From Croceibacterium aestuarii (GTDB taxonomy: Bacteria; Pseudomonadota; Alphaproteobacteria; Sphingomonadales; Sphingomonadaceae), in contig NZ_CP131039.1 of assembly GCF_030657335.1 (NCBI RefSeq), positions 558,001-622,000 on the forward strand: 64,000 nt of DNA. Reading direction: 5' to 3'. Position 1 is the first letter of the stretch. Each line of letters opens with the position of its first letter. The notes under the pieces are model-generated. The model was not told the origin of the DNA. It did not search any database and was given only the letters and a program-made list of their open reading frames with translations. Below are positions 1 through 64,000 of this stretch, piece by piece. Made by a program: the position numbers and the translations under genes.

Positions 1-432
1 ACGCGGGACATTCACCTGCTGATCGGCCATTCGTTCGATCGGCCGCTCGCCAGTCGGAAGGCTGGCACGCTGGCTTTGCGCGATGGCGATGACGCGCTCG
101 CGTTCGAGGCCGTGCTGACACAGGACATTCAGCGCACGAGCTGGGCCCAGGACTTCATGGCTGCCTACGCTGCCGGCCTGATCGGCGGTATCTCGCCCGG
201 CTTTCGCGTGGCGCCGCCCGAGGCCGTGACGAAGCCCGAGGAAACGACCGACGAACCCCCGGCCAAGGGCAACGCGCTCATTCGCACGATCTTTGCTGCC
301 GTTCTGTTCGAACTGAGTATGGTGACCCGCCCGGCGTACCTTGAAACCGAGGCCGATCTGCGCGCCTTCAACCCGACGGCCGAACAGGGCGCGGCGCGGC
401 ATTTCCAGGCGATGGCGAGGTGGCGCGCATGA
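1..432 (+). CDS. Phage prohead protease, HK97 family (5' end missing)
   Basis: This is the C-terminal 143 codons of a capsid-maturation serine protease that trims the major capsid protein during prohead assembly. The reading frame is open from base 1, so the start lies outside the window. Family-typical stretches are visible: HSFDRPLASRKAGTL near the beginning, the ISPGFRV segment around residue 65, and LFELSMVTRPAY around residue 106, which matches the conserved FELS-V-PAY end of the protease core. The stop overlaps the next start (ATGA). The usual neighbour, a major capsid gene, does not follow. The family call is fairly safe; activity is not assessable because the N-terminal catalytic part is missing. 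Confidence 0.8.
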   Translation, partial: TRDIHLLIGHSFDRPLASRKAGTLALRDGDDALAFEAVLTQDIQRTSWAQDFMAAYAAGLIGGISPGFRVAPPEAVTKPEETTDEPPAKGNALIRTIFAAVLFELSMVTRPAYLETEADLRAFNPTAEQGAARHFQAMARWRA

Positions 433-944
433 GCCTGACCCTGAAGCAAACCGAGGTCGCGCCCGATGAATGGCCTGCCGTCGAAGGCGTCACCGGCGAT
501 GCGCTGGCGATCGCGTGGCAGCGCGTCGAGCACTACATCGCGTACCGCTTCGCCGAGCGCGAGGTTGTCTGGCGCGTGGATAGTGACGGCTGCGAATGGC
601 GCGCGCCGCTCGCGCCGATCGTCTCGCTTACGGCCCAGGAAGGCGAGGAAGCCGCCGCCGCGCCTGAGGCGGGCGCTATGGGCGGCTGGGTGCTCCCTTG
701 CGGCCAAGTGACCGTGACAGCCCAGGTTGGCGCAGGGCCGGTGCCTGAGGCCGTTGCCGAGGCAGTGCGGCGCTACGCCGCGTTCGTCGCCAAGCTCGAC
801 GAAACGGGAGCCCCACCGCCGGGCGTCACCCGGATCGCCAGCGGCGACATTTCGCTATCGTTCCGGCTCGAGGATCGCGCGCTCGGCATGGCGATGGTCA
901 ACAGCGGCGCGGCGGACCTGCTGCGCCCCTACCGGAGGGCCTGA
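429..944 (+). CDS. Phage head-tail connector (gp6-like)
   Basis: A 171-residue protein with a Trp/Tyr-rich N-terminal half (AWQRVEHYIAYRFAER) and an AVRRYAAFVAK helix resembling connector proteins that join the portal ring to the tail in HK97-like phages. The ATG at 429 overlaps the preceding stop (ATGA) and is preferred over a GTG three codons upstream. It lies between a prohead protease and a portal gene, and translational coupling suggests the three are made together. The assignment rests on size, context and weak similarity, so another head-completion protein is possible. Confidence 0.55.
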   Translation: MSLTLKQTEVAPDEWPAVEGVTGDALAIAWQRVEHYIAYRFAEREVVWRVDSDGCEWRAPLAPIVSLTAQEGEEAAAAPEAGAMGGWVLPCGQVTVTAQVGAGPVPEAVAEAVRRYAAFVAKLDETGAPPPGVTRIASGDISLSFRLEDRALGMAMVNSGAADLLRPYRRA

Positions 945-945
945 C

Positions 946-2007
946 ATGGGGTTGCTGCAAAGGATCTTCGGCGGGCAGGAAACCCGCTCCGCGTCGGGCA
1001 CCGGGTACACGTCGCAAATCATGGCCGCGCGGGAGGCGTACATCGCCGGCCGGCTGGGCCTGGGCGATCTTACCGCCACGGTGCAAACCTGCGTCAGCTT
1101 GTGGGAAGGCGGGCTTGCGCTTGCCGACGTCAAAGGGACGGACCTGCTGACGCGGCACGATATGGCTATCGCTGCCCGCGCGCTGGCGCTGCGCGGCGAA
1201 GCGCTGTTCCTCAGTCGCGATCGACTCATTCCTATCATCGATTGGGATTTGTCGACCCGCAACAGCGTTCCTCGCGCCTACCGCGTATCGGTCCCCGAGA
1301 TCGGCGGCGGCCGCTCCGAAACCGTGCTCGCTGGCGAGGTGATGCATTTCAGGGTTGCTCCCGACCCCGGCGCGCCCTGGACGGGGCAGGCACCGCTTCG
1401 CCGCGCGCAGCTCACTGCCGGCCTGTTGCACACGCTCGAAAGCGCGCTGGCCGAAGTGTACGAGAACGCGCCTCTAGGCTCCCAGGTAGTGCCATTCCCG
1501 GAAAGTGGCGACGTCGACCTCGAGACGATGGGGCATGGGTTCCGCCGCCGCCGTGGGCGGGTGCTGTTACGCGAATCGGTCAACGTGTCGGCAGCGGGCG
1601 GGCCGGTGCCACAACAGGACTGGAAACCGCAACAGGTGACGCCGGACCTGCAGGGCTCGCAGGCCGTGCAATCGCTCGCTGAGGCGCGTGCGGCGATCTT
1701 CGCCGCGTTCGGCGTCCTGCCGGCCATGTTCGCCACGAACGCCCAGGGGCCGCTCGTGCGCGAAGCCCAGCGGCACCTTGCGCAGTGGGTACTGCAGCCG
1801 ATCGCACAGCTCATGGCCGAAGAGGCGAGCGCGAAGCTCGCCAGCGCGGTGACGATCGACGTGGTGCGGCCCGCCCAGGCGTTCGATGCGGGCGGACGTG
1901 CCCGGGCCTTCGGCGCTATGGTCACCGCTCTAACTCAGGCGAAAGAGGCGGGCCTGGACCCTCAGGCCGTCGAAGATGCGCTGAGTTTCATCGATTGGGC
2001 CGATTGA
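946..2007 (+). CDS. Phage portal protein, HK97 family
   Basis: A 353-residue protein that would form the dodecameric DNA-entry portal of the capsid. The start MGLLQRIFG is typical of portal proteins, as are the segments VSLWEGGLALADV, the VMHFRV strand, APWTGQAPLRRAQ and the C-terminal FGVLPAMF followed by EAQRHLAQWVLQPIAQ. At 353 residues it is shorter than the usual 400 or so. The ATG at 946 sits one base after the preceding stop, with GGAGG at 933-938 as ribosome binding site. The stop TGA shares its last base with the next ATG. A portal lying downstream of protease and connector is not the common order. Confidence 0.85.
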   Translation: MGLLQRIFGGQETRSASGTGYTSQIMAAREAYIAGRLGLGDLTATVQTCVSLWEGGLALADVKGTDLLTRHDMAIAARALALRGEALFLSRDRLIPIIDWDLSTRNSVPRAYRVSVPEIGGGRSETVLAGEVMHFRVAPDPGAPWTGQAPLRRAQLTAGLLHTLESALAEVYENAPLGSQVVPFPESGDVDLETMGHGFRRRRGRVLLRESVNVSAAGGPVPQQDWKPQQVTPDLQGSQAVQSLAEARAAIFAAFGVLPAMFATNAQGPLVREAQRHLAQWVLQPIAQLMAEEASAKLASAVTIDVVRPAQAFDAGGRARAFGAMVTALTQAKEAGLDPQAVEDALSFIDWAD

Positions 2008-2363
2008 TGGGATTGCTCGATACCGACATTGCCGCGATCTTTTCGGCCGCGCTGTCGGGGCTCTACCTCGATGCGACGTTGCACGCCGGGACTGGCGAGC
2101 CGATCTACGACGAGCTCGGCAACGTCATTGGCTACAGCGGAGGCGATACCGCGATCAAGGCGCAGGTCGACCAGGCCAGCGAGGCCATGCGGGAAGCGTC
2201 CGGCTTTGCGGAAGGCGACGTGCGGCTCATCATTCTCGCACAAGGCATCGGAGACGTGACCACCGACATGCAGGTGACGGTGCGGGGTGCAACCTTCAGC
2301 CTGTACGCGGCCGAGCTCGACGCCGCGGCAAGTCATTGGATTTGTCGAGCACGGGAGACATAG
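2007..2363 (+). CDS. Phage head-tail joining / head-closure protein
   Basis: A 118-residue protein beginning MGLLDTDIAAIF, with DATLHAGTGEPIYDELGNV followed by a glycine-rich turn and a C-terminal strand region (VTVRGATFSLYAAELD). This layout fits the small barrel-fold head-completion proteins encoded just after the portal in lambdoid and HK97-like phages. The start overlaps the portal stop by one base. Function is inferred from size and position; no catalytic motif is expected in this class. Confidence 0.5.
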   Translation: MGLLDTDIAAIFSAALSGLYLDATLHAGTGEPIYDELGNVIGYSGGDTAIKAQVDQASEAMREASGFAEGDVRLIILAQGIGDVTTDMQVTVRGATFSLYAAELDAAASHWICRARET

Positions 2364-2365
2364 CA

Positions 2366-2776
2366 ATGCCGATGAAGTTCAAGGGTGCGGACAAGCACCT
2401 GAAGCGGCTCAGGACGCTCGCCGCGAAGGTGCCCGACGAGGCGAGCGAGATGGTACTGGACGCGGCTAAGGCGCACGCCGCCGAGGCCAAGCGCCTGATC
2501 GGCGCCGGGAGTGTCAGCGCGGGGAAACACACCCCCTCGGCGCCCGGGCAACCGCCGCGAACCGACACGGGAGCGCTGGCCGATTCCGTTCGTGCCGAGC
2601 GCGTCGGGCCGTACAAGGCTGTGTCGAAAGCGACCGCGCCACATGCGGCTCCGCTCGAATTCGGGACTGTTGCGATTGCCGAAAGGCCGTTCATGCGACC
2701 GGCGGCAAAGAAGGTGCGAAAGGTTATCGGCGACCATGCCAGGTCGCGGGTGCGCCGCGTGACGGGAGAGGATTGA
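2366..2776 (+). CDS. HK97 gp10-like phage protein (tail-completion family)
   Basis: A 136-residue protein of the gp10/minor tail-completion type: a helical N-terminal half (KHLKRLRTLAAKVPDEASE), then TGALADSVRAE and APHAAPLEFGT, ending with RPFMRPAAKKVRKVI. The LEFGT...RPFMRPA block is the hallmark of this family. The ATG at 2366 is preferred because GGGAGA lies seven bases upstream; an earlier in-frame start at 2336 would overlap the preceding gene. It would act at the head-tail interface or tail terminator. Confidence 0.75.
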   Translation: MPMKFKGADKHLKRLRTLAAKVPDEASEMVLDAAKAHAAEAKRLIGAGSVSAGKHTPSAPGQPPRTDTGALADSVRAERVGPYKAVSKATAPHAAPLEFGTVAIAERPFMRPAAKKVRKVIGDHARSRVRRVTGED

Positions 2777-2777
2777 A

Positions 2778-2990
2778 ATGTCCAAAACGCTGGGCGAGAT
2801 TCTCACCGTGGGTGCCGCAATCGCGGTCAACGTCATCCCTGGTATCGGGCAGGCCCTGAGCGCCGCCATTACTATCGCTGGCCTGAAAGCTGGTGTCGAC
2901 CTCCTGGGGCTGGGCCCCTCGGCTCCAAAGCCAGCGACCAACGAAACTGCGATCAAGCCGCGCCGATTGGGTTCGAGGCTGACACGGTGA
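2778..2990 (+). CDS. Short phage tail-type protein, possibly the N-terminal fragment of a larger tail protein
   Basis: A 70-residue protein with a long hydrophobic, glycine-rich segment (residues about 6-45, including VIPGIGQALSAAITIAG) and then GPSAPKPATNETAIKP. That pattern resembles the extreme N-terminus of large host-specificity tail proteins in sphingomonad prophages, which continue after ETAIK for many hundreds of residues. Here the frame ends soon afterwards, so the gene is probably a truncated relic, though it may be a real small membrane-interacting protein because its stop overlaps the next GTG start. The start lies two bases past the preceding stop. Confidence 0.5.
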   Translation: MSKTLGEILTVGAAIAVNVIPGIGQALSAAITIAGLKAGVDLLGLGPSAPKPATNETAIKPRRLGSRLTR

Positions 2991-3730
2991 GCGCTTGCAA
3001 CTTGATCGTGCAGTCGCGCGCGCGCGCCGCATTTTTGCTAACTGACACCGCTTGCATTGGGTCCAGGACGGGGCGCGTCGTGAGCTTTCATTGCAAGGTG
3101 ATTCCGGTGTTTGTCGATGGCCGCGCTGTCGCCGCTGTCGCGGTCACCGGACGGATAGAGCCGAGCGACCTTGGCGAGCATATCATGACACTCGTGCCGG
3201 CGTCGCTGCGGGACTTTCTCGACCGCTTCCCGGAGGCGTTTCGCGTCACCGAAATGACGCTTAAAGCCAGGAATGAAGCGGGCTCTATGGCGGCTGTCGT
3301 GGCTGCGTTCGACCATGCTCGAAACCTGGCGCTCGGCTTCACGATCGGGAATGACAACGCACTGTTCCCGCTCGACCAACGTCCCTATGAATTGAAGAAA
3401 CGGTCAATGCACATAACGGAATTCGATCCGGACGACCTAGCGCTCCGGCGAATCGATTTCTGCGACCCGGGACAGTGGGAGCCGGAGAGCGACGGGGAGC
3501 GACTGATCGACGCGCAGCGGCGCGATCGTGGCCCGCAATTTGGCCATTACAGCATCGGAGGCGCGGCGGTGTTGACGCGGCTGGATAAGAACGGGCTCGC
3601 GACGAAGGTACTGAAAACATGGCCCGATCGGATAGGGCGCCGAATCGATCCCGACCGCCAACCGCCCCTAAAGGGGTGGCGTGATCGCCTCGCGCGTATT
3701 CGAGACAAATTCGACACGCGCCGCCGGTGA
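2987..3730 (+). CDS. Phage-encoded hypothetical protein with a proteasome-like (Ntn-fold) N-terminus
   Basis: A 247-residue protein starting at a GTG that overlaps the previous stop (GTGA). The N-terminal stretch AAFLLTDTACI...GRVVSFHCKVIPV followed by AVAAVAVTGRI resembles the first strands of phage proteins with a 20S-proteasome/HslV-like fold, where a TDTA segment precedes a conserved Lys on the next strand. The C-terminal third is basic and Arg-rich. It is the last gene before the tRNA, a position where extra non-structural phage genes are common. The fold call is a pattern match; function and protease activity are unknown. Confidence 0.45.
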   Translation: MSACNLIVQSRARAAFLLTDTACIGSRTGRVVSFHCKVIPVFVDGRAVAAVAVTGRIEPSDLGEHIMTLVPASLRDFLDRFPEAFRVTEMTLKARNEAGSMAAVVAAFDHARNLALGFTIGNDNALFPLDQRPYELKKRSMHITEFDPDDLALRRIDFCDPGQWEPESDGERLIDAQRRDRGPQFGHYSIGGAAVLTRLDKNGLATKVLKTWPDRIGRRIDPDRQPPLKGWRDRLARIRDKFDTRRR

Positions 3731-3752
3731 CCGGCATAAGTCTTTGAAATAA

Positions 3753-3827
3753 TGGTGCTGCTGGGGAGGATTGAACTCCCGGCCTCACCCTTACCAAGGG
3801 TGCGCTCTACCACTGAGCTACAGCAGC
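3753..3827 (-). tRNA. tRNA-Thr (anticodon GGT)
   Basis: On the minus strand a complete cloverleaf is readable. The acceptor stem GCTGCTG pairs with CAGCAGC, the D arm is TAGCTCAGTGGTAGAGC, the anticodon stem CACCC/GGGTG closes loop TTGGTAA (anticodon GGT, Thr), the T arm is GGGAG-TTCAATC-CTCCC, and CCA is encoded. The 3' end faces the prophage genes to the left, consistent with use of the tRNA as an integration site while the mature tRNA is kept intact. Confidence 0.95.
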
Positions 3828-3905
3828 ACTCGTTCGGAAGCCGCGCGCCTTAGCCGGACCCGCGCTCTTGTCAAGCGCGCGGCGCTGCGGCAACCGGCTA
3901 TCACC

Positions 3906-4070
3906 ATGACCGGGCAAGACGACAAGTCAACGCGCGAAGAACGCCTCGCGGCCAAGCTGAGGGAGAACCTGCGCCGCCGCAAGGCTCAAACTCGCGCTCT
4001 GGATTCGCGTACCCTCGACTCGCGCGAAACCGGCGAAGACGGCCTTCCCAAAGAGGGCGACGATAGCTAG
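3906..4070 (+). CDS. Small conserved hypothetical protein, highly charged
   Basis: A 54-residue protein, MTGQDDKSTREERL at the start, followed by a basic helix AAKLRENLRRRKAQ and an acidic end. Short proteins with the pattern REERLAxxLRENLRRRKAQ are common in sphingomonads near gpmA. No membrane segment or signal peptide is seen. An earlier in-frame start would run through the tRNA gene, so the ATG at 3906 is chosen. It lies 40 bases upstream of gpmA and could be cotranscribed with it. Function is unknown. Confidence 0.6.
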   Translation: MTGQDDKSTREERLAAKLRENLRRRKAQTRALDSRTLDSRETGEDGLPKEGDDS

Positions 4071-4110
4071 GGCGTAGCGCTCCCTGATTTACCCCTAGGA
4101 GCGCGTTTCC

Positions 4111-4797
4111 TTGCCGACCCTCATTCTCGTCCGCCACGGCCAGAGCCAGTGGAACCTGGAAAACCGTTTCACCGGCTGGTGGGACGTCGACCTGACCGAG
4201 AAGGGCGTGGGCGAGGCAATCGCCGCGGGCCAACTGCTGGCGCAGAAAGGCGTGCTGCCAACCGTCTCGTTCACCTCTGTCCAGACGCGCGCCATAAAGA
4301 CCCTGCACCTCGCCCTCGAGGCTTGCGGGCGGCTGTGGATCCCCGAGACCAAAGACTGGCGTCTCAACGAGCGCCACTATGGCGGGCTGACCGGGCTCAA
4401 CAAGGCCGAAACCGCCGAGAAGCACGGCGCAGAGCAGGTCAAGATCTGGCGCCGCAGCTTCGATACCCCACCGCCCGAACTAGAAGCCGGCAGCGCGTTC
4501 GACCTCGCCGGCGACGAGCGGTATGCCGGAATTCCGATTCCCACCACCGAGAGCCTCAAGCTTACCATCGAGCGGGTGCTCCCCTACTGGGAGAGCGATA
4601 TCCTCCCGGTGCTTGCCCGCGGCGAGACGGTGCTGATCTCGGCACACGGCAATTCGCTGCGCGCTCTGGTCAAGCACTTGTCGAACATCTCCGACGACGA
4701 CATCACCGGGCTGGAGATTCCCACCGGCGAGCCGATCGTCTACCGGTTCGACGACAGCATGACGCCGGGCGAGCGGCGCTACCTCAAGGACATCTAG
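4111..4797 (+). CDS. gpmA: 2,3-bisphosphoglycerate-dependent phosphoglycerate mutase
   Basis: Interconverts 3- and 2-phosphoglycerate in glycolysis and gluconeogenesis in the cytoplasm. The 228-residue length is usual. The phosphohistidine motif [10 protein letters not shown] is at residues 6-15, with [16 protein letters not shown] just after it; the second catalytic His lies in [10 protein letters not shown] at about residue 182. The start is a TTG at 4111, supported by AGGAG at 4097-4101 nine bases upstream and by family alignment (PTLILVRHG). The gene opens the plus-strand housekeeping run: purE begins one base after its stop. Confidence 0.95.
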
Positions 4798-4798
4798 G

Positions 4799-7762
<2,964 letters not shown>

Positions 7763-7776
7763 CCTTTCAGAGTGCC

Positions 7777-10671
7777 ATGAGCGAACAGCGCGACTACCGA
7801 CCGACGGTCTTCCTGCCGAAGACCGATTTCCCGATGAAAGCCGGCCTTCCGCAGAAGGAACCGGGCATGGCCGCGCGCTGGGAATCCGAGGGGCTGTACC
7901 GGCAGATCCGCGAGAGCCGCGAAGGGCGCGAGAAGTTCATCCTGCATGACGGCCCGCCCTACGCCAACGGCGACATGCACATCGGCCACGCGCTCAACCA
8001 CGTGCTCAAGGACATGGTCGTGCGCACGCAGACCCTGCTCGGTAAGGATGCGCCCTACGTGCCCGGGTGGGACTGCCACGGCCTTCCCATCGAGTGGAAG
8101 GTCGAGGAGCAGTACCGCAAGGCGAAGAAGAACAAGGACGAGGTCCCGCGCAAGGAATTCCGCGCCGAATGCCGCGCCTATGCGCAGCACTGGGTGGACG
8201 TGCAGCGCGAACAGCTGAAGCGTTTGGGCATCGGCGGCGACTGGGACAATCCCTACCTGACGATGCAGTTCGAGAGCGAAGCGACGATCGTCGCCGAGCT
8301 CCTCAAGTTCGCCGAGAGTGGCCAGCTCTACCGCGGCGCCAAGCCGGTGATGTGGAGCCCGGTCGAAAAGACCGCGCTGGCCGAGGCCGAGGTCGAGTAC
8401 GAGGACATCGTCTCGACCCAGATCGACGTGGCGTTCGAGATCGTCGAAGCTCCGAACGCACCGGAATTAATCGGCGCTAGTCTCGTGATTTGGACAACGA
8501 CGCCTTGGACAATACCTGTCAATCAGGCGATCGCCTACGGCAGCACCCTCTCATATCGCGTCTTCGAATTTGGCGGCAGGCGTCTTGTGATGGAAAAGAG
8601 CAATCAGATCGGCTCTGATTTCATCGAGCGGCTACAGCATGGCTCGCATCCCTTTGACCAAGCCCTCGTCGACAGTCCTGAAATCGGTGAGACTTCATTG
8701 CTCTCTTCGAAAGATTTCGAAGGGATGAGAGTCCGTCATCCTATGCACGAGCTTGGCGGCTTCTTCGCTGAGCTCAGGCCCGTTTTGAAGGCCGAATTCG
8801 TAGACAATGAGCAAGGCACCGGCCTCGTCCACATGGCACCCGACCATGGCGAGGACGACTTCGAGCTGTGCAAGTCCAACGGGATCAACCCGGTCTTCGC
8901 GGTCGAGGGCGACGGGAAGTACCGCGAGGATTGGGCCTGGCTCGGCGGGCAGGGTTCGGTCATCAACCCCAAGTTCAACGCGCCCGACGGGCCGATCTGC
9001 TCGGACTTGCGCTCAGCCGGCGCGCTGCTCGCGGCGAGCGCGGATTACCAACACTCCTACCCGCACTCGTGGCGCAGCAAGGCCAAGGTCATCTTCCGCT
9101 GCACGCCGCAGTGGTTCGTGCCGATGGACCGGCCGCTCGGCCACCTGCCCGCGATCTCCACCGCCGAGCAGCGCTTGGAGAGCGAGGGCGGCGACGACAC
9201 GATCGACGAGGCGGCGACTGCCGGTTCGCCCACCCTTCGCGAACTGGCGCTGGGCGCCATCGCGGCAACCCGCTTCGTGCCCGCCAAGGGCCGCAACCGC
9301 ATCGGCAGCATGGTCGAAGGGCGGCCCGACTGGGTGCTGAGCCGCCAGCGCGCCTGGGGTGTGCCGATCACCCTGTTCGTCAACCGCAAGAGCGGCGAGT
9401 ATCTGGTCGATCCGGCGGTCAACGCGCGCATCGTCCAGAGCATCCGCACCCACGGCGTCGACGGGTGGGACGAGGAATACGCGCAGGCGATTCTCGGCCC
9501 CGAGTACGACGTCGAAGACTTCGAGCGGGTGACCGACATTCTCGACGTCTGGTTCGATTCGGGTTCGACCCACGCCTTCGTGCTCGAATCCGGCCGCTGG
9601 CCCGAGCTGCAATGGCCGGCAGATCTCTATCTCGAGGGCAGCGACCAGCACCGCGGCTGGTTCCAGTCGAGCCTGCTCGAAAGCTGCGGCACGCGCGGCC
9701 GCGCGCCCTACCAAGCGGTGCTAACCCACGGCTTCACTATGTCGAGCGACGGCCGCAAGATGTCGAAGAGCCTCGGCAACACGGTCGATCCCAACAAGGT
9801 CATGGAGCAGTACGGCGCGGACATCATTCGGCTCTGGGCGCTCTCCGTCGACTACACCGAGGACCACCGGATCGGCGAAGAGATCCTCAAGGGCGTCGCC
9901 GACCAGTACCGCAAGCTGCGCAACACCTTCCGCTATCTGCTCGGCGCGCTCGAAGGCTTCGACGAAAGCGAGCGCCTGCCGGTGGGCGAAATGCCCGAGC
10001 TGGAGCGCTACGTCCTTTCGCTGCTCGGCGAACTCGATGCGACCCTGAAGCGGGCGACCGCCGACTTCGACTTCAACACCTACGTCCGTGCGCTGGTCGA
10101 TTTCTGCAACGAGGATCTCAGCGCCTTCTATTTCGATATCCGCAAGGACAGCCTCTATTGCGACGCGCCCGGCGACACGCGCCGCCGCGCCTGCCGCACG
10201 GTGCTCGACACGCTGTTCCACGCGCTGGTCCGCTACGCCGCGCCGGTGCTGGTGTTCACCGGCGAAGAGGTGTGGGGCACGCGCTATCCCGAGGGCGGCA
10301 GCGTGCATTTGCTGGAATGGCCGGACGTGCCCGCTGCCCACGCCGACGCGGCGCGCTGGGAGGCCCTGCGCGGCCTGCGCGAGCAGGTCACCGAAGCGAT
10401 CGAGCCGCTGCGCCGCGAGAAGATCGTGCGCTCCGGGCTCGAGGCCAGCGTCACCGTGCCCGCCGACGCCGTGCCCCCCGGCTTCTCCGACGACGACCTC
10501 GCCGAGCTTTTCATCAGCGGCCCGGTCACCCGCGGTTCGGCGCTTGCCGCCGGCCGCACCGACAACCACAAGTGCGGCCGCTGCTGGCGCCTGCTGCCCG
10601 AGGTGAACGAGGACGGCGCGCTGTGCGATCGCTGCGCAGACGTGGTCGAAGAAATGGACGCCGCGGCATGA
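7777..10671 (+). CDS. ileS: Isoleucyl-tRNA synthetase
   Basis: Charges tRNA-Ile; 964 residues, normal for bacterial class I IleRS. Visible: the HIGH motif in NGDMHIGHALNH (about residues 67-78), the editing (CP1) domain with WTTTPWTIP, the KMSKS motif in DGRKMSKSLGN, the anticodon-binding helical region, and the C-terminal zinc-binding CGRCW...LCDRC. The ATG at 7777 is 14 bases after ribF. The stop overlaps lspA (ATGA), a classic pair. Codons about 228-346 in the editing domain differ in base composition and codon choice from the rest of the gene (for example a TTA codon at 8467), although the frame and conserved residues remain intact. Confidence 0.97.
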   Translation: MSEQRDYRPTVFLPKTDFPMKAGLPQKEPGMAARWESEGLYRQIRESREGREKFILHDGPPYANGDMHIGHALNHVLKDMVVRTQTLLGKDAPYVPGWDCHGLPIEWKVEEQYRKAKKNKDEVPRKEFRAECRAYAQHWVDVQREQLKRLGIGGDWDNPYLTMQFESEATIVAELLKFAESGQLYRGAKPVMWSPVEKTALAEAEVEYEDIVSTQIDVAFEIVEAPNAPELIGASLVIWTTTPWTIPVNQAIAYGSTLSYRVFEFGGRRLVMEKSNQIGSDFIERLQHGSHPFDQALVDSPEIGETSLLSSKDFEGMRVRHPMHELGGFFAELRPVLKAEFVDNEQGTGLVHMAPDHGEDDFELCKSNGINPVFAVEGDGKYREDWAWLGGQGSVINPKFNAPDGPICSDLRSAGALLAASADYQHSYPHSWRSKAKVIFRCTPQWFVPMDRPLGHLPAISTAEQRLESEGGDDTIDEAATAGSPTLRELALGAIAATRFVPAKGRNRIGSMVEGRPDWVLSRQRAWGVPITLFVNRKSGEYLVDPAVNARIVQSIRTHGVDGWDEEYAQAILGPEYDVEDFERVTDILDVWFDSGSTHAFVLESGRWPELQWPADLYLEGSDQHRGWFQSSLLESCGTRGRAPYQAVLTHGFTMSSDGRKMSKSLGNTVDPNKVMEQYGADIIRLWALSVDYTEDHRIGEEILKGVADQYRKLRNTFRYLLGALEGFDESERLPVGEMPELERYVLSLLGELDATLKRATADFDFNTYVRALVDFCNEDLSAFYFDIRKDSLYCDAPGDTRRRACRTVLDTLFHALVRYAAPVLVFTGEEVWGTRYPEGGSVHLLEWPDVPAAHADAARWEALRGLREQVTEAIEPLRREKIVRSGLEASVTVPADAVPPGFSDDDLAELFISGPVTRGSALAAGRTDNHKCGRCWRLLPEVNEDGALCDRCADVVEEMDAAA
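8460..8815 (+). other. Compositionally atypical segment within the ileS editing domain
   Basis: Hand counts of 60-base blocks give 52% GC at 8461-8520, 48% at 8581-8640, 55% at 8641-8700 and 53% at 8701-8760. Neighbouring ileS blocks give 67% at 8341-8400 and 63% at 8821-8880. Codons otherwise rare here (TTA, AGT, CTA, GGT, TCT) cluster in this stretch. It covers the CP1 editing region. The change is abrupt on both sides, which fits gene conversion or homologous replacement from a lower-GC relative. Confidence 0.55.
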
Positions 10672-11216
10672 ACACGATCGTCAAACGCCGCATCGCCGGC
10701 TTCGCCCTCGCTGCAGGGGTCTTCGCCCTCGACCAGTGGGTCAAGTGGTTCGTCGTCGCGCATTTTCACTTGCGCGACATCGGAGACCGGGTCGAACTGC
10801 TGTCGTTCTTCGCGCTGACCCGGACGCACAACTACGGCGTCTCCCTGGGGATGTTCACCGCGCGTTCGACCGAAATGCAGCTTGCGCTGATCGCGGTGAC
10901 CGGAGCGATCGCGCTGGGTGTTGCGGTGTGGATCCTGCGCGAGCGCAAGATGGGCGACATCGTCGCGCTGGCGCTCGTACTGGGCGGCGCACTCGGCAAC
11001 ATCCGCGACCGCACCAGCTACAACTACGTTCTCGACTACGCCGACTTGCATTTCGGGGAGTTTCGCCCCTTCCTGATCTTCAACATTGCCGACGCGGCCA
11101 TCACCATCGGGGTGCTGATAGTGCTTGCCCGCTCGCTGTTCATGCGCGAGAAACCCTCGCCCGAGCAGAGCCCCCCAGAGACCGAACCGGCGCCAGGCGC
11201 CGCGGAGACCCATTGA
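10668..11216 (+). CDS. lspA: Prolipoprotein signal peptidase (signal peptidase II)
   Basis: Inner-membrane aspartyl protease that cleaves the signal peptide of lipoproteins after lipid attachment. The 182-residue protein has four hydrophobic segments and the catalytic-Asp boxes GNIRDR...YVLDYAD and FNIADAAITIG. The HNYGVSLGMF loop takes the place of the conserved N-x-G box. The C-terminal tail is Pro/Glu-rich. It overlaps ileS upstream, and its stop shares one base with the downstream lipoprotein ATG, so the peptidase is coupled to one of its likely substrates. Confidence 0.95.
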   Translation: MNTIVKRRIAGFALAAGVFALDQWVKWFVVAHFHLRDIGDRVELLSFFALTRTHNYGVSLGMFTARSTEMQLALIAVTGAIALGVAVWILRERKMGDIVALALVLGGALGNIRDRTSYNYVLDYADLHFGEFRPFLIFNIADAAITIGVLIVLARSLFMREKPSPEQSPPETEPAPGAAETH

Positions 11217-11638
11217 TGCGCATTTCGACCCGTTTCGCCCTGATCGCCGGCCCCGTTACTGGTCTGGCCGCCCTGCTTTCGGGCTGCGGCGGCGGCGGCA
11301 TTCTCGGTCGCGACCGGCCTGACGAATTCGCCGTGCAACGCCAGGCGCCGCTGGTCATTCCCCCCGACTTCGCCCTCGAACCCCCGCAGCCCGGCGCCCC
11401 GCGTCCGGCCGAAGGCACCGCCGCTCAGCAGGCGCTCGAGGCGCTGTTCGGCGGCACCGCCCCGCGCAGCGCGGTCGAAACCAGCGCCCTCGACCGCGCC
11501 GGCCAGGCCGATCCCGGCATCCGCTCCTCCGTGGGTGACCCGGGCACCTTCACCGTCGACAAGGGCACCACGACGCAAGCCATCGTCGCCGCCCCCGAAG
11601 GCGATGGCGAAGCGGCGCAAGCGGTTATTCCGAGCTAG
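11216..11638 (+). CDS. DUF3035-type lipoprotein
   Basis: A 140-residue lipoprotein: a hydrophobic signal peptide (residues 1-22) ending in lipobox LLSGC, then GGGGILGRDRPDEFAVQRQAPLVIPPDF, the stretch that characterises DUF3035 proteins of alphaproteobacteria (RDRPDEF and LVIPPDF). The remainder is Pro/Ala-rich and low in complexity. It begins on the last base of lspA and ends the operon. Envelope localisation is well supported; the role is unknown. Confidence 0.85.
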   Translation: MRISTRFALIAGPVTGLAALLSGCGGGGILGRDRPDEFAVQRQAPLVIPPDFALEPPQPGAPRPAEGTAAQQALEALFGGTAPRSAVETSALDRAGQADPGIRSSVGDPGTFTVDKGTTTQAIVAAPEGDGEAAQAVIPS

Positions 11639-11686
11639 GCGTCTTGTCGTTACGCCCGCCCATCCGGACGGGCATCAAACGAAAGA

Positions 11687-12979
11687 CTACTCCTCGTTCA
11701 CCAGCAATTTGTCGATCTTGCGCCCGTCGAGATCGACCACCTCGAAGCGCCACCCCTGGTCGCTGAAGTGTTCGCCCACCGCCGGCAGATGCTTGAGCAT
11801 GAACAGCACGTAGCCCGCCGCGGTGGCGAATTCGCGCGACTGGGGCAGATCGATGCCGAGACGTTCGGCCAGCGCATCGGCCGACATCGCGCCGGAGACC
11901 AGTAGCGACCCGTCGTCGCGCTGGACCAGGTCGGGCTCGTCGCCTTCGTCCTGGTGGCTGGCGAAGGTGCCGGCCATCGCGTTGAGCAGGTCGGCCGGGG
12001 TGACGATGCCATCGAGATGGCCGTATTCGTCATGCACCATCGCCATGCCGAGACCCGAGCTCTGCAGGATACGCAGCGCATCCATGGCATCGAGCTGGTC
12101 GGGAACGACTTCGGCCTTGCGCATCAGCCGGTCGAGATAGACGGGCTTGCCCGCAACGAGCTCGGCCAGGACCTCGCGCACTTTGACCACGCCGAGCACT
12201 TTGTCGACCGAACCGTCGGCCACCGGCAGCAGCGAGTGGGGCGATTCGGCGATGGTTTCGGCGATTTCGTCCTTGTCCGCGCCCATGTCGAGCCAGTCGA
12301 TCTCCGTCCGCGGGGTCATCAGTTCGCGCACCGTGCGATCGGTCAGCCGCATGATGCCCGAGAGGATTGCCCGTTCGCCTTCCTCGATCACGCCGGATCG
12401 CGTCGCCTCGGCGAAGATCATGTGAATCTCGTCCGCGCTCAGCCCGTGCTCGCCGCGGTGGCGCACCCCGATGAGCCGCATGATCAGGCCCGACGAGGTG
12501 TCGAGCAGCCACACAACGGGCGCCGCGGCGCGCGCCAGCAACGCCATCGGCCGGGCCATGACCAATGCGATCGGCAGCGCCTTGCGCAGCGCCAGCTGCT
12601 TGGGCACCAGCTCGCCGATCACCAGGCTCAGATAGGTGGTCAGCGCGATGACGAGGGCGAACCCGGCAGTTTGCGCAGTATCCGGGGCCAGGCCGAGCAA
12701 TTCGAGCCGTTCGCCGGTCGGCCCGCCGAGCGTCGATCCGGAATATGCGCCGGCGACGATCCCGATCAGCGTTATGCCGACTTGGACCGTCGAAAGGAAC
12801 TTGCCTGGGTCCCCGGCCAGCGACAGGACGGTCCTGGCCGAGCCGCTGCCCTTGTCGGCCAGCATCTTGAGCCGCGCGGTCCGAGCGGAGACGATTGCCA
12901 GCTCCGACATCGCGAAGACGCCGTTGAGCAGGATGAGTCCGGCAAGGATGGCCAGGTCGAACCAGGGAAAGGGAGACAT
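11687..12979 (-). CDS. Membrane CNNM/CBS-domain protein (HlyC/CorC-TlyC family)
   Basis: A 430-residue protein of the family once called hemolysins, now viewed as divalent-cation (Mg/Co) transporters or efflux regulators. Residues about 1-200 are the CNNM membrane domain with several hydrophobic helices and LVIGELVPKQLALR. Residues about 205-340 hold a CBS pair (RTVRELMTPRTEIDWLD and MVHDEYGHLDGIVT). Residues about 350-430 form the CorC/HlyC C-terminal domain. It is convergent with the lspA operon. The family is clear; substrate and direction of transport are not. Confidence 0.9.
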   Translation of the reverse strand: MSPFPWFDLAILAGLILLNGVFAMSELAIVSARTARLKMLADKGSGSARTVLSLAGDPGKFLSTVQVGITLIGIVAGAYSGSTLGGPTGERLELLGLAPDTAQTAGFALVIALTTYLSLVIGELVPKQLALRKALPIALVMARPMALLARAAAPVVWLLDTSSGLIMRLIGVRHRGEHGLSADEIHMIFAEATRSGVIEEGERAILSGIMRLTDRTVRELMTPRTEIDWLDMGADKDEIAETIAESPHSLLPVADGSVDKVLGVVKVREVLAELVAGKPVYLDRLMRKAEVVPDQLDAMDALRILQSSGLGMAMVHDEYGHLDGIVTPADLLNAMAGTFASHQDEGDEPDLVQRDDGSLLVSGAMSADALAERLGIDLPQSREFATAAGYVLFMLKHLPAVGEHFSDQGWRFEVVDLDGRKIDKLLVNEE

Positions 12980-13027
12980 TGCCGGCCGCCGCTAGCAGAT
13001 TTGTGGCCCGGCGCGAAGCACCGCGAA

Positions 13028-13052
13028 GGAACGCGTCGGGCGCCGGGGCGTT
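13028..13052 (+). promoter_or_regulatory. Putative EcfG (general stress) promoter for the OmpA-like lipoprotein
   Basis: GGAAC at 13028-13032, exactly 16 bases, then CGTT at 13049-13052. This matches the alphaproteobacterial EcfG sigma-factor consensus (GGAAC-N16/17-CGTT). It lies on the coding strand about 85 bases upstream of the OmpA-like gene start at 13137 in a non-coding interval. The motif is seen directly; use by EcfG is inferred. Confidence 0.65.
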
Positions 13053-13136
13053 TGTGGGGCTGTAGACGGCATACGGCGATCACATCGCCGTGCGCCGCGC
13101 ACCGACCAAGTCTTTCCCAGCAAGGATGCCTACACC

Positions 13137-13823
13137 ATGCAGATCAAACGCATACTCATCGCCGGCGCCGCGTCTGTCGCGCTGCTCGGCACCTCCGCCT
13201 GCGTCACCGATCCGAACACCGGCCAGCAGAAGATTTCGCGCACCGCCATCGGCGGCCTCGGCGGCGCGCTTGGCGGCTACCTTCTCGGCGGCCTGATCGG
13301 CGGCAAGACGGCCCGTATCGCCGGCGCGGTCGCCGGCGGCGCGGCCGGCGGGTATGTCGGTTATAAGATGGACCAGCAGATCAAGGAGCTGAAGGAAAAC
13401 ACCGCCGGCAGCGGGGTCGACGTGACCCCCGTCGACAACGGTAATGCCTTCCTCGTCAACCTTCCCGACGTGACTTTCGCGACCGGCAGTTCGACAATCA
13501 GTCCTTCGTTTCAGGCCACCCTCGACCAGGTCGCGTCCAATCTGGTGCAATACCCCAACAGCGTGATCGACGTGTACGGCCACACCGATACCGTCGGGTC
13601 GGCCTCGTCCAACCAGGCCTTGTCCGAACGCCGGGCGCAGGCCGTTGCCAACTATCTGACCAGCCGCGGCGTTTCCTCCGCTCGGATCCGCTGGCAGGGG
13701 TTCGGCGAGACCCAGCTCAAGGTGCAGACCGGCGACGGCGTCAACGAGCCGCTCAACCGCCGCGTCGAAATCAAGGTGATCCCCTTCACCGAAGCCGAAG
13801 CACGGGCTGCAGCGGGCCAGTAA
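13137..13823 (+). CDS. OmpA-family lipoprotein with glycine zipper
   Basis: A 228-residue envelope protein. Residues 1-22 are a signal peptide ending GTSAC, a plausible though imperfect lipobox. Residues about 38-80 form a glycine-zipper membrane-inserting region (GGLGGALGGYLLGG...). Residues about 105-220 are an OmpA C-terminal peptidoglycan-binding domain with GHTDTVGSASSNQALSERRA and LNRRVEIKV. It resembles YiaD-type proteins, which tether the outer membrane to peptidoglycan. A match to the EcfG stress promoter lies about 85 bases upstream, suggesting induction in the general stress response. Monocistronic. Confidence 0.9.
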   Translation: MQIKRILIAGAASVALLGTSACVTDPNTGQQKISRTAIGGLGGALGGYLLGGLIGGKTARIAGAVAGGAAGGYVGYKMDQQIKELKENTAGSGVDVTPVDNGNAFLVNLPDVTFATGSSTISPSFQATLDQVASNLVQYPNSVIDVYGHTDTVGSASSNQALSERRAQAVANYLTSRGVSSARIRWQGFGETQLKVQTGDGVNEPLNRRVEIKVIPFTEAEARAAAGQ

Positions 13824-13859
13824 TCGGCCTCAGACAGGATTCCGCTCAGCGAGTGGAGT

Positions 13860-13887
13860 GGGGCCGGTCCTTAGCGGGGCCGGCCCC
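13860..13887. terminator. Inverted repeat between convergent genes, possible bidirectional terminator
   Basis: GGGGCCGG at 13860-13867 is matched by CCGGCCCC at 13880-13887, giving a perfect 8-base stem and a 12-base loop between the convergent OmpA-like and cysQ genes. No run of T follows on either strand, so intrinsic termination would be weak. Position is the main argument. Confidence 0.35.
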
Positions 13888-13895
13888 ATCCGCGT

Positions 13896-14678
13896 TCAAG
13901 ACCGGGAAAATTTCGCCGCGCGCTCGGCGAGCCGCTCGACTGCCGCGGCGTGGATTGCCGGGGCGCTGACCAGCAGGCCGAAGGCGCGCGGGTCGCGCTT
14001 GTTGTAGGCCAGGCGGTGACCGAAGGCGTCGGATACCGCCGCCCCGGCCTCGCGCGCGATCAGCGCTGCGGCGGCGACATCCCATTCGAAACCCCAACGC
14101 AAAGTCGCCACCAAATCTGCTTCGCCCGCCGCGACCATGGCCACGCGCAAGGCGATCGAATTGGGCTTGTCGACCATCACCAGGTCCTTGTCTGGACCGG
14201 GAAGGTGATCGGCGGGCACGCGGGCGCCCGGCAGTTCTTTGCGCGTGCTCGTGTGCAGGCGCTGGGAATTGCGCAGCGCGCCCTGTCCCGCCGTCGCACT
14301 CCACGATTCGCCGCGCGCCGGAGCCTCGAGCAGGCCGATAAGCGGCCGCCCTTCGCTGACCAGCGCGACCGAGATTGCCCAGCCGCTGCGCCCGCGGATA
14401 AAGTCGCGCGTGCCGTCGATCGGGTCGACCAGCCAGCACAGGCCCTTCTCGAGCCGCTCGGGATGGTCGACCGTTTCCTCGCTCAGCCAGCCGGCCGAAG
14501 GCAACAGGGCGCGCAATTCGCGCTTGAGGAAGCCGTCGACCTCGAGATCGGCGGCACAGACGGGGCTGCCCGGGCTTTTTTCCCACGATTCGAGGGCGTG
14601 GCCCGCGCCCGGCCACTGGCGCATGGCGATACGCCCGGCCTCGCGGCAAATCTCTTCCAGGCGCGCCCGATCGATCAC
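13896..14678 (-). CDS. cysQ: 3'(2'),5'-bisphosphate nucleotidase (CysQ-like inositol monophosphatase family)
   Basis: Likely hydrolyses the PAP left over from sulfate assimilation. The 260-residue protein carries the Mg-dependent phosphatase signatures: WLSEE around residue 64, [13 protein letters not shown] around residue 82, and [15 protein letters not shown] near residue 205. An inositol-1-phosphatase role cannot be excluded because the superfamily members share all these motifs. It is divergent from sucC and convergent with the OmpA-like gene. Confidence 0.8.
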
Positions 14679-14784
14679 TCGGGCGCTGTGAAGCGCCGCG
14701 GCGGTCTTTTCAAGCGCGGCAATCCATGCTTAGGCGCGCCCGCGGATTATCCTCTCTCCCCAAGACGTCAGGACATACCCCTCG

Positions 14785-15984
14785 ATGAACATCCACGAAT
14801 ACCAGGCCAAGGAACTGCTGGCGAAGTTCGGTATCGCCGTGCCCACCGGTTATCCGGCGATGAGCGTCGAGGAAGCGGTCGCGGCTGCGAAGCAGCTTCC
14901 CGGCCCCCTCTACGTGGTGAAGGCGCAGATCCACGCCGGCGGGCGCGGCAAGGGCAAGTTCAAGGAACTCGGCCCCGAGGCCAAGGGCGGCGTGCGTCTG
15001 GCCAAGAGCGTCGCGGACGTGGAGACGGATGCCAGGGAGATGCTGGGCAATACGCTGGTGACTGTGCAAACCGGCCCGGCCGGCAAGCAGGTCAATCGCC
15101 TCTACGTGACGGACGGTGTCGACATCGCCCACGAATATTACCTTGCGCTTCTGGTCGACCGGGCCAGCGGACGTATCGCCATGGTCGTTTCGACCGAGGG
15201 CGGCATGAGCATCGAGGATGTGGCGCACGAGACGCCCGACAAGATCACCACCATCACCATCGATCCCGCGACCGGCTTCATGCCGCATCACGGGCGCAGC
15301 GTCGCCTTCGCGCTCAAGCTGAAGGGCGACACGGCCAAGGCAGCGCAGAAGCTGGCAAAGCAGTTGTACGAGGCCTTCGTCGCGCTCGATTGTTCGATGC
15401 TCGAGATCAACCCGCTGGTCGAGACCGAGCAGGGCGGTCTGCTGGTGCTCGACACCAAGATGAGCTTCGATTCGAACGCGCTGTTCCGCCACAAGGACGT
15501 GGAAGCCATGCGCGACGAGACCGAGGAAGACCCGATGGAGATCGAGGCGTCGAAGTACGACCTCGCCTACATCAAGCTCGACGGCAACATCGGCTGCATG
15601 GTCAACGGTGCCGGCCTCGCCATGGCGACGATGGACATCATCAAGCTCAACGGAGCCTTTCCGGCAAACTTCCTCGACGTCGGCGGAGGCGCCTCGAAGG
15701 AAAAGGTCACCGCGGCGTTCAAGATCATCCTTTCGGACCCGGCGGTGAAGGGCATCCTGGTCAACATCTTCGGCGGCATCATGCGCTGCGACACGATCGC
15801 CGAGGGCATTGTCGCCGCGGCCAGGGAAGTCGAGCTCGACGTGCCCCTGGTGGTGCGTCTCGAGGGCACCAACGTCGCGCAGGGCAAGGCCATCCTCGCC
15901 GAGTCCGGGCTGCCCATCATCCCCGCAGAAGACCTCGGCGATGCTGCCCGCAAGATTGTCGCCGAGGTCAAGCAGGCAGCCTGA
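14785..15984 (+). CDS. sucC: Succinyl-CoA synthetase beta subunit (ADP-forming)
   Basis: The nucleotide-binding subunit of the TCA-cycle enzyme making ATP from succinyl-CoA. The 399-residue length is typical. The ATP-grasp region starts [16 protein letters not shown] and includes the glycine-rich [15 protein letters not shown]; the C-terminal CoA-ligase part has [16 protein letters not shown]. The alpha subunit gene sucD, commonly adjacent, is absent here, so the partner must be encoded elsewhere in the genome. Confidence 0.97.
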
Positions 15985-16024
15985 AGCCGGCTTCGCCAGC
16001 GAAGATTTGCGACAAACTGCCCGC

Positions 16025-16052
16025 TTGACCCCGCGCGCTCGGACAATAGTCT
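16025..16052 (+). promoter_or_regulatory. Possible housekeeping-sigma promoter upstream of the 16080 gene
   Basis: TTGACC at 16025-16030, a 16-base spacer, then TAGTCT at 16047-16052, followed by a purine-rich ribosome binding site (GGAAGAGGGGG) before the ATG at 16080. The -35 box is good and the -10 is poor, so this is only a candidate. Confidence 0.3.
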
Positions 16053-16079
16053 CGCGCCGGGAAGAGGGGGAGTATTCGC

Positions 16080-17000
16080 ATGGGCTTCGGGCGGATTGCC
16101 ACGCTTACGATATTCATAACCGGGCTTCTCGCCGCGACTCCGGCCCAGGCGGCGGACGAAGCTTTGGTGTTCAAGCCGGCCAGCCAGTGGGCGCTCGATT
16201 ACGGCGAAGACTATTGCCGGCTATCGCGCAGTTTCAGCGCCGATAGCAACACGCTGGCGCTGGCCTTCGAGCGCATCCAGCCAGGGCCGACAATGCGGCT
16301 GGTTCTGGTCGGCAAGGGCTTGCGGACCTATCGCAGCGCCGACGAGTTGGGCTGGAATTTCACGCCAGGCCAAGGGGAGCGCAAGACACGTTATGCCCGT
16401 GCCGAAATGGCCGACGGCAACGACTACTTCAATCTCGGACCGGTGACGATCGCACCCATCGCGGCGTCGGCGCCCGGCGCGCCACCGATTCCACCGCCCT
16501 ACGACCGCGAGGCCGAACAGGCCGCCGCCAAAGCCCTGAGCGGCCTGCAGATCGCCGGCGGTCTGGTCGCACCGGTCGAGATCGACACCGGCTCGCTCGG
16601 CGCTCCCGTTGCCGCGCTGCAGGCCTGCGCCGACGATCTGGCCAAGACCTGGGGTCTCGATCCGGCGCGAATGGGCAAGGGCTCGACCCCGGCAGTTCCT
16701 GATGGCGGCGGCATCGGCTGGCTGCCGCAGGGGACAGTGCCGTTCGGCGACTTCTCCAAACTAACTGCAGGCTCGAATCAGGTCCGCCTGATGGTCGACG
16801 ATTCAGGCAGGCCGACGGACTGCAAGATCCACTGGGCGACGCTGGACGCGGCGGTGAACGAGAAGATCTGCTCGACCCTGCTGGACAAGGCGCACTTCGC
16901 CCCCGCCAAGGACCCGGGCGGAAAGGCGATGCCGGGATTATGGATCGGCAGCCCGCTAATGCTCGGCCCGCCCTTCCCGGGCGGCAGGCGCGGGCGCTAG
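16080..17000 (+). CDS. Secreted hypothetical protein with a TonB-C-like domain
   Basis: A 306-residue protein with a signal peptide (residues 1-25, ending ATPAQA), placing it in the periplasm. The C-terminal part, about residues 235-290 (VRLMVDDSGRPTDCKI ... KAHFAPAKDPGGKAM), resembles the TonB C-terminal fold, where a strand with S/T-G-x-P is followed by F-x-P-A-x-D-x-x-G. There is no N-terminal membrane anchor or Pro-rich spanner, so it is not a classical energy transducer. Its stop overlaps the stop of the convergent acetyltransferase in a CTAG. Function is unknown. Confidence 0.7.
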   Translation: MGFGRIATLTIFITGLLAATPAQAADEALVFKPASQWALDYGEDYCRLSRSFSADSNTLALAFERIQPGPTMRLVLVGKGLRTYRSADELGWNFTPGQGERKTRYARAEMADGNDYFNLGPVTIAPIAASAPGAPPIPPPYDREAEQAAAKALSGLQIAGGLVAPVEIDTGSLGAPVAALQACADDLAKTWGLDPARMGKGSTPAVPDGGGIGWLPQGTVPFGDFSKLTAGSNQVRLMVDDSGRPTDCKIHWATLDAAVNEKICSTLLDKAHFAPAKDPGGKAMPGLWIGSPLMLGPPFPGGRRGR

Positions 17001-17536
17001 ATGGCCTCCCGGGGCAGTCGCTCGAAAATCTGCACCGGTTCGCCGTCGGTTGGCATATTCGCCATGCGCAGCGGCACAAAGCCGAATTTTTCCGCCATGC
17101 GTAACGAGGGCGCGTTCTGCGGAGAGACGATGCAGACGATGCGCCGGGGACCGTGTTCGGCATCGAACCATGCGAGGATGGCGGTCATGGCCTCGCTGGC
17201 ATAGCCCTTTCCGACATGGTCGTGGGCCATGATCCAGCCGGCCTCGGGGTTCAGGTCGAAATCGTCGCCCAGCCCGCGGTTGGAATGGAAAATCCCGATA
17301 TTGCCGATCACTCGCGATTGTCCGCGCTCGCGGACGAGGAAGTTGCCGTAACCGTGGAAGTACCAACCGCCGGCGTTGCGGTGAAAGCGGGCGTAGTGGT
17401 CAGTCCAGCTCAGCGGTGGGCCGAGATGCGTCGCCGTCCGGGGATGGGTTACAAGCTCGTAAACCGCGCGCATGTCGTCGAAGCGCGGCTTCCACAGCTC
17501 GAGCCGCTCGGTCGTCAGCAAAGGCCGCTGACTCAC
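16997..17536 (-). CDS. GNAT-family N-acetyltransferase (RimJ/RimL-like)
   Basis: A 179-residue acetyl-CoA-dependent acetyltransferase. TERLELWKPRFDD at the N-terminus and GWIMAHDHVGKGYASEAMTA (acetyl-CoA-binding loop, about residues 112-131) followed by NAPSLRMAEKFGF are typical of the RimJ/RimL subgroup that modifies protein N-termini or small amines. The GTG start at 17536 overlaps the stop of the DUF445 gene (GTGA), so the two are coupled. The substrate is unknown. Confidence 0.85.
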   Translation of the reverse strand: MSQRPLLTTERLELWKPRFDDMRAVYELVTHPRTATHLGPPLSWTDHYARFHRNAGGWYFHGYGNFLVRERGQSRVIGNIGIFHSNRGLGDDFDLNPEAGWIMAHDHVGKGYASEAMTAILAWFDAEHGPRRIVCIVSPQNAPSLRMAEKFGFVPLRMANMPTDGEPVQIFERLPREAI

Positions 17537-18783
17537 ACGAACTCCGAGACGAGGTGGATGACGACGCCCACCAGGCCGCCGACAAGGGTGCCGTTGAGGC
17601 GGATGAACTGGAGGTCGCGGCTCACCGCTCCTTCGATCCGGCCGGTCACCGTCTTCGCGTCCCAGCGGCGCACCGTTTCCGAGACCAGCTGTACGATCTG
17701 TCCGCCGTAGCGCGTGGCGACGCCGACTGCGGTGCGGCGAGCGAAGCGATTGACCTGGTCCTGCAGGGCCTCGTCCTCGCGCAGGGCCTGGCCGAGCTCG
17801 CCGATCATGCCCGCCAGTTGCCCGCCGAGCGCGCCCGCGCCCGGATTGCGGGCCGAGGCGATAAGCGCGGTGCGCAACCGTTCCCACACCCCCATCCACC
17901 ACGCCGCCAGCGCGGGATTGGCGAGCAGGTCGTTCTTCATCGCCTCGACCTTCGCCCCCATGGCGGGATCGGTCTGCAAGTCGTGCGCCAGCTTTTCGAG
18001 CCCCTCCTCGATCTTGCCTCGCAAGGGGTGGTCGGGGTTCACCAGCACCTCGGCGAGCAGCCGGTAAAGCCCGTCGAGCACCGAATTGGCCAGCCGTTCG
18101 TCGAGGCCGGTCCAGCGCACCACCGAGTTGGCCTTGTCGTGGATGATCTGGCGGACCATGTTCTCGTTGTCTTCGAGCGTCAGACCGGCCCAGCGGATCA
18201 GCGCGTCGATCAGCGGCAGGTGGCGCTTGTCGGCAATCGCCCCGGCCAGCATCTGACCGAGCAGCGGCGAAACCTCGAGCTTTTCGACCTGGTGCAGCAG
18301 ACCGGCGCGGACTTGCCCGCCGAGCCGCTCGGGATCGAGCGATTCGAGCACTTCGGCGAGGATCCCCCCGGCTCCGCTGCGAATGCGGGAGCCCTCACCC
18401 TTCGCTGGGCGGGAGAGAAAGTCGCCGGTGGCCTTCGCCAGATTCATCGCCCGCATCCGCCGGGCGACGACGACGGGCGTGAGGAAGTTGGTCCGCAGGA
18501 AGTTCGCCATCGTGTCGGCGATGCGGTCCTTGTTTTCCGGGATGATCGCGGTGTGCGGGATCGGCAGGCCCAGCGGGCGGCGGAACAGCGCGGTCACCGC
18601 GAACCAGTCTGCCAGGCCGCCGACCATCGCCGCCTCGGAAAAGGCCAGGACGTAGCCCCAGGCAGGATGGGTTTCGAGCATGGACCGGGCCAGCGCAAAC
18701 AGCCCGGCCATCGACACCAGCAGGCCGGTGGCGATGCGGCGCATGGTCCGGGCCCGATCTGGAAGAACGAGAGGTTTGCTCAC
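17533..18783 (-). CDS. DUF445 family membrane protein (YjiN-like)
   Basis: A 416-residue protein with an N-terminal hydrophobic segment, then AMVGGLADWFAVTALFRRPLGLPIPHTAIIP, the stretch that defines DUF445, a long helical middle region and a C-terminal hydrophobic helix (GTLVGGLVGVVIHLV). The GTG start at 18783 is preferred; a longer frame would overlap the upstream RND gene by 38 bases. It lies 40 bases downstream of the RND pump and is coupled to the acetyltransferase. Function is unknown. Confidence 0.85.
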   Translation of the reverse strand: MSKPLVLPDRARTMRRIATGLLVSMAGLFALARSMLETHPAWGYVLAFSEAAMVGGLADWFAVTALFRRPLGLPIPHTAIIPENKDRIADTMANFLRTNFLTPVVVARRMRAMNLAKATGDFLSRPAKGEGSRIRSGAGGILAEVLESLDPERLGGQVRAGLLHQVEKLEVSPLLGQMLAGAIADKRHLPLIDALIRWAGLTLEDNENMVRQIIHDKANSVVRWTGLDERLANSVLDGLYRLLAEVLVNPDHPLRGKIEEGLEKLAHDLQTDPAMGAKVEAMKNDLLANPALAAWWMGVWERLRTALIASARNPGAGALGGQLAGMIGELGQALREDEALQDQVNRFARRTAVGVATRYGGQIVQLVSETVRRWDAKTVTGRIEGAVSRDLQFIRLNGTLVGGLVGVVIHLVSEFV

Positions 18784-18823
18784 AGCGACAGGGCTGCCCG
18801 CCGCGGCCGGCCGGGTCAAGGCG

Positions 18824-21800
18824 TCACTCGGCCGGGAGCGCCCCACGCTGCGGCGCCTCACCGTCGGTCCGGTCGTCGCCCGGCTTGTAGGTCAGAATGC
18901 GGTCGCGCAGCCACGGCCCGAGGCGCTTTTCGAGCCCGTCGGCCAGGCTGAAGCCCGCGGGGACGATGAGCAGGGTCAGCAGCGTCGAGAGCGTCAGGCC
19001 GCCGATAACGATCGTGCCCATCGGCGCGCGCCAGGCGGAATCGCCAGCCAGCGAGATGGCCGTGGGTATCATCCCGGCAGTCATCGCCACCGTGGTCATG
19101 ACGATCGGCTGGGCGCGTTTGTGCCCGGCTTCGATGATGGCCTCGCGCTTGGTCTTGCCGGTGGCCATTTCCTCGATCGCAAAGTCGATGAGCAGGATCG
19201 AGTTTTTGGCGACGATTCCGAACAGCATGAGGATGCCGATGAAAACCGGAAGCGAAATCGGCTGCCCCACGACGAACAGGAACAGCAGCCCGCCGAGCGG
19301 GGCGAGGAACAGCGAACCCATGTTGACCAGCGGCGAAACCAGCCGGCGGTAAAGCAGAACCAGCACCGAGAAGACCAGCAGAATGGCCGCCGCCAGCGCC
19401 ACCACGAAGTTCTTGAGCAGCTCGGCCTGCCATTCATCCTCCCCGACGGGCGCGTTCGACACGCCCGAGGGTAGGTTCCGCATGATCGGCAAGCGGTTGA
19501 TCGCCGACTTGACGTCACCGCTGGCGAAGCCGGGCGCCACGTCGGCACTGACGAAGACCCGGCGGTTCTGGTTGTAGCGCTGGATGCTTGTCGGACCTTC
19601 GCCGAAAGTGATGTCGGCCACGCGCTCGAGCGGGACCGAGCCGCCCGCCGACGTCGGCACCGGCAGGTTGCGAATTACCGACATGTCGCGCCGCGAATCC
19701 TCGCTCAGCCGGACCCGGATCGGGACCTGCCGGTCGGACAGCGAAAACTTCGCCGCGTTCTGGTCGATATCGCCGAGCGTGGCGATGCGGATGGCCTGGC
19801 TCAGCGCGCTGGTCGACACGCCGAGACTCTGTGCCAGATCTTCGCGCGGCTTGACGATCAGTTCGGGCCGCTGGAGATCGAGTTCGACGCGCGGCGCCAC
19901 GGCGCCGGGCACATCCTTCATCTGTTCGACCAGCGTGTTGGCAGCCGCGTCGAGCTTGATGGGATCGGACCCCGAAAGCATGATCGAAATGCCCCGGCCG
20001 GTCCCGCCCCCGCCGCCCTGCTGGTTCTGGAAGCTTGCCCGCACGTCGGGCAGGGACTGGAGGTAGGGCGTCATTTCCTCCTCGAACTGCTTGCTCGTGC
20101 GTTCCCTGTCGTCCCGGAGCACGAGGCGGACCATGCCGCTGCCCTCGTTGACGATGCCCAGGGCGAGTTCGACTTCCTGTTCCTTCTTCATCCGCTCTGC
20201 GATCGTCTCGATCACCCGGTCGGTCTGCTCCAGCGTGGTGCCGGGCACCATGGAGACGCGAATCATCGAGAAGTCGCTGTCGTTGTTGGGGAAGAACTGC
20301 TTGGGAATGGCCATGAACTGCAGCGCGGTCAGGGTCAGCGCGACCACCCCGACGAGCATCATCCAGACCCGGTGATCGCCGCGGAATCGCGCGGCGTAGC
20401 GTTCATTGCGATAGGCATAGGCCTCGGCGAAATGCCGCCCGAGCAGGTGCGCCGCGAGAACAAGCACGCGGGCTATCAGGCGCGCTGCGAACCAGCCCGC
20501 CGCCAGCGCCACCGCGAGTCCCGCGAGCAGGAAAACCAGCGCGACCAGCCCGGCGATTACCTGACCGAGAAGTTCGGGCAGCGCCCCCAGGAAGCCAAGC
20601 CAGAACTGCGGCGTGACAAGCGAACCTACCAAGGTATCGAGAGCATACCCCACGCCCGCGAAGCCGGCGAAGGCGGCCGCCAGCACGACGAGACGGAAGA
20701 CCAGCGCCACCGGGAAGTGCCACCAGTCCGACTCGACCGGAGTCAGCCGGGCGCGCAGCGCGTCGGCCTTGCTGGTGTCCAGAGACCAGTGCAGCACCGA
20801 CATGTAGCGGTCCATCAACCGCCCCTCGCCGTGAGCCTGGTGGCCCTTCGCCTTGAGGAAATAGGCCGCGACCATCGGCGTGATGAGGCGCGCCACGGCC
20901 AGGCTCATCAGCACCGAGGCGACCACGGTCAGGCCGAAATTTTTGAAGAACTGGCCGGCGACCCCAGGCATCAGCCCGACCGGAAGGAACACGGCGACAA
21001 TCGAAAAGGTGGTGGCGACCACCGCCAGGCCGATCTCGTCGGCGGCGTCGATCGACGCCTGGTACGCGCTCTTGCCCATTCGCATGTGTCTGACGATGTT
21101 CTCGATCTCGACGATTGCGTCGTCGACCAGAACGCCGGCGACGAGACCGAGCGCGAGCAGGGACATCTGATTGAGCGAAAAGCCCAGCAGGTCCATGAAC
21201 CAGAAGGTGGGGATGGCGGAGAGCGGGATTGCCAGCGCTGCGATGATCGTCGCCCGCCAGTCGCGCAGGAACAGGAACACCACGACGACGGCAAGCACGG
21301 CACCCTCGATCATCGCCGCCATCGAGCTCTCGTACTGCTGCTTGGTGTAGTCGACCTGGGTGAACAGCCGGGTAAAGGTAATGCCGGGATTTTCCTTCTC
21401 GAGCTGCTTCAGCTCCTTGACGACGCCGTCGTACACGGTGACGTCGGATTCTCCGCGGGCGCGGGTGACCGAGAAGGTGACGATCTGTTTGCCGTTGAGC
21501 TTGGCGAGCGAACGCAATTCGCCGTAGCTGTCGGTCACCTTGGCAATATCGGCCAGCTTGATCGTCCGCCCACCGCCGATCGCGATTTGCGTCTGCGAAA
21601 GGTCGTAGGCCGAGGCGGCGTTGCCCAGGACGCGGACGGACTGCCGTGAACCGGCGATTTCGGCGCGGCCGCCGGCGGCGTTCGTGTTGAGGGTGCGCAG
21701 AGTCTGGTTGACCTGGCTGGCCGTCACCCCGAGCGACTGCATCTTGGCCGGGTCGAGAATGACCAGAATCTCGCGGTCGACCCCGCCGTTGCGGCTGACT

Positions 21801-22327
21801 TCGGCGAGCCCGTCGACCGTGAGCAGGCGCTTGGCGACGGTGTCGTCGATGAACCACGAGAGCTGCTCGATCGTCATGTCGTCGGCGGCGACGCCGAAGT
21901 AGACGATCGGCTGCGAACTTGTCCTCTGTTTGGAAACCCGCGGTTCGAGAATCCCATCGGGGAGTTCGCCGCGAATCTGGTCGATCGCGGCTTTGGCCTC
22001 GTTCACCGCCTCGTTGATGTCGGTGCCGAGTTCGAACTCGATCTGCGTGCTCGAACTGCCCTCTGAGGCGGTTGAGCTGATGTTCTGCACCCCGTCGAGC
22101 GTCTGCACGGCCGCCTCGACGCGTTGGGTGATCTGGTTCTCGATTTCGCTGGGCGCAGCGCCCGGCTGCGAGATATTGACGTTGACCACCGGGAACTCGA
22201 TGTCCGGCCGGTCCTGGACGTCCATCTGGTTGAACGAAAAAAGGCCGGCCAGCAAAAGACCCACGAAGGCGACGATCGGGACGATCGGGTTGCGGATCGA
22301 CCAGGCGGATATGTTGCGGAAGGCCAT
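18824..22327 (-). CDS. RND-family efflux permease with an extra membrane insert
   Basis: A 1167-residue inner-membrane proton-driven efflux transporter, longer than the usual 1030-1050. The start MAFRNISAWSIRNP is typical. The TM4 acidic pair lies in GVLVDDAIVEIENI, and the C-terminal half has FGIVAKNSILLIDFA and GHKRAQPIVMT. Between the two halves, residues about 535-630 hold an additional stretch with several hydrophobic segments (HFPVALVFRLVVLAAAFAGF, then VIAGLVALVFLLAGLAVAL) not found in standard AcrB/MexB-like pumps. The gene follows its adaptor by 10 bases. No outer-membrane factor gene is adjacent. Drugs, lipids or solvents are possible substrates. Confidence 0.93.
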   Translation of the reverse strand: MAFRNISAWSIRNPIVPIVAFVGLLLAGLFSFNQMDVQDRPDIEFPVVNVNISQPGAAPSEIENQITQRVEAAVQTLDGVQNISSTASEGSSSTQIEFELGTDINEAVNEAKAAIDQIRGELPDGILEPRVSKQRTSSQPIVYFGVAADDMTIEQLSWFIDDTVAKRLLTVDGLAEVSRNGGVDREILVILDPAKMQSLGVTASQVNQTLRTLNTNAAGGRAEIAGSRQSVRVLGNAASAYDLSQTQIAIGGGRTIKLADIAKVTDSYGELRSLAKLNGKQIVTFSVTRARGESDVTVYDGVVKELKQLEKENPGITFTRLFTQVDYTKQQYESSMAAMIEGAVLAVVVVFLFLRDWRATIIAALAIPLSAIPTFWFMDLLGFSLNQMSLLALGLVAGVLVDDAIVEIENIVRHMRMGKSAYQASIDAADEIGLAVVATTFSIVAVFLPVGLMPGVAGQFFKNFGLTVVASVLMSLAVARLITPMVAAYFLKAKGHQAHGEGRLMDRYMSVLHWSLDTSKADALRARLTPVESDWWHFPVALVFRLVVLAAAFAGFAGVGYALDTLVGSLVTPQFWLGFLGALPELLGQVIAGLVALVFLLAGLAVALAAGWFAARLIARVLVLAAHLLGRHFAEAYAYRNERYAARFRGDHRVWMMLVGVVALTLTALQFMAIPKQFFPNNDSDFSMIRVSMVPGTTLEQTDRVIETIAERMKKEQEVELALGIVNEGSGMVRLVLRDDRERTSKQFEEEMTPYLQSLPDVRASFQNQQGGGGGTGRGISIMLSGSDPIKLDAAANTLVEQMKDVPGAVAPRVELDLQRPELIVKPREDLAQSLGVSTSALSQAIRIATLGDIDQNAAKFSLSDRQVPIRVRLSEDSRRDMSVIRNLPVPTSAGGSVPLERVADITFGEGPTSIQRYNQNRRVFVSADVAPGFASGDVKSAINRLPIMRNLPSGVSNAPVGEDEWQAELLKNFVVALAAAILLVFSVLVLLYRRLVSPLVNMGSLFLAPLGGLLFLFVVGQPISLPVFIGILMLFGIVAKNSILLIDFAIEEMATGKTKREAIIEAGHKRAQPIVMTTVAMTAGMIPTAISLAGDSAWRAPMGTIVIGGLTLSTLLTLLIVPAGFSLADGLEKRLGPWLRDRILTYKPGDDRTDGEAPQRGALPAE

Positions 22328-22337
22328 GCGCGAGGGC

Positions 22338-23519
22338 CTAGCGGCGCGAGGTGACGGGTTTGACGGTGTCACCTTCCGACAGGAAGCCCCCGGCACGCTC
22401 GACGATCTTCTCGTTCCCGGAGAGGCCCTCGACCACAGCGATACCGGTGTCGGTCACCAGCCCCGTCTTTATCGGACGCCGTACCACCTTGTTATCCTTG
22501 CCGACGATGTACACGTAGCTGCCCTTGTCGTCGGACATGATCGCGCTTTCCGGCAGTAGCGGAGCGGAAATCGTCCCACTGTCGATCACGGCGGAGGCGA
22601 AGCCGCCGGGACGCAGCGCTGGCGCATAGGCCAGCGCGATGCGGGCGTTGCCCTGCCGCGTCTGGGGGTCGATCACGGGCGACTTCTGCCAGATCTGCCC
22701 GGTAAACGACTTGTCGGTCCCGACAGGAGTGACCGTGGCGCTGGCGCCGAGGGGAACGGACGCGAGTTCGCTCTCGCCGAGCTTGGCGAGCAGTTCCATC
22801 TCGCCGCCCTTGGCGATCGAGAACAGCACGCCCGAACCCGCTCCCACGGTCTGGCCGGGTTCGACGTTGCGTTCGAGCAAGAGGCCCGCTGCGGGCGCTA
22901 CGATGTTGAGCTGCGCGTTTCGCGCCCGCCGCTCGCCAAGTTGCGCTTCGGCGACGCGAACGCGGGCTACGGCCGCGTCGCGCGTCGCGGTCAGGCGATC
23001 AAGGTCGGCTTTGGAAATGAACCCACGATCGACCAGCTTCAGCGCGCGGTCGAGATTGGCCTGTGCCAGTTCGGCATCGGCCCGGGCTACCTGCAACTGA
23101 GCGGCCTGGCCGGCAGTCTGCTGGACCTGCACCGACCGATCGATAACCGCCAGCACCTGGCCGGCTTTGACCCAGTCGCCCGCATCCACGGGTACCGAAA
23201 TCACCCGGCCGCCTTCGCCGACGCTGCCGACCGGCAGTTCGCGGCGCGCGGCAATCGTTCCCGTGGCGTTGATCGTGCCGGCGATGGTGCCCTCTCCGGG
23301 CGAAACGACGGTCACGACAGGAACCTGACCGGTGCGCGCGCCGAAATCCGGTTCCTCGCCGCCGGTGGCGAAGGCGAAATAGGCGACAAGCACCAGAACG
23401 GCGGCAACGGCCGCGATGACGATGTTGCGCCGCTTGTGACGCGCCCCTGCCTCCGCTTCCTCGAGAGAAGGGGACTGCCCGTCGGCACCGTCCAGACTGA
23501 CTGTCGTCTCGTAGTTCAT
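22338..23519 (-). CDS. RND efflux periplasmic adaptor (membrane fusion protein)
   Basis: A 393-residue adaptor linking the RND permease to an outer-membrane channel. It has a cytoplasmic N-terminus, one membrane helix (residues about 32-50), a lipoyl-like domain (GGRVISVPVDAGDWVKAGQVLAVID), an alpha-hairpin (about residues 130-205), the second lipoyl half (LNIVAPAAGLLLERNVEPGQTV), and beta-barrel and membrane-proximal domains. The first gene of a minus-strand unit adaptor-permease-DUF445-GNAT. No local TetR or MarR regulator is seen. Confidence 0.93.
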   Translation of the reverse strand: MNYETTVSLDGADGQSPSLEEAEAGARHKRRNIVIAAVAAVLVLVAYFAFATGGEEPDFGARTGQVPVVTVVSPGEGTIAGTINATGTIAARRELPVGSVGEGGRVISVPVDAGDWVKAGQVLAVIDRSVQVQQTAGQAAQLQVARADAELAQANLDRALKLVDRGFISKADLDRLTATRDAAVARVRVAEAQLGERRARNAQLNIVAPAAGLLLERNVEPGQTVGAGSGVLFSIAKGGEMELLAKLGESELASVPLGASATVTPVGTDKSFTGQIWQKSPVIDPQTRQGNARIALAYAPALRPGGFASAVIDSGTISAPLLPESAIMSDDKGSYVYIVGKDNKVVRRPIKTGLVTDTGIAVVEGLSGNEKIVERAGGFLSEGDTVKPVTSRR

Positions 23520-23695
23520 TCGCGCTTTCGAGCCTCACTGCCCGCCCCGGCGGACATAACACAGTTAACGCCGGCCCGCACGGCGAAGGTGCGGCCGGTT
23601 CGCCTGGGCGCATACTGCGCTGCAATATGCGGCGCAATCCGCTCTTCTATAGACGGCCGAGCCAAGCCGACGAGTAATAAATTGTCGTAAGCGAC

Positions 23696-23727
23696 AAAAG
23701 GGGCGGCCCGCCATCGCGGACCGCCCC
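23696..23727 (-). terminator. Rho-independent terminator downstream of the GlsB-like gene
   Basis: Read on the minus strand: GGGGCGGTCCGC, loop GATG, GCGGGCCGCCCC with one mismatch (about 12 base pairs), followed directly by TTTTGTCG. It starts 30 bases after the stop of the GlsB/YeaQ-like gene and would also insulate the RND operon that begins at 23519. Confidence 0.75.
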
Positions 23728-23756
23728 CCTCTTTACTGCAGTGTTTCGGCTTCGGC

Positions 23757-24023
23757 CTAGCGCACGCTGCCGCGCTGGAACAGATTGACGATGCCCAGCA
23801 GCACGATCGCGCCGACGATGGCGATAATGAAGCCGGTGAGATTGAACGTCTGGATCGTTCCTTCGACGTTGAAGATCCAGCCGGCCAGCAAGTTGCCGAG
23901 CAGCGCGCCGATGATGCCGACGATGATGTTCATGAAGATGCCCATCGAGGCATCGCGCCGCATGACAATGGAGGCAAGCCATCCGGCCACGCCGCCGACG
24001 ATAATAGCGATAATCCAGCCCAT
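23757..24023 (-). CDS. GlsB/YeaQ/YmgE-family stress membrane protein
   Basis: An 88-residue protein with three hydrophobic glycine-rich helices: MGWIIAIIVGGVAGWLAS, the NIIVGIIGALLGNLLAG core, and a C-terminal IIAIVGAIVLLGIVNLF. The middle motif is diagnostic of the transglycosylase-associated/GlsB family, induced by general stress in many bacteria. A strong AGGAGG ribosome binding site precedes the ATG, and a match to the EcfG promoter lies about 50 bases upstream. An intrinsic terminator follows. Biochemical role is unknown. Confidence 0.9.
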   Translation of the reverse strand: MGWIIAIIVGGVAGWLASIVMRRDASMGIFMNIIVGIIGALLGNLLAGWIFNVEGTIQTFNLTGFIIAIVGAIVLLGIVNLFQRGSVR

Positions 24024-24073
24024 ATCCGTATTCCTCCTGCAAATTCGGTTTTATTCTCTCGAACTGCTGGGAA

Positions 24074-24098
24074 AACGTAGGATGGACGTGAGTGTTCC
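24074..24098 (-). promoter_or_regulatory. Putative EcfG (general stress) promoter for the GlsB-like gene
   Basis: On the minus strand GGAAC (24098-24094), exactly 16 bases, then CGTT (24077-24074), matching the EcfG consensus. The start codon is about 50 bases downstream at 24023, leaving room for a short leader with AGGAGG. The encoded family is a known stress-response type, which supports the call. Confidence 0.7.
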
Positions 24099-24157
24099 CC
24101 GCACCCGCTGACGACTCGCCGACGTATGGGTGCAAGCAACTGAAAGCTAATGGAATA

Positions 24158-24457
24158 TCAGTACTTGAGCTGACGTTCGTAAAGGTCGCGATAATGCTGG
24201 ATGCGGGTGACCCGCAGGCCCTGCATGCCCGAGCGGTCGACGGCACGCTGCCACGACGCGAACTCCTCGAGCGTCAGGTTATAGCGCTCGAGAACCTCGT
24301 CGATGGTCAGCAGGCCGCCATTGACGGCAGCCACGACCTCGGCCTTGCGCCGCACCACCCAGCGCTTGGTCTGGGGCGACGGAAGGTCCCTGATCGTGAG
24401 CGGCTCGCCGAGCGGGCCGATCACTTGCGCAGGACGGATTTTCTGGTTCTCGATCAT
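24158..24457 (-). CDS. sciP: CtrA inhibitor SciP (DUF1153 helix-turn-helix protein)
   Basis: A 99-residue DNA-binding protein. IGPLGEPLTIRDLPSPQTKRWVVRRKAEVV, VNGGLLTIDEVLERYNLT and EEFASWQRAVDRSGMQGLR follow the Caulobacter SciP pattern closely. SciP binds CtrA and blocks transcription of CtrA targets, helping to time the cell cycle. The ATG at 24457 shares its first base with the stop of the upstream gene (TGATG) and is chosen over a TTG one codon earlier. CtrA itself is not in the window. Confidence 0.9.
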   Translation of the reverse strand: MIENQKIRPAQVIGPLGEPLTIRDLPSPQTKRWVVRRKAEVVAAVNGGLLTIDEVLERYNLTLEEFASWQRAVDRSGMQGLRVTRIQHYRDLYERQLKY

Positions 24458-24774
24458 CAATTTCCCCGGACGCTGTCCGCACCTCGTTCTACGTGTTGGT
24501 TCGCCATGCCGCTGGGTGCTTTGCCATCCGCTAAAGCATCGAGGTTAACGCCCTGTTTGCCGTCGCCGAGCGCAGCAATGTGCCGCGCGCAACTCGGGTT
24601 AAAGCTCCCCTCGCCCTGCTCGTCGAGCCCGTGCAAAGCGATGCGCAGATCGCGCGCCGCATCGAGCTTGGCGACCAGGTCCGACCAGCTGACCGGCCGA
24701 AGACCGCCGTCGGCCTCTTCGGCATGATCGAGCGGCCGCGCGGTGCCTTGTTTGTGGAACTTGGCTTCGAACAT
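24457..24774 (-). CDS. Conserved hypothetical protein coupled to sciP
   Basis: About 105 residues, starting MFEAKFHKQGTARPLDHAEE, with a helical middle section SDLVAKLDAARDLRIALHGLDE and FNPSCARHIAALGDGKQGVNLDALADGK towards the end. No signal peptide or membrane segment. Its stop overlaps the sciP start by one base, so expression of the two is probably linked. An alternative TTG start at 24795 would add seven residues. The sequence composition looks coding and not like a chance frame, but I do not recognise the family. Confidence 0.6.
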   Translation of the reverse strand: MFEAKFHKQGTARPLDHAEEADGGLRPVSWSDLVAKLDAARDLRIALHGLDEQGEGSFNPSCARHIAALGDGKQGVNLDALADGKAPSGMANQHVERGADSVRGN

Positions 24775-24884
24775 GTCCTTGCCGATAGCGGGCAAGCGTC
24801 AAGAACCGGTAAAGCCGCCGTTTACCCTGCATTATCTCCTTGCCTTTGCCGCGTCGCCTCCGGGCGTGTAAGGGGCGCGCCATC

Positions 24885-26042
24885 GTGTCCGCTATCGCCT
24901 CCGCCCCCGCCTCGTTGGCCGTCGATCCCGCGGCTTTGTTCGACCTGCCCCGGCCGGCCGGCGAATGCCGCATTGTCGTCGCCATGTCCGGCGGGGTCGA
25001 CAGCTCGATGGTCGCCGCCCTGGCGAGCCGCAGCGGCGCCGAAGTCATCGGCGTAACGCTGCAGCTCTACGACTACGGCGCCGCCACCGGACGCAAGGGC
25101 GCGTGCTGCGCCGGCGACGACATCCGCGACGCGCGCACGGTCGCCGACCGACTCGGCTTCGCGCACTACGTGTTCGACCACGAGAGCGCGTTCCGCGAGG
25201 AAGTGGTCGAAACATTCGCCGACGACTACCTCGCCGGGCGCACGCCCATCCCTTGCATCCGCTGCAACATGGGGCCGAAATTCACCGATCTTCTGGACAT
25301 GGCGCGCGAACTCGGCGCCGACTGCCTCGCCACCGGCCACTACGTGCGCCGCCTGGAGGGGCCTGCCGGACCCGAACTGCACCGGGCGCTCGATCCGGCG
25401 CGCGACCAGTCTTATTTCCTCTATGCGACGACCGATGAGCAACTCGATTACCTGCGCTTCCCGCTCGGCGGCTTGCCCAAGGCCGAAGTGCGGCAGATCG
25501 CCGCCGAATTCGGCCTCGCCGTCGCTGCAAAGCCGGATAGCCAGGACATCTGTTTCGTTCCCGACGGCGACTATGCGAAAATCGTACGTTCGGTGCGGCC
25601 CGAGGGGGTCCGGGCAGGAAGCATCGTCCATGCGACAAGCGGCGAAGTGCTCGGGCAGCATGCGGGTGTGATCCATTTCACCGTGGGCCAGCGCCGCGGG
25701 CTCGAGATCGGCGGCCAGGCCGAACCGCTCTATGTCGTCTCGCTCGATGCCGAGCGGGCTGAGGTGCGCGTCGGCCCGAAGCGGCTCCTGGCGGTCGGGG
25801 CCGCGCGGCTGATCGAGACCAACCGCATAGGTCCGCTCCCCGATGCGCCGCTGACGGCCAAGGTCCGTTCGCTCGCCCGGCCGGTTCCAGTGGTGCTCGA
25901 CGGTCCCCTCGGCGCAGGAGCAGCAACGACCATTCGTTTCCCGCAGCCTGAATGTGGGGTCGCACCCGGCCAAGCGGCGGTGCTCTACGCCGGCGACCGG
26001 GTGGTCGGCGGCGGCTGGATCGAAGCGACCGAGCCCGGCTGA
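24885..26042 (+). CDS. mnmA: tRNA-specific 2-thiouridylase
   Basis: Inserts sulfur at position 2 of the wobble uridine of tRNA-Lys, Glu and Gln. The 385-residue protein has the ATP-pyrophosphatase P-loop [13 protein letters not shown], the catalytic Cys in [11 protein letters not shown], the second catalytic Cys in [13 protein letters not shown], and the tRNA-binding and C-terminal barrel domains ([10 protein letters not shown]). The GTG at 24885 is preferred because AAGGGG lies nine bases upstream; an earlier ATG frame adds a short Arg-rich extension. Confidence 0.95.
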
Positions 26043-26045
26043 AGG

Positions 26046-27425
26046 TCAGCCGGAGGGCACCCGATCCGCCCGCGAATGGAGGTGTCCGCGAGACCGCGCC
26101 AGCTTGTCCCAGGCCCGCGCAAGCTTGTCGGCCGACTCGCGCCGGCCGCTGTCGCGAAAAGCCTGTTCGAGTCGCTCCAGCTCCTGACACAAGACGTCGG
26201 TCGGCACATGGTCGCCGAGGGCGGACAGGCTGTTGACCACAGCCCGTTCGATCTTGTCCTGCATTTCGGAAGGCACCTTGGCGAAGGCGCGGGAGAGTCC
26301 CTTGCCGATCTCGGCGAGGCTCTGCTGCTGCATCGATTCGGATGCTACCACCATCAGCGATTCGTAAGCGCAAGCGATGTGATCCATCAGCGTGTCGCGG
26401 CAATAGACCCGGCTTTCCGGGCAATCCTTCGCCGCCAGCTGTCCGCGCGGCCCCCAGGTGAAAAGGAGGTCGTTGAGAGCGTGAATGGCAATCAGACCGG
26501 CGGCCGGATTGGATTTGGCGGTCGATACCGAAGTCCAGCCGATGTTTCCAAGCTGATCGACGCCGAACATCGGGTCCCTGGTAAGCTCGCGCCGCCGCGC
26601 AACCCGTATCGCATTGCGGATGCGGTTTTCCTCGCTCTCGCCCAAGGGGGCCCCGCCCACGACCCGCGCCGCGACTTCGCCGTGGCAAATCGGCGCCCCG
26701 AGCGGTTTTTCGATCACGATTTTGCGATCGGCGTCCTGCTCGGCAATCTCCTTCAGCGGCGCGAAGTCGATGTGCACCACATAGCCGAAACCATGGCTGA
26801 CGATTTCCTGCCCGCCCGGCAGCCCCGGCTTGCAAGGCTGCACGCCGGAACGGTGTCGCAATTGGCGCTCGCGCGCGGTGATCGTGGCGTCGTGAATCGT
26901 GGCGATGATCGACGAAGGCCGCGTCTGATCGAGCGTCGAGTAGATCAGCGCCACGAGCAGCACGAGGCAGATGATTGCCAGCAGCAGGCAGACGCTGGTG
27001 GCGAGCACCGGCACCGCATCCTTCTTGGAAAGGCCGAGACAGGTCAGGGCGAAGAGCGAAGACCCGACGAAGAAACCAAAGAAGGTCTGGTTGGAACGCC
27101 GCCGCATGTACTGATCGACGATCTGGTTGGTCAGCGCGGCGGAACTCTGTTGCACCGCCAGCAGCAGGATCGAGAAGGTGATCGAACTCATCGTCACGAG
27201 GCTTGTGGCGACCGTCGACATCAGCTGCGACGCCCGGTCCGTATCGCCGATGAACGAATCGAGCGCGCGTCGCCACGAACTCCACTCTCCCCGCTGGCCG
27301 GCGGCGGTATCGACCATGCTGATGCCCCAGGCAGCGACGAGAAATGCCGCCACCTCCGCGGTCGGTACCGCGAGGAATTCAGAAAAGCTGCGCCGTATGG
27401 TGTCGAACAACTTTTTCACAACCAA
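26046..27425 (-). CDS. DUF2254 membrane protein
   Basis: A 459-residue protein with an N-terminal hydrophobic helix, a second group of helices between residues about 70 and 165 (SSITFSILLLAVQQSSAALT, LLLAIICLVLLVALIYS) and a large soluble C-terminal region. The block TITFSxxLLxxQ-x-x-S followed by DQTRPSSIIATI is typical of DUF2254. Convergent with mnmA. The function of the family is not established. Confidence 0.8.
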   Translation of the reverse strand: MVVKKLFDTIRRSFSEFLAVPTAEVAAFLVAAWGISMVDTAAGQRGEWSSWRRALDSFIGDTDRASQLMSTVATSLVTMSSITFSILLLAVQQSSAALTNQIVDQYMRRRSNQTFFGFFVGSSLFALTCLGLSKKDAVPVLATSVCLLLAIICLVLLVALIYSTLDQTRPSSIIATIHDATITARERQLRHRSGVQPCKPGLPGGQEIVSHGFGYVVHIDFAPLKEIAEQDADRKIVIEKPLGAPICHGEVAARVVGGAPLGESEENRIRNAIRVARRRELTRDPMFGVDQLGNIGWTSVSTAKSNPAAGLIAIHALNDLLFTWGPRGQLAAKDCPESRVYCRDTLMDHIACAYESLMVVASESMQQQSLAEIGKGLSRAFAKVPSEMQDKIERAVVNSLSALGDHVPTDVLCQELERLEQAFRDSGRRESADKLARAWDKLARSRGHLHSRADRVPSG

Positions 27426-27496
27426 GCCCCGTTGCCCAACCGGTCATTCCCGGTTTTCCGACAAAAACCGCTCGGCGCGGGGTCCGTTCCGGCGCG

Positions 27497-27844
27497 CTAC
27501 TCAGACCAGGGTTCGAGAACGCACCCATAGCCCTTGCGGTAACGCGCGGTCTCGCTGGCGAGCAGAGGCACGTACGCGGTGACCGATTTCTCGTCTGCGT
27601 CTTCGCTGAGGAAGACTGCTTCCATGCCCGGTTCGAAATCCTTCTTGCAGTCGGACAGGCCGCGTCCGGCGAGGTAGCGGCACGAGCAGGCGACGTGGGC
27701 GCCGTAGGCCGCCCCGGTCTCCGCCCGGCCGTAGATCGGCTCGCGGAAGAACCAGCCGGACACGAGCACGACGAAGGCCAGCGCGAGAATGATCTTGAGC
27801 CACCTTGGCCGGGAGCGCTGAGCTGAAGTCTTTGCGGTTGCCAT
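27497..27844 (-). CDS. Membrane-anchored hypothetical protein with a Cys-rich motif
   Basis: A 115-residue protein with one N-terminal membrane helix (WLKIILALAFVVLVSGWFF) and a probably periplasmic domain carrying HVACSCRYLAGRGLSDCKKDFEPG, three closely spaced cysteines that could form a disulfide. Divergent from the serine hydrolase lipoprotein gene, with only 32 bases between the starts, so the two promoters must overlap. Similar small proteins sit next to such hydrolases in sphingomonads, but the function is not known to me. Confidence 0.65.
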   Translation of the reverse strand: MATAKTSAQRSRPRWLKIILALAFVVLVSGWFFREPIYGRAETGAAYGAHVACSCRYLAGRGLSDCKKDFEPGMEAVFLSEDADEKSVTAYVPLLASETARYRKGYGCVLEPWSE

Positions 27845-27876
27845 TGCGAAGCGCCTGAAGGATGGAAGGCGCCCCG

Positions 27877-29010
27877 ATGACGCCTCGCCATTTCCCTAGC
27901 CTTGCCGCAGCCCTGCTTCCAGCCCTGTTGCTGGCTGCTTGCGGCGACCCGGGCCCGCCACCCGAGCCACCGCTGCCGCCCGGCGCGCTCGAGGCGGTGA
28001 GCGCCGATCCCGGCGCCTCGCGCGAGAAGCTGGCCCGCGCGGTCGATGCGCTGTTCAACGACGAGGGCATCGGCGAAACCCGCGCCGTGCTGGTGCTCCA
28101 CGACGGCGAGATCGCCGCCGAGCGCTACGAAGCCGGCTACGGCAAGCAAACCCCCTTCATCGGCTGGTCGATGTCGAAGACGGTTACCGGCCTGCTGATC
28201 GGCGCGCTCGTCGCCGAGGGACGGCTGCACCTCGACCGCTCGCCGCCGATCCCGGCCTGGCAGCGCTCGGGCGACCCGCGCGGCGAGATCACACTGCGCC
28301 AGTTGCTGCAGATGCGATCGGGCCTGCGCCACCAGGAGATGGCCGACCCGATCTACACCTCGGGCGAAGTGCGCATGATGTTCCTCGACGGGCGCGATGA
28401 CATGGCCGCCTGGGCCGAAGCCGCGCCGCTCGAGCACGAGGCCGGGCGTGTGTTCCAGTATTCGACCCCCACCGCGATGATTCTCTCGGACATCGCCGCG
28501 CGGATTCTCGCCCCCGACGGCAGCGCCGACGAGCGCCGCGCGGCGGTCGACGAGTTCATGGTCTCGCGCCTGTCGGCGCCGCTACGCGCGCCCTCGCTGC
28601 GCGGCGAATACGATGCCTCGGGCACGATGCTCGGCGGCTCGATGATCTGGGCCACGGCGCGCGACTGGGCCAAGGTCGGTGAATTGATGCGCCACAAGGG
28701 CTCGGTACGCGGCACACAGCTCGTCCCGCGCAGTTGGGCCGAGTTCATGACCCGGCCCAGCCCGCGCAAGGCCGACTACGGCGCGATGACCTGGCTCAAC
28801 CGCAAGTCGGACAGCGAGAAGGTCGTGCTGTTCCCCGACCAGGGGCCCGCCGACGCGTTCGCGCTGGTCGGGCACCTCGGCCAGTACGTGATCGTCTCGC
28901 CGAGCCAGGGACTGACCATCGTGCGGCTCGGCCATACCGAAGATAGCCAGCGCCGCGCACTGGTCGACGACCTGGCGAAGATCGCCGCGCTCTACCCCTC
29001 GAGGAAATAG
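27877..29010 (+). CDS. Serine hydrolase lipoprotein, beta-lactamase/esterase family
   Basis: A 377-residue protein with a lipoprotein signal (LLPALLLAACG, Cys at about residue 23), so it is envelope-located. It belongs to the class C beta-lactamase-like hydrolases: the nucleophile motif SMSK (GWSMSKTVTGLL, about residue 95) and a second-box Tyr in FQYSTPTAMILSD. Such proteins are usually peptidases or esterases and rarely true beta-lactamases, and the sequence does not fix the substrate. The ATG at 27877 is preferred because GGAAGG lies seven bases before it. Confidence 0.85.
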   Translation: MTPRHFPSLAAALLPALLLAACGDPGPPPEPPLPPGALEAVSADPGASREKLARAVDALFNDEGIGETRAVLVLHDGEIAAERYEAGYGKQTPFIGWSMSKTVTGLLIGALVAEGRLHLDRSPPIPAWQRSGDPRGEITLRQLLQMRSGLRHQEMADPIYTSGEVRMMFLDGRDDMAAWAEAAPLEHEAGRVFQYSTPTAMILSDIAARILAPDGSADERRAAVDEFMVSRLSAPLRAPSLRGEYDASGTMLGGSMIWATARDWAKVGELMRHKGSVRGTQLVPRSWAEFMTRPSPRKADYGAMTWLNRKSDSEKVVLFPDQGPADAFALVGHLGQYVIVSPSQGLTIVRLGHTEDSQRRALVDDLAKIAALYPSRK

Positions 29011-29789
29011 GTCCCTTCGACCACCGTCGCGCAGTGGCCGCCGAGCCAGGCGCGGTCGCCATCGAGCCGGCAGACCAAATCGCCGCCACGCTGCGAGGCC
29101 TGGTGCGCGGTGAAGCGCTCGCGGCCGAGCCGCGCGGCCCAAAACGGGGTCAGCGCGGCGTGCGCCGAACCGGTCACGCTGTCCTCGTCGACCCCGGCGC
29201 CGGGGACGAACACCCGGCTCACGACGTCGCAGGAATCGCCCGGCGCGGTACAGATGTACTGGTGGTCGCCCAGCTCGGCCAAGCCCTTGAAGTCGGGCCG
29301 CAGCGCGCGGACTTCGCCCTCGTCCGCAAACAGGAAAATGGCGTAGCGGTCGGGGCTGACCCAGGTCTCGCGCGAAGTCCGCCCGAGCAGCACCACGGCT
29401 TCGGTGAAGCTGCCCCGCGCGGTCGAAATCGTCGGCAGGGCAAGCTCGTAACCGCCCTCGTCGAGCCGCTTCACCTCGAGCACGCCCGCCTGGCGGGTCC
29501 GGAACGTGACTCTGTCGCCGCCGTCGCGGGTGAGCACGACATGGCCCGATGCGAGCGTAGCATGACCGCACAGACGGATTTCGCAGGCCGGGGTGAACCA
29601 GCGCAGTTCCCAGTCGGCCGCATCGCTCGCGTCCGGCACGAGGAAGGCGGTCTCGGCGAACTTGTTCTCTTCGGCGATCGCCTGCAGCAGCTCGTCGGGG
29701 AGCCATTCGTCGAGCGGCATGACCCCTGCCTGGTTGCCGGCGAAGGGGCGATCCGAGAAAGCATCGACGTGCCAATAGGGCCGCTTCAT
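28992..29789 (-). CDS. PhzF-like isomerase/epimerase
   Basis: A 265-residue protein with the two-lobed PhzF (diaminopimelate-epimerase-like) fold: HVDAFSDRPFAGNQAGVMPL at the N-terminus, the catalytic-Glu region EENKFAETAFLVP, TPACEIRLCGHATLASGHV, and VDEDSVTGSAHAALTPFWA in the second lobe. It probably isomerises a small acid or amino acid; phenazine genes are not present, so the name reflects family only. Its stop overlaps the convergent hydrolase end by 19 bases and its start overlaps the CDF stop (ATGA). Confidence 0.88.
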   Translation of the reverse strand: MKRPYWHVDAFSDRPFAGNQAGVMPLDEWLPDELLQAIAEENKFAETAFLVPDASDAADWELRWFTPACEIRLCGHATLASGHVVLTRDGGDRVTFRTRQAGVLEVKRLDEGGYELALPTISTARGSFTEAVVLLGRTSRETWVSPDRYAIFLFADEGEVRALRPDFKGLAELGDHQYICTAPGDSCDVVSRVFVPGAGVDEDSVTGSAHAALTPFWAARLGRERFTAHQASQRGGDLVCRLDGDRAWLGGHCATVVEGTYFLEG

Positions 29790-30736
29790 GTGACTGCACT
29801 CCCGTCCTGCGGCAAAAGCTCTTCCGCCGCCGCGCCCGTCTCGTCGACGAGACCAATCGGATCGGTATGGATCAGCACCTCCACGCCGGGGAATTCGCGG
29901 TCCAGCCGGTCCTCGATCTTGTCCATCACGACATGGGCCTGGGCGACCGTCATCTGCGGATCGACCGAAATATGGAACTGGGCGAAATCGTGCACGCCGC
30001 TGGTCCGGGTCCGCAGATCGTGCATCCCATGGACTTCCGGAATTCGCGCCAGCACCGCGATGAACTCGTCGCGCTTGTCGTCGGGCCATTCCCTGTCCAT
30101 CAGGTGGTCGAGCGCCTCGCTCGATGCGCGCCACGCGCCCCAGGCGAGCCACAGCGCGATCATCAATCCGAAGGCGGGATCGGCACCGGCAATGCCGACG
30201 AAGCGGTCCAGCACCAGCGCGGCGATCACCGCGAGGTTGAGATAGAGGTCCGACTTGTAGTGGACGTTGTCGGTCTTGATCGCGATGCTGCCGGTCGAAC
30301 GGATCACGTGGCGCTGCCAGGCGAGCAGCGCGAAGGTGCCGAGGATTGCCAGGGCGGACACCGCAATGCCTTCGTTGGCCGAAGCGACCCGCCCCCCGGA
30401 GATCAGTTCGCCCACCGCGCGATAGGCAATGCCCACGGCCGACAGCGTAATCAGCACGACCTGGAACAGCGCCGCCAGCGCTTCGGCCTTGCCATGCCCG
30501 AAGCGGTGATCCTCGTCGGCGGGCTGGGCGGCGATCCATACCCCGATCAGCGTGGCGATGCTGGCGACGAGGTCGAGCCCGGTGTCGGCCAGGCTTCCCA
30601 GCATGGCGGTCGAATCGGTCTTCCACACCGCCCAGATCTTCATCGCCGCCAGCACGCTGGCCATCGTGATCGAGGCGAACGCGGCGCTGCGGGTCAGCCG
30701 CGCGCGGGCGGCAGGATCGTCGGAAATCGCGGTCAT
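29786..30736 (-). CDS. Cation diffusion facilitator (Zn/Fe/Mn efflux)
   Basis: A 316-residue inner-membrane metal/proton antiporter with about six hydrophobic helices. The FGHGKAEALAALFQ motif after TM3 and the paired metal sites (SLADTGLD in TM2, HYKSDLYLN in TM5) are typical of the CDF family, and a C-terminal ferredoxin-like domain follows (HDFAQFHISVDP). The Asp/His pattern fits divalent Fe, Zn or Mn export, as in FieF. Coupled on both sides: pdxH stop overlaps its start and its own stop overlaps the PhzF-like start. Confidence 0.92.
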   Translation of the reverse strand: MTAISDDPAARARLTRSAAFASITMASVLAAMKIWAVWKTDSTAMLGSLADTGLDLVASIATLIGVWIAAQPADEDHRFGHGKAEALAALFQVVLITLSAVGIAYRAVGELISGGRVASANEGIAVSALAILGTFALLAWQRHVIRSTGSIAIKTDNVHYKSDLYLNLAVIAALVLDRFVGIAGADPAFGLMIALWLAWGAWRASSEALDHLMDREWPDDKRDEFIAVLARIPEVHGMHDLRTRTSGVHDFAQFHISVDPQMTVAQAHVVMDKIEDRLDREFPGVEVLIHTDPIGLVDETGAAAEELLPQDGSAVT

Positions 30737-31338
30737 GGATACAGCAGCGTGCTCGACCAGCCGCCATCGGGCCGGCGGTTAAACTGGCGCCGCTCGTGCA
30801 GCCGGTTGTCGCGGTCGAGCCAGAACTCGATCCGCTGCGGCAGGCAGCGGAAGCCGGTCCAGTGAAGCGGACGGGGGATTTCCTGTCCATCGTAGCGCGC
30901 CGCAAGCTCGTCGACCCGGGCGAGATAGGTCTTGCGATTCTCGAGCGGGCGCGACTGATCCGAGGCCGCCGAGCCGAGCTGCGAGAGCGGGTGCCGCGAA
31001 TGGAAGTAATCGTCGGCCTCCTGCGCGGTGACCTCGCTCAGCGGGCCTTCGATGCGGACCTGGCGGCGCAGGCTCTTCCAATGGAACAGCAGCGCGGCGC
31101 GCCGATTGGCGAGAATCTCCTGCCCCTTGCGGCTTTGAACATTGGTGTAGAACACGAAGCCCTCGGGCCCGTGGCCCTTGAGCAGGACCATCCGCACCGA
31201 AGGCGCGCCATCCGGCGTCGCTGTGGCGAGCGCCATGGCATTAGCATCGTTCGGCTCGCTCGCCCGCGCCTCGGCGAACCAGGCGTCGAACAACGCGGCA
31301 GGATCGCTGTGAGGGATCGCCTCCTGTTCGGCGGTCAT
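30733..31338 (-). CDS. pdxH: Pyridoxine/pyridoxamine 5'-phosphate oxidase
   Basis: FMN-dependent oxidase making pyridoxal 5'-phosphate. The 201-residue protein shows APSVRMVLLKG, GFVFYTNVQSRKGQEI and ALLFHWKSLRRQVRIEG for FMN binding, SRHPLSQLGSAASDQS, and the C-terminal signature EFWLDRDNRLHERRQF with LLYP at the end. Length and ends match the family. Divergent from the DnaJ-like gene across a 195-base interval. Confidence 0.96.
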   Translation of the reverse strand: MTAEQEAIPHSDPAALFDAWFAEARASEPNDANAMALATATPDGAPSVRMVLLKGHGPEGFVFYTNVQSRKGQEILANRRAALLFHWKSLRRQVRIEGPLSEVTAQEADDYFHSRHPLSQLGSAASDQSRPLENRKTYLARVDELAARYDGQEIPRPLHWTGFRCLPQRIEFWLDRDNRLHERRQFNRRPDGGWSSTLLYP

Positions 31339-31533
31339 GCCGAAACCCCCCGAACAGCCCCGATGATCGCGCCGGCCATGCGAATCGCGGCTCGGGAGAG
31401 ATTCCCCGAATGCGGGGCGGGTGCGGCGCAGGAGGCGATTCTCGATAGCATGCAGCGACGCTGGCAGAATGACGGCATCGAGGAAAGTGTCGCGTGCTTG
31501 CGTCGGCATACTGTTGTGCCTAGCTAACACGCC

Positions 31534-32523
31534 ATGGCCGATCCCTATGCAACCTTGGGCGTAACCCGCGACGCGAGCGAAAAGGACATCAAGTCCGCCT
31601 ACCGCAAGCTTGCGAAGGAACTGCACCCCGACCGCAACAAGGACAAACCCGACGCGTCGGAGCGCTTCTCCGATGTGACCCGGGCCTATGACCTGCTGTC
31701 CGACAAGGACAAGCGGGCGCAGTTCGATCGCGGCGAGATCGATGCCGACGGCAACCCGGCAATGCCTTTCGGCATGGGCGGCGGCGGGAACCCGTTCGGC
31801 GGTGGCGGCGGTTTTCGCAGCCAGCGCGGCGGGGCCGGCCCGCAGGGGTTCGACCCGCGCGACTTCCAGAACATGGCCGGGGCAGAGGGAATCGATCTCG
31901 GCGACATCTTCGACGGACTGTTCGGCGGCGCCCGCGGCGGCACCGCCGGCGGATTCGGCGGCAGGTCGGGCGGGTTCGACCGCCGGCCCTCGCCGCCGCC
32001 GCGCAAGGGTGCCGACATCAATTATCGTTTGCGCGTCCCCTTCGCCGACGCCGCGGCGCTGAAAGAGCAGCGCATCACGCTCGCCGACGGGAAGACCATC
32101 GATCTCAAGCTGCCGCAAGGCACCGAGGACGGCACGCAAATGCGCCTCAAGGGCAAGGGCGAGGCCGGGCCGGGCGGTCACGGCGATGGGATCGTCACGA
32201 TCGCACTCGAGCCGCACAAGTTCTTTCGCAAGGACGGACATGACGTGCGCATGGACCTTCCGGTCACGCTGAGCGAAGCGATTGCCGGGGCCAAGGTGCG
32301 GTGTCCGACGGTGGACGGCGCGGTCATGCTGACGATCAAGCCGGGGACCAGCGGCGGCACGGTCATGCGCCTCAAAGGTAAGGGTTTTTCGAAGAAAGGC
32401 GGCGGCCGGGGCGACCAACTGGTAACGCTCGAAATCGACCTGCCCGACGACATCGCCGAACTCGCCGGCAAGCTCGAGGGGTGGGAAGATACCCGCGACG
32501 TGCGCGCCGATCTCGGCGTGTGA
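31534..32523 (+). CDS. DnaJ-like cochaperone without zinc finger (CbpA type)
   Basis: A 329-residue type II J-protein that stimulates DnaK. The J domain occupies residues 4-68 with HPD at 31-33. A very Gly/Phe-rich linker spans about residues 78-155 (GGGGNPFGGGGGF). The C-terminal substrate-binding beta domains follow from about residue 163 (GADINYRLRVPFADA, ...LPVTLSEAIAGAKVRCPT). The CXXCXGXG zinc repeats of canonical DnaJ are absent, so this is a CbpA/DjlA-like or specialised cochaperone. No heat-shock promoter was recognised. Confidence 0.92.
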   Translation: MADPYATLGVTRDASEKDIKSAYRKLAKELHPDRNKDKPDASERFSDVTRAYDLLSDKDKRAQFDRGEIDADGNPAMPFGMGGGGNPFGGGGGFRSQRGGAGPQGFDPRDFQNMAGAEGIDLGDIFDGLFGGARGGTAGGFGGRSGGFDRRPSPPPRKGADINYRLRVPFADAAALKEQRITLADGKTIDLKLPQGTEDGTQMRLKGKGEAGPGGHGDGIVTIALEPHKFFRKDGHDVRMDLPVTLSEAIAGAKVRCPTVDGAVMLTIKPGTSGGTVMRLKGKGFSKKGGGRGDQLVTLEIDLPDDIAELAGKLEGWEDTRDVRADLGV

Positions 32524-32597
32524 TCGCGCCTCGGAGCCATCGACCCGCCTGCTCGTTCGCTCGACAGGCAATGGACACCTGTTAGAAACCGCAGGCG

Positions 32598-33641
32598 ATG
32601 GCGCCCCCTGGCCTCTCCGACCCGGACAAGCATGGTCCCCCGGTCGACGATCTTTCGCCCGAAAGCAGGCGGCGGCAGGCGCTCGCGCACAGCGCCGGAT
32701 TCAGCGACCAGATGCGCTATCACATGGGCCCCGGCAGCCGCGTGTTCGAGGTGGTCAAGCGAGTCGTCGTCGGCACCTACAACGACGGCTTCATCCACGC
32801 CGGCAACCTCGCCTACATGGCGGTGCTGGCGATCTTCCCGTTCTTCATCACTGCCGCGGCGATGTTCTCGTTCGTCGGCGAGGAGAGCGAGCGGGCAGCG
32901 ACGATCAACGCCGTGCTCATCGCCTTGCCCCCGGTGGTCGCCGACGTCATCGGCCCGGTGGCGCGCGACGTCGTCGCGCAGCGCAGCGGATGGCTGCTGT
33001 GGGCCGGCGGGCTCATCGGCTTGTGGACCGTCGGCAGCCTGATCGAGACGATTCGCGACATCCTGCGCCGCGCCTATGGCACCGAGCCCACCGCGGCATT
33101 CTGGAAATACCGCCTGTTTTCGACCGGAATCATCATTGCGTCGGTCATCCTGCTGATGTTCAGCCTCATCGCGCAGGTACTGATCGGTGCGGCGCAAGAA
33201 GTGATCGACGCCTATTTCCCGCAACTGGCGAACCTGCTGAGCGACCTGGCGCTCTCCCGCCTCGTCCCGGCCTTCGCACTCTTCGGCTCGCTCTACCTGT
33301 TGTTCCTCACCCTGACCCCGCACGCCTACCGCACGCGGCGATATCCAAAGTGGCCGGGCGCGCTGCTGGTCGCCGGTTGGTGGATTACCGTCACCCTGAC
33401 CCTGCCGCCGCTGCTGCGCACCGTGTTCCGCTACAACCTGACCTACGGTTCGCTGGCCGGCATGATGATCGCGCTGTTCTTTTTCTGGCTCGTCGGCCTA
33501 GGCATGGTAATGGGCGCCGAACTCAACGCCGCGCTCGCCGAGACGCCGGAAGAGGAGCAGGACCTGATCGGTCAGGCGGACGAACGGCAGGACGCGGCGA
33601 ACAGCGCAAGGCAAGAGATCCAGGAGGAACCTGACGAATGA
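32598..33641 (+). CDS. YihY/BrkB-family membrane protein
   Basis: A 347-residue inner-membrane protein with about six hydrophobic helices. FIHAGNLAYMAVLAIFPFFI, the TVGSLIETIRDILRRAYG segment and GSLAGMMIALFFFWLVGLGMVMGAELNAAL are the family pattern (formerly annotated as ribonuclease BN). The function of the family is unsettled; some members affect envelope resistance. The stop overlaps the fabI ATG (ATGA), linking it to fatty-acid synthesis. Confidence 0.9.
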   Translation: MAPPGLSDPDKHGPPVDDLSPESRRRQALAHSAGFSDQMRYHMGPGSRVFEVVKRVVVGTYNDGFIHAGNLAYMAVLAIFPFFITAAAMFSFVGEESERAATINAVLIALPPVVADVIGPVARDVVAQRSGWLLWAGGLIGLWTVGSLIETIRDILRRAYGTEPTAAFWKYRLFSTGIIIASVILLMFSLIAQVLIGAAQEVIDAYFPQLANLLSDLALSRLVPAFALFGSLYLLFLTLTPHAYRTRRYPKWPGALLVAGWWITVTLTLPPLLRTVFRYNLTYGSLAGMMIALFFFWLVGLGMVMGAELNAALAETPEEEQDLIGQADERQDAANSARQEIQEEPDE

Positions 33642-34441
33642 ACGGTCTGATGCACGGCAAGCGTGGCCTGATCATGGGCCTGGCGAACGACAAGTCGCTC
33701 GCCTGGGGGATTGCCCAGAAGCTCGCCGAACACGGGGCCGAGATGGCCTTTTCCTATCAGGGGGAGGCGCTTGGCAAGCGGGTCATTCCATTGGCCGAAC
33801 AGCTCGGCAGCGATTTCACCTTCGAGTGCGACGTATCGAACATGGACGCCCTCGACGCCGCCTTCGCCAATCTCAAGAAGCGTTGGGCGACGATCGATTT
33901 CGTTGTCCACGCCATCGGCTTTTCCGACAAGAGCGAACTGCGCGGGCACTACGTCGACACGAGCCTCGACAACTTCCTGATGACGATGAACATCTCCGCT
34001 TACAGCCTGGTCGCGGTGGCTAAACGGGCCCGCGAAATGATGCCGAACGGCGGCAGCATCCTGACGCTGACCTACTACGGCGCGGAAAAGGTCGTGCCGC
34101 ATTACAACGTGATGGGCGTGGCCAAGGCGGCGCTGGAAACCAGCGTGCAATACCTCGCCAACGACCTCGGGCCGGAAAACATTCGCGTCAACGCCATCAG
34201 CGCCGGCCCCATCAAGACGCTCGCCGCAAGCGGCATCGGCGATTTTCGCTACATCCTCAAATGGAACGAACTCAACGCGCCCCTGCGCCGCAACGTGACG
34301 ATCGAGGACGTCGGAGGCTCGGGGCTCTATTTCCTCTCCGACCTGTCATCGGGCGTGACCGGGGAGACGCACCATGTCGATGCGGGATATCACGTGGTCG
34401 GCATGAAGCAGGAGGATGCGCCGGATATTGCGCTGAGTTGA
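33638..34441 (+). CDS. fabI: Enoyl-[acyl-carrier-protein] reductase (NADH)
   Basis: Last reductive step of the fatty-acid elongation cycle. The 267-residue short-chain dehydrogenase has GKRGLIMGLANDKSLAWGIA for NADH binding and the FabI-type catalytic pattern Tyr-x6-Tyr-x6-Lys in TYYGAEKVVPHYNVMGVAKAA, with Asn-rich DLGPENIRVNAISAGPIKT afterwards. Starts inside the YihY stop (ATGA). It is the last native-GC gene before the polysaccharide locus. Confidence 0.96.
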   Translation: MNGLMHGKRGLIMGLANDKSLAWGIAQKLAEHGAEMAFSYQGEALGKRVIPLAEQLGSDFTFECDVSNMDALDAAFANLKKRWATIDFVVHAIGFSDKSELRGHYVDTSLDNFLMTMNISAYSLVAVAKRAREMMPNGGSILTLTYYGAEKVVPHYNVMGVAKAALETSVQYLANDLGPENIRVNAISAGPIKTLAASGIGDFRYILKWNELNAPLRRNVTIEDVGGSGLYFLSDLSSGVTGETHHVDAGYHVVGMKQEDAPDIALS

Positions 34442-34449
34442 GCCGATTC

Positions 34450-35697
34450 TTAGGCAGGCCAGATGCCGCGAGTGTCGTAGATCGTCTTACCGGCGAGTTT
34501 CTCCGGGTCGACCTGGCAAAATGCGTCGTGATCAACCAGGACGACGATGATGCCGCAATTATCAAGAGCATCGTCCAAGTGCGCCAAGGGTATGCCTTGA
34601 AATTCAACCTGGCCTTCTCCGGCATAGGGTTCGACCACCATCAGCCGATCCACGAACCGCTGATGAAGCGCTTTCGCCACCTCCAGTGCAGGACTTTCGC
34701 GGAAGTCGTCGATATTAGCTTTGAAGGCGAGGCCCAGAACCGCGATCTTCGTTTCAGGCTGCGCGACGGCGAGCCCCACGATCCTCTCAATCACGTAAGC
34801 CGGCTTGCTGTCGTTGACCTCACGTGCAGTCCGGATCAGGCGCGCCTCTTCCGGAGCGCTGTCGACGATAAACCAAGGGTCCACAGCAATGCAGTGTCCG
34901 CCGACTCCCGGGCCGGGGGCGAGGATGTTGACTCGAGGGTGCCGATTGGCAAGGCGGATGACCTCCCAAGTGTCGATGGCTAGTCGATCACAGATCAGCG
35001 AAAGCTCGTTTGCGAAGGCGATGTTTAAATCACGAAACGCGTTTTCGCTGAGCTTGACCATTTCCGCTACCCGCACCGATGTGGTCGAGCATTCACCTTT
35101 CACGAACTTCCGATAGAAGGCCGCAGCTTTTTCGGCGCAGGCCGGCGTAATCCCACCGATGCTGCGGTCGTTCTCGATCAGCTCGACGATTATCCGTCCC
35201 GGGAGTACGCGTTCCGGACAATAGGCGACCGAAATGTCGCCTTCCGCACCATTCACACTTGGCATTTGCAAGTCGGATCGCAGTTCGCCAATGACGTCCA
35301 CCACTTGTTCTGTGGTCCCAACCGGCGAAGTCGATTCAAGAATAACCAGATCGCCTTTCTTCAAGACCTTAGCTATGCTGCGCGCGGCGGCCAGAACGTA
35401 GCTGACGTCCGGCACGTGAGCATCAGTGAACGGTGTTGGCACCGCGATGACGAATACATCCGCAGGCGCCGTTTCCAGAGAGGCCTTCAGAAGTCCGTTC
35501 GCCACCACTGCTTCGACAAGTTCAGCAAGGTCGTTCTCCTGGAGGTGAATCCGTCCCGAGTTGATTGTCTCGACCACCTGCGGATTAACGTCGATTCCCG
35601 TGACCCGCAGATGGGCGTTGGCCATCACGGCAGCGGTGGGAAGCCCGATGTAGCCGAGGCCCACCATGCAAACTTGGATCTTATTCGTGTTTTTCAC
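34450..35697 (-). CDS. wecC: UDP-N-acetyl-D-mannosamine dehydrogenase
   Basis: Oxidises UDP-ManNAc to UDP-ManNAc-uronic acid with NAD. The 415 residues begin VKNTNKIQVCMVGLGYIGLPTAAV (dinucleotide fold), with ILESTSPVGTTEQV, CPERVLPGRI, and the catalytic-Cys segment GPGVGGHCIAVDPWF. The GTG start at 35697 places the Rossmann motif at the usual distance; a longer frame would add an Arg-rich stretch. Separated by about 16 kb from wecB (51081-52208), which makes its substrate. Convergent with fabI. Confidence 0.9.
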   Translation of the reverse strand: MKNTNKIQVCMVGLGYIGLPTAAVMANAHLRVTGIDVNPQVVETINSGRIHLQENDLAELVEAVVANGLLKASLETAPADVFVIAVPTPFTDAHVPDVSYVLAAARSIAKVLKKGDLVILESTSPVGTTEQVVDVIGELRSDLQMPSVNGAEGDISVAYCPERVLPGRIIVELIENDRSIGGITPACAEKAAAFYRKFVKGECSTTSVRVAEMVKLSENAFRDLNIAFANELSLICDRLAIDTWEVIRLANRHPRVNILAPGPGVGGHCIAVDPWFIVDSAPEEARLIRTAREVNDSKPAYVIERIVGLAVAQPETKIAVLGLAFKANIDDFRESPALEVAKALHQRFVDRLMVVEPYAGEGQVEFQGIPLAHLDDALDNCGIIVVLVDHDAFCQVDPEKLAGKTIYDTRGIWPA

Positions 35698-35943
35698 TTT
35701 TGCGCACCCTGAACTTGAAGCGATAGAGGCGGCGGACTTGCTGCGCGCCATCCGCCGGAAAGCAACGAGAAAACGATGAAAGCCAAGCCCCTCGTCGGCC
35801 GCAACGCCGCTTAGTTGCATCCCGCCAGGATGTCGAGTACCGACTCACGCCAGGCCGACAAGCGGCGGGGGCTCTGAAGGAGTATGGGTCGCCGGATATG
35901 CCTTGTTTGGGTGTATTGGCACGCGGCGCGTTGGGATGAGGCT

Positions 35944-37341
35944 GTGGCAAGTACCAGAGAATTTCAGAAGTGGCCCCGAAGTGCCGACACTCGGCAAGGC
36001 AAGAGCGCGATGGTCGTCGCGTGGGTGTTCTTCAGCTTCTTGCTCATGTTTGGCGGAGGGGCGCGGGCTGATGCACTCTCGCAGGCGCTAGTCCGCATGC
36101 TTGCCATTCTCATCATAGCGACCACGGTCACAAATACGCCGGCCCAGGCTATAGTTAAGCTGCGCGGCCCACTGCTTCTGTTCGCAGGAGTAGTCTTGCT
36201 TGTCGTTGCGCAGCTTGTTCCCTTGCCACCGGGCATTTGGAGCTCCCTTGGAGACCGCGCGCGCTTTCAGGCACTTTCCACGTTCCCGGGCATCGATTTG
36301 GTATGGCGTCCGCTCTCACTCAATCCCGATGGAACGCTGAACACACTCGTTTCCCTGCTTCCGGTTTTGGCGTCCATCCTCGTTGTCGCCGACTCTAGGA
36401 TGCGGAGTGCCGATCGAACCTTGCTGATGATACTGCTCGGGTTCATCGGCCTATCCGGCCTTGTCGGATTGCTGCAATTCGCCAGTGGCGGTAACGATTT
36501 GCTCTACCCCTATCGTATTACCAACCATGGATCGGCGGTCGGACTTTTCGCAAACCGCAATCATCAAGCCGCGGCCTTGGCGTGTGCCCTCCCTCTGCTG
36601 GCAGGGTGGCTGACGGCTCGCCGCGACCGAACGTTGGGCATCGCTGTGCTGCCCGCTCTGTCGGCCGTCTTGTTAGTAATCGCCCTGATCCTAATGACAG
36701 GATCCCGCGCCGGTTTTTTGCTCATGCTGGTCGGCCTCGCTGGTGCGGCGCTCCAACTTTGGCGGTCGGGCAAGATACCCTTGCACCGGATAAGTCCGAA
36801 AGTTCTGCTGTCCGGAGTGACCCTGCTGCTCATTGTCCTTGCCGCCGCAGGCCTGTTGCTTCGTAACGCCGAATCCACCAAACGCCTGCTTTCGCAAAGC
36901 GTACAAGGCGATCTTCGCTTGCAAGTCTTTCAACCACTCGTTGAGCTGGCGTTTCGCTACATGCCCCTAGGCACCGGCTTCGGGACCTTCCCGGATGTCT
37001 ACAAGGTCTACGAGCCGAAGGACCTGCTGATGTTCCAATACCTCAACCACGCGCATGATGACCTGCTTGAGCTGGCGATCGAGGCCGGAATCCCGGGCTT
37101 GGCGCTACTAGCGCTGCTGCTCATCTGGTGGGGCGTCACGGTGGCCCGACTCTGGCGCCGGGGAAACGACGAAGAGCCATTGATTGACCTCGCTCGGGCC
37201 GGTTCGGTAGGGACCGGGCTCCTACTCTTAGCAAGCGTTGTTGACTACCCCCTTCGCACGCCGGCCTTGGGTGCCATCTTCGCGATCCTGTGCTGTTGGA
37301 TGTACCTAGGAGGGCGTCGCTTGGCGGCGTTAAGGAACTGA
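35944..37341 (+). CDS. O-antigen ligase / polysaccharide polymerase-like membrane protein
   Basis: A protein of about 465 residues with some twelve hydrophobic helices. The Wzy_C/O-antigen-ligase signature is clear: TGSRAGFLLMLVGLAGA, then a periplasmic loop with FRYMPLGTGFGTFPDVYKVYE and NHAHDDLLELAIEAGIPGL. It either polymerises repeat units or ligates polymer to an acceptor in the periplasm. Start uncertain: GTG at 35944 is used, but ATG at 35884 or 36010 are alternatives. The first plus-strand gene of the export set. Confidence 0.8.
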   Translation: MASTREFQKWPRSADTRQGKSAMVVAWVFFSFLLMFGGGARADALSQALVRMLAILIIATTVTNTPAQAIVKLRGPLLLFAGVVLLVVAQLVPLPPGIWSSLGDRARFQALSTFPGIDLVWRPLSLNPDGTLNTLVSLLPVLASILVVADSRMRSADRTLLMILLGFIGLSGLVGLLQFASGGNDLLYPYRITNHGSAVGLFANRNHQAAALACALPLLAGWLTARRDRTLGIAVLPALSAVLLVIALILMTGSRAGFLLMLVGLAGAALQLWRSGKIPLHRISPKVLLSGVTLLLIVLAAAGLLLRNAESTKRLLSQSVQGDLRLQVFQPLVELAFRYMPLGTGFGTFPDVYKVYEPKDLLMFQYLNHAHDDLLELAIEAGIPGLALLALLLIWWGVTVARLWRRGNDEEPLIDLARAGSVGTGLLLLASVVDYPLRTPALGAIFAILCCWMYLGGRRLAALRN

Positions 37342-37489
37342 AATCTTGCCCCAACCGGACAAAACCCTTTCCCGCAGACATCGCGTGATTTTGCCTTTAC
37401 CCCCGAAGGCGTGAGCGCTAATGGCCCGCGCTTATTTGAGAAATCCGGCGGCGCAGGCTGCATCTAAGCCGGTGAAAGGATCCGCTAGA

Positions 37490-38212
37490 GTGAAGCTGTT
37501 CGTAACGCTGGCCGGGGCCAGCTTGGTGTGCTTAGTCTTGTCGGCCTGCGCGCACAACCCGGCCCTAGTAGAAGGGCCCGGCCTGAAGGTAGCGGAGAGC
37601 AGCGAACTTCCCGCTCCAACGGTCGGCGACACAACCGGGAGCGAGGGGCCCTATCGTATCGGTCCCTACGATACATTGAGCATTCAGGTCTACAATTTGC
37701 CAAAACTGAGCAACGACAAAATCCAGGTCGATGCCGGAGGCGGCATCGCTATTCCGCTGGTGGGATCGCTGGAGGCAGCGGGGCGGACGCCCGCTGAGTT
37801 GTCTGCGCAGATCACCTCAAGCCTTCGCGCGGCTGGCGTTCGGAAACCTGATGTCGCGGTGAATATGATCGAGATTTCAAGCCAGATCGTTACCGTGACC
37901 GGCGCAGTGCGCGAGCCGGGTAATTATCCGGTACAGCCGGAGATGACGCTCATGCGCGCCGTTGCGGCTGCGAAGGGTTCCACAGAATTGACCGATTTCA
38001 AACATGTCGTGGTGTTCCGCAATGTCGACGGGCAGCGGATGGCCGCGCTCTATAATGTCAATTCAATCCAGCGAGGCGTTTACGACGACCCGCGAATTTA
38101 TCCCAATGACGTCGTGGTAGTTGGCGAAAGCGCGTCGCGCGAAGTACTTCGTATCGTGGGGCAACTTGCGCCCGCAATCGTAACACCCCTCGTCTATTTG
38201 TTTACAAGGTGA
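37490..38212 (+). CDS. Polysaccharide export lipoprotein (Wza/GumB family)
   Basis: A 240-residue outer-membrane-associated export protein. Lipoprotein signal with lipobox LVLSAC; the polysaccharide export domain at about residues 50-130 (YRIGPYDTLSIQVYNLPKLS, IAIPLVGSLEAAGRTPAEL); then a SLBB-like domain (VTVTGAVREPGNYPV). The GTG at 37490 is chosen because AAAGGA lies nine bases upstream and the signal peptide then has normal length. It is shorter than E. coli Wza and lacks the C-terminal helix, as in GumB-type proteins. It precedes the tyrosine kinase by four bases. Confidence 0.9.
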   Translation: MKLFVTLAGASLVCLVLSACAHNPALVEGPGLKVAESSELPAPTVGDTTGSEGPYRIGPYDTLSIQVYNLPKLSNDKIQVDAGGGIAIPLVGSLEAAGRTPAELSAQITSSLRAAGVRKPDVAVNMIEISSQIVTVTGAVREPGNYPVQPEMTLMRAVAAAKGSTELTDFKHVVVFRNVDGQRMAALYNVNSIQRGVYDDPRIYPNDVVVVGESASREVLRIVGQLAPAIVTPLVYLFTR

Positions 38213-38216
38213 TTTG

Positions 38217-40412
38217 ATGGCTTTGTTCCGGCCCGTTACGCAGCCCGAAGCGCCGGTCCCGGCGTCGCAAGTTCCGATTGAGGGTTCAACAAAGTTCGGA
38301 GCGTTTCAGCTTCCGCAGCTCGTTGTCTACTGGCGCGTATTCGAGCGCCGCAAATGGCTGGTCGCGGCGATCGTCGCCGCGGCAGCTATTTTAGGACTAG
38401 TTGTCACCGTAGCGATGACGCGAACTTACACGGCTACCGCTTCGCTCGAGATTTCACGGCAGCAGGACAAGATTGTCGACGTCCAAGACGTTCGACAGGA
38501 GCCAACCGGCGTGGACCAGGAGTTCTATCAAACGCAATATTTGCTGCTTCGCGCTCGTACGCTTGCCGAAGGGGTCGTCGACCGCTTCAAGCTTGCCCAA
38601 AACGACCAGTTCTTCGCCTTATTTGATGTAAACCCCGAAAGCGACGGCAACTCGATGACCACGCGTCGTCGCAAAGCAGTGGATATCCTGCTTTCCGGCA
38701 TCAGCGTCGATCCCAACAGGGGATCGAGCCTGGTTGATGTGAGCTTTTCCAGTCCCGATCCGCAGCTTTCGGCTAAGATTGCTAATGCATGGACCCAGCA
38801 GTTCGTCGACAGCAACATGGCCCGCCGATACGAAGCCACTGCCTATGCGCGGAAATTCCTTGAAGGGCGCCTCGAACAGGTGCGCGAGAAACTTGAGGAT
38901 TCGGAGCGACAACTGGTACAATACGCAACTGCTCAGCGCATCATCAACGTCACTTCGAATGAAGGAACTGGTGCCGAAGGAACACGGCAGGAGCGTCCGA
39001 TAGTGACCGACGATCTGGTGGCCATGAATCGCGCGCTCGCCGAGGCGAAGGCCGACCGGATTCAAGCGCAAGCTCGTCTATCCGCCGCTCGCGCCAACGG
39101 TGTGAGCGCGGAATCGCTCAGCAACAACGCAATCGCGGCCCTGCGCGAAAAGCGCGCCGAGCTTGCGGCCGAATACTCGAGATTATTGGTGCAGTACGAA
39201 CCGTCCTTTCCGGAGGCGAAGGCGGCCGCAGATCAGATTGCTGAACTTGACAAGTCTATCGCGCGTGAAGAAGGGCGGGTGGTTTCAAGCCTGCGTTCCG
39301 CATATGCCGAAGCTGCCCAGCGCGAAAGCGAGCTTCAGGCCAAGGTCGACCAGCTCAAGACGAGCGTCCTCGACCTGCGTGGGCGGAGTATCCAGTATAA
39401 CATCTATCAGCGCGAGGTCGACACCAATCGCGATCTCTACAATGGCCTTCTCCAGCGTTATAAGGAAATCGGAGCCGCCGCGGGCGTCGGTGCCAACAAC
39501 GTTATCGTTGTCGACCCTGCAGAAGTGCCAGAGCAGCCTTCTTCGCCTAATCTTGGCATGAACGTTGCGTTGGCTATCATGGCTGGCCTTATGTTTGCTG
39601 GCATCGCGGTCTTTGCGCTCGAACAGATCGACCAGGCGGTCAACGATCCTTCCGACCTGCCACGCGTCCTTTCGTTGCCCACCTTGGGGGTCATCCCCGA
39701 CCTGCCCGACCAAGTCTCGATCGACGAGTTGCTGGATCGCAAGTCGCAAACCGCCGAAGCCTATCTTACCGCGCTCACGAGTTTGCGACTGGCTTCAGAT
39801 CACGGCGTGCCGCGAACATTTTCCGTCACCAGCGCACGCGCAGGCGAGGGCAAGTCCACGACGAGCCTCGCTCTAGCGATTTCACTGGTACAGGCTGGAG
39901 CAAGCGTTCTAATCATCGACGCGGACATGCGATCCCCCAGCGTGCATTCGCGCCTCGGCATTGCCAACGAACGAGGTCTCGCGGACTACCTCGCTGGCGA
40001 CGACGATCTATCGTCAGTGGTCAAACTTGCGCGTCCAAACATATCGGCTCTTACCAGTGGGCCCATTCCTCCGAACGCGGGCGACTTGCTCGCCGGACCG
40101 CGCTTCGCCGCCCTGTTGAAGTTGGCCATGGCGCAGTACGACCACGTAATCGTTGACTCGCCCCCAGTTCTTGGCCTCGCCGATGCTCCGCTAATTTCCC
40201 GGGCGGTCGAAGGCGTGGTCTTCGTTGTCGAGGCAAACGGTTCGCGGTTCAACAAGGTGCGCGTCGCCCTCGATCGACTGCGCGATGCCCATGCCCACAT
40301 CTTTGGCGGCCTTCTGACCCGGTTCCAGATGAACCGGGTGATCTACAGCTACGACTATGGATACGGCTATGGCGCGGAGAATCGCGAAGGAACGAAGAGG
40401 TCAAATGCCTGA
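38217..40412 (+). CDS. Polysaccharide co-polymerase / BY-type tyrosine autokinase (Wzc-like)
   Basis: A 731-residue inner-membrane protein that controls polymer length and export. N-terminal Wzz domain with TM1 (AAAILGLVVTVAMT, about residue 55) and TM2 (MNVALAIMAGLMFAGIAVFAL, about residue 450) enclosing a coiled-coil periplasmic part. The C-terminal kinase has Walker A GEGKSTT (about residue 543), Walker A' VLIIDADMRSP and Walker B VIVDSPPVLG. The Tyr-rich tail YSYDYGYGYG (from about residue 709) is the autophosphorylation cluster. Follows the export lipoprotein directly, as expected for a Wza-Wzc pair. Confidence 0.94.
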   Translation: MALFRPVTQPEAPVPASQVPIEGSTKFGAFQLPQLVVYWRVFERRKWLVAAIVAAAAILGLVVTVAMTRTYTATASLEISRQQDKIVDVQDVRQEPTGVDQEFYQTQYLLLRARTLAEGVVDRFKLAQNDQFFALFDVNPESDGNSMTTRRRKAVDILLSGISVDPNRGSSLVDVSFSSPDPQLSAKIANAWTQQFVDSNMARRYEATAYARKFLEGRLEQVREKLEDSERQLVQYATAQRIINVTSNEGTGAEGTRQERPIVTDDLVAMNRALAEAKADRIQAQARLSAARANGVSAESLSNNAIAALREKRAELAAEYSRLLVQYEPSFPEAKAAADQIAELDKSIAREEGRVVSSLRSAYAEAAQRESELQAKVDQLKTSVLDLRGRSIQYNIYQREVDTNRDLYNGLLQRYKEIGAAAGVGANNVIVVDPAEVPEQPSSPNLGMNVALAIMAGLMFAGIAVFALEQIDQAVNDPSDLPRVLSLPTLGVIPDLPDQVSIDELLDRKSQTAEAYLTALTSLRLASDHGVPRTFSVTSARAGEGKSTTSLALAISLVQAGASVLIIDADMRSPSVHSRLGIANERGLADYLAGDDDLSSVVKLARPNISALTSGPIPPNAGDLLAGPRFAALLKLAMAQYDHVIVDSPPVLGLADAPLISRAVEGVVFVVEANGSRFNKVRVALDRLRDAHAHIFGGLLTRFQMNRVIYSYDYGYGYGAENREGTKRSNA

Positions 40413-41601
40413 CGCCAAACGCCGGAGATGGCGAACCGGCGAGCTAATTCGAGTTGCGCTCATATGGATGTTGGCGGTCGCAATGGTCACTACCGTGACC
40501 GGCATCAGCCTCGGAACGGCGATCGTTTCGCGAGCGCCGAACGTGGTTGCCGCGCTGATGCCTTTCTTTGCCAGTTCGCATGATCGCTTCGCCGACGCCT
40601 TGGTGCAGGGCGGGATGATCGGCAAGCAGAACCAACTCATCCGATCGGAAGCCGCTGCGGCCCTGCGCCGCTCTCCCCTCATGGTCCACGCGGCAAGGTC
40701 GCTGGCGCTTGTGACCACGGAGCCACGGCAGCAGGCTGAAATCATGGCCTATGCCGATAGCCTCTCTCGCCGCGACTTGCTGACTAATACCTGGTTCATA
40801 GAGCAAGCCCACAAGGCCGGACAAATCGAGGAAGAATTGGCCCGGATCGACCTCGCGTTGCGCTCGTCGGCCAGCGGACAGACTGTGCTATTCCCTCTAC
40901 TGGCATCGCTCCTAACAAAGCCCGCCAATGAGCGGGCGATTGCCCGTCTCTTCGAAAGGCAGCCCAATTGGCTACCGGCATTCGTGGATTTTGCTGTCAG
41001 CCGCCGTCTGGCGACGGAACCCTTAACTGCCGCCCTGCGTGGCATCGCCATCGCTTCGCCACCGGGAAAGGATCTGCCCCAGTCGTTGGTGGACCTGCTC
41101 ATAGCCGAACACCATTACCACCTCGCTCTAGACTACGCCACCGAACGCGACCCGGCGCTAGCGTCAACCACTGGCTTTTTGCGTGATCCTTCCTTCGCTC
41201 GAGCAGAAGGCATCACTCCGTTTTCCTGGTTGTATGTTTCAAACGGGCTATTCGGCGCGCGACCGGCAGACAATGGTGTGGAACTTTATGGCAGCAGTAC
41301 CGCGGGCGGTGTGGCGCTTGGACAACTCGTGCTTCTGCGGCCAGGGCGGTACGAGTTGGAGACGCGCGGGCGCGTAGGAGGGGGAACGGCGAAATGGGTG
41401 GTCGACTGCGCGCCTCCAGCCAACAGGACGCTGACTGAACTAGAGATACCGCGCGACAACGAGCGAGTTGTCCAAACTGCATTCACCGTGGGGGCCGGCT
41501 GCCCAGCCCAGTTCGTGCGTCTCACGGTGCGTGCTAGCGAAACGTCAGCTGCTTTTGAGGGCAAGATCGTCGAAATACGAGTTTCCCAAGCGTCCGAGTA
41601 A
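40405..41601 (+). CDS. Membrane-anchored protein of unknown function in the polysaccharide locus
   Basis: A 398-residue protein with one N-terminal membrane helix (VALIWMLAVAMVTTVTGISLG, residues about 17-40), helical repeat-like sequence through about residue 250 (possible TPR-type scaffold), and a beta-rich C-terminal domain with GRYELETRGRVGGGTAKWVVDC...CPAQFVRLTVRA. Starts inside the Wzc stop region (8-base overlap), so it is co-expressed with the kinase and could be an accessory of the export machine. I do not recognise the family. Confidence 0.75.
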   Translation: MPDAKRRRWRTGELIRVALIWMLAVAMVTTVTGISLGTAIVSRAPNVVAALMPFFASSHDRFADALVQGGMIGKQNQLIRSEAAAALRRSPLMVHAARSLALVTTEPRQQAEIMAYADSLSRRDLLTNTWFIEQAHKAGQIEEELARIDLALRSSASGQTVLFPLLASLLTKPANERAIARLFERQPNWLPAFVDFAVSRRLATEPLTAALRGIAIASPPGKDLPQSLVDLLIAEHHYHLALDYATERDPALASTTGFLRDPSFARAEGITPFSWLYVSNGLFGARPADNGVELYGSSTAGGVALGQLVLLRPGRYELETRGRVGGGTAKWVVDCAPPANRTLTELEIPRDNERVVQTAFTVGAGCPAQFVRLTVRASETSAAFEGKIVEIRVSQASE

Positions 41602-41620
41602 CGCCTCCTCCGGTTTTGCT

Positions 41621-42796
41621 ATGAAGATTCTGCTACTTACCGCTTATTTTCCACCCGACCTTTCGGCTGGCTCATTCCGCTGCGAAGCGCTCGCCGCGGC
41701 CCTAGGCCGGGCCGACGAGGTGCACGTCGTCACCGCGCAACCGCATCGCTACGCTTCTCACACGGCCAGCGCCCCGAACCATCAAGTGCTAGGTCGTGTA
41801 ACGATCCATCGCGTACCCGTGCGGTCACACGACGGTTCAATGTTCTCTCAAGCCAGAAGTTACCTCGATTACGCGGTCGGAGCCCTGCGGTACGTTCACA
41901 GGCAGGATTATGACGTGGTGTTTGCAACGAGTTCTCGCCTCTTCACCGGAGTACTCGGCGCGGTAATAGCTACATGGAAACGGCGGCCGCTGTACCTCGA
42001 CGTTCGAGACATTTTTGTGGATACGCTCAAAGATGTTCTTACCCGGCGCGCGTTTTTCCTGGTTCGCCCGTTTGCGACCCTGCTCGAAAGGTTCGCAATT
42101 TCACGCGCTACGACGATCAACCTCGTATCTCAGGGGTTCGAGGACTATTTCCGCAATCGTTACCCAGGCGAGCACTTCACCTTTCTCACTAATGGCATCG
42201 ATGATTATTTTGTCGGCGCTCCCGTCAGAACCCAAGGGCGGAAATCCATTCCAGCAAATATCGTCTACGCGGGTAACATTGGCGAAGGCCAAGGCCTGGA
42301 ACACATCATTCCGGCGGCCGCGCGAAGGCTTGAAGGGCAGGCGATCTTTTCAATCTACGGCGAAGGTGCCCGCCGGCCCGCTCTCGAACGCAATTGCGCA
42401 CTGGCCGGAGTGCAAAATGTCTTGTTGCAACCTCCAGTTCCGCGCCATCGACTGCTCGAGGTCTACGAGAGCTGCGACGCCCTTCTGGTCCATCTCAACG
42501 CTTACGATGCCTTTCTGAAGGTCTTGCCGTCGAAAATTTTCGAATATGGCGCGCTGGGGAAACCCATCATAGCCGGAGTAGCTGGATATTCCGTGCAATT
42601 CCTGCGCGAACATCTGCCCGACGCTACCGTGTTTGAACCGCGGGACGTGGAAGGCCTCGTCACTGCAGTGAAGGGTTTGACGGAGGAATCGCCCAACCTC
42701 GATCGGACCGTTTTTGTCGCAAAGTTCCGACGCGACGCGATCAGCGAGCAAATTGCTCAAGGAGTCCGCCGAATAGCCGATACCTCTGCAGAGTGA
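41621..42796 (+). CDS. Glycosyltransferase family 4 (WbuB-like)
   Basis: A 391-residue GT-B glycosyltransferase with MKILLLTAYFPPDLSAGSFR at the N-terminus and the C-terminal nucleotide-sugar-binding half (IVYAGNIGEGQGLEHIIPAA, IYGEGARRPALE, VPRHRLLEVYESCDALLVHL, VLPSKIFEYGALGKPIIAG). The pattern resembles WbuB-type transferases that add amino sugars, but the donor and acceptor cannot be deduced. It acts on the cytoplasmic face during repeat-unit assembly. Only one clear transferase besides the initiating enzyme is present in the locus. Confidence 0.88.
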   Translation: MKILLLTAYFPPDLSAGSFRCEALAAALGRADEVHVVTAQPHRYASHTASAPNHQVLGRVTIHRVPVRSHDGSMFSQARSYLDYAVGALRYVHRQDYDVVFATSSRLFTGVLGAVIATWKRRPLYLDVRDIFVDTLKDVLTRRAFFLVRPFATLLERFAISRATTINLVSQGFEDYFRNRYPGEHFTFLTNGIDDYFVGAPVRTQGRKSIPANIVYAGNIGEGQGLEHIIPAAARRLEGQAIFSIYGEGARRPALERNCALAGVQNVLLQPPVPRHRLLEVYESCDALLVHLNAYDAFLKVLPSKIFEYGALGKPIIAGVAGYSVQFLREHLPDATVFEPRDVEGLVTAVKGLTEESPNLDRTVFVAKFRRDAISEQIAQGVRRIADTSAE

Positions 42797-42798
42797 CG

Positions 42799-44643
42799 CT
42801 ACCAGGTGACGCGGGTCTGAATTTCGGCAGGACGGTCGAACTCAACTTCGAGGACCGGAAGAGGGGTCTTTTCGAAGTAGTGCCGCGACTCCAGCCCGGC
42901 GACGACTTCAAATCGTACCGCTTCGACCTCACTCAAAACCGCAAGCGCGAAACGCCCCGACTTCACCGACCGGCCGTCCAGGTGCCAATCTCGCGGAGCC
43001 AACCGCCAGCGCAGAATCGCCTTATCGGCAAAGCCGCTTATGCAATCCTCCACTACCAGGGCCTGGTTCGACAGTTGAACCCGCCGTTCGTGCCGAGCCC
43101 CCCAGGCATCCCGGTAGCTAGCCGCGAAACGAGCCACAGGTCCGATAATGTCGAAGTTGAGGCCTCCTATCCGATTCCAGTCGCAAAAGAGAAAACGCCC
43201 AAGACGGGGCATCTGGTCGTGGTAATCGAAGGCGACAGTGTTATGCGAGCGCACACCGCTAAAGTAGTCTACCAGATCCGGTTCCGCCATGTAGCTGAAA
43301 CTCCCCCCGTCGCGCAGGACATTGAGGCCCGCGACCGTCAGGTCGACATGGAGGGCATCCGCCTGCGCCGGCCGGAACGAATAGCTGGGGACTCGAATGA
43401 GCGCCGAAGCTTGGCCACGGCGAAGGATCGCGAACCCCCCCGCTAAGGCCATGTAATCGCCAGGCGGCGGAGCAGCGGGTCCCTGCGGAACGACCCCGAA
43501 CGCCGTCAGGCCGTCGTTCCAAGGCCCCAGAGGGAAGGCCGGCCGCCCTAGAAAAAGGATCGATGCAAGTTGTACCGAAGGGCGATAGTCCCTGTATTCG
43601 GCGCACCCCAGGTCTAGAATTCGTGCGCCGTCGTTGTTGCCCACGTTTGGCACGTCGCCCGTACCGACATCGACTTGTGCACGTAGCCATTCGACCGCTG
43701 CCCGCGCCCTTTCCTGAAACCGGTTGGAAAACGCCGGTTGCTCGAAGCGCCTTCTCCAGAGTTCGGAGAGTGACAGCGTGTCAAGCAGGACCCGATGGTA
43801 ATTCGTCGAGTAGAGGCTAAACGTGCCCTGGCTGTCCACGAGCCGCGCAACGCGATTCTCCAACCAGAACCTTCCCTTTTCGCGCCATTTGGATGCCTGA
43901 TCATGACCGGCAAGAGAGGGCATCGTTCCGGCGATGAACAGCGCCGCCGCCTCCGAGGTTCCATGGTTGTTATCCTGGCCAATCGCATAGCCGATCGTCG
44001 GTTCAATTCGTTCGGCGTGCATTGCGATCAGGTCGGTCAGACCGGCTTCAGTGCTCTCGGCCTGCCCCAGCAAGAGGGCGGCCTGAGCCAGTTGCATTAC
44101 GCGAACCGATGCTTCCTGCCCACACTTCCAGTTCGCACCGAAGTACGGCTCGTTCTGGGCAAGCCAGCGATCTAGCCAGCCATTGAGTGTTGCCAAAGCC
44201 GACACATTGCCTCCGCGCGCTGCGCGAGCGAGCGCCGGGACCCAAGCCATCCGGGACAGTTCCCAGATCACCTTGATGTCTCCCACCTCTTGGTCGAAAT
44301 CGGGAATGTCCCACCATGGAGTGTGAGCGGAGCCGGCCCGGGCGCCTGTCAAGGGGTTGGACGTAAAATCTGGCCCCGACGCTGGCATCGCCAAGCGGAG
44401 GTACCCGAATAGCCGGAGTTCTCGTGACCAGTCGTGAACGTGTTCCGATCCATCCACATTTCCAATTGCTTCAGGCATGCGAAAAAAGGGGCCAGAGGTA
44501 GCCGTTGCTCGCAATTTTTGCACCCGATGAAATCGGAGCCTGAGAAGGGTCCGGTATAGAACAACGCGCGCAACGTTGTCCAAACCGAGATGCATCATGG
44601 TCCGTGCAGTTTGGAACACTCGGGCGAGCGGGCTCATCGCCAC
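42799..44643 (-). CDS. Heparinase II/III family polysaccharide lyase
   Basis: A 614-residue protein with an N-terminal alpha-toroid (about residues 100-350; NNHGTSEAAALFIAG contains the conserved Asn-His of the family) and a C-terminal beta-sandwich (HVDLTVAGLNVLRDGGSFSY, RSHNTVAFDYHDQMPR). It would cleave uronic-acid-containing chains by beta-elimination, either remodelling or trimming the exported polymer. There is no obvious signal peptide, which raises the question of where it acts. The ATG at 44637 is an alternative start. Immediately downstream of asnB. Confidence 0.85.
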   Translation of the reverse strand: MAMSPLARVFQTARTMMHLGLDNVARVVLYRTLLRLRFHRVQKLRATATSGPFFRMPEAIGNVDGSEHVHDWSRELRLFGYLRLAMPASGPDFTSNPLTGARAGSAHTPWWDIPDFDQEVGDIKVIWELSRMAWVPALARAARGGNVSALATLNGWLDRWLAQNEPYFGANWKCGQEASVRVMQLAQAALLLGQAESTEAGLTDLIAMHAERIEPTIGYAIGQDNNHGTSEAAALFIAGTMPSLAGHDQASKWREKGRFWLENRVARLVDSQGTFSLYSTNYHRVLLDTLSLSELWRRRFEQPAFSNRFQERARAAVEWLRAQVDVGTGDVPNVGNNDGARILDLGCAEYRDYRPSVQLASILFLGRPAFPLGPWNDGLTAFGVVPQGPAAPPPGDYMALAGGFAILRRGQASALIRVPSYSFRPAQADALHVDLTVAGLNVLRDGGSFSYMAEPDLVDYFSGVRSHNTVAFDYHDQMPRLGRFLFCDWNRIGGLNFDIIGPVARFAASYRDAWGARHERRVQLSNQALVVEDCISGFADKAILRWRLAPRDWHLDGRSVKSGRFALAVLSEVEAVRFEVVAGLESRHYFEKTPLPVLEVEFDRPAEIQTRVTW

Positions 44644-46497
44644 CTAGCTGAGGTAGGGGTCGAACTTGGCGATCCAAGTTTCGAGAGCCCAGGCAGAGAA
44701 AATTTGCCGATGAGCCACAGCCCGGTCGCCGACGAGGAACCGGTCCCATAGCCTTGTGAGGGCGGACCGATCGAGCAGCTGCCGATCAAAAATCGCTGCA
44801 TCTCCCCGGATCAAGCGGTCGACGGTTGCGCGCAGGGGACCCCGCAACCATTGCTCTTGTGGGTTAGAAAATCCCTGCTTGTCGCGTCGCCAGATTATTT
44901 CACGCGGTAATGCGCCCTCAAAGGCTGTACGCATTAAAGACTTGGTCCATCCGAGGTTGACCTTGAGCGAAGTCGGTAGGGAAAGGCCGAATTCGATAAT
45001 GCGGTGATCGAGATAGGGCAAGCGCACCTCCACGCCATGTGCCATTGACTGTCGGTCCTCATAGTGGGTGAGGTAAGGGACGGAAAAGCGTGCGATGTCC
45101 TCATACTGGCGCTCTGCGAGCGACTTGTTCCCTAGCGACACATCCCGACGTTTACGTGACGCCTTGGCCTGCACGCTCAGCGCCGATTCCGCGCGATTGG
45201 CCCAGGGAAAATAACGCTTCGCTTCGCTGTAATTGAGCTGACGCAGAACGGTTCCGGCTTCAATCGAACCAACCAGGTTGCCGAACGCCGCGCCCACGCG
45301 GGCCCGACGGAAATCATCGCGCAATGCCCAGAAGAAATACTTGCGATAGCCGCAAAACGTCTCATCCGCTCCTTGGCCACTGAGCGAGACGATCAAGCCC
45401 TGCTGCCGGGCCAGCTTCATCAAGCGGTAGAAGGCTACATTCGAGAAGCTTCCTAGCGGTGCATCGTTATGCCAGGTGACTTCCGCCAGCAGTTCCGCAG
45501 TGGTCTCCGGATCGGCTCCGAGATCAACCCGATGCGTGCTTATGCCGAGAGCTTCGCACACGCGATCAATATGTGCCGATTCATCGCCTTGTGCACCGGG
45601 GGAGACTGAGGACATCGCGTGCACTCTGGTTGGATCGCCGGTGACCTCTGCAATCAGAGCTGCGAGGATGCTCGAATCGAGACCGCCCGACAGCGTCAGA
45701 CCTACCGGGACATCCGCGCGCAAACGAATTGCGACGGAATCGTACAGTAGCTCGCGCAGCCGGACCTCGGCTTCAGCGCGGCTTGTCTCAACGGTCTCGG
45801 TCCCTGGGATCCAGTAACGTTCTGTAGCCAGAGAGGGTCCATCCTGACCAAACTCCACGCGTGATAAGGTCGCGGGAGGCAATTGAACGATACCATCTAG
45901 CCAGCTGCCGCCCGAGACGTCCTGAAGCCCCTGGTCGATGTAATCCGACAAGACCTGCAGATTGACGTTGAACCGCGATCCGGAAAGTGCCGCCACAGTC
46001 TTCATTTCCGACGCTATCACCAACCGGTCGGCAGAGCGCCAGACGTACAAAGGTTTTTCGGCGGCGCGATCACGCGAAATTTGGACGGAGTTCGCCAGTG
46101 CCTGGACGAACACCATAGACCACATGCCGTTTGCATCCATTAGGGTCTGGCCAAGGCCTTGCTGTTCGGCCATCTCAAGCAGTACTTCGGTGTCCGTTCC
46201 CGTCCGTCGTTGGCGGTGCAACTTGTCTGCCAGCTCGAGGTAATTGTATATTTCGCCATTGAAAATGATCACACTACTGCCGCTTTGCGAACGCATCGGC
46301 TGTATCCCGGCGGCAGACAGATCAAGTATTGATAGTCTTTGATGGCCAAGGAGCACTCGCCACCCATTGCTCAGCGTCGCAACCTCGTGGCACGCGGCGT
46401 CGGGACCTCGATGGCCTTGGAGACGGTTGGCCAGGGAAGCCATTGTATCCGCTTCGGCATCGCTGAAACGTCCTACGACTGCATAAATACCGCACAT
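44644..46497 (-). CDS. asnB: Asparagine synthase-type amidotransferase (AsnB family)
   Basis: A 617-residue protein with the N-terminal glutaminase (nucleophile Cys2 in MCGIYAVVGRF; RGPDA; INGEIYNY-like FNGEIYNYLEL) and the C-terminal ATP-dependent synthetase domain (LSGGLDSSILAAL, about residue 255). In polysaccharide loci such enzymes amidate uronic acids; the presence of wecB/wecC supports a uronamide product here. Amino-acid asparagine synthesis remains possible. Start overlaps the upstream polymerase-like stop by one base; the heparinase follows without a gap. Confidence 0.88.
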   Translation of the reverse strand: MCGIYAVVGRFSDAEADTMASLANRLQGHRGPDAACHEVATLSNGWRVLLGHQRLSILDLSAAGIQPMRSQSGSSVIIFNGEIYNYLELADKLHRQRRTGTDTEVLLEMAEQQGLGQTLMDANGMWSMVFVQALANSVQISRDRAAEKPLYVWRSADRLVIASEMKTVAALSGSRFNVNLQVLSDYIDQGLQDVSGGSWLDGIVQLPPATLSRVEFGQDGPSLATERYWIPGTETVETSRAEAEVRLRELLYDSVAIRLRADVPVGLTLSGGLDSSILAALIAEVTGDPTRVHAMSSVSPGAQGDESAHIDRVCEALGISTHRVDLGADPETTAELLAEVTWHNDAPLGSFSNVAFYRLMKLARQQGLIVSLSGQGADETFCGYRKYFFWALRDDFRRARVGAAFGNLVGSIEAGTVLRQLNYSEAKRYFPWANRAESALSVQAKASRKRRDVSLGNKSLAERQYEDIARFSVPYLTHYEDRQSMAHGVEVRLPYLDHRIIEFGLSLPTSLKVNLGWTKSLMRTAFEGALPREIIWRRDKQGFSNPQEQWLRGPLRATVDRLIRGDAAIFDRQLLDRSALTRLWDRFLVGDRAVAHRQIFSAWALETWIAKFDPYLS

Positions 46498-47723
46498 CAG
46501 CCCTGGCCCACCGGTTCTTCAGCAACGTCGGGCGCAGGAGTATTGAGTCTGACAAGCAAGATCAGCATCAGCACAACCTGGATCGTCCGATAGGATGCCT
46601 GAGTAAAACAGAAGACCACGATCAACAGCAGAGATAGGAAGGCGAACCACTCGCCATCCAGTAGCTTGCGCAAATATACCCTCGGGGCGACCACGTAAAA
46701 GTAAAGGCCCAAGCCAATCAGCCCCATTGTCATTGCCATGTAGGCGATCGAAGAGTGGACATACCCCACAGAGGCGACGTCCGACCCTTCATTTTGCTCG
46801 AGCCCGTAATATGTCACGGACCCGGGCACTTGCCACCCGATTCCCTTGCCGAAGATTGGCGAGTCCTTGAAACTTTCGAAAGCGTACGTCCATTCCATCA
46901 GGCGGGCGCCGTTAGCATCTGAACTCAACTGTTCGAAGCGGTTGGTCAACTGGAATGACCCAAAGACGCCGAAGTAGTAGAACGCGATGACACCCACGAC
47001 TAACGCGATGATCGCTAACAAGTTGAAGTGACGGATGCGTTCAAGAAAGTAGACTAGGATCGGAACCGACATCAGGGCCATGCCCGCGCGGTATCCGATC
47101 CAGATGTAGACATAGAACATCACCAGGACGAGAAGCCACCGATAAAGTTGCTTGAGGCCGCTGTCGCAAAAGAAAAGATACGGCACCATCACAAGTGGAT
47201 AGGGGAGAACTGCGTCCACCACGTGATAAGTTAGCCGCTGCCCGAAGACATCCTGGCCAGTAAGCTGCAATACGATGGCAGTAATCAGGATGCGAGCGAG
47301 CCAGAATAGTCCAGCAACGAACAAGGCGTCGCTCAACCATTTCCTATCAAACGCTGTGAGTGGAGGAAGGAATACCGCCAGGAGGAAAAACGTGAAGGGC
47401 GCAACGCCTCGAACCCATTCGGCGACACCCCAGCCGTTGCCAAGTAGATTGAAAACACTCACCAGCGCAAAGAAGAGAAAGGCCAACATGGCGAGGGTAC
47501 GGCCATTCGTTATCACGGGGCGAACTGTAGCGATCAGATACATCATCGTGCAGACCAAAACGCCGATGAACGCTAACGTACCCAAGTTCACCCCTGGGAC
47601 GTAACTCATGAATGACGAAGCAATGACGAGAATCCCAAACGGTTTCACGCCCGGACTGGTCAATACAACGGGTGCGAGAGTCGCCGGGACGGGGGGGAGC
47701 TGGTCGCTAGCCGCCATCTGCAT
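46497..47723 (-). CDS. Wzy-like polymerase / O-antigen ligase-related membrane protein
   Basis: A protein of about 408 residues with ten or more hydrophobic helices and a central loop region. The segment IGYRAGMALMSVPILVYFLER and the periplasmic loop FKDSPIFGKGIGWQVPGS, followed by YVHSSIAYMAMTMGLIGLGL, match the loose pattern of polymerases (R-x-G and H-S in the last loops). A candidate repeat-unit polymerase, in contrast to the ligase-like protein at 35944. Start codon uncertain (ATG at 47723 or 47717). It overlaps the acyltransferase end. Confidence 0.7.
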   Translation of the reverse strand: MQMAASDQLPPVPATLAPVVLTSPGVKPFGILVIASSFMSYVPGVNLGTLAFIGVLVCTMMYLIATVRPVITNGRTLAMLAFLFFALVSVFNLLGNGWGVAEWVRGVAPFTFFLLAVFLPPLTAFDRKWLSDALFVAGLFWLARILITAIVLQLTGQDVFGQRLTYHVVDAVLPYPLVMVPYLFFCDSGLKQLYRWLLVLVMFYVYIWIGYRAGMALMSVPILVYFLERIRHFNLLAIIALVVGVIAFYYFGVFGSFQLTNRFEQLSSDANGARLMEWTYAFESFKDSPIFGKGIGWQVPGSVTYYGLEQNEGSDVASVGYVHSSIAYMAMTMGLIGLGLYFYVVAPRVYLRKLLDGEWFAFLSLLLIVVFCFTQASYRTIQVVLMLILLVRLNTPAPDVAEEPVGQG

Positions 47724-48183
47724 TTGATCTAATCGCCTTGTATCCAGGTTCGGTCGTTCCAACGACCCTGGCTGGGGCCCCTACAATGACTGAATATGGA
47801 GGAAAAGACTGCAATACCACAGAATTTGCGCCGATGACCGAATTGGATCCGATCTCAATATCGCCAAGGACCTTTGCACCTGAAGCAATGTAGACGTCAT
47901 CGCCTATCCTTGGCGCAAGGTTTCGCTTCCGGCCAACGAATGCTTCCTTTGCACCGATAGTTATGGCCTGGCCTAGAAGGCAGCGCTCACCGACGCGGGC
48001 GCCAGCATGGACGACGACGACCAGCCCCCCATAGGCTAGGCGCGTGCCCTGCCCAATGGCGCAGGAGGAGGGCAATACGCACCGGGTCAGGGCGTAATTA
48101 GCCCGGTCGATCGACTTCGCGAGTCGATGCCATCCGCGCAGGTATGCGCCGCGGCCGAAGCGATAAAGCGTCATTGCATCCAT
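47707..48183 (-). CDS. Left-handed beta-helix acetyltransferase (serine-acetyltransferase-like)
   Basis: A 158-residue hexapeptide-repeat protein. Repeats IGQGTRLAYGGLVVVVHAGARV, then IGDDVYIASGAKVLGDIEIGSNSVIGANSVV, ending SVIVGAPARVVG, as in CysE/WcaB-type O-acetyltransferases. It probably acetylates a sugar of the polymer or a precursor. The ATG at 48183 has GAAAGG six bases upstream; the ATG at 48174 overlaps the flippase stop. Short length argues against biosynthetic CysE. Confidence 0.83.
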   Translation of the reverse strand: MDAMTLYRFGRGAYLRGWHRLAKSIDRANYALTRCVLPSSCAIGQGTRLAYGGLVVVVHAGARVGERCLLGQAITIGAKEAFVGRKRNLAPRIGDDVYIASGAKVLGDIEIGSNSVIGANSVVLQSFPPYSVIVGAPARVVGTTEPGYKAIRSNADGG

Positions 48184-49547
48184 TGCCAGCCTTTCACGAA
48201 TAGTGTGCTTAGCGCAAGAAGGCCTAAAAGGGCGGTGACGGCCAATGCCGTGCCACTGGAAAGCGCGATAGCCAGCCCGACGCCAGTAAGACAAGTCGCG
48301 ACGAGGGCCGAACGAAGAAAGTCCCTGGCGAACACGGTCGCGAGAAAGGTGGGGTAAAGCGACATACCGCCGAGTAAAGCATAAGCGTAGTCGGTTAGGT
48401 AAGTCGCGAAAAGGAGGAATCCCGCTATGGCGGCGGACCAGACGCCCACTCCGATTCCCACTACCTCGACGCCGCGGCGATGAATAAGAATCTTCTCGAA
48501 AATCGAACTGAATAATATGGTTGGATAGAGCGCGACAGCCACATAATATATGTGACTGCCCTTCGCGACGCCCCAATATGCGACGGCGACATCGGCACAT
48601 AGCCACGCGAAGCCTAGAGCGGCGAGAACGGGAGCAAATGGCGAAATGCTGACCATCAGGTCTCTCGGGCCAGATATGCCGCGGCTAATCCCATAGAGCG
48701 CCTTGGAATTGATCGGGCTTAGCGTGTAGCCGAGCACTGCAAAAGTCGTGAAGAGGCGCAAGACGCCCAATTCCCGATCTGTAAGCTGAAACGATGCCGC
48801 CAGAACGGCTCCATATGTTACCACAATCTGGAAGCCGGCGAACATCAACCGCGACGGGAGCTGGCGCAACATCTGTCGGGTCCCTTCCACTGTCGTTAAT
48901 GGAACGGGCGGACTCCGCAACTTCGGCCAGGCAAGAAGGCCAAGACCCATTGCCACTCCAAGACCATTGGTAATGGTCAATGCTAGGGCCAAATCGGTTC
49001 GACCGTTCAGAAACCATACCGCGCTGACGGAGAAGTTTATGGCACCGTAAGCGACGGCATAGGACAGCTGAGCGACCGGTGTGCCGATCTGGAAACAGAG
49101 ATTGAGCACGACTGTTGAGAGGAAGACCGTGATAAAAAGCGGCAGGTCGAACGGAACGTTGGCTGCTCCCGGTACGAAGCTACGAACGGCCGCTAGGGCC
49201 GCTAGCGCGCAAGCTGCCGTTACTGTCGAGGATCGGATCAACTTGCCAGGATCTCGTTCCGCCAGGGTTGATTCCGCAATGAGGTCGACAATCCGCTGCA
49301 CGACGAACGTGAGTGCGGTGGCCCCTACAAAGGTTCCGTACACCGTCAGGCCGAATAGCAGAGGATAGCCGTAAGAGACGATCATTGCGGAGCCGATTAG
49401 TGAGAGCTGCACGATTGGCGGGAGTAACCGCTCTATCAGTTGATGCAGGCCGCTCGACGACGCACCTCTGGGAATCGGCAATGCCGACTCCAGTTTTCCG
49501 CCTTTGAGATCTTGGGGCGCTCTCTCGTGCTCGCCAGTGTGTGACAC
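48171..49547 (-). CDS. Wzx-like polysaccharide flippase
   Basis: A 458-residue protein with about twelve hydrophobic helices and no soluble domain, such as LPPIVQLSLIGSAMIVSYGY near the N-terminus and paired helices through ALAVTALLGLLALSTLF at the end. Topology and context (between transferase, polymerase and acetyltransferase genes) fit the MATE/MVF-fold lipid-linked repeat-unit exporter. The sequence is weakly conserved in this class, so the assignment is contextual. GTG start at 49547 with AAGGG upstream; it is divergent from the sugar transferase. Confidence 0.65.
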   Translation of the reverse strand: MSHTGEHERAPQDLKGGKLESALPIPRGASSSGLHQLIERLLPPIVQLSLIGSAMIVSYGYPLLFGLTVYGTFVGATALTFVVQRIVDLIAESTLAERDPGKLIRSSTVTAACALAALAAVRSFVPGAANVPFDLPLFITVFLSTVVLNLCFQIGTPVAQLSYAVAYGAINFSVSAVWFLNGRTDLALALTITNGLGVAMGLGLLAWPKLRSPPVPLTTVEGTRQMLRQLPSRLMFAGFQIVVTYGAVLAASFQLTDRELGVLRLFTTFAVLGYTLSPINSKALYGISRGISGPRDLMVSISPFAPVLAALGFAWLCADVAVAYWGVAKGSHIYYVAVALYPTILFSSIFEKILIHRRGVEVVGIGVGVWSAAIAGFLLFATYLTDYAYALLGGMSLYPTFLATVFARDFLRSALVATCLTGVGLAIALSSGTALAVTALLGLLALSTLFVKGWQWMQ

Positions 49548-49766
49548 GGAACCCTTCGAGTACGGTTCGCGGCGCCTTCGGCACCGTCAACGTCCGCTAA
49601 CCGAGCGGCCCTAACAAAGGCTCCTCTCCTTGACCAGCGCAAATCCCGAGCCGCCCGAAACTTACGCTGCATGCCCTTAAGGCCGCGGGGGGTGACGTCA
49701 TTTCTCGTAACCGTCGACAATGGACAAGTACCCATGTCGCGTCTAAGTCGTCGTAAGGAGAAGCTT

Positions 49767-51077
49767 GTGGGCATGTATTTGGGTACGAGTATTCGCGCTG
49801 TACTGCGCGATAGGGAGCCGTCGCGCCCTTCCCGATTTTATGCCAGATTCACATTCGAGTTGCTCGGCGGTCTATGTCTTTCAGTGCTGGTTCCAAGCGC
49901 TGTCGGGGCCGCCTTCGTGAGCGGTTTTCTCGAGCAGGCGACTGCGATCAACACCATCGTTGCACTGACGTTGGCATACGTTTCATCGATGTTAGTGATG
50001 CGCACCATGCGCGGATTTCCAGGGGTGGAGCCCGACACATACCTCCTACCGGCATTCGGCATTGTTTATGCGAGCATTGTCGTGGCCATGGTGCTGCTTC
50101 GTTTCGAATACAGCCGCATTCTCCTGATCTCAGGAATCTTGCTGGGCATGTCGTGGAGTTACTTCGTAGCGATAGCTCGGTCGCGCACAAAAACGTATCG
50201 CATCGGAATTATCGATTACGGTGACCTGCATGATATTGCGGAAATCAAGCGCGTGAAATGGCATCGCGTGACCGAGCCCACAGATGTCGCCGACCTTCAT
50301 CTCGACGCCTTAGTAGCCGACTTCAGCGCAGACATCCCGGATCACTGGGAGGCTGCAATTGCGGAATTCGTCCTTCAAGGTTTACCTGCCTACCATGTTA
50401 AACAACTTAAGGAATCGCTAACGGGTATGGTGGAACTCGAACACTTGTCGGTCAACAGTGTCGGATCCCTCACTCCCACCCTTGCATATTTCCACCTCAA
50501 ACGAATTATCGACTGGATTTTGGCCGCTGTCCTGCTGGGGCCATTGCTCCCTGTGATGCTACTGGTCGCCGTGGCTGTGAAGCTCGACTCTTCGGGGCCA
50601 GCCATCTTCCGCCAGATTCGTGTGGGGTATCGCGGTCGCCCCTTTACTGTCTACAAGTTTAGGACAATGTACGCCAAGAGCGTACACACGGATCCAAAGC
50701 TGGCGGCCCAGACACAACATGGCGATCCGCGTATCACGCGGCTTGGACGCCTGTTACGCGCAAGCCGGCTCGACGAATTGCCGCAAGTTTTCAATATTCT
50801 CAAAGGCGAAATGAGCTGGATCGGACCGCGCCCGGAAGCGGCGATTCTGGCTGAATGGTATGAGCGAGAAATACCGTTCTTCCGATACCGCTATGTCGTA
50901 TTGCCGGGTATCACCGGCTGGGCTCAAGTCAATCAGGGTCACGTGGTGGAAGTGGCCGACGTGACCGGCAAACTTCATCACGATTTCTATTATATTACTC
51001 GCTTCTCCGCCGCGCTGGACTTGCTCATCATCTTCCGCACCATCCAGACAATGGTCAGCGGACGCGGCCATCGCTAG
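49767..51077 (+). CDS. Initiating undecaprenyl-phosphate sugar transferase (WcaJ/GumD family)
   Basis: A 436-residue protein that transfers the first sugar-1-phosphate to undecaprenyl phosphate. Four hydrophobic helices lie in the N-terminal part (up to about residue 130), a CoA-binding-like middle domain follows, then the bacterial sugar transferase domain from about residue 255: KRIIDWILAAVLLGPLLP, YKFRTMYAKS, ASRLDELPQVFNILKGEM, SWIGPRPE. GTG at 49767 is chosen because AAGGAG lies six bases upstream; ATG at 49734 is the alternative. The sugar specificity cannot be read from sequence. Confidence 0.92.
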   Translation: MGMYLGTSIRAVLRDREPSRPSRFYARFTFELLGGLCLSVLVPSAVGAAFVSGFLEQATAINTIVALTLAYVSSMLVMRTMRGFPGVEPDTYLLPAFGIVYASIVVAMVLLRFEYSRILLISGILLGMSWSYFVAIARSRTKTYRIGIIDYGDLHDIAEIKRVKWHRVTEPTDVADLHLDALVADFSADIPDHWEAAIAEFVLQGLPAYHVKQLKESLTGMVELEHLSVNSVGSLTPTLAYFHLKRIIDWILAAVLLGPLLPVMLLVAVAVKLDSSGPAIFRQIRVGYRGRPFTVYKFRTMYAKSVHTDPKLAAQTQHGDPRITRLGRLLRASRLDELPQVFNILKGEMSWIGPRPEAAILAEWYEREIPFFRYRYVVLPGITGWAQVNQGHVVEVADVTGKLHHDFYYITRFSAALDLLIIFRTIQTMVSGRGHR

Positions 51078-51080
51078 ATC

Positions 51081-52208
51081 TTAGTTGGCTCCTGCAAGCA
51101 AATCAGCTATCCTTTGCGCGGCGTGACCGTCACCGAAGGGATTGTGTGAGCGGGCCATTTCGCCGTATGCAACTACATCGTCCAACAGCCGTTCGGCTTC
51201 GGCCACGATTGCGTTCGCCTCAGTGCCAACCAGCTTCGCCGTTCCCGCCTCCACCCCCTCAGGCCGTTCCGTCGTTGAGCGCATTACTAAGACGGGCTTG
51301 CCGAGCGCTGGCGCCTCTTCCTGAACGCCCCCGCTGTCGGTCAGGATCAGCGTGGAGAGACGAAGCAAGTGGGCGAAGTGGGGATAGTCGAGAGGCTCTA
51401 TCATGGCGACGTTGTCGAGCCCAGCCAGCCGGTTGTTCATGACCTTGCGGACGTTGGGATTGAGATGAACGGGAAAGATTAGGGCGACGTCGTTTCGTTG
51501 TGCCAAGCGGCGAATTGCGCTGGCGATGTTTTCCATGCCCTCGCCGAAGTTTTCCCTCCGGTGCGTCGTGATGCCGATTATCCGTTTACCTTTGAAACGC
51601 GCTTCAATGTCGGCCAGGCCAGCTGCAAGCGAGGGGTCGCGCTCTATCCGACCCGTAATCCAGTGAAGTGCATCGATGACGGTGTTTCCGGTCACATAAA
51701 CCCTGGAGGGATTCACATTTTCGCGCCGCAGTGCCGCTGCAGCAGTTTCGGTTGGGGCGCAGTTGAGCGCAGCAATAGTTCCAATGATCTTGCGATTTAC
51801 CTCTTCCGGCCAGGGGTGGTGGATATTTCCGCTGCGCAGTCCCGCCTCGACATGGCAAACAGGAATTTTGCGATAGTAGGCCGACAAAGCTCCGACCATG
51901 GCTGTGGCCGTGTCACCCTGCACGATTACCCAATCAGGGCTTTCCGCATCCATAACCCGGCCCAGTTCGACAAGCAGCGTGGCGGTAAGTTGATCAAGCG
52001 ATTGATCCGGCTTCATCACGTCAAGATCGTGATCCGGCGCAATTGAAGCAATCTCTAGAACTTGATCGAGCATTGCACGATGCTGCGCACTGACGCAGAC
52101 CCTGCTAGCGAACCTGCCATCGCCGCCAAGCGTGTGTAATAACGGAAAGAGTTTGATCGCTTCTGGCCGCGTTCCGAAGATCGTCAGGGTTTTTATAGCT
52201 CGCTGCAT
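51081..52208 (-). CDS. wecB: UDP-N-acetylglucosamine 2-epimerase (copy 1, island side)
   Basis: Interconverts UDP-GlcNAc and UDP-ManNAc (non-hydrolysing type). The 375 residues show IFGTRPEAIKLFPL, HVEAGLRSGNIHHPWPEE, THRRENFGEG, and SDSGG-like TDSGGVQEEAPALGKP near residue 300. About 80% identical by eye to the second copy at 53792-54913, but with lower GC and different codon choices. Supplies the substrate for WecC encoded at 34450-35697. Convergent with the sugar transferase, three bases apart. Upstream lies only relic sequence. Confidence 0.94.
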   Translation of the reverse strand: MQRAIKTLTIFGTRPEAIKLFPLLHTLGGDGRFASRVCVSAQHRAMLDQVLEIASIAPDHDLDVMKPDQSLDQLTATLLVELGRVMDAESPDWVIVQGDTATAMVGALSAYYRKIPVCHVEAGLRSGNIHHPWPEEVNRKIIGTIAALNCAPTETAAAALRRENVNPSRVYVTGNTVIDALHWITGRIERDPSLAAGLADIEARFKGKRIIGITTHRRENFGEGMENIASAIRRLAQRNDVALIFPVHLNPNVRKVMNNRLAGLDNVAMIEPLDYPHFAHLLRLSTLILTDSGGVQEEAPALGKPVLVMRSTTERPEGVEAGTAKLVGTEANAIVAEAERLLDDVVAYGEMARSHNPFGDGHAAQRIADLLAGAN

Positions 52209-52390
52209 GAACTGGCCTTGTTGCTTTCTCGTCGAGATGGAAGGGCTGCAACGGATGTTTGGACAAATTGTCAACCCTTTACCGGTTACTTTCGACGATG
52301 GATGTCTAGAGGACTCTCATATTCCAAGTGGCAACTCTTCTCTTGCACTTTCAGGACGAAAAACCACGGAGGACGCAATGAGGGTGGCAA

Positions 52391-52611
52391 GACACCGGAC
52401 ACGATTCTGTCGTGGTCCCAGTCGAGTGCCACTGTGGCCCGTCGACGAACTCGAACGAATCCTCGCGAACAGCGATTGCGAATAAGGGGGTCTCGGAGGT
52501 CCCAAACTCGGATTTCCTCCGCGCGCGCATGAGGCGGTCGGCAATTTCAAGGGCCGACAGGATCGTCATCGGCCCCAGTGATGACTTTGACTCGGAAATG
52601 ATGGCGAGAGG
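52391..52611 (+). pseudogene. Relic of a UDP-glucose-type dehydrogenase gene (internal fragment, frameshifted)
   Basis: Reading two plus-strand frames recovers an internal piece of UDP-glucose dehydrogenase. Frame 2 gives DSVVV (52403-52417), frame 1 gives VPLWPVDELERILANSDC (from 52426), and frame 2 again gives GVSEVPNSDFLR and RADRIVIGPSDDFDSEMM (52490-52605). These line up in order with the intact ugd at 55066: DAVVV, VPVGTGDEVERIIAASGC, RVSVVSNPEFLR and RPDRIVIGAEDDFARETM. At least two frameshifts and a stop prevent expression, and both ends of the gene are gone. Confidence 0.75.
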
Positions 52612-52629
52612 TCTATCGGTCGCTGTTTC

Positions 52630-52698
52630 TCAACATATAGGTAGGCCGATGTAGCCGAGCCCGATGACCGAGACTTGCGGTAGGTTCTCGCCGCGCAT
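52630..52698 (-). pseudogene. Relic of a wecC-type dehydrogenase gene (first 22 codons)
   Basis: On the minus strand an ATG at 52698 opens MRGENLPQVSVIGLGYIGLP and then reads Ile-Cys-stop. SVIGLGYIGLP is the N-terminal dinucleotide-binding motif of WecC-type dehydrogenases and matches CMVGLGYIGLPTA of the intact wecC at 34450-35697. Nothing of the remaining 390 or so residues follows. Together with the ugd fragment facing it, this indicates a recombination endpoint between 52612 and 52640. Confidence 0.75.
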
Positions 52699-52786
52699 GA
52701 AGACTTTCCGTTGGATTGCGTGTGCCGCATCCCCTAGGCGCGGGACGGTAAAGATACCGGTAATGCTGCTGCATTAGAGGGCGCAT

Positions 52787-53791
52787 ATGCAAGTTCTGGT
52801 CACAGGGGCGGCAGGATTCATCGGCGCGGCGGTGTGCGAGCGCCTGCTGGCGCGCGGCGACCGGGTCACCGGGATCGACAACCTCAACAACTATTATCCT
52901 GTCAGCCTCAAGGAAGACCGCGTGGCCCGGATCAGGGCGGCCGCTGGCGGCGAGCGCTTCGATTTCCGGCAGCTCGATTTCAGCAGGATGGACGCGTTGA
53001 GCGGCGGCCTGGCCGATTGCGAATTCGAACGGGTGGTCCATCTCGGCGCCCAGCCGGGGGTGCGCTATTCGCTGGAGAATCCGCACGCCTACCTCGAGGC
53101 CAACCTCGCCGGGCACCTCAACATGCTCGAACTGGCGCGTGCGCGGCAGCCCGAGCACATGGTCTATGCCAGTTCGAGCTCGGTCTACGGCGGCAACGAG
53201 AAGGTGCCGTTTTCCGTCTCCGATCGCGTCGACCACCCCTATTCGCTCTACGCGGCGACCAAGAAGGCCGACGAGCTGATGAGCGAGACCTACGCCCATC
53301 TCTACCGCCTGCCGCAGACCGGCCTCAGGTTCTTCACGGTCTACGGCCCGTGGGGGCGCCCCGACATGATGCCGTGGATATTCACCGCGAAGATCCTCGC
53401 CGGTGAGCCGATCCCGGTGTTCAACAACGGCAAGATGCGGCGCGACTTCACCTATATCGATGACATCGTCAGCGGGGTCGTCGCCAGCCTCGATCACGCC
53501 CCGGCCGACGACGGCAGCGAGAAGCCCGGCGGCAGCCTCGCCCCGCACGCGATCTACAACATAGGCAACAATCGTCCCGAGCAACTGCTCGACGTCATCG
53601 GCGTGATTGAGAAGGCCTGCGGCCGCAAGGCGGTTCTCGACATGCAGCCGATGCAGCCGGGCGACGTGACGCAAACCTACGCCGATATCGACGCGATCCA
53701 GGCCGACCTCGGCTTCGCCCCCACAACGCCTGTCGAAGTAGGTTTCCCGCGCTTTGTGGAGTGGTTCAGGGCCTATCACGGCCTTGGCTGA
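52787..53791 (+). CDS. UDP-glucuronate 4-epimerase-type NAD-dependent epimerase
   Basis: A 334-residue short-chain dehydrogenase-type epimerase: GAAGFIGAAVCERLL at the N-terminus, HLGAQPGVRYSLENP, SSSSVYGG and the catalytic SLYAATKKADELM Tyr-x3-Lys, then GPWGRPDMMPWIF and the late RRDFTYIDDIV. NNYYPVSLKEDR and the PWGRPDMM loop are typical of UDP-GlcA 4-epimerases (LspL/WbnF). It would turn the product of Ugd into UDP-galacturonic acid. Native GC. Tail-to-tail with wecB copy 2 with no intervening base. Confidence 0.9.
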   Translation: MQVLVTGAAGFIGAAVCERLLARGDRVTGIDNLNNYYPVSLKEDRVARIRAAAGGERFDFRQLDFSRMDALSGGLADCEFERVVHLGAQPGVRYSLENPHAYLEANLAGHLNMLELARARQPEHMVYASSSSVYGGNEKVPFSVSDRVDHPYSLYAATKKADELMSETYAHLYRLPQTGLRFFTVYGPWGRPDMMPWIFTAKILAGEPIPVFNNGKMRRDFTYIDDIVSGVVASLDHAPADDGSEKPGGSLAPHAIYNIGNNRPEQLLDVIGVIEKACGRKAVLDMQPMQPGDVTQTYADIDAIQADLGFAPTTPVEVGFPRFVEWFRAYHGLG

Positions 53792-54913
53792 TCAGCTCGC
53801 GAGCAGATCGGCGATCCGGGCCGCGCTTCGCCCGTCTCCGAAGGGGTTGTGGGCCCGCGCCATGGCCGTGTAGGCGGCTTCGTCGTCGAGCAGGCGCTCG
53901 GCCTCCGCCACGATGCGGTCGGCATCGGTGCCGACGAGCTTCGCCGTTCCCGCCTCGACCCCTTCGGGCCGCTCTGTCGTCTCGCGCATGACCAGCACCG
54001 GCTTGCCGAGCGCGGGCGCCTCCTCTTGAACGCCGCCGCTGTCGGTCAGCATCAGGGTCGAGATCGCGATCAGCCGCGCGAAGTGCGGATAGTCGAGCGG
54101 TTCGATCAGGGCGACGTTGTCCAAATCGGCGAGCCGCTCATTCATCACCTTGCGCACGTTGGGGTTGAGATGGACCGGCAAGACCAGCGCCACATCGCCG
54201 CGTGCGGCGAGGCGGCGGATGGCCCCGGCGATTCCCTCCATTCCTTCGCCGAAGTTCTCACGGCGGTGGCTGGTGACCCCGATGATGCGCTTGCCGGCAA
54301 ATCGCGCCTCGATATCGGCCAGGCCTGCGGCGAGCCCCGGATCGGCCTCGACCCGCACAACGATCCAGTGGAGCGCGTCGATCACCGTATTGCCGGTGAC
54401 GTGGATGGTCGCGGGATCGACATTCTCGCGCCGCAGCGCCGCCGCCGAAGTCTCCGTCGGCGCGCAATGCAGCGCGGCGATCGTGCCGATGATCTTGCGG
54501 TTCACCTCCTCGGGCCAGGGATGATGGATGTTGCCGCTCCTCAGCCCCGCCTCGACGTGGCACACAGGAATCTTGCGGTAGTAGGCGGCGAGCGCCCCGG
54601 CCATCGCGGTGGCGGTGTCGCCCTGCACAACGACCCAGTCGGGCCGCTCTTCATCCATCACCCGGCCAAGGCCGATGAGCAGCGCCGCGGTGAGCCCGTC
54701 GAGGGTCTGGTCGGGCTGCATCAAGTCGAGGTCATGATCGGGCGCGATCCCCGCGATCTGCAGCACCTGGTCGAGCATTCCGCGGTGCTGCGCGCTGACG
54801 CAGACGCGGCTGTCGAAGCGCCTATCTGCCTCGAGCGCGTGGACCAGCGGGAATAGCTTGATCGCCTCAGGCCGGGTGCCAAAGACAGTAAGGGTGCGTT
54901 TGCGGCCGCTCAT
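53792..54913 (-). CDS. wecB: UDP-N-acetylglucosamine 2-epimerase (copy 2, chromosomal side)
   Basis: A 373-residue paralogue of the enzyme at 51081-52208, with the same motifs (FGTRPEAIKLFPLVH, HVEAGLRSGNIHHPW, SHRRENFGEG, TDSGGVQEEAPALGKP). High-GC codon use typical of the surrounding chromosome. Whether both are needed is unclear; copy 2 may be the ancestral one. Divergent from ugd and convergent with the epimerase. Confidence 0.94.
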   Translation of the reverse strand: MSGRKRTLTVFGTRPEAIKLFPLVHALEADRRFDSRVCVSAQHRGMLDQVLQIAGIAPDHDLDLMQPDQTLDGLTAALLIGLGRVMDEERPDWVVVQGDTATAMAGALAAYYRKIPVCHVEAGLRSGNIHHPWPEEVNRKIIGTIAALHCAPTETSAAALRRENVDPATIHVTGNTVIDALHWIVVRVEADPGLAAGLADIEARFAGKRIIGVTSHRRENFGEGMEGIAGAIRRLAARGDVALVLPVHLNPNVRKVMNERLADLDNVALIEPLDYPHFARLIAISTLMLTDSGGVQEEAPALGKPVLVMRETTERPEGVEAGTAKLVGTDADRIVAEAERLLDDEAAYTAMARAHNPFGDGRSAARIADLLAS

Positions 54914-55065
54914 CCAGCCGCCCTTAGCCCAATTCGGTTAATCGCGCGCTTACTTTGCCCGCTCGGGCGGGAATTGCTTCAGACATCGTTTGACGATAGC
55001 GCACACCAACTTCTCTCGCGCAACTGCGGGTGAGCGAGCTCCTGGCGCTAAACGGACGGAATTTC

Positions 55066-56376
55066 ATGAAGATCGCAATGGTTGGCTCCGGCTACGTCGG
55101 CCTCGTGTCCGGCGCCTGTTTCGCCGATTTTGGGCACGATGTGGTCTGCATCGACAAGGACCAGTCGAAGATCGATCGTCTTCGCGAAGGCGTGATGCCG
55201 ATCTACGAGCCCGGGCTCGACAGCTTGGTCGAAGCGAACGTGAACTCGGGACGTCTGACGTTCACCACCGACCTCGCCGAAGCAATCCACGGCGCGGCCG
55301 CCATCTTCATCGCTGTCGGCACCCCGAGCCGGCGAGGTGATGGACATGCCGACCTTTCGTTCGTGTACGCCGTAGCGCAGGAAATCGGCGAGACGCTGGG
55401 TAACGATGCCGTCGTCGTCACCAAGTCGACGGTCCCCGTCGGCACGGGCGACGAGGTCGAGCGAATTATCGCCGCCAGCGGCTGCAAGCACCGCGTATCG
55501 GTCGTCTCCAACCCCGAATTCCTGCGCGAAGGCGCGGCGATCGGCGACTTCAAGCGGCCCGACCGGATCGTCATCGGCGCCGAGGACGATTTCGCTCGAG
55601 AAACCATGCGCGAGGTCTATCGGCCGCTGTTTCTGAACGAATCTCCGATCCTTTTCGTCAGCCGTCGCAGCTCGGAACTCATAAAGTACGCCGCCAATGC
55701 CTTCCTCGCGACCAAGATCACCTTCATCAACGAGATGGCCGACCTGTGCGAGAAGGTCGGAGCCAACGTGCAGGACGTCTCACGCGGTATCGGCATGGAC
55801 AACCGCATCGGGCCGAAGTTTCTCCACGCCGGCCCGGGCTACGGCGGCTCGTGCTTTCCCAAGGACACGCTCGCGCTGCTCAAGACCGCGGAGGACTACG
55901 ACAGCCCGGTGCGCATCGTCGAGGCGGTGGTGAAGGCCAACGAGAGCCGCAAGCGGGCCATGGGTCGCAAGGTGGTCGAGGCGCTCGGCGGGATGGAAGC
56001 GGCGCGCGGCAAGCAGGTCGCGCTGCTGGGCCTGACCTTCAAGCCGAACACCGACGACATGCGCGATTCGCCGGCCATCGCAGTGGCACAGACCCTCATA
56101 GATGCCGGGGTAACAGTAAAGGCCTACGATCCCGAGGGCATGGAGCTGGCAAAGCCGCTGATGCCACAGGTCGAAATGGCGCAGAGCAGCTATGAAGCGA
56201 TCGAGGGCGCCGACGCGGTGGTCATCGTCACCGAGTGGGACGCCTTCCGCGCGCTCGACCTCAAGCGGGTGAAGGACCTGGCCAGGGCCCCCCTGCTCGT
56301 CGACTTGCGCAACATCTACCGTCCAGACGACGTGCGTTCGGCGGGCTTCACCTACGTGAGCATCGGACGCAACTGA
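55066..56376 (+). CDS. ugd: UDP-glucose 6-dehydrogenase
   Basis: Oxidises UDP-glucose to UDP-glucuronic acid with two NAD. The 436 residues have MKIAMVGSGYVGLVSGACF, STVPVGTGDEVERI, SNPEFLREGAAIGDFKRPDR, the catalytic Cys in GYGGSCFPKDTLAL, and LLGLTFKPNTDDMRDSPA. The ATG at 55066 fits the usual N-terminus; a longer in-frame extension is unlikely. With the epimerase at 52787 it can supply GlcA and GalA residues to the polymer. Confidence 0.95.
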   Translation: MKIAMVGSGYVGLVSGACFADFGHDVVCIDKDQSKIDRLREGVMPIYEPGLDSLVEANVNSGRLTFTTDLAEAIHGAAAIFIAVGTPSRRGDGHADLSFVYAVAQEIGETLGNDAVVVTKSTVPVGTGDEVERIIAASGCKHRVSVVSNPEFLREGAAIGDFKRPDRIVIGAEDDFARETMREVYRPLFLNESPILFVSRRSSELIKYAANAFLATKITFINEMADLCEKVGANVQDVSRGIGMDNRIGPKFLHAGPGYGGSCFPKDTLALLKTAEDYDSPVRIVEAVVKANESRKRAMGRKVVEALGGMEAARGKQVALLGLTFKPNTDDMRDSPAIAVAQTLIDAGVTVKAYDPEGMELAKPLMPQVEMAQSSYEAIEGADAVVIVTEWDAFRALDLKRVKDLARAPLLVDLRNIYRPDDVRSAGFTYVSIGRN

Positions 56377-56398
56377 CCACGACAGGGGCTAAACGCAT

Positions 56399-56986
56399 TC
56401 ACTCGGCCGGCGGCTTGGCTAGGTCGGCGTTGTTGTCGGGGTTGACCGCGTTGTCGGCGCCGGCGGCAGCGGCGGCTTCGTCCTCGCGCTTCAGCCGCGC
56501 CTCATATTCCTTCTCGATCTGTTCGACCCGGGCCTGCGTCGCCGCGGCCTCCTCGTCGATCGTCGAGAGGCGCTCCTCGCGCGCCTTGGCGACCAGCTCG
56601 GCCATCTTGACCGAATTGCCGTGCTTCTTTTCCTCGTAGGCCGCCTCGATCATTTTCGCGGTGCAGCCAAGCTCGCTGCCGAGCCCGACCGTCGAACACG
56701 ACAACGGGCCGAAGTCGCCCACCGCTTCGAAGGACTTGACGCGATTGGTCCATGGCACGTCTTCGGGACTGTCGCTCTGCCTGAGGTCGGGCGGAATGCG
56801 ATAGCGTTCGCTCTCGTCGAGGCGGGCGCAGACGGTGATCTCGTCGCCCGTCGACACGGGGCATTCGTCGTCGCCGTAGATGATCAGCTGGTTGATCTTC
56901 TCGCCGTCATTGTCCTGCGCGGCGGCGGGAACGGAAGCGAAGGCGCTTGCGGCAGCCAGCGCGGCGAGAACGGTCAGGGCTTTCAT
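56399..56986 (-). CDS. Secreted hypothetical protein with a charged coiled-coil end
   Basis: A 195-residue protein with a signal peptide (MKALTVLAALAAASAFASV ... AAAQ, cleavage near residue 23), hence periplasmic. The middle contains IIYGDDECPVSTGDEITVCARLDE with two Cys, then FGPLSCSTVGLGSELGCTA with two more, and residues about 125-175 form a charged helix (AREERLSTIDEEAAATQARVEQIEKEYEARLKRE), probably a coiled coil. ATG at 56986 has AAGGA nine bases upstream. The CPVSTGDEITVCAR stretch is common in sphingomonad secreted proteins; the role is unknown. Confidence 0.75.
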   Translation of the reverse strand: MKALTVLAALAAASAFASVPAAAQDNDGEKINQLIIYGDDECPVSTGDEITVCARLDESERYRIPPDLRQSDSPEDVPWTNRVKSFEAVGDFGPLSCSTVGLGSELGCTAKMIEAAYEEKKHGNSVKMAELVAKAREERLSTIDEEAAATQARVEQIEKEYEARLKREDEAAAAAGADNAVNPDNNADLAKPPAE

Positions 56987-57112
56987 CGTCGGTATTCCTT
57001 CAAGCAAGCGGGCGGCATTGAGCACGGCGCGGCGTGAACTGCATATGAAGCGGCACGCCGATGCACGCCAGTCCCGCTATAGAAAGCGCCCCCGCGAGGG
57101 CCTTGTTCCGCG

Positions 57113-57640
57113 TCAAATCTTCTCGGACAGGCGGATCGCCGCGCGGCAGCCGAAGCGGATCGCTGCCGAGAGCAGCGGATAGCCCGGCGCGCGCTCGGCC
57201 CCCGCAGCAAGCGCCGTCTCGCGGTGCGTCTGTTCGTCGGCGCGGAAATCGGCGATCATTCCGGCCAGTTCCGGATCGTGATCGTCGGTTCCCTCAGCCC
57301 CCTCGAGCTCGTCGAGCTGGCGCGTATAGTGCCGGTCGATCTCTTCCTCGATCGCCGCGGTGCAGGCCATCGCCGCTTCGGGACCGATAAGTGCCGTCGC
57401 TGCGCCCAGCGCATAGCCGGCGACGGCCCAGAACGGTTGCAGCGCGGTCGGACGGGTGCCGCGCCGGGCCATCAGCGCGTTAAATTTCGCGAGGTGTACC
57501 GCTTCCTGTTCGGCCATGGCGCGAATCTCGGCCGAATCCGGCCCCCGATCGCCCATGACCGCCAGTTGCCCGGCGTAGATGCGGGTGGCCCCGTATTCTC
57601 CGGCCTGATCGACGCGAATCATCGCGGCGCGATCGGTCAT
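57113..57640 (-). CDS. coq7: Demethoxyubiquinone hydroxylase (Coq7 di-iron protein)
   Basis: Hydroxylates demethoxyubiquinone in ubiquinone synthesis. The 175-residue protein has the ferritin-like di-iron ligands in two ExxH motifs: RVDQAGEYGA (Glu), EQEAVHLAKF (Glu-x2-His), EEEIDRHY (Glu) and DEQTHRE (Glu/His). Start overlaps the dsbB stop (ATGA), so the ubiquinone enzyme and the quinone-dependent DsbB are translated together. Confidence 0.93.
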   Translation of the reverse strand: MTDRAAMIRVDQAGEYGATRIYAGQLAVMGDRGPDSAEIRAMAEQEAVHLAKFNALMARRGTRPTALQPFWAVAGYALGAATALIGPEAAMACTAAIEEEIDRHYTRQLDELEGAEGTDDHDPELAGMIADFRADEQTHRETALAAGAERAPGYPLLSAAIRFGCRAAIRLSEKI

Positions 57641-58107
57641 GCGGATTTCCTTCCCAGCAAAGCGAAGATCGCGATCGCCGAAGCGGTCGAAATGAGGAAG
57701 TTATAGCCCGCCAGCGAGATGCCGAGCAGCGACCACTGCACCTCGTCGCAGCGCACGAGCGGGGCATTGAGGATCGCCTCCATCGCGTTTCCACCGCGCG
57801 CTGCGGCGGTATTGCTGCAAGCGGTCAGCCCCTCCCACCAGTCGTATTCAACCCCGGCGTGGTAGGCGCCAATCAGGCCCGAGGTAAGTATTCCTCCAGC
57901 GGCGAGCGCGATCCACACGCGCTTGTACGGGAGGAACAGCGATAGCGCGGCGAGCGCAAAGGCCGCGAAGTGCGGCCAGCGCTGCCACCAGCACATCTCG
58001 CAAGGGTAGAGCCCGAAGCCGTACTGGCCGAGGTAGGCTCCGCCCAGAAGCAGCAGCGGTATGCCGAACGCAAGGCGCTGTGCAAGCCGGTCGGAAGGGG
58101 ACAGCAT
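57637..58107 (-). CDS. dsbB: Disulfide bond formation protein B
   Basis: A 156-residue inner-membrane protein with four hydrophobic helices. The first redox pair is the C-x-x-C in LYPCEMCWWQRWPH; the second pair lies in the periplasmic loop (TACSN ... LVRCDEVQ). DsbB reoxidises DsbA by passing electrons to ubiquinone, and it sits directly before coq7 for ubiquinone synthesis. No dsbA is present in the window. Confidence 0.93.
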   Translation of the reverse strand: MLSPSDRLAQRLAFGIPLLLLGGAYLGQYGFGLYPCEMCWWQRWPHFAAFALAALSLFLPYKRVWIALAAGGILTSGLIGAYHAGVEYDWWEGLTACSNTAAARGGNAMEAILNAPLVRCDEVQWSLLGISLAGYNFLISTASAIAIFALLGRKSA

Positions 58108-58118
58108 CGGCCTTTAGC

Positions 58119-59453
58119 TCAGCGATGCGCCGTCGTGACGCCGGCAGTGCGCTTCAGCGTCTTGATCGCATAGTCGAGCTGGAAGTCCTCCACGCCCTCC
58201 TTCTCAAGCTCGGCGGCGGTCGCGGTAAAGCGGGGATCCTGCTTGGTATCGCTTTCCAGCGCCTTGTCGTCGAGACCGGCCTCGTTGACGAGGTGGCGCT
58301 TGAGGTCGCTCTCGCGGTAGGAATACTTGGCGCGCAGCGCGGCGTCGGGATCGGACAGTTGCGGTACGCGAATGTCGGGTTCGATCCCGCCCTCCTGCAC
58401 CGAGCGGCCCGATGGCGTGTAGTATCGCGCCGTGGTCAGCTTGAGCGCGCTGTCGCGGCTCAGCGGCAGCAACGACTGCACGCTGCCCTTGCCGAAGCTG
58501 CGCTCTCCCATGATCAGCGCGCGGTGCTGGTCCTGCAGCGCGCCGGCGACGATCTCGCTGGCGGAGGCGGTGCCGGCGTCGATCAGGACGATAATCGGGA
58601 TACCGGCGGCAGCGTCGCCGCGAAACACCGATTCGGCGTCGTAATAGACGGTGTCGCGCCGCGTGCGGCCGCGCTGCGAAACGATGGCGCCCTTGTCGAG
58701 GAACAGATCGCTCAGCGCGACCGCCTCGTCGAGCGAGCCGCCGGGATTGCGCCGCAGGTCGAGAACCAGGCCGCCGAGCCGCCCCGCAGCCTGCTGGCGC
58801 AGCGCGCGCAGCGCGTTGTTGACGTCGTTGCCGACATCGCGGCTGAACTCGTTGACGCTGATGTAGCCGATGTTGCCGGCCTTCAAATCGGAGGTCACGG
58901 GCTCGAGCTCGATCACGCCGCGGGTTACCGTCACATCGAACGGTGCGTCGCGGCCCGCGCGCACCACCGACAGCCGTACCGTGGAGCCGGCCGGTCCGCG
59001 CATCTGCTCGACCGCATCGTCGAGTTCGAGGCCGTAGATGAGCTTGCCGTCGATGTGAGTGATGAAATCGCCCGCCTTGATGCCGGCCTTGTCCGCCGGA
59101 CTGCCCTTGAACGGGGAGACCACCTTCACCGCACCCTCATCCATCTGCACCGAAATGCCGAGGCCCTGGTAGTTGCCGTCGATCATCGTCGTCAGGCGTT
59201 CGAAGCTGGCGCCCTCGAGATAGGCCGAATGCGGATCGAGCGCCGCAAGCATGCCGTCGATCGCGCCCTTGATCAGCACTTTGTCGTCGACCGGCTCGAC
59301 ATAGCTGGTCTTGATCCGCTGGTACGTGGCAAAGAACTTGGCGAACTCCGGCGAGAGCGCACTGTCGACCTGGGCATAGCCGGCGGTGGTGGCAGGCAGC
59401 AGGGCAACTGCGGTCAGCAGGGCGGCAGCGCGCAAGTGGGGAACGAATTTCAT
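58119..59453 (-). CDS. S41 C-terminal processing peptidase (Ctp family)
   Basis: A 444-residue periplasmic protease. Signal peptide (residues 1-27), PDZ domain (about residues 90-175: SPFKGSPADKAGIKAGDFITHIDG) and the tail-specific protease domain with the Ser nucleophile in DAGTASASEIVAGALQD and the base Lys in SFGKGSVQSLLPL. Probably processes envelope proteins or peptidoglycan enzymes. ATG at 59453 with GAGGA seven bases before. It lies downstream of an EnvC-like murein hydrolase activator, a familiar pairing. Confidence 0.93.
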   Translation of the reverse strand: MKFVPHLRAAALLTAVALLPATTAGYAQVDSALSPEFAKFFATYQRIKTSYVEPVDDKVLIKGAIDGMLAALDPHSAYLEGASFERLTTMIDGNYQGLGISVQMDEGAVKVVSPFKGSPADKAGIKAGDFITHIDGKLIYGLELDDAVEQMRGPAGSTVRLSVVRAGRDAPFDVTVTRGVIELEPVTSDLKAGNIGYISVNEFSRDVGNDVNNALRALRQQAAGRLGGLVLDLRRNPGGSLDEAVALSDLFLDKGAIVSQRGRTRRDTVYYDAESVFRGDAAAGIPIIVLIDAGTASASEIVAGALQDQHRALIMGERSFGKGSVQSLLPLSRDSALKLTTARYYTPSGRSVQEGGIEPDIRVPQLSDPDAALRAKYSYRESDLKRHLVNEAGLDDKALESDTKQDPRFTATAAELEKEGVEDFQLDYAIKTLKRTAGVTTAHR

Positions 59454-59546
59454 CAGCCGGTCCTCGTGGGTGTTGGCGCAGCTTGTATCGCGCACCGCCG
59501 GTTAATGCCAGATGAGGCGTCGGCCGGGTTTGCGGGCGGCACGTCC

Positions 59547-60764
59547 TCAGCCGACAAATTGCAGCGGATTGACCGGCTCGCCGCCGCGGCGCAGTTCGAG
59601 CGCGATGGTCGGGCGGCCCGGTCCGGCGACGCCCAGCGGAGCCCCACCTACGAGTGTGGCCCCAACTTCGACATCGATCCGCGCGAGCCCGGTCACCAGG
59701 CTGGTCCAGCCGCCGTCGTGCTCGATGATCACGATTCGGCCATAGCCGCGATAGGGACCGGCAAAGACAACGCGCCCGGCGGCCGGTGAGACGACCTGCG
59801 CCCCGGCGCGGGGAGCCAGCGTCAGCGCGCTGCTCGGCCCCGCCGGCGAGGGCGCGCCGAAGCCGCTGACAGTGCGACCGGTGACAGGAAGGTAATAGGG
59901 CGATGGCGGGCTCCCGGTGGCTGCATCGCGGGACGCAGCGGCGGGCTCGGGCACGGCATCGTTGCGCGCCAGCTCCGGCGCGGGCGGACGCAACACCGGG
60001 CCCGGCAAGGCGGCGAGACGGCGGCGGAGGTCGCCCGCCATGTCGAGTTGGCCGACGAGGCTGTCGAGATCGCGGGCCTGCTCGGCCAGCGCCAGAGCGC
60101 GCTCCGCCTCGCGCGCGGCGTTTCCGCCAGCCTCGCGCGAGGCGAGCCGCTGGCGCGTTTCCAGCGCAGCGAGCTCCGCGCGGCGCGTATCGTAGTTCTC
60201 CTGTTCGCTGCGCAAGACCGCGGCGGCCTGGACCGCCTGCTGGCGCAGCGCGCGGCTGCGCGCGAGCCGGGCGCGCAGGCCAGCCGTCTGCCGCTGCACC
60301 GTGGGGACGGCGCTCGACAGCAGGGCCCGAGTATAGACGATGTCGCGCACCGAACCGGGCCGCAGGATCGCGAGCGCCGCGGGACGGCGCGAAAACTGCT
60401 GCAAGGCCGCGGTCAGCCTGACCAGCGGCCCTTGCTGGTGGCCGAGTTCCTCGCGCAGCGCAGCGCGTTCGCGGTCGACCAGCTTGATCCGCGCTTCGGC
60501 GGCGGCGATCCCGGCCTCGGCTTGCTGGACGCGCGCGGCCAGTGCGGCGGCCTCGCGGCGGGTCTTGTCGGCGGCCTGTGTTGCGCGCGCCGCCTCCGCC
60601 TCGAGCCGTTTGCTGCGTTCCTCCGCCAGTTTTCGTTCGGTCAGCGCCTGGCGCAGCGCTTCGCGCGTCTCGCCCGGATCGTCGAACAGCGGCGTAGCGC
60701 CGTAGGCCGCCGCACCGAGTACGGCAGCCGAGACAAGGGCCAGGATCAAGACCGCACGCGTCAT
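59547..60764 (-). CDS. EnvC-like murein hydrolase activator (degenerate M23 domain)
   Basis: A 405-residue protein: N-terminal hydrophobic export/anchor segment (residues 1-22), a long coiled coil (about residues 30-245) and a C-terminal LytM domain (about residues 295-405; VSPAAGRVVFAGPYRGYG, IIEHDGGWTSLVTGL). The zinc ligands of active M23 enzymes are not evident: no His at the start of the domain and no H-x-H near the end, where ALELRRGG stands instead. Such degenerate proteins activate amidases during division. Next to S41 and rlmH. Confidence 0.88.
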   Translation of the reverse strand: MTRAVLILALVSAAVLGAAAYGATPLFDDPGETREALRQALTERKLAEERSKRLEAEAARATQAADKTRREAAALAARVQQAEAGIAAAEARIKLVDRERAALREELGHQQGPLVRLTAALQQFSRRPAALAILRPGSVRDIVYTRALLSSAVPTVQRQTAGLRARLARSRALRQQAVQAAAVLRSEQENYDTRRAELAALETRQRLASREAGGNAAREAERALALAEQARDLDSLVGQLDMAGDLRRRLAALPGPVLRPPAPELARNDAVPEPAAASRDAATGSPPSPYYLPVTGRTVSGFGAPSPAGPSSALTLAPRAGAQVVSPAAGRVVFAGPYRGYGRIVIIEHDGGWTSLVTGLARIDVEVGATLVGGAPLGVAGPGRPTIALELRRGGEPVNPLQFVG

Positions 60765-60770
60765 CGCCGG

Positions 60771-61193
60771 CTACCCTGCCCGATGATAGGGATGGCCGGC
60801 AAGGATCGAGGTGGCGCGAAAGAGCTGCTCGAGCAGCATCGCCCGGGCCAGCAGGTGCGGCCAGGTGGCCGACCCGAAGGCGAGCAACAGATCGGCCTCT
60901 GCGCGCTCCGCATCCGAATGGCCGTCGGCCGCACCGAGCACGAAGCGGCATTCGCGGATCCCTCCGTCCCGCCATTTTTCCAGTTGTCCGGCAAGCTGCT
61001 CGGAAGACAGGTCCCGGCCCTTCTCGTCGAGCAGGACAGTGCGAAATGGCGCTTGCGGCTCCGCGACGCGCCCGCCGGTCTCCGGCAGTTCGGTCAGCTT
61101 GACCGGCCAGGTCAGCCGCTTCTCGTAACGCGCCACGAGTTCGGCCTCGGGCGTACGGGCAATCTTGCCGCGGGCGATGACATGGAGGAGCAT
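60771..61193 (-). CDS. rlmH: 23S rRNA (pseudouridine-1915 N3)-methyltransferase
   Basis: A SPOUT-fold methyltransferase acting on helix 69 of the ribosome. The 140 residues include VLLDEKGRDLSSEQLAGQL, FVLGAADGHSDAERAEADLLLAFGSATWPH and the C-terminal LLEQLFRATSILAGHPYHR. Only six bases separate its stop from the start of the EnvC-like gene. Same strand as rsfS upstream, a common pair; 242 bases lie between them. Confidence 0.94.
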   Translation of the reverse strand: MLLHVIARGKIARTPEAELVARYEKRLTWPVKLTELPETGGRVAEPQAPFRTVLLDEKGRDLSSEQLAGQLEKWRDGGIRECRFVLGAADGHSDAERAEADLLLAFGSATWPHLLARAMLLEQLFRATSILAGHPYHRAG

Positions 61194-61435
61194 TGTGTTC
61201 TCTTAGCCTGAAACGCCGGCGGGGCCATCCGGCCTTTGGCGTTACTCGCGGCTCGGCTCGGCTTCGCTGCGGGCGCGCGTTCGTGCCTCGATGCCGCAAC
61301 GGGGAAGGCCGAGGCTTCCCCTAGCGCCGGTTCGTTCGGCGACGAGCCGACCGCAAGGCCGCCCGCCGGTGCCCCGCAGCAAAGCGGCGGGATCCGCATC
61401 GAGGACGCGCGCCCGGATGGGCGCGCGCGAAGAAA

Positions 61436-61843
61436 CTAGGCGTTGCCGGCCAGCGCGGCGCCGTCCTCTCCGAAGCCCCACATCCTCTCGAGGTTGTAGA
61501 AGCTGCGCACTTCGGGGCGGAACAAGTGAACGACCACGTCGCCGGCGTCGATCAGCACCCAGTCGGCGGCGGGAAGACCCTCGATGCGCGGGGAGCCCTG
61601 CCCGGCCTTCTTAAGACGCTCGGCCAGTTTCGTGGCGATAGCCGCGACCTGGCGCGTCGAGCGCCCCGAAGCCACGATCATGTAGTCGGCGATGCTGGAC
61701 TTTCCCTCGAGAGGGATGGTCACGATGTCCTGTGCCTGGTCGTCCTCGAGACTTTCGAGAACCGAATTGAGCAATTCGTCAGCAGGCATGCGGACGGGGT
61801 TGGCAATGCCGGCAGCGGCCGGCGCGACCTGCGCAGGTGTCAT
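61436..61843 (-). CDS. rsfS: Ribosomal silencing factor RsfS
   Basis: Binds ribosomal protein L14 and blocks subunit joining under nutrient limitation. The 135 residues contain DDQAQDIVTIPLEGKSSIADYMIVASGRSTRQV and WVLIDAGDVVVHLFRPEVRSFYNLERMW, the conserved core and end of the family. The first 18 residues are a poorly conserved extension; ATG at 61789 is another possible start. 54 bases downstream of nadD, as in many bacteria. Confidence 0.93.
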   Translation of the reverse strand: MTPAQVAPAAAGIANPVRMPADELLNSVLESLEDDQAQDIVTIPLEGKSSIADYMIVASGRSTRQVAAIATKLAERLKKAGQGSPRIEGLPAADWVLIDAGDVVVHLFRPEVRSFYNLERMWGFGEDGAALAGNA

Positions 61844-61897
61844 TGCAGCAGTGTATGCTCCTGGATCGGGGAATGGCCGGCCCGGGCGCGGCTTGCC

Positions 61898-62560
61898 TCA
61901 TGTGGCAGCCGGTCCGGAAGAATCGGATATGAGACTATGCGTAACCGCATCGCGCGGCGCCGGGCCGGAAAACCTCTTGGCCCAATCGGGATCCGACTGG
62001 CGAAGCCTGGTCGCCGAACGCGGATCGGGATCGAAACGCAGTACTATCAGCGCCGGGGCGCTCCATTCCATCCGGTTTTTCAATCCGGCCGCGGGCAACC
62101 GGTAGCGCCGCAGCCAGGCCATCGCGGGGCTCGCGAAAGCCTCGGCATCATACCCCGGACGAGCGATGACCGCAATCGGCATCGTCCTCGCTATGGCGCG
62201 CCAGTCCTTCCACCGGTGGAATTGGGCGAGATTGTCGGACCCCATCAGCCACAAGAAACGGCGTTTCGGATAGCGTCGCTTGAGCGCGCGAAGCGTGTCG
62301 ACGGTAAAGCGCGTGCCGAATTCGCGCTCGATAGCGGTCACCCTGATCGGCGCCCGTCGCGCCTGCGCCCGGGCCGAACGCACGCGAGCGGCGAGCGGGC
62401 CGATGTCCTTGCGCGGCTTGAGCGGATTGCCTGGCGAAACCAGCCACCAGACGTCATCGAGCCCCAGGGCATCGATGGCGAACAGCGAAATTCGCCGGTG
62501 CCCGCCGTGGGCCGGGTTGAAGCTCCCGCCGAGCAGGCCGGTCAGCGGGCCGCCGGCCAT
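61898..62560 (-). CDS. nadD: Nicotinate-nucleotide adenylyltransferase
   Basis: Makes deamido-NAD from nicotinate mononucleotide and ATP. The 220 residues show the nucleotidyltransferase motif GGSFNPAHGGHRRIS (HxGH-like) near residue 12, WWLVSPGNPLKP, FTVDTLRALKRRYP, and WLMGSDNLAQFHRWKDW. Starts on the last base of the aldo/keto reductase stop (TAATG). Standard order nadD-rsfS-rlmH. Confidence 0.94.
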   Translation of the reverse strand: MAGGPLTGLLGGSFNPAHGGHRRISLFAIDALGLDDVWWLVSPGNPLKPRKDIGPLAARVRSARAQARRAPIRVTAIEREFGTRFTVDTLRALKRRYPKRRFLWLMGSDNLAQFHRWKDWRAIARTMPIAVIARPGYDAEAFASPAMAWLRRYRLPAAGLKNRMEWSAPALIVLRFDPDPRSATRLRQSDPDWAKRFSGPAPRDAVTHSLISDSSGPAAT

Positions 62561-63600
62561 TACGAGCTGGAGCTTTCGCGCGCCTTGCCGCCGCTGCGAT
62601 AAGTGCCCTGCCGTTCGAGCATCCAGCCGGGATATTCGGGTGCCAGCGCGCTCGCCGCGTTGAGCTTGCTCATGTCCTCCTCGGTCAGGTCGACATCGAC
62701 CGAGCCGAGATTGTCTTCGAGCTGGTCGGCCCGCTTGGCGCCGACGATAACGGTCGAGACGGCCGGCTGCTTGAGCAGCCATGCCAGCGCGACCTGCGCC
62801 ACCGTGCAGCCGCGCGCCTTTGCCACGTCGCGCATCACGTCGATCACGTCGAATCCCTTGTCCTTGTCGACAGGCGGAAAATCGAAGTTCGCCCGCCGGC
62901 CTTCGCCCTCGCTGTCGCGCGTATACTTGCCCGACAGGAAGCCGCCGGCGAGCGGACTCCACACCATCAGCCCCATTCTCTCGCTTTCCAGCAACGGCAC
63001 GATTTCCCGCTCGAGATCGCGCCCGGCGAGCGAGTAATAGGCCTGCAGCGAGACGAACGTCTCGAGGTTCTTGAGCTCGGAAATGCCGAGCGACTTCATG
63101 ATCTGCCAGGCGGCCCAGTTGCTGACCCCGACATAGCGCGCCCGGCCCGACTTCACGATCGCGTCGAGCCCGCGCAGCGTCTCCTCGATCGGGGTCGCCG
63201 GGTCCCAGCCGTGGATCTGGTAGAGATCGACGTAATCGAGCCCGAGCCGATCGAGACTGGCGTCGATCTGCGCCAGCAGGTGGTGGCGCGAGGCGCCGCG
63301 GTCGTTGACCCCCTCGCCCATCGGCCCGAGCGCCTTGGTGGCGACGATCACCTCGGAACGGGTGACGCCGATATCCTTGAGCGCCTGCCCGGTCATCTTC
63401 TCCGACAGCCCGTTCGAGTAGACGTTGGCGGTGTCGAGGAAATTGACCCCGGCATCCAGAGCCTGCTTGACCAGCGCAGTCGCCCCGTCCTGCTCGACAT
63501 CGGCGATCGCGGTCCACATCCCCGCGCCGCCGAAGGTCATGGTGCCCAGGCACAGTTCGGAAACGAACAGGCCGGTGTTGCCGAGATTGTTATAGCGCAT
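62560..63600 (-). CDS. Aldo/keto reductase
   Basis: A 346-residue NADPH-dependent TIM-barrel oxidoreductase. It shows LGNTGLFVSELCLGTMTFGG, DTANVYSNGLSEKMTG with catalytic Asp and Tyr, VATKALGPMG with the Lys, LYQIHGWDPATPIEETL with the His, and IVGAKRADQLEDNLG at the cofactor site. The fold and catalytic tetrad are present; the substrate is not predictable. The last residues are Ser-rich. A second related gene lies just upstream on the same strand. Confidence 0.9.
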   Translation of the reverse strand: MRYNNLGNTGLFVSELCLGTMTFGGAGMWTAIADVEQDGATALVKQALDAGVNFLDTANVYSNGLSEKMTGQALKDIGVTRSEVIVATKALGPMGEGVNDRGASRHHLLAQIDASLDRLGLDYVDLYQIHGWDPATPIEETLRGLDAIVKSGRARYVGVSNWAAWQIMKSLGISELKNLETFVSLQAYYSLAGRDLEREIVPLLESERMGLMVWSPLAGGFLSGKYTRDSEGEGRRANFDFPPVDKDKGFDVIDVMRDVAKARGCTVAQVALAWLLKQPAVSTVIVGAKRADQLEDNLGSVDVDLTEEDMSKLNAASALAPEYPGWMLERQGTYRSGGKARESSSS

Positions 63601-63675
63601 GTGGGGAGGTCCTCTGTTGAGCGATCGGGGCCCGCTATCTGGGGGCGCGCGGCGGCCCGACAAGCGTCGGGCCGC

Positions 63676-64000
63676 TCATTCGCTCCGCCGGCGCGGCGAA
63701 ATGCGGAAGCCGTGCCTCTGGCTCTGCGCGGCGATGGCCCAGCCGGGGTATTCGGGCTCGAGCGCGCCGATCGGTTCGAGCGTGGCCAGTTCCTCGCTGG
63801 TGAGTTCGATGTCGCTCGCGGCGAGGTTCTGGGCGAGCTGCTCGGCGCGCTTGACCCCGACGATGACCGAGGAGACCGCCGGACGGTGCAGCAACCAGGC
63901 GAGCGCGACGGCGGCGACCGAGACGCCCCGCGCCTCGGCCATCGGCTGCATCGCATCGACCGCGGCGAAGCTGGTCTCCTTGTCGACACGCGGGAAGTCG
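63676..64000 (-). CDS. Aldo/keto reductase (C-terminal part; 5' end outside window)
   Basis: The last 107 or so residues of a second aldo/keto reductase on the minus strand: VALAWLLHRPAVSSVIVGVKRAEQLAQNLAASDIELTSEELATL and EPEYPGWAIA match the C-terminal cofactor-binding end of the neighbouring enzyme (its counterpart is LAWLLKQPAVSTVIVGAKRADQLEDNLG and PEYPGWML). The frame is open to base 64000, so the rest lies beyond. The pair is a tandem duplication of a family member. Confidence 0.85.
   Translation of the reverse strand, partial: DFPRVDKETSFAAVDAMQPMAEARGVSVAAVALAWLLHRPAVSSVIVGVKRAEQLAQNLAASDIELTSEELATLEPIGALEPEYPGWAIAAQSQRHGFRISPRRRSE

Follow-up and report, generated by a model that had tools for sequence, protein, structure and literature searches.

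The 64,000-nucleotide stretch of the Croceibacterium aestuarii genome analysed here (the window) contains two facing gene remnants that are likely to be a scar marking the right boundary of an exchanged polysaccharide block, at which a resident wecC was cut and its stump fused to a ugd fragment that had already decayed. The scar is genuine, but as a pseudogene remnant of past gene swaps it is an ordinary one. The features on which this reading draws are as follows.

33638..34441, plus strand: fabI-like enoyl-ACP reductase, the left flank common to relatives (comparison with relatives)
34450..35820, minus strand: wecC_w, an intact, diverged wecC at the left block end, adjoining fabI (NF008286, 583.5 bits, over cut-off)
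34450..52400, no strand assigned: ~18-kb polysaccharide block of low GC3, ending on the right near 52400 or at 52634 depending on the source of the ugd fragment
51081..52208, minus strand: wecB1, a second UDP-GlcNAc 2-epimerase, at the right end of the low-GC3 block (Pfam, NCBIfam); its open reading frame runs to 52274, with a likely ATG at 52208
52401..52634, plus strand: frameshifted ugd pseudogene fragment lacking both ends, codons about 125-203 of 448
52635..52639, no strand assigned: 5-base junction, matched to neither gene in most relatives compared, G018 extending its wecC match to 52638
52640..52698, minus strand: wecC stump, codons 1-19 plus two bases (DNA match to wecC of relatives)
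52699..52786, no strand assigned: spacer separating the starts of wecC and capI, resembling that of C. soli, where wecC is intact
52787..53791, plus strand: NAD-dependent sugar epimerase (Pfam; 80% identical in C. soli, at the same place), which we take to be capI-like, all NCBIfam equivalog models falling below cut-off
53792..54913, minus strand: wecB2, the resident UDP-GlcNAc 2-epimerase (Pfam, NCBIfam, relatives)
55030..56376, plus strand: intact ugd-type nucleotide sugar dehydrogenase (TIGR03026 over cut-off; the best named model, TuaD, under its cut-off)

Identity of the two fragments

A preliminary description of this DNA had recognized a frameshifted internal ugd fragment on the plus strand, and the DNA bears this out, with the fragment ending at 52634, 23 bases past the claimed 52611. 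Upon DNA alignment the fragment was 72% identical to the intact ugd at 55030-56376 (E 1.8e-21), and its local alignment score was 134, whereas none of 300 single-base shuffles scored above 31. When 52275-52786 was searched against its own genome at E <=0.001, only the query itself and the intact ugd matched; among 98 genomes (own included) 16 matched, that is 15 of the 97 others, through the ugd portion, the wecC portion or the two together. Relative to the intact gene, a MAFFT alignment places six frame-shifting indels in the fragment (deletions of 2 bases at three sites; insertions of 1, 2 and 1 bases) and mismatches at 65 of 230 bases, and six-frame translation of 52200-52800 finds the ugd pieces scattered over several plus-strand frames. 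The UDPG domain was absent from four translated pieces of this region (three plus-strand, one antisense; Pfam, E up to 10), and the case for ugd thus rests on DNA alignment. One of these pieces matched EGL-1 (E 0.68), a chance-level match to an unrelated family, and the 92-residue minus-strand frame that lies beyond the wecC stop reads the ugd fragment in antisense. Compared with UDP-glucose 6-dehydrogenase genes (Ugd/TuaD-like, TIGR03026; PF03721/PF00984/PF03720), 52401-52634 aligns to the gene middle and the similarity is clear; however, the six indels have destroyed the complete frame with NAD-binding, central and UDP-binding domains, both ends are gone, and the fragment is no longer a gene. 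By these alignments, its identity as a decayed internal piece of ugd is confirmed.

Upon six-frame translation the minus strand from 52698 to 52630 reads MRGENLPQVSVIGLGYIGLPIC followed by TGA (52630-52632), a frame of 22 codons that had been taken as a wecC start in its entirety. Codons 1-19 plus two bases do belong to wecC, but residues 21-22 and the stop derive from the junction. Compared with the intact wecC of Croceibacterium salegens, the stump is identical at 56 of 59 bases, or at 57 of 60 (95%) when the one base before the start codon is included (52640-52699). DNA identity to other wecC starts is 87% in Altererythrobacter segetis (G003), 85% in G051 and 81% in G018, and longer matches of the region extend over 127 bases (72%, G008) and, including the upstream spacer, over 125 bases (76%, C. 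soli). The fragments had been expected to align to PF03721/PF00984 proteins; in addition to the missing UDPG domain of the ugd pieces, PF03721 reached only E 0.012 on the translated stump, which is under the cut-off. As the Pfam evidence was weak for both fragments, DNA alignments were used instead, and these carry both. The stump shares with UDP-N-acetyl-D-mannosamine dehydrogenase WecC (NF008286) its start codon, first 19 codons with the NAD-binding motif, and upstream spacer, but lacks the rest of a gene of about 420 codons, leaving about 95% of the resident wecC missing. This remainder was not found in the own, single-contig genome with C. salegens wecC as query, the only matches being wecC_w (63%), ugd (29%) and the stump (87% over codons 1-23). 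The assignment of 52640-52698 to the start of wecC is likewise confirmed by DNA comparison. As had also been noted earlier, both families have intact members nearby, namely ugd at 55030-56376 and wecC at 34450-35820.

Unequal decay

The two fragments differ strongly in their state of decay. Between the ugd fragment and the own intact ugd, changes are found at 21 of 76 first, 11 of 78 second and 33 of 76 third codon positions, whereas the intact own ugd and that of C. salegens differ at 2 of 78 first, 3 of 79 second and 27 of 79 third positions. First and second positions combined are thus changed at 32 of 154 sites in the fragment versus 5 of 157 in the intact pair (p 9e-7), from which it follows that the fragment has decayed without selection. 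The stump, in contrast, differs from C. salegens wecC at 0, 0 and 3 of its first, second and third positions over 59 bases, so that 0 of 40 first and second positions are changed as against 32 of 154 in the ugd fragment (Fisher p 0.0005), in a comparison that is uneven, the ugd fragment being set against a paralogue and the stump against an orthologue at different distances. Against eight other relatives 2 to 8 of the first and second positions of the stump differ, and as the stump is only 59 bases long, its age rests on 40 sites. Since the ugd fragment is far more decayed, wecC was probably cut recently, beside a piece of ugd that was already dead. The preliminary description had seen here a recombination endpoint where two dehydrogenase genes were cut. 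The end of a recombination or deletion does lie at this place, but, given the unequal decay, a single event that cut both genes while they were live is not supported.

The same slot in relatives

The stump could be placed by comparing the junction with related genomes, as had been proposed, through the intact wecC of C. soli and C. salegens. The loci compared were the 80 best of 464 DsbB relatives in Sphingomonadales, from which wecB and wecC matches below 55% identity, and matches best fitted by wecC_w, were dropped as weak; many of the stretches end before fabI, so the locus counts are lower bounds. In all 80 loci picked by DsbB g56 is present, and the contents beyond it differ. Shared flanks with variable content in relatives, a mark of an exchanged locus, are therefore present. 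Across loci L061-L140, the polysaccharide genes in the slot from fabI to g56-dsbB-prc (33638-58107 in the window) range from no searched gene before fabI (11 of 80 loci) up to sets of wecB, wecC, capI, ugd and wzy-wza-wzc.

A native-type wecC occupies the slot in 37 of the 80 loci, two of these genes being cut by a contig end, and in 16 loci wecC is the nearest to fabI of the 14 genes searched. The order wecB-capI-wecC with an intact wecC (coverage >=96%, no internal stop) is found in four (L066, L068, L110, L111). C. soli (G001/L034, L066) carries fabI, wecC, capI, wecB, g56, dsbB and prc in this order, its wecC being open and directed away from capI; C. salegens (G004/L033, L061) carries wecB, wecC and then ugd, with wecC and ugd both intact and tail to tail. 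Because relatives carry wecC at this position, the stump is most simply read as the start of the resident wecC, still in place. A ugd is present in the stretch in 3 of the 80 loci, and wecC is convergent with ugd in 1. The window's own intact ugd lies between wecB2 and g56, where no ugd turned up in any of the 80 named loci; the ugd of C. salegens, 92% identical to it, adjoins wecC instead.

The low-GC3 block

The coincidence of the scar with a step in GC, already proposed, was upheld by third-position composition: the 11 block genes tested (34450 to 52208) have GC3 values of 0.54-0.68, and the seven flanking genes tested, which are fabI, capI, wecB2, ugd, g56, dsbB and prc, have values of 0.80-0.86. 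A composition break at the scar, as a mark of the edge of an exchanged locus, is thus present. At the left edge, the similarity to C. soli breaks off at 34446, five bases past fabI. Inside the block a heparinase II/III-like gene adjoins an asparagine-synthase-like gene (42799-46497).

To look for a donor, wecC_w and wecB1 were run against 149 genomes from the family and 396 from the order (own counted in each), with strict E-value limits and few candidates scored per genome. For wecC_w, 28 of the 396 genomes, own included, passed the limit, and no relative listed was above 66% identity; for wecB1, none of the matches listed exceeded the 81% of the own wecB2. In a midpoint-rooted tree wecC_w stands apart from 35 native wecCs, and in a tree of 56 sequences wecB1 groups, on a long branch, with wecB2 and the wecB of C. 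salegens (support 0.972). With wecB1 grouping within this genus, a remote origin of the block is not evident, and the grouping argues against a very distant donor for the right end. The only repeat shared by the two block edges is a 14-base stretch that is the common wecC start motif of the stump and wecC_w, and no repeats of at least 14 bases were found inside 52150-52850; no repeat was found that would explain the join. The genes wecB1 and wecB2 are themselves direct copies, 2.7 kb apart with the scar in between (75% DNA identity over 300 bases, 51094-51393 versus 53799-54098; proteins 82.6% over 367 residues), and form a possible recombination site.

Source of the ugd fragment and alternative explanations

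In a tree of 33 sequences, from which L061 was left out as the same gene as L033, the ugd fragment lies beside the own ugd on a long branch with a support of 0.717, too weak to name a source, and by plain identity L148 is marginally closer (72.2%) than the own ugd (71.7%). Two alternatives, each overlapping the preferred explanation so that their odds are not exclusive, assign the fragment to different sources. As a tentative alternative, a convergent pair of resident genes, ugd on the plus and wecC on the minus strand, may have lost both 3' parts in one simple deletion of about 2 kb, the block then ending to the left of the ugd fragment. The intact convergent pair of C. salegens, in the same place and orientation, agrees with this, as does the GC3 of the fragment (0.75), which is above that of all 11 block genes tested. 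However, this GC3 fits neither level cleanly (p 0.055 versus 0.64; p 0.023 versus 0.85), the convergent arrangement occurs in that one locus of 80, the decay of the two fragments is unequal, and a single 3' deletion would not explain the missing 5' part of the ugd fragment.

The other alternative, held with similar reserve, is that the fragment was the donor's ugd, truncated on entry of the block and standing back to back with wecB1 as ugd does with wecB2. The divergent wecB-ugd layout is the same as that at 53792-56376, and the grouping of wecB1 and, weakly, that of the fragment would allow a genus mate as the source of both. However, this layout occurs in none of the 80 named loci, 3 of which show ugd in the stretch compared, and the 192 bases between wecB1 and the fragment resemble neither the wecB2-ugd stretch (a score reached in 199 of 300 shuffles and, in reverse, in 216 of 300) nor ugd codons 1-125 (reached in 182 of 300). 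With the C. salegens ugd in this place and facing wecC pointing to the resident genes, and the own back-to-back wecB2-ugd pair pointing to the incoming block, the two layouts suggest different sources. The earlier proposal that the locus replaced, or was inserted into, a previous set of sugar genes stands for wecC, whose place is known from relatives and where the block now lies, but the ugd fragment may belong either to that set or to the block. Sequencing or assembly error, for which no support was found, is extremely improbable: the ugd fragment has six indels and is mismatched at 65 of 230 bases, and the wecC start breaks off after 20 codons, its remainder not being found elsewhere in a genome assembled as a single contig.

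Discussion

The preferred model proposes an ancestor with wecC beside capI and wecB, as in C. soli. The low-GC3 block of ~18 kb, which carries a diverged wecC of its own at one end and likewise a wecB at the other, would then have been placed between fabI and the resident wecC; the layout of the block is shown by comparison, and the insertion event itself is what we infer. A deletion or illegitimate join would have taken the resident wecC after codon 20 and fused its stump to a ugd fragment which, judging from the unequal decay, was already decayed at the time of fusion. The history may thus have been an exchange at a fixed slot that was followed by, or joined through, a deletion in the resident wecC. 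UDP-ManNAcA dehydrogenase would have been kept by way of the block's wecC, and UDP-glucose dehydrogenase by way of the intact ugd, as far as family membership indicates; loss of the resident wecC would be tolerable because wecC_w is present. The scar itself is most likely without function.

Judged by titles and the opening lines of abstracts, none of the publications listed in a literature search dealt with this locus. A partial parallel is offered by the capsule loci of Vibrio parahaemolyticus, which are reported to include wecB and wecC in two copies in K17 and a gtaB pseudogene in K58, the second wecB/wecC copies being put down to duplication (PMC7829505). The likeness lies in a variable polysaccharide locus with two wecB, two wecC (one a stump here) and broken pathway genes. 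However, the bacteria and the slot are different, and wecC_w is too diverged for a recent duplication.

The scar locates the right end of what seems to be an exchanged block with a precision of a few hundred bases and helps to separate resident from incoming genes, and it cautions that adjacent gene stumps need not share one age. In addition, the comparison marks the fabI to dsbB slot as a site of varying polysaccharide genes among the Sphingomonadales relatives examined. It is a rather doubtful extension that blocks entering this slot bring substitutes (wecC, wecB) for the pathway genes broken on entry. If true, resident copies could be cut out without loss of sugar precursors, and the stump would record the order of events.
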